39,008 nt of DNA from positions 1-39,008 of the forward strand of contig JADLBJ010000177.1 in the NCBI GenBank assembly GCA_020847765.1. Direction: 5' to 3'. Below are positions 1 to 39,008 of the stretch, in pieces. How positions within the stretch are numbered: position 1 is the first letter of the stretch; every line of letters starts with the position of its first letter. The stretch is from Dehalococcoidia bacterium (GTDB lineage: Bacteria > Chloroflexota > Dehalococcoidia > Tepidiformales > Tepidiformaceae). Below the pieces are notes generated by a model. It was not told the DNA's origin and made no database searches. It saw nothing but the letters and a program-made list of their open reading frames with translations. Made by a program: the position numbers and the translations under genes.

Positions 1-915
1 GTCGAGCGGCGCCCAGCGGCGCGGGTCCGAGGTGGTGAAGAGCACCACTGAGCGGGTGCGCAGAGCGGCGGCCACGTGGGAGACGCCCGTGTCGTTGCTG
101 ACGAGCAGCGCCGCCCCGGCGACGAGGGCGCCGAGCGCTCCCAGCGAGGTCTGCCCCGCAAGGAGCGTCGCTGGCGCCGTCATGCGCGCCGCGACCGCGC
201 GACCCAGCGCCACTTCGCTTTCGGTGCCGGTGAGGACGACATCCAGGCCGCGCCGGGCGAGGTCGTCGCCGGCGGCCGCGAAGGCGTCGGGGGGCCAGCG
301 CCGCCCTGGGTCGCGCGCGCCAGGATGGAGGACGGCGTACCTGCCGAACCGGAGGCCAGCCGCGGCGGGAATGTAATGGAGTGCGGCCTGGTCGGCGGCG
401 TAGAGGGGGAATTCAAGCTGCTCGCCACGCGGGTGGGCGCCGAGGAAGACGACGAGATCCAGCAGCCGGCGGATCTCGTGCCCGTTGTCGGGGTAGGGAA
501 GGAAGCTGTCCGACGACGGTCCGGCGTTCGGGGGCGAGAAGCCGGCAACCACACGGGCCCCGAGCCTGCCGACGACCGCGTTCGTGACTGACCCGTCGCC
601 GTGGAGCTGGACGGCCAGGTCGAAGGCTTGCAGCCGCGCTCGCCGGCAGAAGGCGTCGAGGTCGGCTGGGGAGGCCGGTTGCTCGGGAAGGCCGGGGGCG
701 CCGGGGAAAGGGAGGAAGGCATCGACCAGGTGCGAGAAGCGGGCGGCAAAGCTCGTCGCCCAGGGGAGCCCGATGAGCGTGATGGATGCCTCGGGGAGTG
801 CCGAACGCAGCGCCCGGACGGCCGGCACGGCGCAGAGCAGGTCGCCGAGCTGCAGCGCGCGGAAGACGGCCACGCGCCGCGGCGCAGCAGCGCGCAGGGG
901 GGATGAGGGGTACAT
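1..915 (-). CDS. Glycosyltransferase family 9 (heptosyltransferase-like), 3' end cut by window
   Basis: Transfers a sugar from an activated donor, probably to a cell-surface glycan. The frame stays open from an ATG at 915 down to base 1, so the ORF track misses it and only the first 305 residues are present. I read an N-terminal Rossmann half starting VAVFRALQLGDLLCAVPA, the GT9 donor-site stretch HPGARDPGRRWPPDAF near residue 195, and a terminal SDPRRWAPLD, which GT9 proteins have close to the UDP/ADP-sugar pocket. The listed minus ORFs 180-956 and 413-973 are other frames of this gene. The start has a weak GAGG upstream and a TAGAGT -10-like hexamer about 40 nt before it. Acceptor and donor cannot be told from sequence; Chloroflexota mostly lack LPS, so heptose is not assumed. 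Confidence 0.85.
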   Translation of the reverse strand, partial: MYPSSPLRAAAPRRVAVFRALQLGDLLCAVPAVRALRSALPEASITLIGLPWATSFAARFSHLVDAFLPFPGAPGLPEQPASPADLDAFCRRARLQAFDLAVQLHGDGSVTNAVVGRLGARVVAGFSPPNAGPSSDSFLPYPDNGHEIRRLLDLVVFLGAHPRGEQLEFPLYAADQAALHYIPAAAGLRFGRYAVLHPGARDPGRRWPPDAFAAAGDDLARRGLDVVLTGTESEVALGRAVAARMTAPATLLAGQTSLGALGALVAGAALLVSNDTGVSHVAAALRTRSVVLFTTSDPRRWAPLD

Positions 916-954
916 GGCACCTCGTGCTCCCCGAAGGAGCGTTGCGATGGGACC

Positions 955-960
955 ACTCTA
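955..960 (-). promoter_or_regulatory. Possible -10 element of the GT9 gene
   Basis: On the minus strand the hexamer is TAGAGT, fitting the TANNNT pattern, about 40 nt before the ATG. No convincing -35 lies 16-18 nt upstream. The same hexamer occurs before the first CaiB gene. Confidence 0.3.
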
Positions 961-1232
961 GGCGGAGATCCATGCGTTAGCGGTTACGTGCGCGGAGAGG
1001 CAAATAACAGCCATCTGCAGACCAGCCTCGGAGCGTCTTTCTTGCCCCGTGCGCACGTGCGCTGGCGCCCGAGGGAGCCGTGCGCAACCCGGCGGCGAAG
1101 GTTACCCGCGAGGTGCGCACTGCGATGCGATTGTTAGAAGTGAGCGAGCGACTGCAAGGGCGAGGAGAGCCCGGCGAGCCTACGCTGAGGGCCCGCCGGG
1201 GCCAGACGGGGACGAGGAGACGGGTAACACGC

Positions 1233-1254
1233 GCCTGTCACGACGCCGACAGGC
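1233..1254 (+). promoter_or_regulatory. Small hairpin directly before a ribosome binding site
   Basis: GCCTGTC at 1233-1239 pairs perfectly with GACAGGC at 1248-1254 around an 8-nt loop. The next bases, AAAGGAG at 1255-1261, are a good Shine-Dalgarno sequence for the small ORF at 1270. A translation-modulating role is possible but unproven. Confidence 0.4.
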
Positions 1255-1269
1255 AAAGGAGAACGGGCC

Positions 1270-1455
1270 ATGCCAGGGGCTGTACCACGCGACGAACGCA
1301 CTGCCGACGCGGACGCGGCGGGGACAAGGGAGCGGAGAGAGCCAAAGGTGCCGCTCGTCTGGGTGGTCGATCTCGCGTCCCGGCGAGTGGTGCGGCGGCG
1401 GGCGGGCTTGACGCTGGAGGGGCCGGGACTGCCGCTGGCAGGACGCACGCGCTGA
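1270..1455 (+). CDS. 61-aa hypothetical protein upstream of treY, possible Uma2-family remnant
   Basis: The ORF has a good Shine-Dalgarno (AAAGGAG, 8 nt before the ATG), and its TGA lies one base before the TTG start of treY, so it may be translationally coupled to treY. The segment VPLVWVVDLASRRVV resembles the C-terminal core strand of Uma2 (DUF820) proteins, which typically read VxLVWxVDPxxRxV, and the following TLEGPGLPL loosely matches the Uma2 tail. The N-terminal half and the catalytic acidic residues of Uma2 are absent, so at most it is a degraded fragment or a short leader peptide. The Uma2 link is inference from a short similarity. Confidence 0.4.
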   Translation: MPGAVPRDERTADADAAGTRERREPKVPLVWVVDLASRRVVRRRAGLTLEGPGLPLAGRTR

Positions 1456-1456
1456 C

Positions 1457-4234
1457 TTGACGGACGCATGGCCGGGGCGCTACGGCACGCCGCTTGGGAC
1501 GTACCGGCTGCAGCTTCATCGCGGTTTTGGCTTCGCCGAGGCGCGTGCAGCGGCTGGCTATCTGGCGCGCCTCGGGGTTTCCCATCTCTACCTTTCGCCC
1601 GTTTTCACCGCGACGCCGGGCAGCGAACACGGCTACGACGTGGTGGACCACAGCCAGATCAACCCGGAGCTCGGGGGCCTGGCGGGGCTTTACGAGCTGG
1701 GCGAGACGCTGGCGCGGGAAGGGATGGGGCTGGTGCTCGACATCGTCCCCAACCACGTTGGCGTTGGCGGCCGGAACCCCTGGTGGTGGGACGTCCTGCG
1801 CTACGGGCGGGCCTCGCGTTACGCCGGATACTTCGACATCGACTGGGAAGCGCAGCCGCAAATGGAGAGCGGCGTGCTCGTGCTGCCGATGCTCGGCAAG
1901 CCCTTCGGCGTGACGCTGGAGGCCGGTGAGCTGTCGCTCGCCATCGAAGAGAATGACCTTGCGGTTCGCTATTTCGAGAACCGCTTTCCGCTCGCGCCCG
2001 AGAGCTATGCGGCAGTGGCGAGCCTGCCACCATTGGAGTTGCGCGACGAGCTCAACGATCCGGCGGCCTTCGCGTCGCTGGTCGAGGTGCTGGACGGGCT
2101 CGCGCGTGGGGACGCGGAGCGGACGCCGGCACTGCTCGATCGCTGGCGCGAGATCCTGGCGAGCGAGCCGGCGATCCGCGCCCAGCTGGAAGAACAGCTG
2201 GCGGCGATCAACGGCAGGCCGGGAGACCCGGCGAGCTTCGACCGACTCGAGGAGATCCTTCGCCAGCAGCACTACCGCCTGGCGGACTGGCGCGTTTCGG
2301 GCGAAGAGCTGAACTACCGGCGCTTCTTCGACATCAACAGCCTCGCCGGCATCCGCGTGGAACGCGAGGACGTCTTCGAGGAGGTGCACGCGCTCGTCTT
2401 TCAGCTGGTGGCCCGCGGCATCGTGACCGGCGTCCGGGTGGACCACATCGACGGGCTGTACGACCCGGCTAGCTACCTGGCGCGCCTCCGCCACAGGCTG
2501 GACGAGGCGAGCGGGGAGGCGGGCGGCGGCCATGTCCCCATCTATGTCGAGAAGATCCTCGAGGGTGACGAGGCGCTGCCCGGGCACTGGCCCGTCGACG
2601 GCACGACCGGCTATGAGCTGGCGGCGCGCGTCGACGGCCTCCTGGTCGACGAAGAAGGACGGCGCGGGCTGGACGAGACGTACCGCCAGTTCCTCGGGCG
2701 GACGACGCGCTACCAACGGGTCGCGTACGAGGCGCGACTCGAGGTGGCGGAGAGCGCCTTTGCCGGCGAGGTCAACCTGCTGGCGCTGCAGCTCCACCGG
2801 ATCGCGCAGCGCCACCGGCGCCACCGGGACAATACACTCCGCTCGCTCAGGGAAGCGCTGACGGTGCTGCTGGCGTCCTTCCCGGTCTATCGGACCTACC
2901 TCGACCCGGCCGGCGACGACCAGAGCGACCGATTCCTTCGCCAGGCGCTGGAGACGGCCCGCCGGCGAGCGCCGCTCGTCTCGGAGGACGCGCTGGACTT
3001 CCTCGCGGAGGTGCTGTTGCTCGAGGGCGACCTCGAGGAGGAGGAGCGGGCGCGCCGCGAGCACTTCCGCCGGCGCTTCCAGCAGCTTTCTGGCCCTGTG
3101 ATGGCCAAGGGGCAGGAAGACACCACCTTCTATCGGTACAACCGTCTGATCTCCCTGAACGAGGTGGGGAGCGACCCGGCGCGATTCGGCATGCCGCCTG
3201 CCGACGTTCACGCATGGCTCGAGGCCCGGGCGCGGGACTGGTCGGGGGCCATGTTGGCGGGCTCAACGCACGACACAAAGCGGAGTGCGAGCGTACGCGC
3301 CCGGATCCACGTGCTCTCGGAGGTGCCGGACGTCTGGCGGACGGAGGTTTTCGCCTGGCGGGGACTGAACGACCGCCTGCGGGGCACCGTCGACGGCGAG
3401 CCGGCGCCATCGGCAAACGCCGAGTACTACCTGTATCAGACGCTCGTCGGGTCGTGGCCCGAAGGGGGGCTCGACAACGACTACCGCGGGCGGCTGCGCA
3501 CCCATTTCATCAAGGCCATGCGCGAGGCGAAGGCGGAGACCAGCTGGCTGCGGCCGAACGAGGCGTACGAGGAAGCAGCGCTGGCGTTTCTCGACGGCAT
3601 CCTCGACCCCTGGGAGTCGGCCGAGCTGCTGGCGCGCATCGAGGCGTTCGTGACACGCGTGCGGCCGGCGGGGATCCTGAACGCGGTGAGCGGCCTAGTC
3701 GTCCGCGCGCTGGCTCCCGGGTTCCCCGACGTCTACCAGGGAACGGAGCGCTGGCGGTTCTCGCTCACCGACCCCGACAACCGGCGGCCGGTCGACTTCG
3801 CAGCGGCGGAGGCGCTCCTCGGCTGCAGCGGACCTGGCCCGGCACCCGATCTGGCGAGTGACGCCGGCAGGCAATGGCTCGTGCGGACGCTGCTGCGCAT
3901 CCGGGCAGAATGGCGCGAGGCGCTGACGGGTGAATACAGGGGGCTGCAGGTCGAAGGGAGGCGAGCGGACCGTGTGTTCGCATTCGCCCGCAGTGGGCGT
4001 GGGGGCACGCTCGTCGCCATTGTTCCGCGCCGAACCGTGCCGTTGCTCGACGAGGCGGGACGCGTGGCAGCCGAGGCCTGGGAGGATACGCGCGTTGCGC
4101 TGCCCGTCGGAGAAGGCTGGCACGACCTCGCCTCCGGCGGACAGCTTGAGCCCGGCGACACGATCGCGTGCCGTGAGGCGCTCGCACGGCTGCCCTTCGC
4201 GCTCCTCGGCCGACGGGAGGGCGACGGTGGCTGA
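1457..4234 (+). CDS. treY: Maltooligosyl trehalose synthase (GH13 subfamily 26)
   Basis: Intramolecular transglucosylase that turns the reducing-end alpha-1,4 bond of maltodextrin into an alpha,alpha-1,1 bond, giving maltooligosyl trehalose for TreZ. The 925-residue product opens with the TreY signature GTYRLQLHRGFGF and SEHGYDVVDHSQINPELGG. The GH13 regions follow in order: LDIVPNHVG (about residue 95), GVRVDHIDGLYDP with the nucleophile Asp (about 327), YVEKILEGDE with the acid/base Glu (about 364), and GSTHDTKRS with the transition-state Asp (about 603). DVYQGTE is near the end. The TTG at 1457 is the first usable start after an in-frame stop at 1409-1411 and has only a weak Shine-Dalgarno. 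It overlaps treZ by 8 nt and faces glgX, forming a TreX-TreY-TreZ set. Confidence 0.95.
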   Translation: MTDAWPGRYGTPLGTYRLQLHRGFGFAEARAAAGYLARLGVSHLYLSPVFTATPGSEHGYDVVDHSQINPELGGLAGLYELGETLAREGMGLVLDIVPNHVGVGGRNPWWWDVLRYGRASRYAGYFDIDWEAQPQMESGVLVLPMLGKPFGVTLEAGELSLAIEENDLAVRYFENRFPLAPESYAAVASLPPLELRDELNDPAAFASLVEVLDGLARGDAERTPALLDRWREILASEPAIRAQLEEQLAAINGRPGDPASFDRLEEILRQQHYRLADWRVSGEELNYRRFFDINSLAGIRVEREDVFEEVHALVFQLVARGIVTGVRVDHIDGLYDPASYLARLRHRLDEASGEAGGGHVPIYVEKILEGDEALPGHWPVDGTTGYELAARVDGLLVDEEGRRGLDETYRQFLGRTTRYQRVAYEARLEVAESAFAGEVNLLALQLHRIAQRHRRHRDNTLRSLREALTVLLASFPVYRTYLDPAGDDQSDRFLRQALETARRRAPLVSEDALDFLAEVLLLEGDLEEEERARREHFRRRFQQLSGPVMAKGQEDTTFYRYNRLISLNEVGSDPARFGMPPADVHAWLEARARDWSGAMLAGSTHDTKRSASVRARIHVLSEVPDVWRTEVFAWRGLNDRLRGTVDGEPAPSANAEYYLYQTLVGSWPEGGLDNDYRGRLRTHFIKAMREAKAETSWLRPNEAYEEAALAFLDGILDPWESAELLARIEAFVTRVRPAGILNAVSGLVVRALAPGFPDVYQGTERWRFSLTDPDNRRPVDFAAAEALLGCSGPGPAPDLASDAGRQWLVRTLLRIRAEWREALTGEYRGLQVEGRRADRVFAFARSGRGGTLVAIVPRRTVPLLDEAGRVAAEAWEDTRVALPVGEGWHDLASGGQLEPGDTIACREALARLPFALLGRREGDGG

Positions 4235-6077
4235 GTGGCGGGGCAGTCTCGGCGCGATCGTGGAACCCGGGGGGGTGCGCTTCCGGGTCTGGGCGCCGCA
4301 GCCGGAAGACGTGGCACTCGAGCTGCGCGACGGCGACGGATGGGGGCGGACGGTCGCGCTCGAGCGGGAGGAACACGGCTACTGGTCAGGATGGGTGAAG
4401 GGCGTGGAGGACGGGCAGCGGTACCGCTTCCTGGCGGACGGCGCGGCCTACCCGGACCCCTGTTCGCGCTCCCAGCCGGAGGGCGTGCATGGGGCGTCAG
4501 AGGTCGTCGACCCTGGCGCGCACCGCTGGAGCGATCGCGGCTGGCGCCGACCGGGCCTGGAGAACCTCGTCATCTACGAGATCCACGTGGGCACGTTCAC
4601 GCGGGAGGGGACCTTCGGGGCGGCTGCCGCGCGGCTCAGTGAGCTGTGCGCACTGGGAGTGACGGCAGTCGAGCTGATGCCGGTGGCGTGCTTCCCGGGG
4701 CGATGGAACTGGGGATACGACGGTGTGGCGCTCTTCGCCCCCGCGGCGGTGTATGGCGGCCCGGATGGGCTGCGCTGGTTCGTGGAGGCGGCCCACCGCG
4801 AAGGGCTGGCGGTCATCCTTGACGTGGTCTTCAACCACTTCGGCCCGGATGGCAACTACACGGGGGTCTTTTCGACGCAGTACACGACGCCCCGCCATCA
4901 GACGCCCTGGGGCGACGCCGTGAACTTCGACGACGAAGGTTCGGCCGAGGTGCGGCGCTTCTATCGGGAGAACCTGCTGCACTGGCTGCACGAATACCAC
5001 GTCGACGGCTTCCGCTTCGACGCGACGCACGCCATTCGGGACGAGTCGACCAGGCATATCCTGGCCGAGCTGAGTGACGCGGTGCGGACCGGGACACCGG
5101 GCGAGCGGCCGTATCTCTTCGCCGAATCAAACGAGAACGACGTGCGCTACCTGCTCCCCACGGCCGAGGGCGGGTACGGCATGGACGGTGTCTGGGCGGA
5201 CGACTTCCATCACGCGGTGCGGACGCTGCTGACGGGCGAACGGGAGGGTTACTTGCGCAGCTACGCCGGGACGGCCGAGGAGCTCGCGCGAACGGTGGAA
5301 CAGGGGTTCCTGTACGAGGGCCAGGAGGACCTGTTCTTCGGGGGGCCGCGTGGGACGCCGGCGCGAACGCAGCCCTGGCGGCAATTCGTCTACTGCACGC
5401 AGAACCATGACCAGGTGGGCAACCGCGCCCTCGGTCTGCGGCTCGACGCGACGGCCTCGCTGGGCGAACGGCTGGCGGCGGCGACGCTCTTGCTGCTCCT
5501 CCCGCAGACGCCGCTCATCTTCGAGGGTCAGGAGTTCGGGGCGTCGACTCCCTTTCTCTTCTTCACGGACCACAACCCGGAGCTGGGGCGGCTGGTGACC
5601 GAAGGGCGACGGGCGGAGTTTGCCGCGTTCTCGGCGTTTCGCGACCCGGCGCTGCGTGAGCAAATCCCGGACCCGCAGGCTGAGAGCACCTTCCGGCGCT
5701 CTCAGCTGCGCTGGGAGGAGGCGGAATACGGGGCGGGCGCGCTCACGCGGTCCTACTACGAAGAGCTCCTGCGGCTGCGGCGTGAGGACGCGGTGCTGCG
5801 TGGTGTGCGCCACGGGCGCGGACCGTTGCGGGCGCTCGCTCACGGACGGACAGTCCTGGTGGCGCTCGGCGACGGAGCAGAACGACGCCTGATCGCCGCG
5901 AACTTCGGCGACGAGGACGAGTCGATCGCGTGGGAAGGCGCAGGTCGAGGCGGGATTGTCGTCTGCTCCGACGAAGCGCGGTTCGGCGGCGGGGGCAGAA
6001 GCGGGGAGGTGGCCCCTGGGAAGTTACTCGTGCCCCGGCGCGCAGGCCTGCTGGCGGCGGTGCACGGTCGCGGATGA
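4227..6077 (+). CDS. treZ: Malto-oligosyltrehalose trehalohydrolase (GH13 subfamily 10)
   Basis: Hydrolyses the alpha-1,4 bond next to the trehalose end of maltooligosyl trehalose and releases trehalose. The track ORF begins at 3930, inside treY; the GTG at 4227 is preferred because GGGAGG lies 6 nt upstream and the product then starts MAEWRGSLGAIVEPGGVRFRVWAP, a normal TreZ beginning (616 aa). An N-terminal CBM48-like beta-sandwich is followed by the barrel: LMPVACFPGRWNWGYDGVAL, LDVVFNHFGPDGNY, VDGFRFDATHAIRD (nucleophile Asp about 263), LFAESNEND (acid/base Glu about 299) and TQNHDQVGNR. The 8-nt overlap with treY indicates translational coupling. Confidence 0.95.
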   Translation: MAEWRGSLGAIVEPGGVRFRVWAPQPEDVALELRDGDGWGRTVALEREEHGYWSGWVKGVEDGQRYRFLADGAAYPDPCSRSQPEGVHGASEVVDPGAHRWSDRGWRRPGLENLVIYEIHVGTFTREGTFGAAAARLSELCALGVTAVELMPVACFPGRWNWGYDGVALFAPAAVYGGPDGLRWFVEAAHREGLAVILDVVFNHFGPDGNYTGVFSTQYTTPRHQTPWGDAVNFDDEGSAEVRRFYRENLLHWLHEYHVDGFRFDATHAIRDESTRHILAELSDAVRTGTPGERPYLFAESNENDVRYLLPTAEGGYGMDGVWADDFHHAVRTLLTGEREGYLRSYAGTAEELARTVEQGFLYEGQEDLFFGGPRGTPARTQPWRQFVYCTQNHDQVGNRALGLRLDATASLGERLAAATLLLLLPQTPLIFEGQEFGASTPFLFFTDHNPELGRLVTEGRRAEFAAFSAFRDPALREQIPDPQAESTFRRSQLRWEEAEYGAGALTRSYYEELLRLRREDAVLRGVRHGRGPLRALAHGRTVLVALGDGAERRLIAANFGDEDESIAWEGAGRGGIVVCSDEARFGGGGRSGEVAPGKLLVPRRAGLLAAVHGRG

Positions 6078-6092
6078 CAGGCGGGGGGCGGA

Positions 6093-8231
6093 TCAGCGGG
6101 TGGGGTGAGTGAGGACAGCGACGGAGCGGCTGGCGAGCGGGTAGGGCGCCTTGCCGCGCAACCGCCGAGCTCCCTCACGCTCATGAGGGCGGGCGGTGTC
6201 GAGGGTGAGTGACCAGCGCTCGGCACCGACAGCGGGGGGTAGGGTGAAGGCGACGCCGGCGGCGCTGGCGTTCATGAGGATGACGATGGCGTCGTCAAGA
6301 ACGGGACGGCCCTCTTCGTCGGTAAGGTCCGAGGCGGCGCCGGCGAGCCAGACGCCCAGGCAGCGGGTCGCTTCGTCGGCCCATTGCTCTTCGGTGAGCT
6401 CTTCGCCGTCGGGCCAGAGCCAGGAGATGTCCTTGAGGCCGCGGCCGCGAATGGGACGGCCCTGGAAGTAGTGGCGGCGGCGCAGCACGGGGTGACGCGC
6501 GCGGAAGGCGACGAGCCGACGCGTCCAGGCGAAGAGGGCGTGCTGTTCGGCGGAAAGGTCCCATGATTGCCAGGCGATCTCGCTGTCCTGGCAGTAGGCG
6601 TTGTTGTTGCCCTGCTGCGTCCGTCCCACGGGGTCGCCGTGGAGGATCATGGGAACACCCTGGGACAGTAGGAGGGTGGTGAGGAAGTTCCGCTGCTGGC
6701 GGGCGCGCAGATCGTTGACAGCGGCGGCGTCCGTCTCACCTTCGGCGCCGCAGTTCCAGGAGAGGTTGTCGTCGGTGCCGTCGCGGTTGTCCTCGCCGTT
6801 CGCCTCGTTGTGCTTGTCGTTGTAGCTGACGAGGTCGCGGAGGGTGAAGCCGTCGTGGGCGGTGACGAAGTTGATGGAGGCATATGGGCGGCGACCATTG
6901 CGGGCGTACAGGTCGGAGGAGCCGGTGAGCCGGTAGCCGAGGTCGCCGGCCTGGCCGGGGTCGCCCCGCCAGAAGCGACGCACGGTGTCGCGGTACTTGC
7001 CGTTCCATTCGGCCCAGAGGACGGGGAAGTTGCCGACCTGGTAACCGCCTTCGCCGAGATCCCAGGGTTCGGCGATGAGCTTGACCTGGGAGACAACCGG
7101 GTCCTGATGGATGATGTCGAAGAAGGCGGACAGGCGGTCGACCTCGTGGAGCTCGCGGGCAAGCGTGGCGGCGAGGTCGAAGCGGAAACCGTCGACATGC
7201 ATGTCGGTGACCCAGTAGCGGAGACTGTCCATGATCAGCTGGATCACGCGCGGGTGGAGCATGTTGAGGGTGTTGCCGGTGCCCGTGTAGTCCATGTAGT
7301 AGCGGCCGTCGCCAGTCAGCCGGTAGTAGGACGGGTTGTCGATGCCGCGGAAGGCGAGGGTTGGGCCGAAGTGGTTGCCCTCGGCCGTGTGGTTGTAGAC
7401 GACGTCGAGGATCACTTCGATGCCCGCCTGATGGAGCACCTTGACCATCGTCTTGAACTCGGCGACGGCGGCGCCGGGGCGGGAGTCGGAGGTGTAGCGG
7501 GTGTCGGGGGCGAAGTAGCCGATCGAGTTGTAGCCCCAATAGTTGCGCAGCCCACGGTCGACGAGGTGCTTGTCGTTGACGAAGTGGTGGACGGGCATGA
7601 GCTCGAGGGCGGTGACGCCGAGCTCCTGCAGGTGGCGCACGACGTGGTGGTCGGCGAGGGCGGAATAGGTGCCGCGCAGCCGCACCGGAATGCCGGGGTG
7701 GAGGAGGGTGAAGCCGCGGACGTGCGTCTCGAGGATCACGGTGTTATGCAGGGGAGTGCCGGGGCGGCGGTCGTCTCCCCAGGAGAAAGCCGGCTCGACG
7801 ACGACGGACTTCGCCATGCCAGGGGCGCTGTCGCGTTCGTCGACGTCAAGGTCGCGGTCGTCGCCTCCCCCGACCGGATAGCCGAACATCGCGTCCGACC
7901 AGTCGACGGCGCCGGAGATTGCCCTGGCGTACGGGTCGAGCAGGAGCTTTGCGGGGTTGAAGCGCATGCCACGTGCCGGGTCGAAGGGGCCGAAGACGCG
8001 GTAGCCGTACAGCTGACCGGGGCGCGCGTCCGGCAGGTAGACGTGCCAGACAAAGTCGGTTTGCTCACGGAGCGTGATGCGCGCGGTCTCGCTGGCGCCG
8101 TGCGCCTGGTCGAAGAGGCAGAGGTCGACCCGTTCGGCGTGCTCGCTGAAGAGAGCGAAGTTGACGCCGCTACCGTCCCATGTCGCACCGAGGGGGTAAG
8201 GGACGCCGGGGAGCGTCCGGTGGGCAGTGAT
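6093..8231 (-). CDS. glgX: Glycogen debranching enzyme (GH13 subfamily 11, TreX/GlgX type)
   Basis: Cleaves alpha-1,6 branches of glycogen or limit dextrin, supplying linear maltodextrin to TreY. Visible motifs: [24 protein letters not shown] at the N-terminus (CBM48), [30 protein letters not shown] (nucleophile Asp about 351), [14 protein letters not shown] (Glu about 388), [20 protein letters not shown] and [11 protein letters not shown]. The only canonical in-frame start upstream is GTG at 8279, which adds 16 residues ([16 protein letters not shown]). I give 8231 as the likelier start because a perfect AGGAGG lies 7 nt before an ATC codon there and family proteins begin about at that point. 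A TACAGT -10-like box lies inside the 16-codon extension. The gene converges on treZ with a 15-nt gap. Function is sure; the start is not. Confidence 0.93.
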
Positions 8232-8238
8232 AGCGGCG

Positions 8239-8244
8239 CCTCCT
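8239..8244 (-). promoter_or_regulatory. Consensus ribosome binding site of glgX
   Basis: Minus-strand AGGAGG ends 7 nt before the in-frame ATC at 8231-8229. No ATG, GTG or TTG lies at that distance in any frame, so the site appears to drive initiation at ATC or to be what is left after an ATG-to-ATC change. Confidence 0.6.
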
Positions 8245-8260
8245 CGACGGAGTTGTTTCC

Positions 8261-8266
8261 ACTGTA
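8261..8266 (-). promoter_or_regulatory. Possible -10 element of glgX
   Basis: Minus-strand TACAGT (four of six to TATAAT, fits TANNNT). Transcription from here would begin downstream of the GTG at 8279, leaving a leader of about 25 nt with the AGGAGG. No good -35 at standard spacing. Confidence 0.35.
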
Positions 8267-8420
8267 GCGGATGAGGCACGCCGGAGTGGGCAACGGCCGA
8301 GCGGGGCGTGCTGGGGCGGCCGCTTCATCAGGTGCACGCCGACGGCCGGGGCCTTGATGCCGGCGCGATGAGGCGGGCGGTACAACGGGGGCGGAAGGCA
8401 TGGCGAGAGGAGGCAGGGAA

Positions 8421-8915
8421 ATGGCCACAGCGCCGACGTGCATCATCGCGTACACCGCGGAGGACGATCGCTACCGGGCCGTACGCGAGGCGGCGATAGA
8501 AACGGCACGGGCCGCGGAAGCGCGCCTCATCCTGTACGACATCGACGCGGCGCAGATGTTCGCGTCGCCCCTGCCGACGGAGGAGTGGTCCGGGGAAGGC
8601 GACCGCGACCTCTGGCCGGACAAGCTGGCGCCTGACGACCTGGAGCGGGCGGGACGCCATGGCGTCGCCGAGCAGGTGCGCGCGGCGCGACGGGCGGGCG
8701 TCCAGGCGTTCGCGTGGCTGCCCCAGAAGAAGGGGGCCGACGGCCTGGCCGAGTACGCCGAGGCGCAGGGCGCCGACCTGATCATGATGCCCGAGCAGAT
8801 GGAAGACCCGGGCGTCGTCGACCGCCTGCGCGGCGCCAGCGTGGAAGCGGCCGTCGAGGAGACGGGCAGGCCGGTGGCGGTGGTGGGCGAGGCGGGGGAG
8901 ATCGACTACCGGTAG
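8421..8915 (+). CDS. UspA-like small Rossmann-fold protein
   Basis: A 164-residue cytoplasmic protein with the alternating strand/helix pattern of universal stress proteins. It starts CIIAYTAEDDRYRAVREAAIETARAAEARLILYDID, has a DLIMMPEQ strand where Usp proteins have D-L-I-V-M-G, and ends GRPVAVVGE. The ATG at 8421 is chosen over the track start at 8400 because AGGAGG sits 7 nt before it. The glycine-rich ATP loop of ATP-binding Usp proteins (G-x2-G-x9-G-S/T) is absent; PEQMEDPGVVDRL stands there instead, so it is probably a non-ATP-binding member. It diverges from glgX and ends 5 nt from the MFS gene on the other strand. Confidence 0.65.
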   Translation: MATAPTCIIAYTAEDDRYRAVREAAIETARAAEARLILYDIDAAQMFASPLPTEEWSGEGDRDLWPDKLAPDDLERAGRHGVAEQVRAARRAGVQAFAWLPQKKGADGLAEYAEAQGADLIMMPEQMEDPGVVDRLRGASVEAAVEETGRPVAVVGEAGEIDYR

Positions 8916-8920
8916 GGGTT

Positions 8921-10255
8921 TCAGGCGGGCCGGGGCTCGGCCTCGGCTTCGCGCTCGAGGAGCGAGCGCGGGGCTGCGTCCATGCGGCGCAGCGACGGCT
9001 GCGTGACGAAGGCGGCGAAGCCAACGAGGCCGAAGACGACGCCGCAGATGACGTACCATTCGCGGGCGCCCACCCAGTCGGCGGCGAGACCGGCGATGAG
9101 GGAGCCGAGAGGCTGTACGCCGGCCAGGCAGATGGTGTAGATGCTCATGACGCGTCCCATGACGGAAGCCGGCGTCTGGGACTGGATGAGGGTGAGGTTC
9201 AGGTTGCTGAAGAAGCCCGCGTTCCAGCCCGTGAGGAACAGGAAGGTGAACGCGATGGCGTAGACGGGTGCCAGGCCGATCACGGTGTTCAGGCAGCCGC
9301 CGACCATGAGCGTGAGCATGAAGTAGCGTCCCGGATGGGAGAGGTTGCGGAACGACGCCAGCAGGAGCGAGCTCATGAGCATGCCAACGCCCATCGCGGC
9401 GAACAGCAGGCTGGTGCCCAGGGCGCCAGAGTGGAAGTCGTCTTTTGCGATCTTGGGCATGAGCGTCATGAAGGTGCCGCCCATGATGAGCGAGGTGACG
9501 ACCAGAAGGGCGAGGAGGACGCGCACCCCGGCGTGGTAGCGGACGAAGCGGAAGCCCTCGGCGAGCTCGCTGGCGAGGCGCCCGCGGCGCCCGACCGGCC
9601 GAGGCACACGCAGGGGCAAGAGCGCCACCAGCCCCGTGCCGAGCAGCAGCGCCTGCGCGGCGAAAGCCCCGCCAACGCCGGAGAAGGCGATGATGCCGCC
9701 GGCGATCGCGGGCCCGGCGATCTGCGAGACGTTCTGGCCCAGGCTCATGAGCGTGATGGCGTTGAGCAGGCGGTCGGAGTCGACGAGCGAGGGAACGATC
9801 GCGTTGCGTACCGGCTGACCGAAGGCGACAGTGCCGCCGAGGACGAGGGCGAGGCCGATGGTCAGGCCGATTTCCATGGCTCCCGCCCAGGCGAGGAAGG
9901 CCGCGAGCACAGAGAGCGCGAGGGCGGCGGCCTGGCTGACGAACAGGAGAGCGCCGCGGTCCACCCGGTCGGCGAGCGCGCCAGCCGGGAGGGAGAAGAG
10001 GAGCACGGGCACGCCAAGGGCGAAGCTGACTGCCCCCAGCACGGCAGAGCTCTTCGTGAGTTCGAGGGTCAGCCAGACGAAGGTGAATTGTCGGATCGAC
10101 TGCGAGAGGGCGAAGGTGAACGTGTTGACCCAGAGGAGCCGGAATGCCTGCAGGCGGAAGGCGCTGAACGTCTGCATCGAAAGCCGCCGGGAGCGTCGTC
10201 CGCGTTCGGCGTCGGCGGTGGCGGCGGGGCTCTGCGGGGCGGTGCGACCGGGCAT
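8921..10255 (-). CDS. MFS transporter, EntS/MFS_3-like exporter
   Basis: A 444-residue integral membrane protein with about 12 hydrophobic segments, probably a proton-coupled exporter of small molecules. The loop after the second helix reads GALADRVDRG, the MFS motif-A region, and RNAIVPSLVDSDRLLNAITL and QTPASVMGRVMSIY are typical of the MFS_3/enterobactin-exporter group. The track ORF begins 138 codons upstream in the CaiB gene; the ATG at 10255 lies 8 nt after a TAGACT hexamer, with no Shine-Dalgarno, suggesting a leaderless message. An internal ATG about 26 codons on (MQTFSAFRL) is an alternative. It diverges from the first CaiB gene. The substrate cannot be inferred. Confidence 0.85.
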   Translation of the reverse strand: MPGRTAPQSPAATADAERGRRSRRLSMQTFSAFRLQAFRLLWVNTFTFALSQSIRQFTFVWLTLELTKSSAVLGAVSFALGVPVLLFSLPAGALADRVDRGALLFVSQAAALALSVLAAFLAWAGAMEIGLTIGLALVLGGTVAFGQPVRNAIVPSLVDSDRLLNAITLMSLGQNVSQIAGPAIAGGIIAFSGVGGAFAAQALLLGTGLVALLPLRVPRPVGRRGRLASELAEGFRFVRYHAGVRVLLALLVVTSLIMGGTFMTLMPKIAKDDFHSGALGTSLLFAAMGVGMLMSSLLLASFRNLSHPGRYFMLTLMVGGCLNTVIGLAPVYAIAFTFLFLTGWNAGFFSNLNLTLIQSQTPASVMGRVMSIYTICLAGVQPLGSLIAGLAADWVGAREWYVICGVVFGLVGFAAFVTQPSLRRMDAAPRSLLEREAEAEPRPA

Positions 10256-10263
10256 GCGAGGGC

Positions 10264-10269
10264 AGTCTA
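10264..10269 (-). promoter_or_regulatory. Possible -10 element for leaderless MFS mRNA
   Basis: Minus-strand TAGACT followed by 8 nt and the ATG; fits TANNNT. The spacing would place the RNA start at or next to the start codon, and no Shine-Dalgarno is present. Confidence 0.4.
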
Positions 10270-10399
10270 ACGCGCCGCGCGGGAGGCGGGCCACAAAAGA
10301 GAATGGAGGCGGTGTCGGCGTCTCAAAAATGATTCCAGGCTGGACCTCGCCGGCAAGGGGCCCACACGCCAGCCCGTGCCGCGAGCGGCGATTGTCTGG

Positions 10400-10405
10400 T
10401 AGAGT
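10400..10405 (+). promoter_or_regulatory. Possible -10 element of the first CaiB/BaiF pair
   Basis: TAGAGT in the MFS/CaiB divergent region, about 58 nt before the ATG at 10464. No good -35 at standard spacing. Low certainty. Confidence 0.3.
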
Positions 10406-10463
10406 GCCCAACCACCGAGCGGGCGCCGCGGCCCGCCTGACCACGCAGCTGACGGGGGAGCCG

Positions 10464-11669
10464 ATGCAGGCGCTCGACGATCTTGTCGTCCTCGACCTGA
10501 CGCACCATATCGTGGGGCCGTATGCGACGAAGCTGATGGCAGACCTTGGGGCCGACGTGATCCAGGTCGAAAGGCCTGGTGGCGACGTCGCGCGGCGCCT
10601 GGGACCGTTCCAGGGTGACGACCCGCACATCGAGAAGAGCGGCCTCTTCTTCTTCCTGAACACGAACAAGCGCTCCGTCGTCCTCGACCTTAGGCGGGAG
10701 AGCGGGCGGGACGCGCTCGCGCTGCTAGCGCGGCGGGCGGATCTGGTGGTGGAGAACTTCGCACCGGGGACCCTTGACCGGCTCGGCCTGGGTTGGAAAT
10801 TCTTTCAGGAGATCAAGCCCGAACTGCCGCTCGTCTCAATCTCGAACTTCGGCCAGGACGGGCCGTACCGCGACTACCGCCTCACGGAAGTGGTTCTCTA
10901 CGGGTTCGGCGGCGAGATGTATTCGATGGGTCTCACGGACCGGGAGCCGGTGAAGATGGCCGGGACGGCCGCCTGCTTCGAATCGGGCGCGGCGACGGCA
11001 CCGGCGCTGATGGCCGCGATCATGACGAGCCGGCAAAGCGGCCAGGGCCAGCATGTCGACGTCGCGCTGGCCGAGACGCAGGCGGGAGGGGTCGATCGGC
11101 GCCATGCCACCGCTATCGCCTATCAGTTCAGCGGGCGTAAGACGCTACGGACGGCGGGGGCGGGGACGGGGATGCCCCAGGGCATCTATCCCTGTGCCGA
11201 CGGTTACGTCGACTTCACCAACGCCGGCATCCGGCCAGACCGGGTGCTCGACATGCTGAGCTACCCCGACTGGGCGACGGACCCGCGTTACCAGGAGCCG
11301 ACGGCCCGCTTCAACGCGGCGCTGATAGAGGAGTGGAACGGCAACTTCCTCGTCTGGTGCCTGGAGCGCACGAAGCGGGAAGTTTGGGCGGAAGCGCGCC
11401 GGGCGAAGGTGATGTGCGGCCCGCTGTTTACGATGGAGGACCTGTTCGAAGACGAGCACTTCCGGGGGCGCGGATTCTGGACCAGGGCAAGCCACGCCGT
11501 GATGGGCGAGGTGGAGCTGCCCGGACGGCCGTTCCAGATGAGCGAGGGAGGCTGGCAGCTGCGTCGGCCGGCACCGCTTCTCGGCGAGCACACGGAGGAG
11601 GTTCTGCAGGAGGCGGGGGCCAGCGGTGCGCTGATCGCGGGAGTGCTCGAGGAGGGGGCGCAGAAGTGA
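10464..11669 (+). CDS. CaiB/BaiF (class III) CoA-transferase family protein, catalytic Asp apparently lost
   Basis: A 401-residue member of the family that moves CoA between carboxylic acids. Family landmarks are clear: LDLTHHIVGPYATKLMADLGADVIQVERP, NTNKRSVVLDLR, VVENFAPGTLDRLGL, and SGQGQHVDVALAETQ. Aligned by the constant distance to the R-x-T-G-x-G-Q motif, the nucleophilic Asp (Asp169 in formyl-CoA transferase) falls on Cys171 in GTAACFESG. The ATG at 10464 follows GGGGGAG; the longer track ORF from 9831 is antisense to the MFS gene. The stop overlaps the next ATG (TGATG). The pairing suggests a non-catalytic subunit of a heteromer with the next gene. The acid substrate is unknown. Confidence 0.85.
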   Translation: MQALDDLVVLDLTHHIVGPYATKLMADLGADVIQVERPGGDVARRLGPFQGDDPHIEKSGLFFFLNTNKRSVVLDLRRESGRDALALLARRADLVVENFAPGTLDRLGLGWKFFQEIKPELPLVSISNFGQDGPYRDYRLTEVVLYGFGGEMYSMGLTDREPVKMAGTAACFESGAATAPALMAAIMTSRQSGQGQHVDVALAETQAGGVDRRHATAIAYQFSGRKTLRTAGAGTGMPQGIYPCADGYVDFTNAGIRPDRVLDMLSYPDWATDPRYQEPTARFNAALIEEWNGNFLVWCLERTKREVWAEARRAKVMCGPLFTMEDLFEDEHFRGRGFWTRASHAVMGEVELPGRPFQMSEGGWQLRRPAPLLGEHTEEVLQEAGASGALIAGVLEEGAQK

Positions 11670-12991
11670 TGGACAAGCCACTGAAGGGCGTTCGGGTGAT
11701 AGACCTGTGCGTCGTCTGGGCCGGGCCGTTCGCCACCATGTTGCTGGCCGACCTCGGCGCGGAGGTCATCAAGCCGGAGAACCCGTTCGTCTTCCAGCCG
11801 ATGACACGGGGGGCGATGGCACGGCCGCCCGCGGCTTTCTTGCAGGCGGCGGTCGCATGGAACGGGGGGCTTCCCGGGAATGTGCCCGGTGAGCGCCCGT
11901 GGAACTACAACCCGACGTTCGTCAGCCTCTACCGGAACAAGAAGAGCTTCACTGTGGATCTGCGTCAGCCGGAGGGGATGGACATCTTGCGGCGGCTCGT
12001 CGCCGTGTCCGATGTCGTCTACGAGAACAATGCGACGGGGACGGTGGAGAAGCTCGGGATCACATACGAATGGCTGAGGTCGATTCGCGAGGACATCGTC
12101 TTCGTGCGCGTCCCGGCCTATGGCAGCACCGGCCCCTACCACGACGCGCGCGCGCTGGGCGTGCACCTGGAAGCGGTCATGGGCCACACCCTGCTACGCG
12201 GCTACGAGGACGCGGACGCCTCCACGACGACAGCCATCTACTCGGGCGACTACCTGGCGGGTGCCCAGGGCGCCTTTGCCGTGATGGCGGCCCTCAGGTA
12301 CCGGGAACGAACGGGCAAGGGCCAGTTGATCGAAGTCGCACAGGCCGAGAACGCGTCGCCGATGTTCACCCAGGCGATCATGGACTACAGCATGAACCGG
12401 CGCGTGCAGACGGCCCTCGGGAACCGGGACGTGCACGGCCGCTACCCGTGCGGCGTCTACCCCGCCAAATCGCCGGGCACGGCGCTGGCACAGGAGGACC
12501 ACTGGGTCGCCATCCACGTGGAAGACGACGCGGGCTGGGCACCGTTCGTCGAGGCTCTGGGGAGCCCCGCGTGGGGCGCCGACCCCCGCTTTGCGACCAA
12601 CGCCGGGCGGGAGGCGCAGTGCCGGGAGCTCGACGCGCTAATCGCGGCCGCGACCGCTGAGCACGAGGACTACGCCCTGATGACGAAGCTGCAGGCCGCC
12701 GGGATTGCGGCGGCGCCGGTGCTCGAGGCCTCGCGGCTGTTCGACGACCCGCACCTGCGCGCGCGCGACTTCTTCCGCATGCAGACGGTCGAGGGTGCGG
12801 GCACGAAAGAGTACGTCGGACCGCTGTGGAAGTTCCCGGAGTCGCCCGTGGAGTACTACCAGGGGCCCGCGACCTTCGGCGAGCACAACGAGTACGTATA
12901 CCGTGAGGTGCTCGACGTGGGCGACGAGGAGTATGCAGCCCTCGTTACCGCCGGCCACGTCGCGCGGGGGTACGACCCGAGCGTGCCGTAG
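11669..12991 (+). CDS. CaiB/BaiF (class III) CoA-transferase, catalytic Asp present
   Basis: A 440-residue paralogue directly coupled to the previous gene by a 1-nt overlap (TGATG). It begins LKGVRVIDLCVVWAGPFATMLLADLGAEVIKPE and carries NKKSFTVDLRQPEG, VRVPAYGSTGPYHDARALG and RTGKGQLIEVAQAEN. The expected nucleophile is present as Asp194 in YSGDYLAGA, spaced from the T-G-x-G-Q motif as in formyl-CoA transferase. An insertion after residue 35 (FVFQPMTRGAMARPPAAFLQ) makes it longer than the usual 400 residues. The track start at 11333 is an out-of-family extension into the upstream gene. Likely the active subunit of a heteromeric CoA-transferase; substrate unknown. Confidence 0.88.
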   Translation: MDKPLKGVRVIDLCVVWAGPFATMLLADLGAEVIKPENPFVFQPMTRGAMARPPAAFLQAAVAWNGGLPGNVPGERPWNYNPTFVSLYRNKKSFTVDLRQPEGMDILRRLVAVSDVVYENNATGTVEKLGITYEWLRSIREDIVFVRVPAYGSTGPYHDARALGVHLEAVMGHTLLRGYEDADASTTTAIYSGDYLAGAQGAFAVMAALRYRERTGKGQLIEVAQAENASPMFTQAIMDYSMNRRVQTALGNRDVHGRYPCGVYPAKSPGTALAQEDHWVAIHVEDDAGWAPFVEALGSPAWGADPRFATNAGREAQCRELDALIAAATAEHEDYALMTKLQAAGIAAAPVLEASRLFDDPHLRARDFFRMQTVEGAGTKEYVGPLWKFPESPVEYYQGPATFGEHNEYVYREVLDVGDEEYAALVTAGHVARGYDPSVP

Positions 12992-12993
12992 CC

Positions 12994-13027
12994 GCCGGCG
13001 GGACGCGCTGACGGAGCGCCCGCCGGC
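12994..13027. terminator. Strong GC hairpin between convergent genes
   Basis: GCCGGCGGG (12994-13002) pairs perfectly with CCCGCCGGC (13019-13027), and within the loop CGCT/AGCG can add four more pairs. It lies between the stops of the CaiB gene and the oppositely oriented VOC gene. There is no T-run on either side, so it would be a factor-assisted or RNA-end-protecting structure rather than a textbook intrinsic terminator. Confidence 0.5.
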
Positions 13028-13033
13028 CGTGCC

Positions 13034-13570
13034 TTAGCGAGATGGCCGACGTTCGCGGATCGGGTCGGTCACGCCGTCCCAGGAGCGGTGGGCGTCCTGC
13101 CAGACCTGGAAGACGGCACGAATCTCGGGGTTGTCGCCGTGGAGCTCGGTGTAGCAGCCGATCGCCTTGCGGGTGTCGATATAGCAGACCTGGGCAGTTG
13201 ACCAGAGCTCCGAGACAGAGGGGTAGCCCGCGGCTTCAAAGCGCGCCTTCTCCTCCCAAGGCGGGTCGGGGACGAGCATGGCGACATGATGGAAGCCCTC
13301 CTCGCCCGACGCGAACATGTCGCGATAGATGGACGGCGTGTCGTCGTGCACCTGGATGAGCTGGACCTGGGTCGTGCCGGCGTAGCCAAACGCGTAGCTG
13401 AGCCCGCCGGTGAACGGCATGCCGTGGTCAACGTGGTTGTCGCCCTGGTGGTAGCGGACGGCGAAGAAGGGGCCGGCGCCGACCGTCTCGGTCCAGCGGC
13501 GACAGCCTTCGTCGAGGTCGTTGACGACCCAGGCGTACTGGAAGATGGGGTAGCGGATCAGCGGTGTCAT
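13034..13570 (-). CDS. VOC (glyoxalase/dioxygenase superfamily) protein
   Basis: A 178-residue protein with two beta-alpha-beta-beta-beta modules: YPIFQYAWVVNDLDEGCRRW at the start and FHHVAMLVPD, with WEEKARFEAAGYP, in the middle. The metal-type positions look plausible: the second-module His in GFHHVAM and a late Glu in GCYTELHGD. The ATG at 13570 has AGGAG just upstream; the track start at 13777 is not needed. It converges on the CaiB pair across a hairpin. VOC proteins of this type often accompany acyl-CoA or aromatic catabolic genes (for example methylmalonyl-CoA epimerase-like proteins), but the reaction here is unknown. Confidence 0.75.
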   Translation of the reverse strand: MTPLIRYPIFQYAWVVNDLDEGCRRWTETVGAGPFFAVRYHQGDNHVDHGMPFTGGLSYAFGYAGTTQVQLIQVHDDTPSIYRDMFASGEEGFHHVAMLVPDPPWEEKARFEAAGYPSVSELWSTAQVCYIDTRKAIGCYTELHGDNPEIRAVFQVWQDAHRSWDGVTDPIRERRPSR

Positions 13571-13659
13571 GGGCGCTCCTGGTGACGGTCGCGTGCTGGG
13601 AGCAGGGTAGCGAACCCGGCGGTGCGCCGCTACCGGCCGCATGGGGTGCGTGGAACCCG

Positions 13660-14601
13660 TCAGCCGTGGCCGCGGCAGACGGTAGCGGTGCAGGCGGCGG
13701 TGAAGACGTTCGCCTGGATCTCGGCGTCCTCGGCGTCTCGAATCCAGGTGATGCGCGGGTCGTCGCGGCGGAACCACTGCGCCTGGCGGCGGACCAGGCG
13801 CCGGGTGGCGCGCCGCGTGGCGTCGATCGCCTCGTCGAGCGTCAACTGGTCGGCGAGATGGCGCGTCACCTCGCCATAGCCGATCGAGGACATCGCGGAA
13901 ACGTCGGGGGGGACTCCGCGTTCACGCAGTGCTCGCACCTCATCGACGAAACCGGCGGCGAACATGGCGTCGACGCGCGCGTCGACGCGACGGTCCAGCT
14001 CCGCGCGCGGCACGTCGACGCCGAAGAGGAGGTGCTCGAACGGCGGTGAGCCGCGGCGTCGCCAGTGGCTGATGGGCAGGCCGGTGTGGTGGAAGACCTC
14101 GATCGCGCGGACCACGCGCCGCACGTTGCGCGGATCGACGCGGGAAGCCGCGAGCGGATCCATGGCGGCGAGGAGCGCGTGCAGGGCGTCGGCTCCTTCG
14201 GCGTCGGCTATCGCCGTGAGGCGAGCGCGAAGGTCCGCGTCTGGGGGCACCTCGGGCACCTGCCAATCTTCGAGCAGGGCCCAGACGTACTGGCCGGTAC
14301 CGCCGACGAGCCAGGCGAAGCTGCCACGCTGCCAGATGGCGTCGAGCGCGGCCCGGACGTGGCGGCGGAAGAGCGCGAGGCTGTAGCCTTCCGAGGGGTC
14401 GGCGACGTCAAACAGGTGGTGGGGCACCAGGCGGCGCTCGGCGGCCGTAGGCTTGGCAGTACCCACGTCCATGCCGCGGTACACCTGCCGGCTGTCGGCG
14501 TTTACGATCTCGCCACCCAGGCGAAGCGCCAGGTCAAGGGCGATCGCCGACTTGCCCGAGGCGGTCGGGCCGACAATGGCGACGAGACGGCGCAAGGTCA
14601 C
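13660..14601 (-). CDS. miaA: tRNA dimethylallyltransferase
   Basis: Adds the dimethylallyl group to N6 of A37 in tRNAs that read UNN codons. The 313-residue protein has the P-loop GPTASGKS, the DSRQVYRGMDVGTAKP segment, HHLFDVADP, LVGGTGQYVWALLEDW and the C-terminal RRQAQWFRRD. Start is the GTG at 14601, which overlaps the tpiA stop as GTGA; the track start at 15027 lies inside tpiA. It is the last gene of the rpiB-pgk-apgM-tpiA operon, an unusual but not unknown place for a tRNA-modification gene. It ends with an extra tail (NVFTAACTATVCRGHG) of no evident function. Confidence 0.95.
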   Translation of the reverse strand: MTLRRLVAIVGPTASGKSAIALDLALRLGGEIVNADSRQVYRGMDVGTAKPTAAERRLVPHHLFDVADPSEGYSLALFRRHVRAALDAIWQRGSFAWLVGGTGQYVWALLEDWQVPEVPPDADLRARLTAIADAEGADALHALLAAMDPLAASRVDPRNVRRVVRAIEVFHHTGLPISHWRRRGSPPFEHLLFGVDVPRAELDRRVDARVDAMFAAGFVDEVRALRERGVPPDVSAMSSIGYGEVTRHLADQLTLDEAIDATRRATRRLVRRQAQWFRRDDPRITWIRDAEDAEIQANVFTAACTATVCRGHG

Positions 14602-15341
14602 GGCCGGGCGCTGGCCACGATCGCGGCGAACTGGTCGGACTTCCGAGAGGCGCCGCCGACGAGCGCGCCGTCGATGTCGGGACAGGCGAGGAGATCGGGT
14701 GCGTTTTCCGGAGTGACGCTGCCGCCGTACTGAATGCGGACGCTGTCTGCGGCCTCGCCGCCGAGGTGCCGCAGGCTCGCCCGTATGAAGGCGCAGGCCT
14801 CCTGGGCGACGGCCGGTGTTGCGGTCTCGCCTGTGCCGATGGCCCAGACGGGCTCGTAGGCGACGGTGACGCGGGCGGACAGGGGGAGGCCGGTGAAGGC
14901 GGCCGCGAGCTGACGTTCGAGGACCGCCTCGGTCTCGCCGGAGCGGCGCTCGCCGAGGAGTTCCCCGACGCAGACGATGGGGTCGAGGGGCGAGGCGAGG
15001 ACGGCCTCGAGCTTGCGCCGCACCCACGCGTCCGTGTCGCCGAAGAGCTGCCGCCGCTCGCTATGGCCAACGATCACGTACCGACAGTAGGAGGCGAGCA
15101 TGGCAGTGCTGACCTCGCCCGTGTAGGCGCCCTTCGGCTCCCAGTAGACGTCCTGCGCACCGAGCGCGACGTGCGAGCCGGCGAGGGCGGAGCGCACCGG
15201 GCCAAGGTGGGGGAAGGGCACGCACAGGGCCAGGTCGCAGAGGACGCCGCCCGTGCCGGCCGCGACGGCGCGCGCGAGGACCACCGCCTCGTCCTCGGTC
15301 GTGTTCATCTTCCAGTTGCCGGCAATGAAGGGGCGACGCAC
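14598..15341 (-). CDS. tpiA: Triose-phosphate isomerase
   Basis: Interconverts dihydroxyacetone phosphate and glyceraldehyde 3-phosphate. The 247-residue TIM barrel has the substrate Lys in AGNWKMN, the electrophilic His in VGHSERR, the catalytic Glu in AYEPVWAIGTG and the phosphate-gripping IQYGGSV loop. The GTG at 15341 is chosen because the family begins right there (RRPFIAGNWKMN); the track ORF runs upstream to 15830 through apgM. Two nt separate it from apgM, and its stop overlaps miaA, so the four genes are surely cotranscribed. Confidence 0.97.
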   Translation of the reverse strand: MRRPFIAGNWKMNTTEDEAVVLARAVAAGTGGVLCDLALCVPFPHLGPVRSALAGSHVALGAQDVYWEPKGAYTGEVSTAMLASYCRYVIVGHSERRQLFGDTDAWVRRKLEAVLASPLDPIVCVGELLGERRSGETEAVLERQLAAAFTGLPLSARVTVAYEPVWAIGTGETATPAVAQEACAFIRASLRHLGGEAADSVRIQYGGSVTPENAPDLLACPDIDGALVGGASRKSDQFAAIVASARP

Positions 15342-15343
15342 GC

Positions 15344-16546
15344 TCAGGCTCCGTACTTCTGAAGGCGCAGGGCGTGCGCCATGGCGAGAGGCATCACGTC
15401 GATGGCCGGGAAGACGCCGAGGCTGCCCTTGAGGCACTCCTGCTCGTTGAAGTGGAGAGCGTTGCCTTCGCGGCAGAACGCCGAGCGGAGGAGAAAGGGG
15501 ACAGGGTGCCACGAGTGCGCGGCCATGAGCGCGGGCGTCGCGTGGTCGCCGGCGACGATGAGGACGTCTGCGCCAAGGCCGAGGATGGCAGGGACGTGCT
15601 GGTCGAACTCTTCCAGGGCGTGGGCCTTTCGTTCGAAGTCGCCGTCCTCGCCGGCGGCGTCGGTCTTCTTGTAGTGGATGAAGAAGAAGTCGAAGTCCTG
15701 CCAGCGGCGGCGGGCGGTGTCGATCTGTTCGAGCAGGCCGCCTGGACAGGGGAGGGGCTGCATGCCGGCGAGCTTCGCCAGCCCGCGGTACATGGGGTAG
15801 ACGGCGAGGGCGGCGGCGCGCAGGCCCCAAATCTCGGGAAACTGGGGCAGGTGGGGATAGCGGGCAAAGCCGCGCAGCATGAGACCGTTGGCCTGGTGCT
15901 GGTCGCGGAGCAGGGCCGTCGCCTGGGAAACGAAGTCGTTGACGAGCACCGCGGTTCGGGCGGAGGCCTCGTCGCCGGCAGTGGCGGGCAGGGGCGGCAC
16001 GCCTGTGTGCTGGGGGTCCGTCGAGGAAACGTTGTCGCCGAGATCCTTGCCGCGCAGGACAAGCACGAAGCGGTGCTCGCGTACGGGCTCGACAAGCACC
16101 TCGGCACCCGGGAGGCGAATCCCGCGGAGGCGGTCGACGAGGCCGGCGGAGACCTCCGTGGAGACACGACCGGCGCGGCGGTCCGTGACGTTTCCCTCCG
16201 CGTCGAGGGTGCAGAAGTTCCCGCGTGCGGCAACGTCGTCGGGGCCGAGGTCGAAGTCGATGCCGGTCGCTTCGAGGACGCCCCGGCCGATGTCGAAGCG
16301 GTAGGGGTCGTAGCCGAAGAGTGCGAGGTGGCCCGGGCCGCTGCCAGGGGTGATGCCCGGGCCCACGGGGACGGTCAGGCCGACCTCGGAACGGGCGGCG
16401 AGACGGTCGAGGTTGGGGATGTCGGCGCCTTCGAGCTCGGAGCGGAGGGTCTCCTGGCGGGCGAGGCCACCGAGGCCGTCGAGGACGCAGAGGACGATCT
16501 TCGTGTTGGCCGGCTGGGCGAGTCGTTTAGCGAGGTCGAGGTCCAC
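15344..16546 (-). CDS. apgM: 2,3-bisphosphoglycerate-independent phosphoglycerate mutase, archaeal type
   Basis: Converts 3-phosphoglycerate to 2-phosphoglycerate without a bisphosphate cofactor. The 400-residue alkaline-phosphatase-fold protein begins with a metal-binding VLCVLDGLGG, has the phosphoserine loop TPGSGPGHLALFGYDP, the KDLGDNVSSTDP segment, and late metal ligands in FIHYKKTDAAGEDGD and IVAGDHATPA. The length fits the aPGAM family rather than the 510-residue GpmI. The GTG start at 16546 lies 20 nt inside the upstream membrane-protein gene. Confidence 0.93.
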   Translation of the reverse strand: MDLDLAKRLAQPANTKIVLCVLDGLGGLARQETLRSELEGADIPNLDRLAARSEVGLTVPVGPGITPGSGPGHLALFGYDPYRFDIGRGVLEATGIDFDLGPDDVAARGNFCTLDAEGNVTDRRAGRVSTEVSAGLVDRLRGIRLPGAEVLVEPVREHRFVLVLRGKDLGDNVSSTDPQHTGVPPLPATAGDEASARTAVLVNDFVSQATALLRDQHQANGLMLRGFARYPHLPQFPEIWGLRAAALAVYPMYRGLAKLAGMQPLPCPGGLLEQIDTARRRWQDFDFFFIHYKKTDAAGEDGDFERKAHALEEFDQHVPAILGLGADVLIVAGDHATPALMAAHSWHPVPFLLRSAFCREGNALHFNEQECLKGSLGVFPAIDVMPLAMAHALRLQKYGA

Positions 16547-17096
16547 GGTTCTTCATCTTACGGACTGTGCCCGGCCGGGGCGACGCGGCCGGCGCGGGGC
16601 CGAAGCGGTCGGCTAGCTTCTCGGGGTGGCGAATGCTGAGGGTGAGGCGCTCGGCGCGCAGGGGCACGAGGCGGGGGATGAGCCAGACGCGCACGGGCCG
16701 GGCGAGGGTCAGCTCCGCCGCCTCGCCCGGGGCGCTCACGAGAGCGACGTCGCCCGAGAAGTTGGTGCGAACGCCGATTCCGGCGAGCAGCGACCGCCGG
16801 CAGACGCGCACCCCCCGAATGTCGCGGTTGTCGATCACAGTGTCGACGAAGCCGGCGAAGCGGACGCGTGTGAGGCCGCGGTTGAGGTCGACGGCGAGGA
16901 AGGAGGTGGGGGCGCGCAGGGCGGTGGCGAATGCCCAGAGAAAGACGAGGCCGAGGACGACGGCGATGGCGACGAGGACGACGGGCCCGCCGTCGGCGAA
17001 AGCCTTGACGAGGACGACGGAGGCGACGCCGCAGCTCAGGGCGACAAGCGCGAGCAGCAGCTGGAAGCCGCGGATGCCGCGGAAAGCGAAGAGCAT
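16527..17096 (-). CDS. Unrecognised two-helix membrane protein within the glycolytic operon
   Basis: A 189-residue protein I cannot assign. Two hydrophobic segments (about residues 9-32, FQLLLALVALSCGVASVVLV, and 37-60, VVLVAIAVVLGLVFLWAFA) are followed by a soluble beta-rich domain (FLAVDLNRGLTRVRFAGFVD through LTLSIRHPEKLADRF) that resembles bacterial PH-like or small beta-sandwich domains in pattern only. The ATG at 17096 is used instead of the track start because it begins 1 nt after the pgk stop. The C-terminus overlaps apgM by 20 nt. Its fixed place between pgk and apgM suggests cotranscription; a metabolic role is not shown. Confidence 0.75.
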   Translation of the reverse strand: MLFAFRGIRGFQLLLALVALSCGVASVVLVKAFADGGPVVLVAIAVVLGLVFLWAFATALRAPTSFLAVDLNRGLTRVRFAGFVDTVIDNRDIRGVRVCRRSLLAGIGVRTNFSGDVALVSAPGEAAELTLARPVRVWLIPRLVPLRAERLTLSIRHPEKLADRFGPAPAASPRPGTVRKMKNRGPRPR

Positions 17097-17097
17097 G

Positions 17098-18291
17098 TCA
17101 GGCGTCCATGAGGGCGGCGACACCCGGCAGCTGGCGCCCTTCGAGCATCTCGAGGGAGGCACCGCCGCCGGTGGAGACGTGGGTTAAGCGAGGCGCGAGC
17201 CCCAGCGAGGCGACCACCTGGGCGGTTTCGCCGCCGCCCACGACGGTCGTCGCGTCCAGCGCGGCGATGGCGCGGGCGATGCCGGCCGAGCCCGCGGCGA
17301 ACGGCTCGAGCTCGAAGACGCCCATCGGTCCGTTCCAGACGACGGCCTGCGCCCGCTGCAGGGCGCGCGTGTAGGCGGCGACGGTGGTCGGGCCGATGTC
17401 GAGGATCATATACCCGGGCGGCACGGCGGTGACGGGCGTGGTCTCCGTGCTGGCGTCGGCGGCGAAGCGGTCAGCGCTCACCACGTCGACCGGCAGGAGG
17501 ACGTCGACGCGGCCGCGCGCCCGATCGAGGATGCGGCGGGCAACGTCGACTTGCTCGCGTTCGACGAGCGACATGCGTACGTCGACCCCGGTGGCGACGA
17601 GGAAGGTGTTGGCCATCCCGCCGCCGAGGAGAAGGAGGTCGAGCTTCGGCAGGAGGTGCTCGATCGCGGCGATCTTGGTGCTGACCTTGGCGCCACCGAT
17701 GACGGCCGCAAATGGGCGCGGCGGATCGGTCACGAGCGTCTGGAGGTAACGCACCTCCTTCTCCATGAGGAAGCCGGCGACGGCCGGAAGGTAGTGGGTG
17801 ACTCCTTCGGTAGAGGCGTGGGCGCGGTGGGCGGCACCGAACGCGTCATCGACGTAGAGGTCGGCCAGGCTGGCGAGGGCACGGGCAAACGCGGGGTCGT
17901 TCGCCTCTTCGCCGGGATGGAAGCGCAGGTTTTCGAGGAGGACGGTCTGCCCGGGCGCAGCGGCGCGAATCGCCTCTTCGGCAGGAGCGCCAACGCAGTC
18001 GCCGGCGAAAAGCACTTCGCGGTCGAGAAGGTTCCCCAATCGGCCGGCGACGGGCGCCAGCGAGAGGCTCTCGTCGCGGCCCTTCGGGCGCCCCAGGTGG
18101 GAGCAGACGACGGGGAGTGCGCCGTGGTCGAGGAGGTACCGCATGGTGGGAAGGGACTCGCGAATGCGGGTGTCGTCGGCGACGGCGCCGTCGGCGAGCG
18201 GCACGTTCAGGTCGGCACGAAGGAGGACACGTTTGCCGGCCACCTCGACGTCGCGCACTGTCTTCTTGCCGATGGAGGGAGCGGCACTCAC
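17098..18291 (-). CDS. pgk: Phosphoglycerate kinase
   Basis: Transfers phosphate between 1,3-bisphosphoglycerate and ADP in glycolysis. The 397-residue protein has the N-terminal signature RVLLRADLNVPL, SHLGRPKG, the LLENLRFHPGEE loop, the hinge segment GGAKVSTKI, and the nucleotide-binding tail NGPMGVFE and GGGETAQ followed by STGGGASLEMLEG. The GTG at 18291 overlaps the rpiB stop (GTGA). No gapdh gene is adjacent. Confidence 0.97.
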   Translation of the reverse strand: MSAAPSIGKKTVRDVEVAGKRVLLRADLNVPLADGAVADDTRIRESLPTMRYLLDHGALPVVCSHLGRPKGRDESLSLAPVAGRLGNLLDREVLFAGDCVGAPAEEAIRAAAPGQTVLLENLRFHPGEEANDPAFARALASLADLYVDDAFGAAHRAHASTEGVTHYLPAVAGFLMEKEVRYLQTLVTDPPRPFAAVIGGAKVSTKIAAIEHLLPKLDLLLLGGGMANTFLVATGVDVRMSLVEREQVDVARRILDRARGRVDVLLPVDVVSADRFAADASTETTPVTAVPPGYMILDIGPTTVAAYTRALQRAQAVVWNGPMGVFELEPFAAGSAGIARAIAALDATTVVGGGETAQVVASLGLAPRLTHVSTGGGASLEMLEGRQLPGVAALMDA

Positions 18292-18755
18292 GCCGGGGCC
18301 ATTTCCGCGCCAACACCGCGGCGCTCTATCTCCATCAGGCTGGCGAGACGGCGCGCGTGGCGCCCGCCTTCGAATCTGCATTCGAGGAAGGCGGTGAGGA
18401 TCTCCCTCGCGAGCGCCGGCCCGATCTCGCCGGCGCCGAGGGCGAGGACGTTGGCGTCTGTGTGCTGACGCGCGCGGGCCGCGCCCCAGGCGCTGTGGCA
18501 GAGCGCACAGCGAACGCCGGGGACCTTGTTGGCGGCGATGCTGACGCCGACGCCGTTGCTGCAGACGACGACGCCGAGGTCGGCTTCGCGGCCGACGACG
18601 GCGCGTGCGACGACTTCGGCGTAGCCAGGATAGTCCACGCTCTCGGGGCCGTGGGTCCCGAAGTCGCGGGTATCGTGGCCCAGCGCGGCCGCAGCCTGGA
18701 TGAGCTGCTCCTTGAGGTAGAACCCGGCATGGTCTGCGCCGAAGGCCACGATCAC
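18288..18755 (-). CDS. rpiB: Ribose-5-phosphate isomerase B
   Basis: Interconverts ribose 5-phosphate and ribulose 5-phosphate in the pentose phosphate pathway. The 155-residue protein begins VAFGADHAGFYLKEQL with the conserved Asp-His, contains the catalytic Cys in VVVCSNGVGVSIAANKV, and HTDANVLALGAGEIG. The GTG at 18755 is preferred (GGGAG upstream, family start) over the track start at 18887. It heads the rpiB-pgk-apgM-tpiA-miaA operon and has a TATACT promoter box about 28 nt before it. Confidence 0.93.
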   Translation of the reverse strand: MIVAFGADHAGFYLKEQLIQAAAALGHDTRDFGTHGPESVDYPGYAEVVARAVVGREADLGVVVCSNGVGVSIAANKVPGVRCALCHSAWGAARARQHTDANVLALGAGEIGPALAREILTAFLECRFEGGRHARRLASLMEIERRGVGAEMAPA

Positions 18756-18782
18756 GGGCGGCTCCCTCGTGAGTATGGGGTC

Positions 18783-18788
18783 AGTATA
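18783..18788 (-). promoter_or_regulatory. Likely -10 element of the rpiB-pgk operon
   Basis: Minus-strand TATACT matches TATAAT at five of six positions and lies 27 nt upstream of the rpiB GTG. A -35 at 17-18 nt is poor. This is the best promoter-like box in the divergent rpiB/DUF35 region. Confidence 0.5.
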
Positions 18789-18848
18789 CGGGCCGCGACG
18801 CCTTGGGTCCGACGCAGTGACGGGGTCCGTGCGAGGGAGAAGCCGGCT

Positions 18849-18909
18849 GCCAAGCTTATCTTTTGGGGCTGTGGATTGCCCGGCCACGTCTCGGCGAACG
18901 AAGCTTGGC
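18849..18909. repeat. Spaced 9-bp inverted repeat in divergent promoter region
   Basis: GCCAAGCTT at 18849-18857 is matched by AAGCTTGGC at 18901-18909, a perfect inverted repeat with 43 nt between the arms and 52 nt between centres, close to five helical turns. It lies between rpiB (minus) and the DUF35 gene (plus). It could hold a dimeric regulator on the same DNA face, but chance cannot be excluded. Confidence 0.4.
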
Positions 18910-18943
18910 GCATCATGACCGGCTCGACCTGGAGTGCGGGGAG

Positions 18944-19381
18944 ATGACGACCGGCCAGCCTGCCCCGGCTGGAAAGCCGGTGCCCCTGCCAGACGACCTC
19001 ACCGCCCCCTACTGGGAGGGCGCCGGGCGGCGCGAGCTGTGCATCCAGCGCTGTTGTCGCTGCCGGACGTTCGCCCACCCGCCAGAGTCGCTCTGCCCGG
19101 CGTGCAACAGTCCCGAGCTGAGATTCGAGGCGGTGAGCGGCCGCGGACGCGTCTATTCGTTCACCGTGGTCCGGGACAACGTGACGCGCGGCTTCGAAGC
19201 GGAGGTGCCGTACGTCGTCGCGCTTGTCGAGCTCGCCGAACAGAAGCGCCTGATCGTCGTCACCAATCTGCCGGAAGCAGATCCCGAGCGGGTGCGCGTG
19301 GGATCCCCGGTCGTCGTCGACTTCGAGGCACGGGACGGGATGACGGTCCCTCAATTCCGTCTGGCGAGTGACGACCGATGA
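18944..19381 (+). CDS. DUF35 zinc-ribbon/OB-fold protein (acyl-CoA binding partner)
   Basis: A 145-residue protein with an N-terminal zinc ribbon (CCRC then CPAC, two C-x2-C pairs about residues 33-51) and an OB-fold (GRGRVYSFTVVRDN, VPYVVALVELAE, VGSPVVVDFE). DUF35 proteins pair with thiolase-fold enzymes; in actinobacterial steroid degradation the DUF35 domain of ChsH2 binds Ltp2 aldolase. The ATGA overlap with the following Ltp2-like gene supports such a complex here. The ATG at 18944 lies next to GGGGAG; the track start at 18863 adds 27 residues outside the domain. Confidence 0.88.
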   Translation: MTTGQPAPAGKPVPLPDDLTAPYWEGAGRRELCIQRCCRCRTFAHPPESLCPACNSPELRFEAVSGRGRVYSFTVVRDNVTRGFEAEVPYVVALVELAEQKRLIVVTNLPEADPERVRVGSPVVVDFEARDGMTVPQFRLASDDR

Positions 19382-20559
19382 ACGCGAGCCTGCGGGACCG
19401 CGTCGCGATCGTGGGCGCCGGGTACTCGTCGCTCACGCGCCGTTCTCCGCGGTTGCTGGCCGAGCTCACGGTCGAGGCCTGCGACGCGGCGCTGAAGGAC
19501 GCGGGCGTCACGCGCGCGGACGTCGACGGTGTCGCCACGGTGCCGACGATGCCGGCTTACGGGAACGCGGGCAGCCTCGACGGTGCCGACGTCGTCTCGG
19601 TGGGGTACCTCATTCGGCTGCTGGGGATCGGCCACCAGGTGGACTGGTACACGCAGACGCCCGGGCTGATCACCTCCACTGTCATCGACGCGGTCAACGC
19701 GCTGGCGGCGGGTGCCTGCAACTTCGTTCTCGTCTGGCGGGCGGTGCATATGCCCAGGGGACGGTACAGCAACTTCTCCCGTCCTGGCGCCGGTGGCGAG
19801 GACCAGTTCCGCGCGCCCTATGGCTGGACGATGCCAGCAGCCTGGCAGGCGATGGCGTACCAGAAGTACTTCGCCGATCACGGCGCGGGCCGCGAGGAGA
19901 TGGGCCGGTTCGTGGTGGACAACCGGGCGAACGCGAACCTCAATCCGCGCTCCTATTTCCGGGATGTGCCCCTCACGCTCGAGGAGTACATGGCGTCGCG
20001 GATGGTGGCGGAGCCGGTCTGCCTCTACGACTGCGACTTACCCGTGGACGGATGCGCGGCGATCGTACTGACGACGGCCGAGCGGGCGTTGGCGATGGGC
20101 CGGCGAGGCGCTCTTATCACTGGCTACGCGCAGACGACCTACCCCTCGACGGGCGGGTTCACCGACCCCGAGAACATGTGGATCGGCGGCGGAGCGATGG
20201 GGCAGAAGCTCTGGGCGGCTGCTGGCGTGGGCCCGGAGGAGATGGACCTGGCCTTGCTGTACGACGGCTTCAGCGTCTTCGTCTGGATGTGGCTGGAGTC
20301 GCTCGGCTTCTGCAAGCGGGGCGAGGCCGCGGCGTTCTTTCGCGACGGTCACGGCCGGCTCACCGGCTCGCTGCCCGTCAACACGTCGGGCTGCAGCCTG
20401 GGCGAGGGCCGCCTTCACGGTATGGCGCACCTGACGGAGGCCTACCTGCAGCTCAGCGGGCAGGCGGGCGCGCGCCAGTTGCCCAACGCCCGGCGCGCCG
20501 TTGTGACGGTTGGTCCTGGAAGTTGGGTCAGCGGCGGCCTCGTGCTGCGCGCGCTCTGA
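19378..20559 (+). CDS. Ltp2-like thiolase-fold protein (retro-aldolase type)
   Basis: A 393-residue thiolase-superfamily protein of the SCPx/lipid-transfer branch. It begins VAIVGAGYSSLTRRS, has ALKDAGVTRADVDGVATV, LLYDGFSVFVWMWLESLGFCKRGEA and LPVNTSGCSLGEGRLHG. The region of the thiolase nucleophile has no Cys (YTQTPGLITST), so it is not a classical thiolase and fits better with Ltp2 retro-aldolases that cut beta-hydroxyacyl-CoA. By position, Tyr295 in LLYDGF matches the catalytic Tyr294 of Ltp2, while Arg345 in GEGRLHG stands where Tyr344 is expected (residue numbers recalled, not aligned). Coupled to the DUF35 gene by an ATGA overlap; the CaiB pair follows 40 nt later. Exact substrate unknown. 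Confidence 0.85.
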   Translation: MNASLRDRVAIVGAGYSSLTRRSPRLLAELTVEACDAALKDAGVTRADVDGVATVPTMPAYGNAGSLDGADVVSVGYLIRLLGIGHQVDWYTQTPGLITSTVIDAVNALAAGACNFVLVWRAVHMPRGRYSNFSRPGAGGEDQFRAPYGWTMPAAWQAMAYQKYFADHGAGREEMGRFVVDNRANANLNPRSYFRDVPLTLEEYMASRMVAEPVCLYDCDLPVDGCAAIVLTTAERALAMGRRGALITGYAQTTYPSTGGFTDPENMWIGGGAMGQKLWAAAGVGPEEMDLALLYDGFSVFVWMWLESLGFCKRGEAAAFFRDGHGRLTGSLPVNTSGCSLGEGRLHGMAHLTEAYLQLSGQAGARQLPNARRAVVTVGPGSWVSGGLVLRAL

Positions 20560-20599
20560 CATCGACACCGGCGCGGCCGGGCGCGGGAGGACAAACGGG

Positions 20600-21883
20600 A
20601 TGGCATCTGACACATCGCAGAAACGTGGCCGGCCACTCGAGGGCGTGAGGATCCTGGACCTGACACGACATCTGGCAGGAGCCGGGTCAACCCGCATCCT
20701 GGGGATTCTCGGGGCGGAGGTCCTGCGCTTCGAATGGCCGCACCCCCCGGCCCTCGACTTTCTCCGGCTTTCGGGGCCCAACGCCGACGGTGTGCCGGGC
20801 ATGAACCGCAGCGGCTTCTTCGCGCAGACGAACGTCCACAAGAAGAGCGTCGCCCTCGACCTGTCCACGCCGCGCGGGCAGGAGATCCTGAGGAAGTTCG
20901 TACCGCTCTGCGACATCGTCGTCGAGAGCTTCACGCCCGGGGTGATGAAGAAGTGGGGCCTCGACTACGCCGGGCTGCGGGCGCTGCGCGAAGACGTGAT
21001 CTACGTGGCGGCCTCCGGATTCGGGCACACGGGGCCGTTGCGCGACTACCGGTCCGTCGGGCCGACGGCGCAGGCGTACTCGGGGTTGACCGCGATGGTG
21101 GGCCTCGAAGGCTGCGAGCCGGCCGGCTGGGGCTTTTCGTACATGGACCACATGGGCGCCACGATGAACGCCGCCGCCATGCTGATGGCGCTCGAGCGGC
21201 GACGGGTGACGGGGAAAGGGGAGTTCATCGACGGCGGGCAGTCGCAGCACGGGGCGGCACTCCTCGGGCCGATGCTGCTCGACGCGACGATCAACGGCGG
21301 GACTATCGCCCCGCGCGGCAACCGCGACCTCTATGGCGACTACGCGCCGGCGAACGCCTATCGCTGCGCGGGGACGGACCGCTGGGTGACGATCGCCGTG
21401 CGTAGCGAACGCGACTGGCTCGCCCTCTGCCGCGCGCTCGGGCTCGACGATCTGGCGGCGCGACCGGAGCTGCGCACGCTGGTCGGCCGGCGCGCGGCCG
21501 CCGACGAGATCGACGCGGCGATCGCGGGCTGGACGAGCGGACGGGACCGTTACCAGGTGATGGACGTGCTCCAGGCGGCGGGGGTGGCTGCCGGAGTGGT
21601 CCAGCATGTCGACGACAAGGCGGAGCGCGACCCCGCCCTGGCGGCGCGCCAGTTCTACACGGCGATCGACGACGACATCCTCGGGCGCAAACGGTATGAG
21701 GGCGTTCCCCTGACGAGCGAGGAGTTCGACAGCTCCATCACGACCCCTTCGCCATGGATGGGGGAGCATACCCGCGAGGTGCTGACGACGGTGCTGGGCT
21801 TCAGCGACGCCGAAGTCGACGAGCTGGCGGCGGCCGCGGTGATCTGGGAGGCAGACGTGAAGCGGGAGGGACGGACGTCATGA
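20600..21883 (+). CDS. CaiB/BaiF (class III) CoA-transferase, catalytic Asp present
   Basis: A 427-residue family member: LEGVRILDLTRHLAGAGSTRILGILGAEVLRFEWP, HKKSVALDLSTPRGQ, VVESFTPGVMKKWGLDY, AASGFGHTGPLRDY and RVTGKGEFIDGGQSQ. Asp183 in SYMDHMGA is at the nucleophile spacing from the T-G-x-G motif. The ATG at 20600 has GGAGG 9 nt upstream; the track start at 20510 lies inside the previous gene. It is coupled by an ATGA overlap to a second paralogue that lacks the Asp. Its place after the DUF35/Ltp2-like genes suggests it activates or recycles the acid handled there. Confidence 0.88.
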   Translation: MASDTSQKRGRPLEGVRILDLTRHLAGAGSTRILGILGAEVLRFEWPHPPALDFLRLSGPNADGVPGMNRSGFFAQTNVHKKSVALDLSTPRGQEILRKFVPLCDIVVESFTPGVMKKWGLDYAGLRALREDVIYVAASGFGHTGPLRDYRSVGPTAQAYSGLTAMVGLEGCEPAGWGFSYMDHMGATMNAAAMLMALERRRVTGKGEFIDGGQSQHGAALLGPMLLDATINGGTIAPRGNRDLYGDYAPANAYRCAGTDRWVTIAVRSERDWLALCRALGLDDLAARPELRTLVGRRAAADEIDAAIAGWTSGRDRYQVMDVLQAAGVAAGVVQHVDDKAERDPALAARQFYTAIDDDILGRKRYEGVPLTSEEFDSSITTPSPWMGEHTREVLTTVLGFSDAEVDELAAAAVIWEADVKREGRTS

Positions 21884-23046
21884 GCCGTTTGCTGGAGCAT
21901 CTGACCGTGGTCGAGCTGGCGAGTCCGCTGACCGAATGGTGCGGGCGGCTTTTCTCGCAGGCAGGGGCGCGCGTGATCCTCGTGGAGCCGACGGGCGGCG
22001 CCGAAACGCGCAGCCGCGGGCCGTACCTGAACGGCCACGACGGCGATCCCGAGGCGAGTTTGCACTTCTGGCACTACAACACGGACAAGGAGAGCGTCGT
22101 CCTCCGCCCGGACGCCGATTCGGGCGGGCGGGCCCTCGCGGTCCTCCTCGCCAGGGCGGACGTACTGGTCGACGCCGGAACGTCGCCGGCAGTAGACGCG
22201 GCCGCAGCGGCGAATCCCTGTCTCGTCCGGGTGACCGTCACGCCCTTCGGGGAAGGGGGACCGTGGGCGGGATATGCGGCGACCGACCTCACCCACCTGG
22301 CGCTCGGCGGGCAGATGATGGTCTGCGGCTATGACGACCTGGAGCACACGCCGCCACTCGCACCGACCGGCAACCAGGCCTACCACATGGCGGGAACCTG
22401 GGCGTTCATCGCGGCGCTCGCCCGACTCCAGGCGTTGCCGTCCCGCGGCGGCGGGAAGGTGGGCGTCTCCGTGCACGAGGCGTGCGCCGGGATGACGGAG
22501 AACGCCTTCCCGAACTACGACTACACGGGCCAGGTGGTGACGCGACGGACGGGTCGCCACGCGAGCCTGGGACCGACGCCACCCTGGCAGCACCGTGCGG
22601 CCGACGGGCGGTACGTCAACGCACAGCTGGTCAACGTGCCGCCGCCGGCCTGGATGGCGCTGGTGGAGTGGATGGAGTCGGACGGAATGGCGGAAGACCT
22701 GGTCGACCCCAAGTACTTCATCCCGGAGCTGTTCCGCGAGCACTCATGGCGGATCTCCGAGGTGCTCGGCCGCTTCATCGCCACGAAGACTGCGGACGAA
22801 TTCTTCCACGGGGCGCAAGCTCGTGGGCTCATCGTCAGCGACGTCAACTACCCTCAAGACCTCGTCGACGACGAGCATCTGGCGGCGCGCAAGTTCTGGC
22901 GCGACGTGGACATGGGCGACGGCACGACACGCACGTTTTCGGCGTCGACCTTCCTGTGCGCCGAGTCGGAGACGGGCCCGTGGCGGCGCGCGCCCCGTCT
23001 GGACGAGCACGGGAACGCGCTGCGGCGAGAGTTCGGGATCGCCTGA
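21880..23046 (+). CDS. CaiB/BaiF family protein, catalytic Asp replaced by Asn
   Basis: A 388-residue divergent paralogue overlapping the previous gene by ATGA, with GGGAGGG 9 nt before its ATG. Family features are weaker but present: LTVVELASPLTEWCGRLFSQAGARVILVEPTGG, NTDKESVVLRPD, VRVTVTPFGEGGPWAGY and GLIVSDVNYPQDLVDDEHLAARKFW. The T-G-x-G-Q motif is eroded (SRGGGKVGVSVHEA), and the nucleophile position falls on Asn165 in TGNQAYHMAG. It is probably a structural or acceptor-binding subunit of a heteromeric CoA-transferase with the preceding gene. Confidence 0.83.
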   Translation: MSRLLEHLTVVELASPLTEWCGRLFSQAGARVILVEPTGGAETRSRGPYLNGHDGDPEASLHFWHYNTDKESVVLRPDADSGGRALAVLLARADVLVDAGTSPAVDAAAAANPCLVRVTVTPFGEGGPWAGYAATDLTHLALGGQMMVCGYDDLEHTPPLAPTGNQAYHMAGTWAFIAALARLQALPSRGGGKVGVSVHEACAGMTENAFPNYDYTGQVVTRRTGRHASLGPTPPWQHRAADGRYVNAQLVNVPPPAWMALVEWMESDGMAEDLVDPKYFIPELFREHSWRISEVLGRFIATKTADEFFHGAQARGLIVSDVNYPQDLVDDEHLAARKFWRDVDMGDGTTRTFSASTFLCAESETGPWRRAPRLDEHGNALRREFGIA

Positions 23047-23071
23047 GCCCCGATCGGGCGGCCGGGCGACG

Positions 23072-23080
23072 TGCGATAAT
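23072..23080 (+). promoter_or_regulatory. Extended -10 promoter of the LysR gene
   Basis: TGC followed by GATAAT (five of six to TATAAT) fits an extended -10, 50 nt before the ATG, in the short 84-bp gap after the CaiB gene. No clear -35, as is allowed for extended -10 promoters. Confidence 0.45.
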
Positions 23081-23130
23081 GCTGTCGCGCGCGAGGGGCG
23101 GGCAGGACAGACAGCGCGCGCGGCGGACCG

Positions 23131-24069
23131 ATGGACATCCTGCTGCCGCAACTGCGGGCATTCGTGGCCGTGTCGCGGCTGGGAAGCTACGCACGGGCTG
23201 CGGAGGAGCTTTCCTACAGTGAGCCAGCAGTCTACCTGCAGGTGAAAAGCCTGGAGAAGGGGCTCGGGCTCCGCCTGGTACGACGCCAGCGAAAGCAGGT
23301 GGTGCTGACATCGGAAGGGGAGGAGCTTCTGCCGCGCGTCGTCGAGATGCTCGACCGGGCAGACCTCGTGGCGCAGGCGGCGCGCGGGTTGCGCGGACGC
23401 ATCGTGGTCGCCTCGGGGCCGAACACGGCCGTCTCCTGGATCATGCCGATCATCGCGCGCTACCAGCGCCAATTCCCCCAGCACGAAGTCGAGCTCCACG
23501 CGGGCGACGCCCCGGGTCTGGTCCGGGACGTGATCCTGGGGAATGTGGACATCGCGATCGGCGGCATCCGGCGGGAGCAGATCCGCGACCAGAGCTTCAC
23601 CACGCACCGGCTGGTGCTCGTCCCCTGGGTGGAGGACGAATGGGCGGTATTCGGCTCACCGGGGCTCCTGGAACGACGGGCGAGTGGTCTCCCCGGCGAG
23701 CCGCTGCGCGTCTTCCATTACCCGCGCTTCACACGCCGGCCCCTGGAGGAGGCGGGCCGCTATGTCAAGGAGCGCCTCGGACGCCCGGTTACGCTGGTAG
23801 AGATGGGCAGCCTGGACCTGGTGCGCGGCGCGATCGTCAACGAGCTCGGGCTGGGAATCATCCCGATCAGCGCGGCGCCCTTCCTCGACACAACGCGGAT
23901 AGCACCGGTCTGCGACCTTGGCGGGTATGCTGGCCTGACGCTCCGGCTGCTGCACCGGCGGCCACGGCTGCTTACGCCGCCGGTACGATGCTTTCTCTCC
24001 TACCTGATCCAGGGCCGCGGGAGGGTACGCGCCGAAGCCGGGGGGCAACCCGCCCGCGCGCTGCGCTGA
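23131..24069 (+). CDS. LysR-family transcriptional regulator
   Basis: A 312-residue DNA-binding regulator. The N-terminal winged helix-turn-helix is clear (LRAFVAVSRLGSYARAAEELSYSEPAVYLQVKSLEKGLGLRLVRR, residues about 8-53), followed by the periplasmic-binding-like effector domain (GRIVVASGPNTAVSWIMP, VDIAIGGIRREQI, LGIIPISAAPFLD). It has its own probable promoter and lies directly after the DUF35/Ltp2-like/CaiB operon, in the same direction, convergent with the LLM operon. It is the likely local regulator of one or both operons, with an aromatic or organic acid or its CoA ester as ligand; that is inference from position. Confidence 0.93.
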   Translation: MDILLPQLRAFVAVSRLGSYARAAEELSYSEPAVYLQVKSLEKGLGLRLVRRQRKQVVLTSEGEELLPRVVEMLDRADLVAQAARGLRGRIVVASGPNTAVSWIMPIIARYQRQFPQHEVELHAGDAPGLVRDVILGNVDIAIGGIRREQIRDQSFTTHRLVLVPWVEDEWAVFGSPGLLERRASGLPGEPLRVFHYPRFTRRPLEEAGRYVKERLGRPVTLVEMGSLDLVRGAIVNELGLGIIPISAAPFLDTTRIAPVCDLGGYAGLTLRLLHRRPRLLTPPVRCFLSYLIQGRGRVRAEAGGQPARALR

Positions 24070-24079
24070 CGGCCGGCAC

Positions 24080-24937
24080 CTAGGCGGGAACCTTCGCCAG
24101 GGTCGTTTCGGCGAAGCGTTCGAGGTTCGGCAGGGCGTCCTTCGAGCTGCGCCAGAGGGAGACCACGACGCGGTCGACGCCCACCTCGGCGTAGCGGGCG
24201 AGCTCGTCCGGCGTGACCGTGGCACGGGCGTTCATCGTCACCTCGAAGGGGAGGCCAGCGCGCCCGTAGCGCGCCCGCTGCTCGTGGATCCCGGCGATGA
24301 GCGCCTTCATCTCCTCCGGCGGGTGGTTGATGGCGTACCAGCCGTCGCCCAGTCGAGCGACCCGGCGGAAGGCAGCCGGGGACTCACCGCCAACGACGAT
24401 TGGCGGGTGGGGCCGGGAGACAGGCTTGGGCTCGAAGTGGAGGGGGCCGACCTGGTAATGCTTGCCGCGATAATCGACCGTCTTCTCGGTCCAGAGGGCG
24501 CGCAGGAGCTCGATGCATTCGTCCATGCGCGCGCCGCGGGTGTGGAAGTCCTGTCCGGCGAAGCGGAACTCGTCTTCGAGCCAGCCGGCGCCGACGCCGA
24601 GCATCATGCGCCCCCGCGAGAGGTAATCGACGCCGAGCACGGTGCGGGCGGTGACGACCGGGTCGCGCAGGGGCAGGATGTAAACGGCGGTTCCGAACTT
24701 GATAGTGCTGGTGCTGGCGGCCACGTAGGCGAAGATTGTGAAGGCGTCGACGATCGGCCAATCGGGCTGGAGGGGGGCGTTCCCGTCTGCTGCGTAGGGG
24801 TAGGTCGAGGCGATGGCGACCGGAAGGACAAGGTGATCGGGCCGCCAGAGGGACTCGAAGCCGAGTTGCTCAGCCCTCTGGGCGGCGGCGATGAGAGCGG
24901 GACCGTTGATCCCCTCGAAGAAGACTCCAACCTTCAT
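24080..24937 (-). CDS. LLM-class F420/FMN-dependent oxidoreductase
   Basis: A 285-residue luciferase-like TIM-barrel protein. It begins MKVGVFFEGINGPALIAAAQRAEQLGFESLWRPDHLVLP and carries KFGTAVYILPLRDPVVTARTVLGVDYLSRGRMMLGVGAGWLEDEF and the IVVGGESPAAFRRVARLGDGWY phosphate-binding region, typical of the F420-dependent subgroup. The ATG at 24937 begins 2 nt after the molybdenum-subunit stop; the 815-residue track ORF to 26527 is mostly shadow. It is the last gene of a four-gene minus-strand operon. The substrate is unknown; F420 rather than FMN use is inferred from subfamily resemblance. Confidence 0.88.
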   Translation of the reverse strand: MKVGVFFEGINGPALIAAAQRAEQLGFESLWRPDHLVLPVAIASTYPYAADGNAPLQPDWPIVDAFTIFAYVAASTSTIKFGTAVYILPLRDPVVTARTVLGVDYLSRGRMMLGVGAGWLEDEFRFAGQDFHTRGARMDECIELLRALWTEKTVDYRGKHYQVGPLHFEPKPVSRPHPPIVVGGESPAAFRRVARLGDGWYAINHPPEEMKALIAGIHEQRARYGRAGLPFEVTMNARATVTPDELARYAEVGVDRVVVSLWRSSKDALPNLERFAETTLAKVPA

Positions 24938-24939
24938 GC

Positions 24940-27213
24940 TCAGTCCCAGCCGGGCTCGCCGGCGTGCAACGTCTCCAGCACTCGGCGAGGCGAGAGCGGC
25001 AGCTCGGTGAAGCGCACGCCGATGGCGTCGTAGACCGCGTTGGCGACGGCCGCCAGCGGGGGGACGAGCGGCACTTCGCCGACGCCGCGCACGCCGTAGG
25101 GGTGGCCCGGGTTCGGCACTTCGACGAGGATGGTGTCGATCATCGGCAGGTCGGGGGCCGTGGGCATGCGGTAGTCGAGGAAGCTGGCGTTGAGCTGGCG
25201 ACCCTGGTCGTCGTAGCAGTACTCCTCGTTCAACGCCCAGCCGAGGCCTTGGCCAACCGCACCCTGGATCTGCCCTTCGACGTAGGATGGGTGCACCGCC
25301 CTCCCGACGTCCTGGACGGCGGTGTAGCGCAGAATCGCGATCTTGCCTGTTTCTTCGTCGACCTCGACGTCGACGATGTGGGTGGCGAAGGCGCCGCCGA
25401 CGCCGGTGGCGGTCACGCTGGCGGTGGCAGTGATCGGCCCGCCCGTTCGCGCGGCGCCGGCCCCGAGGTCCTTGAGGGTGAGCTGCTTTTCCGGAGCCTC
25501 GCGCGACCAGAGGCGGCCTTCCCCGTATTCGATCGTATCCACAGGAACGCTGAGCGCCTTCGCGGCACGCACGGCGAGTTGGCTGCGAAGCTCCATTCCG
25601 GCCTTGTGGACGGCCAACCCGGTGGCGAAAGTGGTGCGGCTGCCGCCGGTGAGGTCGTTGTGGCCAATGGAGTCCGTGTCCACGACGGCGGGCCGGATGT
25701 CGGCGTAAGGGACTTCGAGCACTTCCGCGAGCTGCATGGCGAGGGAGGCGCGCGTGCCGCCGATGTCGACGGAGCCCTCGATCAGGGTGAGGGTGCCGTC
25801 CGGATGCAGGGCGACCGAGACGGTGGATTGGAAGCCGCCGTTGAACCAGAAACCGGAGGCGACGCCACGGCCGCGGTTTGGCCCCTCGATCGGCGTGTGG
25901 TAGTGGGGGGTGGTGGCGGCCGCGCGGACACACTCCTCGTTGCCGATGACGCCGAAGGGGGCGCCCGTCACCTGGAGGGTCCCCTGGCGGGAGGCGTTGC
26001 GCAGGCGGAACTCGAGTGGATCGACGCCGAGACCGCGGGCGAACTCGTCGATAACGGTCTCGACCGCGAACGCGCCGGTGGGGGCCCCCGGGGCGCGATA
26101 GGGCGCGACTTTGGGCTTGTTGACGCAGACGTCGTAGGCGTCGACGACGAAGTTCTCGATCGCGTAGGGGGCGAGCATGCACATGGCGGCCGGGCCGACG
26201 GGTGAACCCGGGTAGGCACCCGCCTCGTAGGCGAGCGTCGCCTCGCAGGCAGTCAGGCGGTCGCCCTGGCGGGCGAGCTTGATGCGGGTGAAAGTAGCGC
26301 TCGTCGGCCCGGAGGCCTGGAACTCCTCGGCGCGGTTCATGGTGATCTTGACGGGACGGCCGCTCTTCTTGGAGAGCATGACGGCGAGCGGCTCGAGATA
26401 AACGGGGATCTTGCCGCCGAAGCCGCCGCCGATCTCCATCGGCACGACGCGGACGCGGTTGGCGGGCAGGCGGAGGAGCTCGCAGACCTGCCCGCGGATG
26501 CCAAAGGCACCCTGGGTGCTCGTCCAAACCGTGACGGTGCCGTCGGGGTTCCAGCTGGCGGTGGCGTTGTGCGGCTCGATGTAGCCCTGGTGGACCGTCT
26601 TCGTGACGAACTCGCGCTCGAGGACCTCGTCTGCTTCGGCGAACGCGGCGACGACGTCGCCTCCCTGGAAGCGGGTGTGGCTGGCGACATTGCTCGGGCG
26701 GTCGCCCTTGCCCGCCATCGACTTCGTGCGGCGGAGGTCGTCGAGCAGGGGGGCGTCCTCGCGCATTGCGTCGCGCGCGTCCATGACGGGAGTGAGCGGT
26801 TCGTATTCGACGCGGATGAGGTCGAGCGCCTGCTCGGCGACGTGCGGCGAGAGAGCGGCGACGGCGGCGACGGCGTGGCCCTTGTAGAGGACCTTGCGCG
26901 AGGCGAGGACGTTGTCGCTCAGCTCACGCAGGTTGACGGCGCCCTCACCGAGCTGGGCGATGGCGTCGGCGGCGAGGGGAAAGTCGGCGGCGGTGACGAC
27001 GGCGACGACGCCGGGAAGCGCCGCGGCGGCGCTGGTGTCTATCGAGACGATGCGGGCGTGCGCGTGCGGGCTGCGGAGGACGCGGCCATGGACAAGACCC
27101 GGCAGACGGACGTCAGCGCCGTACTGGGCCTTGCCAGTCACTTTTTCCACGCCGTCAGGGCGGATGGGGCGGGTGCCAATGACGCGGAAGGGGGGCTGGT
27201 CGACTGTGGTCAT
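24940..27213 (-). CDS. Xanthine dehydrogenase-family molybdenum-binding (large) subunit
   Basis: The 757-residue large subunit of a molybdenum hydroxylase, which hydroxylates a carbon of an aromatic ring, aldehyde or CoA ester using water. The N-terminal a/b-hammerhead (RPDGVEKVTGKAQYGADVRLPG) is complete; molybdopterin motifs follow: STQGAFGIRGQVCELL, IGGGFGGK, YRAPGAPTGAFAVETVIDEFA, VDIGGTRASLAMQLAEVL, and the catalytic-Glu segment GVGEVPLVPPLAAVANAV. No 2Fe-2S (small) or FAD (medium) subunit gene lies near, although these are usually adjacent. The SDR is 24 nt upstream and the LLM gene 2 nt downstream. Confidence 0.92.
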   Translation of the reverse strand: MTTVDQPPFRVIGTRPIRPDGVEKVTGKAQYGADVRLPGLVHGRVLRSPHAHARIVSIDTSAAAALPGVVAVVTAADFPLAADAIAQLGEGAVNLRELSDNVLASRKVLYKGHAVAAVAALSPHVAEQALDLIRVEYEPLTPVMDARDAMREDAPLLDDLRRTKSMAGKGDRPSNVASHTRFQGGDVVAAFAEADEVLEREFVTKTVHQGYIEPHNATASWNPDGTVTVWTSTQGAFGIRGQVCELLRLPANRVRVVPMEIGGGFGGKIPVYLEPLAVMLSKKSGRPVKITMNRAEEFQASGPTSATFTRIKLARQGDRLTACEATLAYEAGAYPGSPVGPAAMCMLAPYAIENFVVDAYDVCVNKPKVAPYRAPGAPTGAFAVETVIDEFARGLGVDPLEFRLRNASRQGTLQVTGAPFGVIGNEECVRAAATTPHYHTPIEGPNRGRGVASGFWFNGGFQSTVSVALHPDGTLTLIEGSVDIGGTRASLAMQLAEVLEVPYADIRPAVVDTDSIGHNDLTGGSRTTFATGLAVHKAGMELRSQLAVRAAKALSVPVDTIEYGEGRLWSREAPEKQLTLKDLGAGAARTGGPITATASVTATGVGGAFATHIVDVEVDEETGKIAILRYTAVQDVGRAVHPSYVEGQIQGAVGQGLGWALNEEYCYDDQGRQLNASFLDYRMPTAPDLPMIDTILVEVPNPGHPYGVRGVGEVPLVPPLAAVANAVYDAIGVRFTELPLSPRRVLETLHAGEPGWD

Positions 27214-27237
27214 GCTCTGCTCCCTGGGTGCGCGCCG

Positions 27238-27990
27238 TCAGCGGGCGGGCAACTGGTTGGTCACGACGCGGACCTCGCCGGCGAGGGAGTCGTCGCGGAT
27301 GAAGTCGAGGACAGCCTGGGCGATGGCCTCTGGCGGAAGGATGGCCTCGCCGATGCGGTCGATGGCCGGGACGAGCCAGTCGGCGGGGGCGACGCCGTCG
27401 CCGGTCTTGCGCTGGAACTCGGTGCGCACCATTCCGGGGGAGACGGCGTTGACGCGGACGTTGTGGGTGTCCTTGAGGCGGGCGCAGCAGCGGGTGAACA
27501 TCGCGACCGCCGCCTTGGTGCCGCCGTAGATGGGCTCATTCGGGTTGGGGTTGTCGGCGGCGATGGAGGCGGTGTTGATCACCACGCCGCCGCCGCGTGT
27601 TGCCATCGCTTCGACCGCGGCCTTCGTGCCCATCATCACGCCACTCGTGTTGATGTTGACGACTTCGAAGATGCGATCGAGCGATGTGGCCGGCCAGTTG
27701 GGATTGCCGCAGGAGACGCCAGCGTTGTTGTAGACGATGTCGACACCGCCGAAAGTGTCTTCGACCGCGCGGAACATGTCCCTGACGCCCTGGGGTGTGG
27801 CGACGTCGGCCTTGACGAAGGCGGCCTTCGCCCCTCGCGCTTCGAGGGCCTTCACCGTCTCGCGACCGCCCGCCTCGTCGACGTCGGCGACCATGATCGA
27901 GGCGCCGGCGTCGGCGAGCATAAGAGAGGTGGCGCGGCCAATGCCGGACCCGGCGCCGGTGATGAGCGCTATCTTGCCTGCGATGTCCAT
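27238..27990 (-). CDS. Short-chain dehydrogenase/reductase
   Basis: A 250-residue classical SDR that oxidises or reduces a hydroxyl/keto group with NAD(P). It has the nucleotide loop GAGSGIG, DVDEAGG after beta-2 (an Asp there favours NAD), the NNAG motif, the Ser in NTASIAAD and the Y-G-G-T-K catalytic pair, then NAVSPGMVRTEF. The ATG at 27990 has AGGAGG just upstream, which decides against the track start at 28095. It is second in the NTF2-SDR-Mo subunit-LLM operon and may handle the beta-hydroxyacyl step there. Confidence 0.92.
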   Translation of the reverse strand: MDIAGKIALITGAGSGIGRATSLMLADAGASIMVADVDEAGGRETVKALEARGAKAAFVKADVATPQGVRDMFRAVEDTFGGVDIVYNNAGVSCGNPNWPATSLDRIFEVVNINTSGVMMGTKAAVEAMATRGGGVVINTASIAADNPNPNEPIYGGTKAAVAMFTRCCARLKDTHNVRVNAVSPGMVRTEFQRKTGDGVAPADWLVPAIDRIGEAILPPEAIAQAVLDFIRDDSLAGEVRVVTNQLPAR

Positions 27991-28028
27991 GGATGTCCTC
28001 CTGGGATGTGGTGGCGATAGTACGGGAA

Positions 28029-28457
28029 CTAAGCAGGAGCTGCCTGCTGCAGCCCGCGCCAGCCCGCTTGGAGGGAGCGCTCGACGATGCGCCACTCACC
28101 GTCGAGCCTCACGAGGCGGTCGCGGTAGACGCCGACGGTGACCAAGCACTGGCCGGGGGTTTCCTTCGCGACCTGTGTGGCGATGAGGTAGCAGGAGCTG
28201 GTCGCGCTGTCGCCGTCGAGCGTGACCTCGAAGCTGCCGAGCAGATGCTGCTGGAAAGCCCAGCCGGTGGTTGCACCGCGGATGAAGTCGGCCACCTCGT
28301 CCGGGCCCTTGCAGAGGCGGGACCCGTAGTGGACGCGGGCGTCGCTGGCGAAGCAGCTCTTCAGCCGTTCCCAGTCGGCGCGGTCGATGGACGTGCCGTA
28401 GCGGGTGAGAACGTCCATCACGGCGAGGCGGTCGGCGAGGGCCCGGGCAGTGTCCAC
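28029..28457 (-). CDS. NTF2/SnoaL-like protein
   Basis: A 142-residue cone-shaped alpha+beta protein of the SnoaL_4 type. The typical opening is ALADRLAVMDVLTRYGTSIDRADWERLKSCFASDARVHYG, and the sheet ends VYRDRLVRLDGEWRIVERSL. Such proteins act as small isomerases, cyclases, dehydratases or ring-hydroxylation partners. The track start at 28526 adds 23 residues with no family match; the GTG at 28457 is preferred because GGAAAGG lies 5 nt upstream. It leads the SDR-Mo subunit-LLM operon; the SDR follows after 38 nt. The reaction is not predictable. Confidence 0.78.
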   Translation of the reverse strand: MDTARALADRLAVMDVLTRYGTSIDRADWERLKSCFASDARVHYGSRLCKGPDEVADFIRGATTGWAFQQHLLGSFEVTLDGDSATSSCYLIATQVAKETPGQCLVTVGVYRDRLVRLDGEWRIVERSLQAGWRGLQQAAPA

Positions 28458-28483
28458 CAGCGCCTTTCCGGGGGCTGTAATGC

Positions 28484-28516
28484 GTACATGTACTCTCGTA
28501 ACCGCACCGGACTCAA
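28484..28516 (-). promoter_or_regulatory. Possible promoter/operator of the NTF2-SDR-Mo-LLM operon
   Basis: A minus-strand TTGAGT (28516-28511, four of six to TTGACA) is followed after 17 nt by the perfect 10-bp palindrome GTACATGTAC (28493-28484), where a -10 box would sit. The palindrome could be an operator over the promoter. It lies 26 nt before the preferred GTG start. Confidence 0.35.
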
Positions 28517-28597
28517 GGCCCGCCACGCAAAGATTGGCTAAGACGGGCTTACGGCAAGACTCCGCGGCCCCGGCGGCTAAGCGAACTTCAGCGGTGG

Positions 28598-29968
28598 TTA
28601 GATCTCGGCACGCATGGCGCGGGCGGCGGCCGCCACGCGGGCGGGCGCTGTACCGCCCGGCAGGTCGCGGGCGGCAAGGGCAGCGTCGACGGCGAGGTCG
28701 AGGATGTCCGGCTCGAAGAGCGGGCTGGCCGCGCGGTAGACGTCGAGCGGCAGGAGGTGGAGGTCGCAGCCGCGGGTCTCGGCCTCAAGCACGAGCCCGC
28801 CGACGACCGCGTGCGCCTGGCGGAAGGGCATCCCCTTGCGCACCAGATAGTCGGCGACGTCGGTGGCAAGCGAGAAGCCGGCGCCAGCCGCCTGGCGCAG
28901 ACGCGGCAGGTCGAACTCGAGCGCGGGCAGCATGGCGGCGAAGATGCGGAGGCTTGGGACGACGACGCCGGCGCCAGCCAGGACTGCTGCCTTGTCTTCC
29001 TGGAGGTCGCGGTTGTAGGCGAGGGGCAGCCCCTTCAGCGTCGTGAGGAGAGCTAACAGCTCGCCGTAGACCCTTCCCGCGCGGCCGCGCGCGAGCTCGG
29101 CCACGTCGGCGTTCTTTTTCTGGGGCATCATGCTGGAGCCAGTGGCGAAGCGGTCGGGCAGGCGCACGAAGGCGAACTCAGCGCTCGCCCAGAGGACAAT
29201 CTCCTCGGCCAGCCGCGACAGGTGCATCTGGGCGACGGCAGCGGCGGCGAGAAATTCGACGGCGAAGTCCCGGTCGGCGGTGGCGTCGAGGCTGTTGCGG
29301 GAGACGGTGTCGAAGCCGAGCTCGCGGGCCACACCTTCGCGGTCGAGGGGGTACGGGGAGCCGGCGAGGGCGCCGGAGCCGAGCGGCAGGACATTGGCGC
29401 GCCGCCGGCAATCGGTGAAGCGCGCCCGGTCGCGGAGAAGCATCTCCCCGTAGGCGAGAAGGTGGTGCCCGAGTGTAACCGGCTGGGCGCGCTGAAGATG
29501 GGTGTATCCGGGCATCGGGTCGGCCGCGTGGTGCTCACCGAGGTCGGCCAGCACGGCGAGCAGGCTGCTCGTGGCAGCGACCGCGTCGTCGCACGCTTCG
29601 CGGACGAGAAGGCGGTTGAGCAGCGCGACCTGGTCGTTGCGGGAGCGGGCCGTGTGGAGGCGGCCAGCAGCCTCGCCGATCTTTTCACGCAGGGCCACCT
29701 CGACGTGGGTGTGGACGTCCTCGAGCTCGGGGCGCCAGGCGACGCGCCCGGCGCGGAAGTCCAGGAGGACCGCATTGAGGCCGGCAACGATCGCCTCGGC
29801 GTCCTCGCGGGAGATGATTGCCTGGCGTCCCAGCATGCGAGCGTGGGCGATGGATCCCGCGATGTCGTGCTCGTAGAGGGTGCTGTCGACGCCGGCCGTG
29901 TAGTCGCGCGTAAGCGCGTCCATGTTGCCGCTGAAGCGCCCTCCCCAGGTCCGGCCCGCGCCAGTCAC
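28598..29968 (-). CDS. argH: Argininosuccinate lyase
   Basis: Splits argininosuccinate into arginine and fumarate. The 456-residue protein opens TWGGRFSGNMDALTRDYTAG, has VHTHVEVALREKIGEAAGRLHTARSRNDQV, PGYTHLQRAQPVTLGHHLLAYG with the catalytic His, and the fumarase/ASL signature GSSMMPQKKNAD. The GTG start at 29968 overlaps the HAD stop (GTGA). No argG or other arginine gene lies nearby, so it is separated from the usual pathway operon. Confidence 0.97.
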   Translation of the reverse strand: MTGAGRTWGGRFSGNMDALTRDYTAGVDSTLYEHDIAGSIAHARMLGRQAIISREDAEAIVAGLNAVLLDFRAGRVAWRPELEDVHTHVEVALREKIGEAAGRLHTARSRNDQVALLNRLLVREACDDAVAATSSLLAVLADLGEHHAADPMPGYTHLQRAQPVTLGHHLLAYGEMLLRDRARFTDCRRRANVLPLGSGALAGSPYPLDREGVARELGFDTVSRNSLDATADRDFAVEFLAAAAVAQMHLSRLAEEIVLWASAEFAFVRLPDRFATGSSMMPQKKNADVAELARGRAGRVYGELLALLTTLKGLPLAYNRDLQEDKAAVLAGAGVVVPSLRIFAAMLPALEFDLPRLRQAAGAGFSLATDVADYLVRKGMPFRQAHAVVGGLVLEAETRGCDLHLLPLDVYRAASPLFEPDILDLAVDAALAARDLPGGTAPARVAAAARAMRAEI

Positions 29969-30708
29969 GGACAGGAAGACCGGAGCGCCGGCATGCTGAG
30001 CAGCTCGCTCAGCTCGTCGAAGGTGAATTCCGGGACGACGCCCTCGGCGTCCGGGGTGCAGCGGCGCCAGGCGGTGGCGATGCCCACGGCCTGAGCACCG
30101 GCCACGTCCTCGGCGAGCGAGTTGCCGACCATGAGGGCCCGCGCCGGTGCGACCTTGAGGCGCTCGAGCGCGTGCTGAAAGTTGGCGGGGTGGGGCTTGA
30201 GGTAGCCCACTTCGACGGACACGACCTCGGCGTCCCAGCCGACGTCGAGCCCGGCCTCGCGCAGGTCGGCGCGGAAGCGCTCGCCGCCGAAGGCGCGGTT
30301 GGTGACGGCGGCGAGGAGAAAGCCCCTGCGCCGAAGCTCGGAGAGGACGGCAGCCGCGTCGGGGAACGGGGACTTACCGCCTTCCATCCCGCTGATGTAG
30401 GTCGCTTCCAGGAGAGCGGCGGCCTCTGAGCGGCCAAGATTGACACCCAGGCTATGGAGCGCGGACATCGCGACGAGGCCGTAGTCGGGCTCGCGGAGGT
30501 CGGTGGCGCGGGCGCAGCGCATGGCGTCTTCGAGGGCGTCCCAGCAGGTGCGAGCGACGACGGCCGGGTCGGCGCCGGTGACACCGAGGAGGGCCAGGTG
30601 CTCGGCGGCCCGCTCGGCGGCGCGGCGGCGGAACTCGGCCGCCGGCGGCGCCGCACGAGAGTGCCAGAGCGTGTCACCGATGTCGAAGAGGAGTGCACGG
30701 AACGGCAT
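29965..30708 (-). CDS. HAD-superfamily hydrolase (subfamily IA)
   Basis: A 247-residue phosphatase-like protein. Motif I is FDIGDTLWHS with the nucleophile and general-acid Asp (DxGDT), motif II is AVTNRA, motif III the Lys in VGYLKPHPANF, and motif IV MVGNSLAEDVAGA. In motif IV the usual GDS is GNS, while the following Asp of AED is kept, so Mg binding may still work. An alpha-helical cap lies between motifs I and II. It is coupled to argH by a GTGA overlap; the physiological substrate is unknown (sugar phosphate, phosphoglycolate or nucleotide are all possible). Confidence 0.88.
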   Translation of the reverse strand: MPFRALLFDIGDTLWHSRAAPPAAEFRRRAAERAAEHLALLGVTGADPAVVARTCWDALEDAMRCARATDLREPDYGLVAMSALHSLGVNLGRSEAAALLEATYISGMEGGKSPFPDAAAVLSELRRRGFLLAAVTNRAFGGERFRADLREAGLDVGWDAEVVSVEVGYLKPHPANFQHALERLKVAPARALMVGNSLAEDVAGAQAVGIATAWRRCTPDAEGVVPEFTFDELSELLSMPALRSSCP

Positions 30709-30750
30709 GGAAGGTCGCGAGGGCCCCGGAGGGGCGCGCTTCGGAGGGCC

Positions 30751-30779
30751 ATCATGTCACGGGGGTGTTATGCGGACAA
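30751..30779 (-). promoter_or_regulatory. Likely sigma70-type promoter of HAD-argH
   Basis: Minus-strand TTGTCC (30779-30774) and CATGAT (30756-30751) are separated by exactly 17 nt, each with four matches to consensus. The -10 box ends 42 nt before the ATG. This is one of the few places in the window with both boxes. Confidence 0.45.
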
Positions 30780-30832
30780 CCGCGCGGGGCCGTAGGGGAA
30801 GCGCCTGACCGGGGCCAAAAGGACGCGGGCGC

Positions 30833-30838
30833 TACAAT
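30833..30838 (+). promoter_or_regulatory. -10 element for a leaderless glgP mRNA
   Basis: TACAAT (five of six to TATAAT) ends 7 nt before the ATG at 30846 and overlaps the earlier ATG at 30837. No Shine-Dalgarno lies before either ATG. The geometry places the RNA start on the second ATG. Confidence 0.5.
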
Positions 30839-30845
30839 GGTGCAG

Positions 30846-33401
30846 ATGCGATTGCGCGCCACCCGCACCCTGCTGGTCGAGCCGGACCTGCCGGCGCCTC
30901 TCGCGTCGCTTCGGCGCCTTTCCTGGAACCTGTACTGGACGTGGAACACGGACGCGGCGGCGCTATTCGAGCGGCTCGGTCGGCAGCGGTGGACGGAGTC
31001 CGGTCACAACCCGGTGCGCGTGCTGCAGGCGGTGTCGCCGGCCGAGCTGGAGGCGTTTGCGGGCGACACCGGCTTCGTGGCACACCTCGACCGGGTGACG
31101 GCAGCGTTCGACGCGTACCTGGCGCGCCCGCCGCAGGTGCGGGTGGCCGGGACCTCGGCGCGGAGTGTGATCGCCTACTTCTCACTGGAGTTCGCACTCA
31201 CGGAAAGCCTCCCCGACTACTCCGGCGGGCTCGGTGTGCTGGCCGGCGACCATCTGAAGTCCGCAAGCGATCTGGGGTTGCCACTGGTCGGCGTCGGGCT
31301 GCTGTACAAGCAGGGATATTTCCACCAGGTGCTGGGGCCGGACGGCTGGCAGACGGAGGAGTACCAGGAGATCGACCTGGCGTCCCAGCCCATCAGCCGC
31401 GTGACGAACCGGGAGGGCGAACCGCTGCACGTGCCTGTGCCGATGGACGGGCGCGAGGTGCGGCTGGCGGTCTGGCGGCTGGACGTCGGGCTGACGCCCC
31501 TTTACCTGCTGGACGCCGACGTCGACGGGAACTCGCCGGAGGACCGTGCGACCTCAGCCCGGCTCTACGGGGGAGACATCGAAACGCGCATCCAACAGGA
31601 GATGCTGCTGGGCATCGGCGGGGTGCGCGCGCTCCATGCTCTCGACATTCATCCAGCCGTCTGCCATATGAACGAGGGGCATTCGGCCCTCCTCGGCCCG
31701 GATCGTATCCGTATGCTGATGGAAGAAACGGGGGCGACCTTCGACGAGGCACGCCTGCCCGTGGCGGCTGCGACAGTGTTCACCACGCACACGGCGGTGG
31801 CAGCGGGGATCGACCTCTTCCCGCCCGACCTCGTGCGGAAATACCTGGGTCCCTACTACCAGGCGATGGGGCTGGATGACCGCGCCTTCCTGGGCCTCGG
31901 TCGGATCAACCCGGACGACAGCCAGGAGCCGTTTTCCATGGCCCTGCTGGGGCTGCGGCTCAGCGGCTACCGGAACGGCGTCTCGCAGCTGCACGGCGGC
32001 GTCTCGCGCCAGCTGTGGGGAGACGCGTGGCGGAACCTGCCCGCGGCCGAGGTGCCGATCGACGCGATCACCAACGGCGTTCACCTGCCCACCTGGGTGG
32101 CGCACGACGTGGGCGAGCTCTACGACCAGTACGTGGGGCCGGAATGGCGAGACAACCCTTCGCAGGGTGGCGTCTGGGCCGGGATCCAGAACATGCCGGA
32201 CGACGCCCTCTGGCGCGCCCACGAACGGCAGCGCGAGCGGCTCGTCTTGCGGGCGCGGGAACAGCACCGGGCGAGCGCGGAGCACCAGGGCCTGGCGGTG
32301 CTGGACCTTTCTGGCGGCGAGGTGCTGGACCCGCGGACGCTGACGATCGGGTTCGCGCGGCGCTTTGCCGGGTACAAGCGCGCGACGCTCTTGTTTCGCG
32401 ACCCCGAGCGATTGGCGCGGATCCTCAACAACCCGGCGCGGCCCCTGCAGATCGTCTTTGCCGGGAAGGCGCACCCGCGCGACGAGCCGGGGAAGCAGCT
32501 CATCCGCGAGGTGGTGGCACACAGCCGGCGCCCGGAGTTCCGCGACAGGCTGGTGGTGCTGGAGGGCTACGACGTGGAGCTGGCACGCGTCCTCGTACAG
32601 GGGTGCGACGTCTGGCTGAACACACCCCTGCGGCCGCTCGAAGCGAGTGGGACGAGCGGCATGAAGGCGGTGGCGAACGGGGCGCTGCACATGAGCGTCC
32701 TCGACGGCTGGTGGCGCGAAGCCTACCGTCCTGGTCTCGGCTGGGCCGTGGGACGGGATCGGATCGAAGACGATCCGGAGGTCCAGGACCTGTTCGACGC
32801 GGCGTCGCTCTACGACCTGCTGGAGCAGGAGGTGGCACCGCTCTTTTATGAGCGCAACGTGGACGGCGTGCCGGCTCGCTGGGTGGAGCGGATGAAGGAC
32901 TCGGTTGCCGCGTTCGCACCGTACTTCAGCACGCACCGCATGGTCGAAGAGTACACGCGGCGCGCCTATGGACCGGCCGCCCGCACCTGGGTGCAGCTCC
33001 GCAGCAACAACATGAAGCCGGCGCGCGACCTCGCGGGCTGGCTCGCCAGACTGCGCTCCGCATGGGATACCATCAGGATCGTGGCAGTTGCCGACGACGC
33101 GCGGGGGACGACCATCGTGCGGAAGCCGATCTCGGTCACCGCGCAGGTTCATCTGGGGCCGCTGAGCCCCGAGGACGTGCGCGTCGACGTGGTCTCCGGC
33201 GGAGCGGGCCCGGAGGGGGAGCTGCAGGCGGCGGGGACGACGGTGATGGCCTACCAGGGTATGGACGAGACGGGGATATGCCGCTATCTGGGCTCGTTCG
33301 AGCCCGATCGGGGCGGGAGGGTCGGGTACACGGTGCGCATCCTGCCGGCGCACCCGGACCTGCACAACCCGCTTGACACCGGCCTGGTGCGCTGGGCCTG
33401 A
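30846..33401 (+). CDS. glgP: Alpha-glucan (glycogen) phosphorylase, GT35, DUF3417 type
   Basis: Removes terminal glucose from glycogen as glucose 1-phosphate with pyridoxal phosphate. The 851-residue protein has an N-terminal DUF3417 segment (LRRLSWNLYWTWNTDAAALFERL), SLEFALTESLPDYSGGLGVLAGDHLKSASDLG, GHSALLGPDRIR, TIGFARRFAGYKRATLLF and the PLP-lysine motif EASGTSGMKAVANGAL (Lys about 607). The C-terminal 120 residues form a beta domain seen in this subgroup. The track ORF starts at 30693; I choose ATG 30846 (MRLRATRT) over 30837 because the TACAAT box covers the latter. It heads a run with the GH57 enzymes and glgA. Confidence 0.95.
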   Translation: MRLRATRTLLVEPDLPAPLASLRRLSWNLYWTWNTDAAALFERLGRQRWTESGHNPVRVLQAVSPAELEAFAGDTGFVAHLDRVTAAFDAYLARPPQVRVAGTSARSVIAYFSLEFALTESLPDYSGGLGVLAGDHLKSASDLGLPLVGVGLLYKQGYFHQVLGPDGWQTEEYQEIDLASQPISRVTNREGEPLHVPVPMDGREVRLAVWRLDVGLTPLYLLDADVDGNSPEDRATSARLYGGDIETRIQQEMLLGIGGVRALHALDIHPAVCHMNEGHSALLGPDRIRMLMEETGATFDEARLPVAAATVFTTHTAVAAGIDLFPPDLVRKYLGPYYQAMGLDDRAFLGLGRINPDDSQEPFSMALLGLRLSGYRNGVSQLHGGVSRQLWGDAWRNLPAAEVPIDAITNGVHLPTWVAHDVGELYDQYVGPEWRDNPSQGGVWAGIQNMPDDALWRAHERQRERLVLRAREQHRASAEHQGLAVLDLSGGEVLDPRTLTIGFARRFAGYKRATLLFRDPERLARILNNPARPLQIVFAGKAHPRDEPGKQLIREVVAHSRRPEFRDRLVVLEGYDVELARVLVQGCDVWLNTPLRPLEASGTSGMKAVANGALHMSVLDGWWREAYRPGLGWAVGRDRIEDDPEVQDLFDAASLYDLLEQEVAPLFYERNVDGVPARWVERMKDSVAAFAPYFSTHRMVEEYTRRAYGPAARTWVQLRSNNMKPARDLAGWLARLRSAWDTIRIVAVADDARGTTIVRKPISVTAQVHLGPLSPEDVRVDVVSGGAGPEGELQAAGTTVMAYQGMDETGICRYLGSFEPDRGGRVGYTVRILPAHPDLHNPLDTGLVRWA

Positions 33402-33417
33402 GACCAGGGAGGTGCCC

Positions 33418-35040
33418 GTGAACGCCGGCTTCGTGAACTTCGTGCTCCACACCCACCTGCCCTACTGCCGCCTGGCGGGGCGCTGGCCGCATGGCGAGGA
33501 ATGGTTCCACGAGGCGATGCTGGAGTGCTATCTGCCGCTCGTGCGCGCCTTCCGCCGCCTGAGCGAGGAGGTCGACGGCTCGCTCGGCGTCACAATCAAT
33601 GTGACACCGATCCTCGCCGAGCAGATCCGCGACCCGGTCATGGTCGAGCACTTCCGCGCCTACCTGGCGGACAGGATAGCGCGGGCGGAAGAGGACACTG
33701 TGCGCTACGCCCACGGACCGGGACTGCGGGGGACGACGGCGGAGTTTCACCGCCGCCGGTACGAAGCGACGCGCGCCTTCTTCGAGGACGAACTGGGCGG
33801 CGAGCTCCTGGGCGCTCTGCGCGAGCTGGAGGCGGACGGCAGGATCGAGATCGCCACCTGCGCGGCAACGCACGGCTACCTGCCCCTCCTGGACGGTGAG
33901 GCGGCAGTGCGTTTCCAGGTGCAGACGGGGGTCGCCTCCCACGTCCGCAACTTCGGGCGGCAGCCGCGCTCCTTCTGGCTGCCGGAGTGCGCCTACGAGC
34001 CCGGGCTCGAGCGCTTCCTCGAGGAGGCGGGCATCAGGGTCTTCTTCGTCGAGACGCACCTCGTCGAAGGAGGACGGGCGCGCGGCAAGACGCTCGGCGG
34101 TGTGCTCGGCCCCTACCCGGAGACGCGCCGCCCGGTGCCGCATCCGGTCGAGCTGCCGCGGCGGGCGGGCACGACCTTCCGCGCCTACCACGTCGGCCGC
34201 TCGGACGTCTCCGTGCTCGCCCGCAACGAGCGGAGCGGGATGCAGGTCTGGTCGGCGGCCCACGGCTACCCGGGCGACCCGGCCTACCGCGAGTTCCACA
34301 AGAAGGACGACACGACCGGGCTGCACTACTGGCGGGTGAGCGGCGACGGCGTCGATCTGGGGGCGAAAGCCGAGTATGACCCGGAGTTCGCGACGATGCT
34401 GGCGCAGCAGCACGCCGCCCACTTCCGGAGCGTGCTGCAGGGCGAGCTCGACGCCTTCCGCGCCGGGTCCGGCGAGAGCGGCATCGTCATGGCTTCCTAC
34501 GACACGGAGCTCTTCGGTCATTGGTGGCTGGAAGGGGTCGGCTGGCTGGAGGAAGTGATTCGTGGCCTCGCCAGGGACCCTGAGGTCACGCTGGTGACCG
34601 CCGGCGACTACGTCAGCACTCATCCCCCGCACGAAACGATCGACCTGCCCGAGGGATCCTGGGGAAACGGCGGCGACCATCGCACCTGGCGGAACCCCGA
34701 GACGGAGTGGACGTGGCCGGAGATCCGGCGACGGCAGGAGCGTGCGGTGCCGCTGCTCCAGGGCGACAGCGACGCCGCGCGCCAGCTCGGCCGCGAGCTC
34801 CTGCTCCTCCAGTCGTCGGACTGGCAGTTTCTAATGACGACAGGCCAGGCGCACGACTACGCCGTCCGCCGCTTCCATAGCCACTGCAGCCGCTTCGACC
34901 GCATCGCCGAGGCGATGGAGCGAGACAGAAACGCGCACGGCCCCTGGCTCGTCGAGCTCGAGTGGCTGGACAACCCGTTCCCGGCCATCGTTCCGGACCG
35001 GTACACGACCGCGCCGCACAGGCTGGCGACGCCGGCATGA
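33418..35040 (+). CDS. 1,4-alpha-glucan branching enzyme, GH57 (DUF1957) type
   Basis: Forms alpha-1,6 branches in glycogen. The 540-residue protein starts FVNFVLHTHLPYCRLAGRWPHGEEW, the GH57 branching-enzyme signature, and has the nucleophile Glu in FWLPECAYEPG (about residue 188) and the acid/base Asp in ASYDTELFGHWWLEG (about 361), as in TK1436-type enzymes, plus the C-terminal DUF1957 helical region with SSDWQFLMTTGQAHDYAVRRFHSH. The GTG at 33418 has GGGAGG 5 nt upstream. It follows glgP by 16 nt. It stands in for the GH13 GlgB, of which there is none in the window. Confidence 0.93.
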   Translation: MNAGFVNFVLHTHLPYCRLAGRWPHGEEWFHEAMLECYLPLVRAFRRLSEEVDGSLGVTINVTPILAEQIRDPVMVEHFRAYLADRIARAEEDTVRYAHGPGLRGTTAEFHRRRYEATRAFFEDELGGELLGALRELEADGRIEIATCAATHGYLPLLDGEAAVRFQVQTGVASHVRNFGRQPRSFWLPECAYEPGLERFLEEAGIRVFFVETHLVEGGRARGKTLGGVLGPYPETRRPVPHPVELPRRAGTTFRAYHVGRSDVSVLARNERSGMQVWSAAHGYPGDPAYREFHKKDDTTGLHYWRVSGDGVDLGAKAEYDPEFATMLAQQHAAHFRSVLQGELDAFRAGSGESGIVMASYDTELFGHWWLEGVGWLEEVIRGLARDPEVTLVTAGDYVSTHPPHETIDLPEGSWGNGGDHRTWRNPETEWTWPEIRRRQERAVPLLQGDSDAARQLGRELLLLQSSDWQFLMTTGQAHDYAVRRFHSHCSRFDRIAEAMERDRNAHGPWLVELEWLDNPFPAIVPDRYTTAPHRLATPA

Positions 35041-35071
35041 CCGGCGTGGGTGGCGACGGGGGGAAGGGGGC

Positions 35072-36319
35072 GTGACAGCCTGGGCGCAGCTGCTCCATTT
35101 CTATCAGCCGCCCACGCAGACCCACGACGTCCTGACCCGCGTGGCCAACGAGTCGTACCGCCCGCTGCTCCAGGTCCTGCGCGAGCACCCGGGGGCGCGA
35201 CTGGCGATCAACGTCAACGCGGTGCTGACAGAGATGCTGGCAGACCACGGCCTCGGCGACGTCGTTGACGGCCTGCGCGAGCTCGGGGAGCGCGGGCAGG
35301 CGGAGTACGTGGGGAGCGGTCGCTACCACCCTATCCTGCCTCTCATCCCGGCAGCCGAACGCGCACGATCGCTGGCGGAGAACGGGCGGGTCAACCGCAG
35401 ACTGCTGGGGGAGAGCTACTCGCCGGCGGGGTTCTTCCCGCCCGAGATGTGCTGGAGCGGCGCGATCGCGGCGGAGATTGCGGCGGCGGGGCATGAGTGG
35501 GTGGTGCTCAGCGGCGTCGCCTGTCCGACCGAATGGCCAACCGACCTCGTCTACCGGACCCCGGCGAACGGCCGTAGCCTGCGCGTTCTCTTTCGCGACG
35601 ACGTGCGCAGCAACCGCATCTCCTTTCGTGAGACGAGCCCCGAGCAGTTCCTGGCCGACCTGGCCCGCGTCGGCGGGGGACGGCGGGCCTATGTCGTGAC
35701 GGCGATGGACGCCGAGACGTATGGCCACCATATTCGTGGCTGGGAACGGGAATTTCTCGCCGCCACCTACGCCGCCGTGGAGGCGCAGGCTGGAGGACGG
35801 GTCGAGCGGGGCACGAGTCGTGTGCGCATGGTCACGCCGAGCGAGGTGGTTCAGGATTTCCCCGCGGGGCCATTGGTGGAACCGTTTCCTTCGTCCTGGA
35901 GCACGAGCCGCGACGACATCGCGGCGCTGAACCCCTATCCGCTCTGGCAGGCGCCGGGGAACCGCGTGCACGCCCTGCAATGGGAATACGTGCACCATTG
36001 TCTGGATCTGCTGACGGCCGGCCAGCGCTACGCGGAGAGCGACGAAGCGCGAAAGCACGCCGCGATGGCGGGCGACTTACTCCAGCCGGCGCTTCACAGC
36101 TGCCAGTTCTGGTGGGCGAGCCGTCGGCCGATGTGGGACGCGACGATGGTTCACCGCGGCTTTCAGCTCCTCAACGGCGTGCTGCTGAACGCCATGCGCG
36201 CGGTACACCTGGGAACGGCCTCGGCGCGGATGAAACAGGAGCTCAGCTGGCGCTTCGCGGCAGCGAACGAGCTGCGCACCCAGCTCGAACGCCACCTTTT
36301 CCTGGACGTACCTCTGTGA
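35072..36319 (+). CDS. GH57 family glycoside hydrolase (alpha-amylase-like)
   Basis: A 415-residue GH57 protein, distinct from its neighbour. It opens WAQLLHFYQPPTQTHDVL, the GH57 N-terminal strand, and shows the catalytic pair as Glu in FFPPEMCWSG (about 124) and Asp in VTAMDAETYGHHIRGWERE (about 212). A helical region (CQFWWASRRPMWDATMVHRG) follows. It may act as an alpha-amylase, 4-alpha-glucanotransferase or amylopullulanase; short size and context favour trimming or rearranging maltodextrin. The GTG start lies 31 nt after the branching-enzyme stop, with a purine-rich GGGGAAGGGGG upstream. The stop overlaps glgA (GTGA). Confidence 0.85.
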   Translation: MTAWAQLLHFYQPPTQTHDVLTRVANESYRPLLQVLREHPGARLAINVNAVLTEMLADHGLGDVVDGLRELGERGQAEYVGSGRYHPILPLIPAAERARSLAENGRVNRRLLGESYSPAGFFPPEMCWSGAIAAEIAAAGHEWVVLSGVACPTEWPTDLVYRTPANGRSLRVLFRDDVRSNRISFRETSPEQFLADLARVGGGRRAYVVTAMDAETYGHHIRGWEREFLAATYAAVEAQAGGRVERGTSRVRMVTPSEVVQDFPAGPLVEPFPSSWSTSRDDIAALNPYPLWQAPGNRVHALQWEYVHHCLDLLTAGQRYAESDEARKHAAMAGDLLQPALHSCQFWWASRRPMWDATMVHRGFQLLNGVLLNAMRAVHLGTASARMKQELSWRFAAANELRTQLERHLFLDVPL

Positions 36320-37695
36320 AGGTCCTGTTCGCGGCTGCCGAGGTGGACCCGTTCGCCAAAGTGGGGGGACTGGCCGACGTGGCCCGCTCGCTGCCCGCAC
36401 GGCTGAAAGAGATTGGGCAGGACGTGCGTGTCGTCACCCCCTGCCATGGGAGCTCGCTCGCCGCCTTCCGTGAGGCGAAGGCGCACCGCGAGTACGCCGT
36501 GCCGCTACCCGGGGGAGACCGTCGAGCGGAGGTTGCGACCGTCGAAGGCGAGGGCGGCGTACCCGTCGATCTCGTCCTGGACGAGCGCTATTTCGGGCGG
36601 GAGCGCGTGTACGGAGAGGCCGACGACCTGCTGCGCTACCAGTTCTTCTGCCGCGTCGTCATCCAGATGCTGACGCGCGACGCATGGATCCCGGATGTGG
36701 TGCACCTGAACGACTGGCACACGGCGCCGCTGGCGTTCGCCCTCCGCAACCTCGCCTGGGGCCACCCGGTGCTGCGGGGCGTCGCCTCGATCTTCACGAT
36801 CCACAACCTGCGCTACCGCGGCCCCGACGAGTTGAACGATTACCTCTCGCAGGCGATCTACTACAGCGACCGGATTACAACGGTCAGCCCGAGCTATGCG
36901 CGCGAGATCCTGACGAAGGAGTTCGGCGAAGGGCTCGACCCGCTCCTCCGCCTGCGTGAAGACAGCCTTAGCGGGATCTTGAACGGGCTGAACTACGACG
37001 TCTACAACCCACGTACCGATCCGAGCGTGGCCCATCAGTACGACCTGAGCTGTCTGGAGGAGCGCACGGCCAACCGGGAGGCGTTGCGCCAGGAGCTCGG
37101 CCTGCCCGCCCGCCGGGGCCCCCTGGCGGCGATGGTGACGCGACTGACCGAGCAGAAGGGCGTCGACATCGCCCTGCAGGCGGTACCCGAGCTACTGGCG
37201 GCCGACGCCCAGCTCGTCGTACTCGGTGACGGGGACGCCTGGCTGCAAGCAGAGCTGGGACGGCTGCAGGACGCCTTCCCGGACTCCGTGCGGCTGGCGG
37301 CGCGCTTTGACGAGCCCCTCGCCCGGCGCTTTTACGCGGGGGCCGACATCTTCCTGATGCCCTCCCGCTACGAGCCATGCGGCCTCGGACAGATCATCGC
37401 CATGCGCTACGGCAGCGTTCCAGTCGGGCGCCGCACGGGCGGGCTCGGCGACACCATCGTCGACGTCGACGAGCACCCGGAAGCAGCCACAGGGTTTCTG
37501 TTCGAGGAGTTCAGCAGCTTCGCCCTCGCCGGCACGTTCGACCGCGCGGTGCGCACGTTCCGCGACCAGAAGACGTGGACGCACCTGCAGGCGAACGGCA
37601 TGAGCCGGGACTACTCCTGGCGCGCGTCCGCCATTCGTTATGTCGAAACGTATGTCGAGGCCCTGCGCGCCCGCGGCATCGTTCCGCTCGAATGA
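36316..37695 (+). CDS. glgA: Glycogen synthase (GT5)
   Basis: Extends alpha-1,4-glucan using ADP-glucose. The 459-residue GT-B enzyme has KVLFAAAEVDPFAKVGGLADVARSLP with the donor-loop K-x-G-G-L (Lys15), VVHLNDWHTAPLAF, FTIHNLRYRG, TVSPSYAREI, GILNGLNYDVYNP and the C-terminal SRYEPCGLGQIIAMRYGSVPVGRRTGGLGDTI. The GTG at 36316 overlaps the GH57 stop (GTGA); the track start at 35980 lies within GH57. Synthesis and degradation enzymes thus share one operon, implying post-translational or substrate-level control. No glgC lies in the window, so the ADP-glucose source is elsewhere. Confidence 0.95.
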   Translation: MKVLFAAAEVDPFAKVGGLADVARSLPARLKEIGQDVRVVTPCHGSSLAAFREAKAHREYAVPLPGGDRRAEVATVEGEGGVPVDLVLDERYFGRERVYGEADDLLRYQFFCRVVIQMLTRDAWIPDVVHLNDWHTAPLAFALRNLAWGHPVLRGVASIFTIHNLRYRGPDELNDYLSQAIYYSDRITTVSPSYAREILTKEFGEGLDPLLRLREDSLSGILNGLNYDVYNPRTDPSVAHQYDLSCLEERTANREALRQELGLPARRGPLAAMVTRLTEQKGVDIALQAVPELLAADAQLVVLGDGDAWLQAELGRLQDAFPDSVRLAARFDEPLARRFYAGADIFLMPSRYEPCGLGQIIAMRYGSVPVGRRTGGLGDTIVDVDEHPEAATGFLFEEFSSFALAGTFDRAVRTFRDQKTWTHLQANGMSRDYSWRASAIRYVETYVEALRARGIVPLE

Positions 37696-37712
37696 GGGCC
37701 GGGGAGGAACGC

Positions 37713-39008
37713 GTGGCCATTGAGGTCGTCGGGCTGGGCCCGGGCGGGCCGCAGTTGCTGACCGAAAAGACCCGGGCCCTGCTCGCTTCCGAGCGGCCGG
37801 TACTCCTGCGCACACGCCACCATCCGACGGTGGCGGCCCTCGACCCGGAGCACCGCTGGGCGGACTGCGACGACCTCTACGAATCCGGGATGGCGTTCGC
37901 GGAGCTGTACGCAGCCATCGCTGCGCGGGTGCTGGCTCGCGGCCGGAGCGGTGCTCTGGTCTATGCGGTCCCCGGGCACCCGCTGGTGGCGGAGGAGAGC
38001 GTCGCCATGCTGCTGCGACAGGCACAAGTGGCGGGAGTCGCGCTGCGCCTGCACCCGGCGGTGAGCTTCGCCGACGCGGCGGCGGTGGCCCTGGGCCGCG
38101 ACCTGAGTGGGACGCAGCTGTGCGACGCCCTGGCGCTGCGCATCGACGCTCAGCGGCCGGCGCTGATCAGCCAGGTGTTCGACCGGGACACGGCCACGGG
38201 GCTGAAGCTCGCGCTTCTGGAGGTCTACCCGCCGGAGCATGAGGTGACGCTGCTGCACGCGGTCGGCAGCGCCGAGGAAGAGGCGCGCCGCCTGCCGCTC
38301 GCGGAGCTCGATCATGGGGCGACGGGCTACCTCGACGCCCTCTTCGTGCCACCGCTGGCGCCCGAGGCGGACGTTCGCCGTTTCGACGGGCTCTGGGCGA
38401 TCGTCGAGCGTCTGCATGCGCCAGAGGGATGCCCGTGGGACCGGGAGCAGACGCACGCCTCGCTGCGCCCACATCTCCTCGAGGAGAGCTACGAAGCGCT
38501 GGAGGCTATCGACAGCGGCGATCCCGCGCGCCTGGCCGAAGAGCTGGGCGACGTGCTCCTGCAGGTGCTCATGCACGCGGCCGTCGCCCAGCGAGAGGGC
38601 ACCTTCGGGCTGGCGGACGTTGTGGAGCAGATCGCGCGGAAGCTCGTGAGGCGGCATCCCCACGTATTCGGCGAGACGGAAGCGCGCAACGCCGAGGAGG
38701 TCTACCGCAACTGGGAGGCGCTCAAGCAGGCGGAAAAGCCGCGCTCGTCAGTCCTGGAAGGGGTTCCGGCGAGCCTGCCGGCGCTCGCCGCCTCGCAGTC
38801 GATCCAGGGCCGGGCGCGCCGGGTCGGGTTCGACTGGCCCGACGTCGAGGGGCCGCTGGAGAAGCTGCGCGAAGAGGTGGAGGAGTTCGCGCGGGCCGAC
38901 GGGGCAGAGGCGCGGGAGGACGAGTTCGGCGACATCCTCTTCGTGCTGGCGAACGTCGCTCAGCGGCTGGGAGTGGACGCGGAGCAGGCATTGCGGCGCG
39001 CCAACGAA
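37713..39008 (+). CDS. YabN-type fusion: tetrapyrrole methylase-like domain plus MazG pyrophosphohydrolase, cut at window end
   Basis: A two-domain protein absent from the ORF track because it runs off the end (432 codons present). The N-terminal part (IEVVGLGPGGPQLLTEKTRALL, AVPGHPLVAEESVAMLL) is a SAM-dependent tetrapyrrole methylase-like domain. The C-terminal part is MazG (LHAPEGCPWDREQTHASLRPHLLEESYEALEAI, EELGDVLLQVLMHAA, LVRRHPHVFG, and a second EEVEEFAR/EDEFGDILF repeat), which hydrolyses NTPs to NMPs for nucleotide-pool cleaning. The GTG at 37713 is chosen because GGGGAGG lies 5 nt upstream; ATG 37692 overlapping the glgA stop is the alternative. Like B. subtilis YabN, though here beside glycogen genes. 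Confidence 0.9.
   Translation, partial: MAIEVVGLGPGGPQLLTEKTRALLASERPVLLRTRHHPTVAALDPEHRWADCDDLYESGMAFAELYAAIAARVLARGRSGALVYAVPGHPLVAEESVAMLLRQAQVAGVALRLHPAVSFADAAAVALGRDLSGTQLCDALALRIDAQRPALISQVFDRDTATGLKLALLEVYPPEHEVTLLHAVGSAEEEARRLPLAELDHGATGYLDALFVPPLAPEADVRRFDGLWAIVERLHAPEGCPWDREQTHASLRPHLLEESYEALEAIDSGDPARLAEELGDVLLQVLMHAAVAQREGTFGLADVVEQIARKLVRRHPHVFGETEARNAEEVYRNWEALKQAEKPRSSVLEGVPASLPALAASQSIQGRARRVGFDWPDVEGPLEKLREEVEEFARADGAEAREDEFGDILFVLANVAQRLGVDAEQALRRANE

Follow-up and report, generated by a model that had tools for sequence, protein, structure and literature searches.

Background

The closest described system is BbsEF, the succinyl-CoA:benzylsuccinate CoA-transferase of toluene degradation, which has been solved as a heteromer; the comparison made here rests on PDB titles and sequences. 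In the column of the catalytic nucleophile, chain B carries Asp178 and chain A Tyr171; the former fits the title of PDB entry 9fol, 'D178-CoA adduct', the aligned Asp being residue 178 of that chain. Formyl-CoA transferase (FRC, or YfdW) and YfdE, each encoded by one gene, are homodimers with Asp169 as nucleophile. PtmU4 contains tandem CoA-transferase domains, with a conserved Asp430 in the C-terminal one (PMC6006322). In mesaconyl-CoA transferase, a related enzyme, two subunits together form the slit that takes up the acyl end, one contributing a loop and the other its beta7'-alpha9' loop (PMC9196870). For SAR202, passages of a published study describe an expansion of CaiB/BaiF proteins, with many paralogues in Chloroflexota genomes, as in the genome analyzed here; these passages treat the paralogues singly and do not describe the pairing reported below (PMC5395668).

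Two pairs of CaiB/BaiF genes

The window, i.e. the whole analyzed stretch of 39,008 nucleotides, contains two pairs of adjacent CaiB/BaiF genes, whose products all match PF02515 over the full profile length. The features are listed below, where E and F denote the two clades described in the following sections.

10464 to 11669, plus strand: CaiB1, E subunit of pair 1; nucleophile column occupied by Cys171 (codon 10974-10976)
11669 to 12991, plus strand: CaiB2, F subunit of pair 1; predicted nucleophile Asp194 (codon 12248-12250)
18863 to 19381, plus strand: OB-fold/zinc-ribbon protein (ChsH2 C-terminal / DUF35 type); the true start may be downstream
19378 to 20559, plus strand: thiolase-like / lipid-transfer protein, conserved neighbour of pair 2
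20600 to 21883, plus strand: CaiB3, putative catalytic F subunit of pair 2, 427 aa; PF02515 304.7 bits; F clade
21146 to 21148, plus strand: Asp183 codon of CaiB3, assigned by alignment; equivalent to FRC Asp169 and BbsEF Asp178
21880 to 23046, plus strand: CaiB4, E subunit of pair 2, 388 aa, without the nucleophile; PF02515 160.9 bits; E clade
22381 to 22383, plus strand: Tyr168 codon of CaiB4, nucleophile column, where 7 orthologs have Gly and 9fn0_A has Tyr171
23131 to 24069, plus strand: LysR-type regulator, directly 3' of CaiB4

The last base of the CaiB1 stop codon is also the first base of CaiB2, and in pair 2 the ATG of CaiB4 shares bases with the TGA of CaiB3 (ATGA). CaiB3 and CaiB4 are separate reading frames, and not one polypeptide as in PtmU4/DddD-like transferases.

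The closest solved chain is 9fn0_B for CaiB3 (phmmer, 4.1e-57) and 9fn0_A for CaiB4 (3.7e-35). The single-chain model of CaiB4 (pLDDT 86) also finds 9fn0_A as its best Foldseek match. As in BbsEF, the window pairs consist of adjacent genes, one in the clade of 9fn0_A and the other in that of 9fn0_B, with Asp in the F member and none in the E member; unlike BbsEF, pair 2 is ordered F-E, and the proteins are distant, CaiB4 being 28% identical to 9fn0_A in the Foldseek alignment. FRC and YfdE share with CaiB3 both the fold and the nucleophile.

The nucleophile column

The column was fixed by the PDB sequences of FRC Asp169 mutants (1vgq and others). The Asp of an earlier G-P-Y-x(7)-D motif had also been considered, and was ruled out by the Asp169Ala sequence of 1vgq. 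The aligned residues are Cys171 in CaiB1, Asp194 in CaiB2, Asp183 in CaiB3 and Tyr168 in CaiB4, so that Asp is found in CaiB2 and CaiB3 and is missing from CaiB1 and CaiB4. Since both lack it, the latter two are classed as class III homologues that are not expected, from their sequences, to be enzymes on their own.

An earlier note, made from the letters of the window, had placed Asp183 of CaiB3 at the nucleophile site, which the alignment confirms. It had also read CaiB4 as lacking the Asp: this holds, while the residue named, Asn165, is not the aligned one, which lies three positions downstream (N165-Q166-A167-Y168). No Asp close to Tyr168 was found that might serve in its place. The erosion of the T-G-x-G-Q motif described for CaiB4 is real, the protein reading SRGGGKVG, and is shared only by the nearest ortholog; G-x-G-Q is retained in most other partner proteins. 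The two pairs do run in opposite orders, pair 1 (10464-12991) being non-Asp/Asp and pair 2 Asp/non-Asp.

Two clades in the genome and its relatives

A census tree was built from the 32 CaiB domains of the window genome (2.5 Mb, 79% complete) and E. coli FRC, YfdE and CaiB. It contains a ten-member clade F, in which every protein has Asp (support 98/91), and a ten-member clade E (98/98), in which the residues are Cys, Tyr, Leu, Ser, Phe, Phe and Glu, plus three Asp. CaiB2 and CaiB3 belong to F, CaiB1 and CaiB4 to E. Both clades reach 100/98 once the BbsEF chains are added, one chain falling in each (9fn0_A in E, 9fn0_B in F). FRC and YfdE are placed outside both clades or weakly next to F, which E. 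coli FRC joins weakly in the tree including BbsEF.

Every E gene of the window genome adjoins an F gene, for a total of ten pairs. Nine of them are ordered E-F, the only F-E pair being pair 2 of the window. Fused double-CaiB forms are present elsewhere in this genome, three of the ten pairs being a single reading frame; like PtmU4, the fused E-F proteins have Asp in the C-terminal domain, and unlike it, the window pairs are separate genes and pair 2 is ordered F-E. One F gene of the genome (L020:1476-2600, on G000:C259) is broken by an in-frame TAG, and is either a pseudogene or an assembly error.

Three nearly complete relatives (1-4 contigs) contain 31 pairs, in which F always has Asp and E has it in 5. 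Against these stands one lone F gene (L111, G011:C1:2136103-2137314), and none is found in the window's genome. L111 carries Asp, is close to the F of pair L075, and has no E neighbour among the PF02515 hits.

Breadth and co-inheritance

A scan of named genomes, with an E alignment as query, gave 80 loci in Chloroflexota, Actinomycetota, Bacillota, Pseudomonadota, Binatota, Myxococcota, Planctomycetota and others; being found through E, these loci do not measure the frequency of lone F genes, which is given by the census genomes. One of the contigs, titled 'MAG: Bifidobacterium breve' (L163), has a fused E-F pair, and its metagenome bin label looks doubtful.

The joint tree (310 rows) contains 131 E and 126 F domains. 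The nucleophile column is Asp in all 126 F domains and in only 18 of the 131 E domains, the others showing 18 kinds of residue, among which Tyr is the commonest replacement (31/131). CaiB domains outside E and F have Asp in 48 of 53 cases. The association of an active with an inactive-looking protein, proposed from two pairs, is hence beyond chance and conserved in neighbouring genes across phyla.

A same-strand F neighbour was found for 123 of the 131 E domains. The remaining eight include five at contig ends, the others having an F gene 2-3.5 kb away. Taken with the 31 pairs of the three relatives, this bears out the expectation that the pairs are conserved neighbours. Fusion in one frame was seen in 46 of the 123 pairs in E-F order, and in 1 in F-E order. 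The distances within E and within F agree (Mantel r 0.78, against a maximum of 0.088 in 2000 permutations), and therefore pairs move and duplicate as units.

One split, repeated losses

The earlier note had supposed two duplications, each followed by its own loss, as a sign of selection for asymmetric heteromers. The trees do not bear this out: because the non-Asp proteins of both pairs share one clade and the Asp proteins another, the asymmetry was not established independently in each pair. The E/F split is, as the trees read, single and older than the many pairs of the family, which were later copied as units; the support for E and F as sisters is moderate (SH-aLRT 92, 74 and 92/84 in separate trees). 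What remains of the proposal is the asymmetric heteromer itself as the likely unit, given a pairing kept in many phyla and the co-evolution of the two clades; the route through two duplications is not supported.

The tree that the note had called for, in order to tell a single ancient split from convergent loss, finds both: a single split separates E from F, and within E the Asp is, on the aligned residues, repeatedly lost. A single clade of the non-Asp E proteins of the window genome is mildly rejected (p-AU 0.03). On the big tree, a loss-only count gives 24 losses of Asp, with pairs 1 and 2 of the window in different loss groups; in these two pairs the residue was probably lost separately. 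Orthologs of CaiB4 have Tyr in the window genome and in one other (G009), and Gly in seven genomes of another genus, at 61-65% identity for the close ones, whereas the CaiB3 partners seen alongside all retain Y-M-D-H.

The F-E order is common to all seven orthologous loci seen whole and to three sister pairs (L076, L085 and L091). Over the whole set, the gene order switched about five or six times. The reversed order of pair 2 is inherited and gives no evidence of an independent origin.

Relaxation in E

The nucleophile column ranks 1st of 364 comparable columns in the excess variability of E over F (3.52 bits), and 63 residue changes are inferred at this site within E. Overall conservation is nearly equal in the two clades (mean column entropy 2.36 bits in E and 2.18 in F), and E is thus not a decaying pseudogene. 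Other FRC columns, which we take to be contacts of CoA or substrate, were compared as well. The positions of FRC Asn96 and Arg104 are looser in E too, even in Asp-keeping E proteins, and columns 263-264 are Asp-Gly in 99-100% of non-Asp E and mostly Asp-Arg in F. Column 140 is Asp/Glu in 92% of non-Asp E, and in nearly all CaiB proteins outside the two clades, whereas 93% of F have Gly there. The Gly of the F clade, CaiB2 and CaiB3 included, is a possible signature, at the sequence level, of the catalytic subunit of heteromers.

Proposed mechanism and alternatives

The preferred reading, to which we assign a probability of roughly 0.9, is that CaiB3+CaiB4 and CaiB2+CaiB1 would be two BbsEF-type heteromeric class III CoA-transferases, each with a catalytic F and a non-catalytic E subunit. 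It draws on the observed fold, family, residues and clades, on the conserved pairing and co-inheritance, and on a nucleophile column that is relaxed in E but not in F; from these we infer a physical heteromer with a single working site in each E-F unit. Asp183 of CaiB3 would attack the donor acyl-CoA, passing through an acyl-anhydride to an enzyme-CoA thioester, from which the CoA would then be handed to the acid acceptor. CaiB4, with a similar fold, would form no covalent intermediate; most likely it is interlocked with CaiB3, to whose active site its small domain contributes, its own site having degenerated. That E may serve the site of F with its small domain is suggested by analogy, because the acyl slit of mesaconyl-CoA transferase is built from two subunits. 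The 18 Asp-keeping E proteins could, from their residue, be active. The arrangement of one catalytic and one nucleophile-less subunit is old, widely conserved, already known from BbsEF and no fresh invention of this genome; the window adds two new members.

A separate duplication of each pair, followed by loss in one copy, would agree with the opposite gene orders and with the replacement of Asp by different residues (Cys and Tyr), but CaiB1 groups with the clade of CaiB4 and CaiB2 with that of CaiB3. Trees joining CaiB1 with CaiB2 (p-AU 2e-50) or CaiB3 with CaiB4 (p-AU 4e-5) are rejected, and identity within pairs is 23-27%, against 33% between CaiB2 and CaiB3; we regard this history as extremely improbable. 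Little more can be said for the view that the two proteins of pair 2 act apart from each other, with CaiB3 forming a homodimeric enzyme and CaiB4 being a moonlighting or unrelated paralogue. Homodimers are the usual form of class III CoA-transferases and lone F copies exist (L111), yet the adjacency kept in many phyla, the fusions, the co-phylogeny and the solved structure of BbsEF as a heteromer make it very unlikely.

A rather better case, still an unlikely one, can be made for E not being inert: its pocket could have been repurposed, for example to bind the acid acceptor or, allosterically, an acyl-CoA, with Tyr marking a functional class. The overall conservation of E, almost that of F, would fit, as would the frequency of Tyr, which is also found in chain A of BbsEF. 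However, Gly replaces Tyr in close orthologs of CaiB4, the residue at the site is inferred to have changed 63 times in E, and the CoA-contact columns are relaxed.

With these counts, a two-gene curiosity becomes a rule for paired class III CoA-transferases: the subunits of one clade are no longer held to the catalytic residue, while those of the partner clade always keep it. Pipelines that annotate every CaiB/BaiF gene as an active CoA-transferase would miscount activities, above all in a genome like the present one with its 32 copies. Together, the E proteins that keep Asp and the Tyr and Gly orthologs offer a natural series in which to ask why an enzyme retains a dead partner.

A second fused family

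One more family of fused double-CaiB proteins (L021:4015-6189, L077:335-2650, L088:320-2527 and L104:233-2452) falls in neither E nor F, and has Ser, Thr, Gln or Ala in the N-domain and Asp in the C-domain. A tree uniting its C-domain with F is rejected (p 0.003), while one uniting the N-domain with E is not (p 0.115). The family is possibly a convergent asymmetric dimer. We tentatively suggest, at somewhat less than even odds, that E is a broad cross-phylum pseudoenzyme lineage whose site drifts almost freely, as that of F never does, and that, with this family, asymmetric dimers evolved at least two times in this fold, the second time from another stock.

Genomic context of the pairs

None of the NCBIfam CoA-transferase models reaches its cut-off for any of the four proteins, and no substrate-level name is given. 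No bss/bbs gene set, as would accompany a benzylsuccinate CoA-transferase proper, was recognised among the window reading frames scanned, and the BbsA/BbsB NCBIfam models score far below cut-off for the window neighbours. Because that gene set was not recognised, the substrate of CaiB3/CaiB4 is probably an acid other than benzylsuccinate.

Pair 2 lies in a same-strand series composed of the OB-fold/ChsH2-type gene, the thiolase-like gene, CaiB3, CaiB4 and the LysR gene. The pair is read as sharing an operon with the first two. Relatives keep these two genes next to the pair as well, although on its downstream side, and pairs of Blastococcus (L134) and Paenibacillus (L135) are also adjoined by homologues; the LysR gene was not found adjoining the pair in the orthologous loci searched. 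The best solved matches of the two neighbours are the lipid-transfer protein and ChsH2(DUF35) of 6ok1, the benzoylsuccinyl-CoA thiolase BbsAB (7pxp) being a weaker match for both. It is plausible that the transferase would load CoA on an acid, to be cleaved later by the thiolase-like/OB-fold pair.

Glycogen/starch genes flank the CaiB region on both sides (window 3930-8279, 30693-33401 and 35980-37695); they are of the types GH13 with CBM48, phosphorylase with DUF3417, and glycogen/starch synthase. Downstream of the LysR gene, a xanthine dehydrogenase-type molybdopterin-binding subunit is encoded on the minus strand (window 24940-27213).
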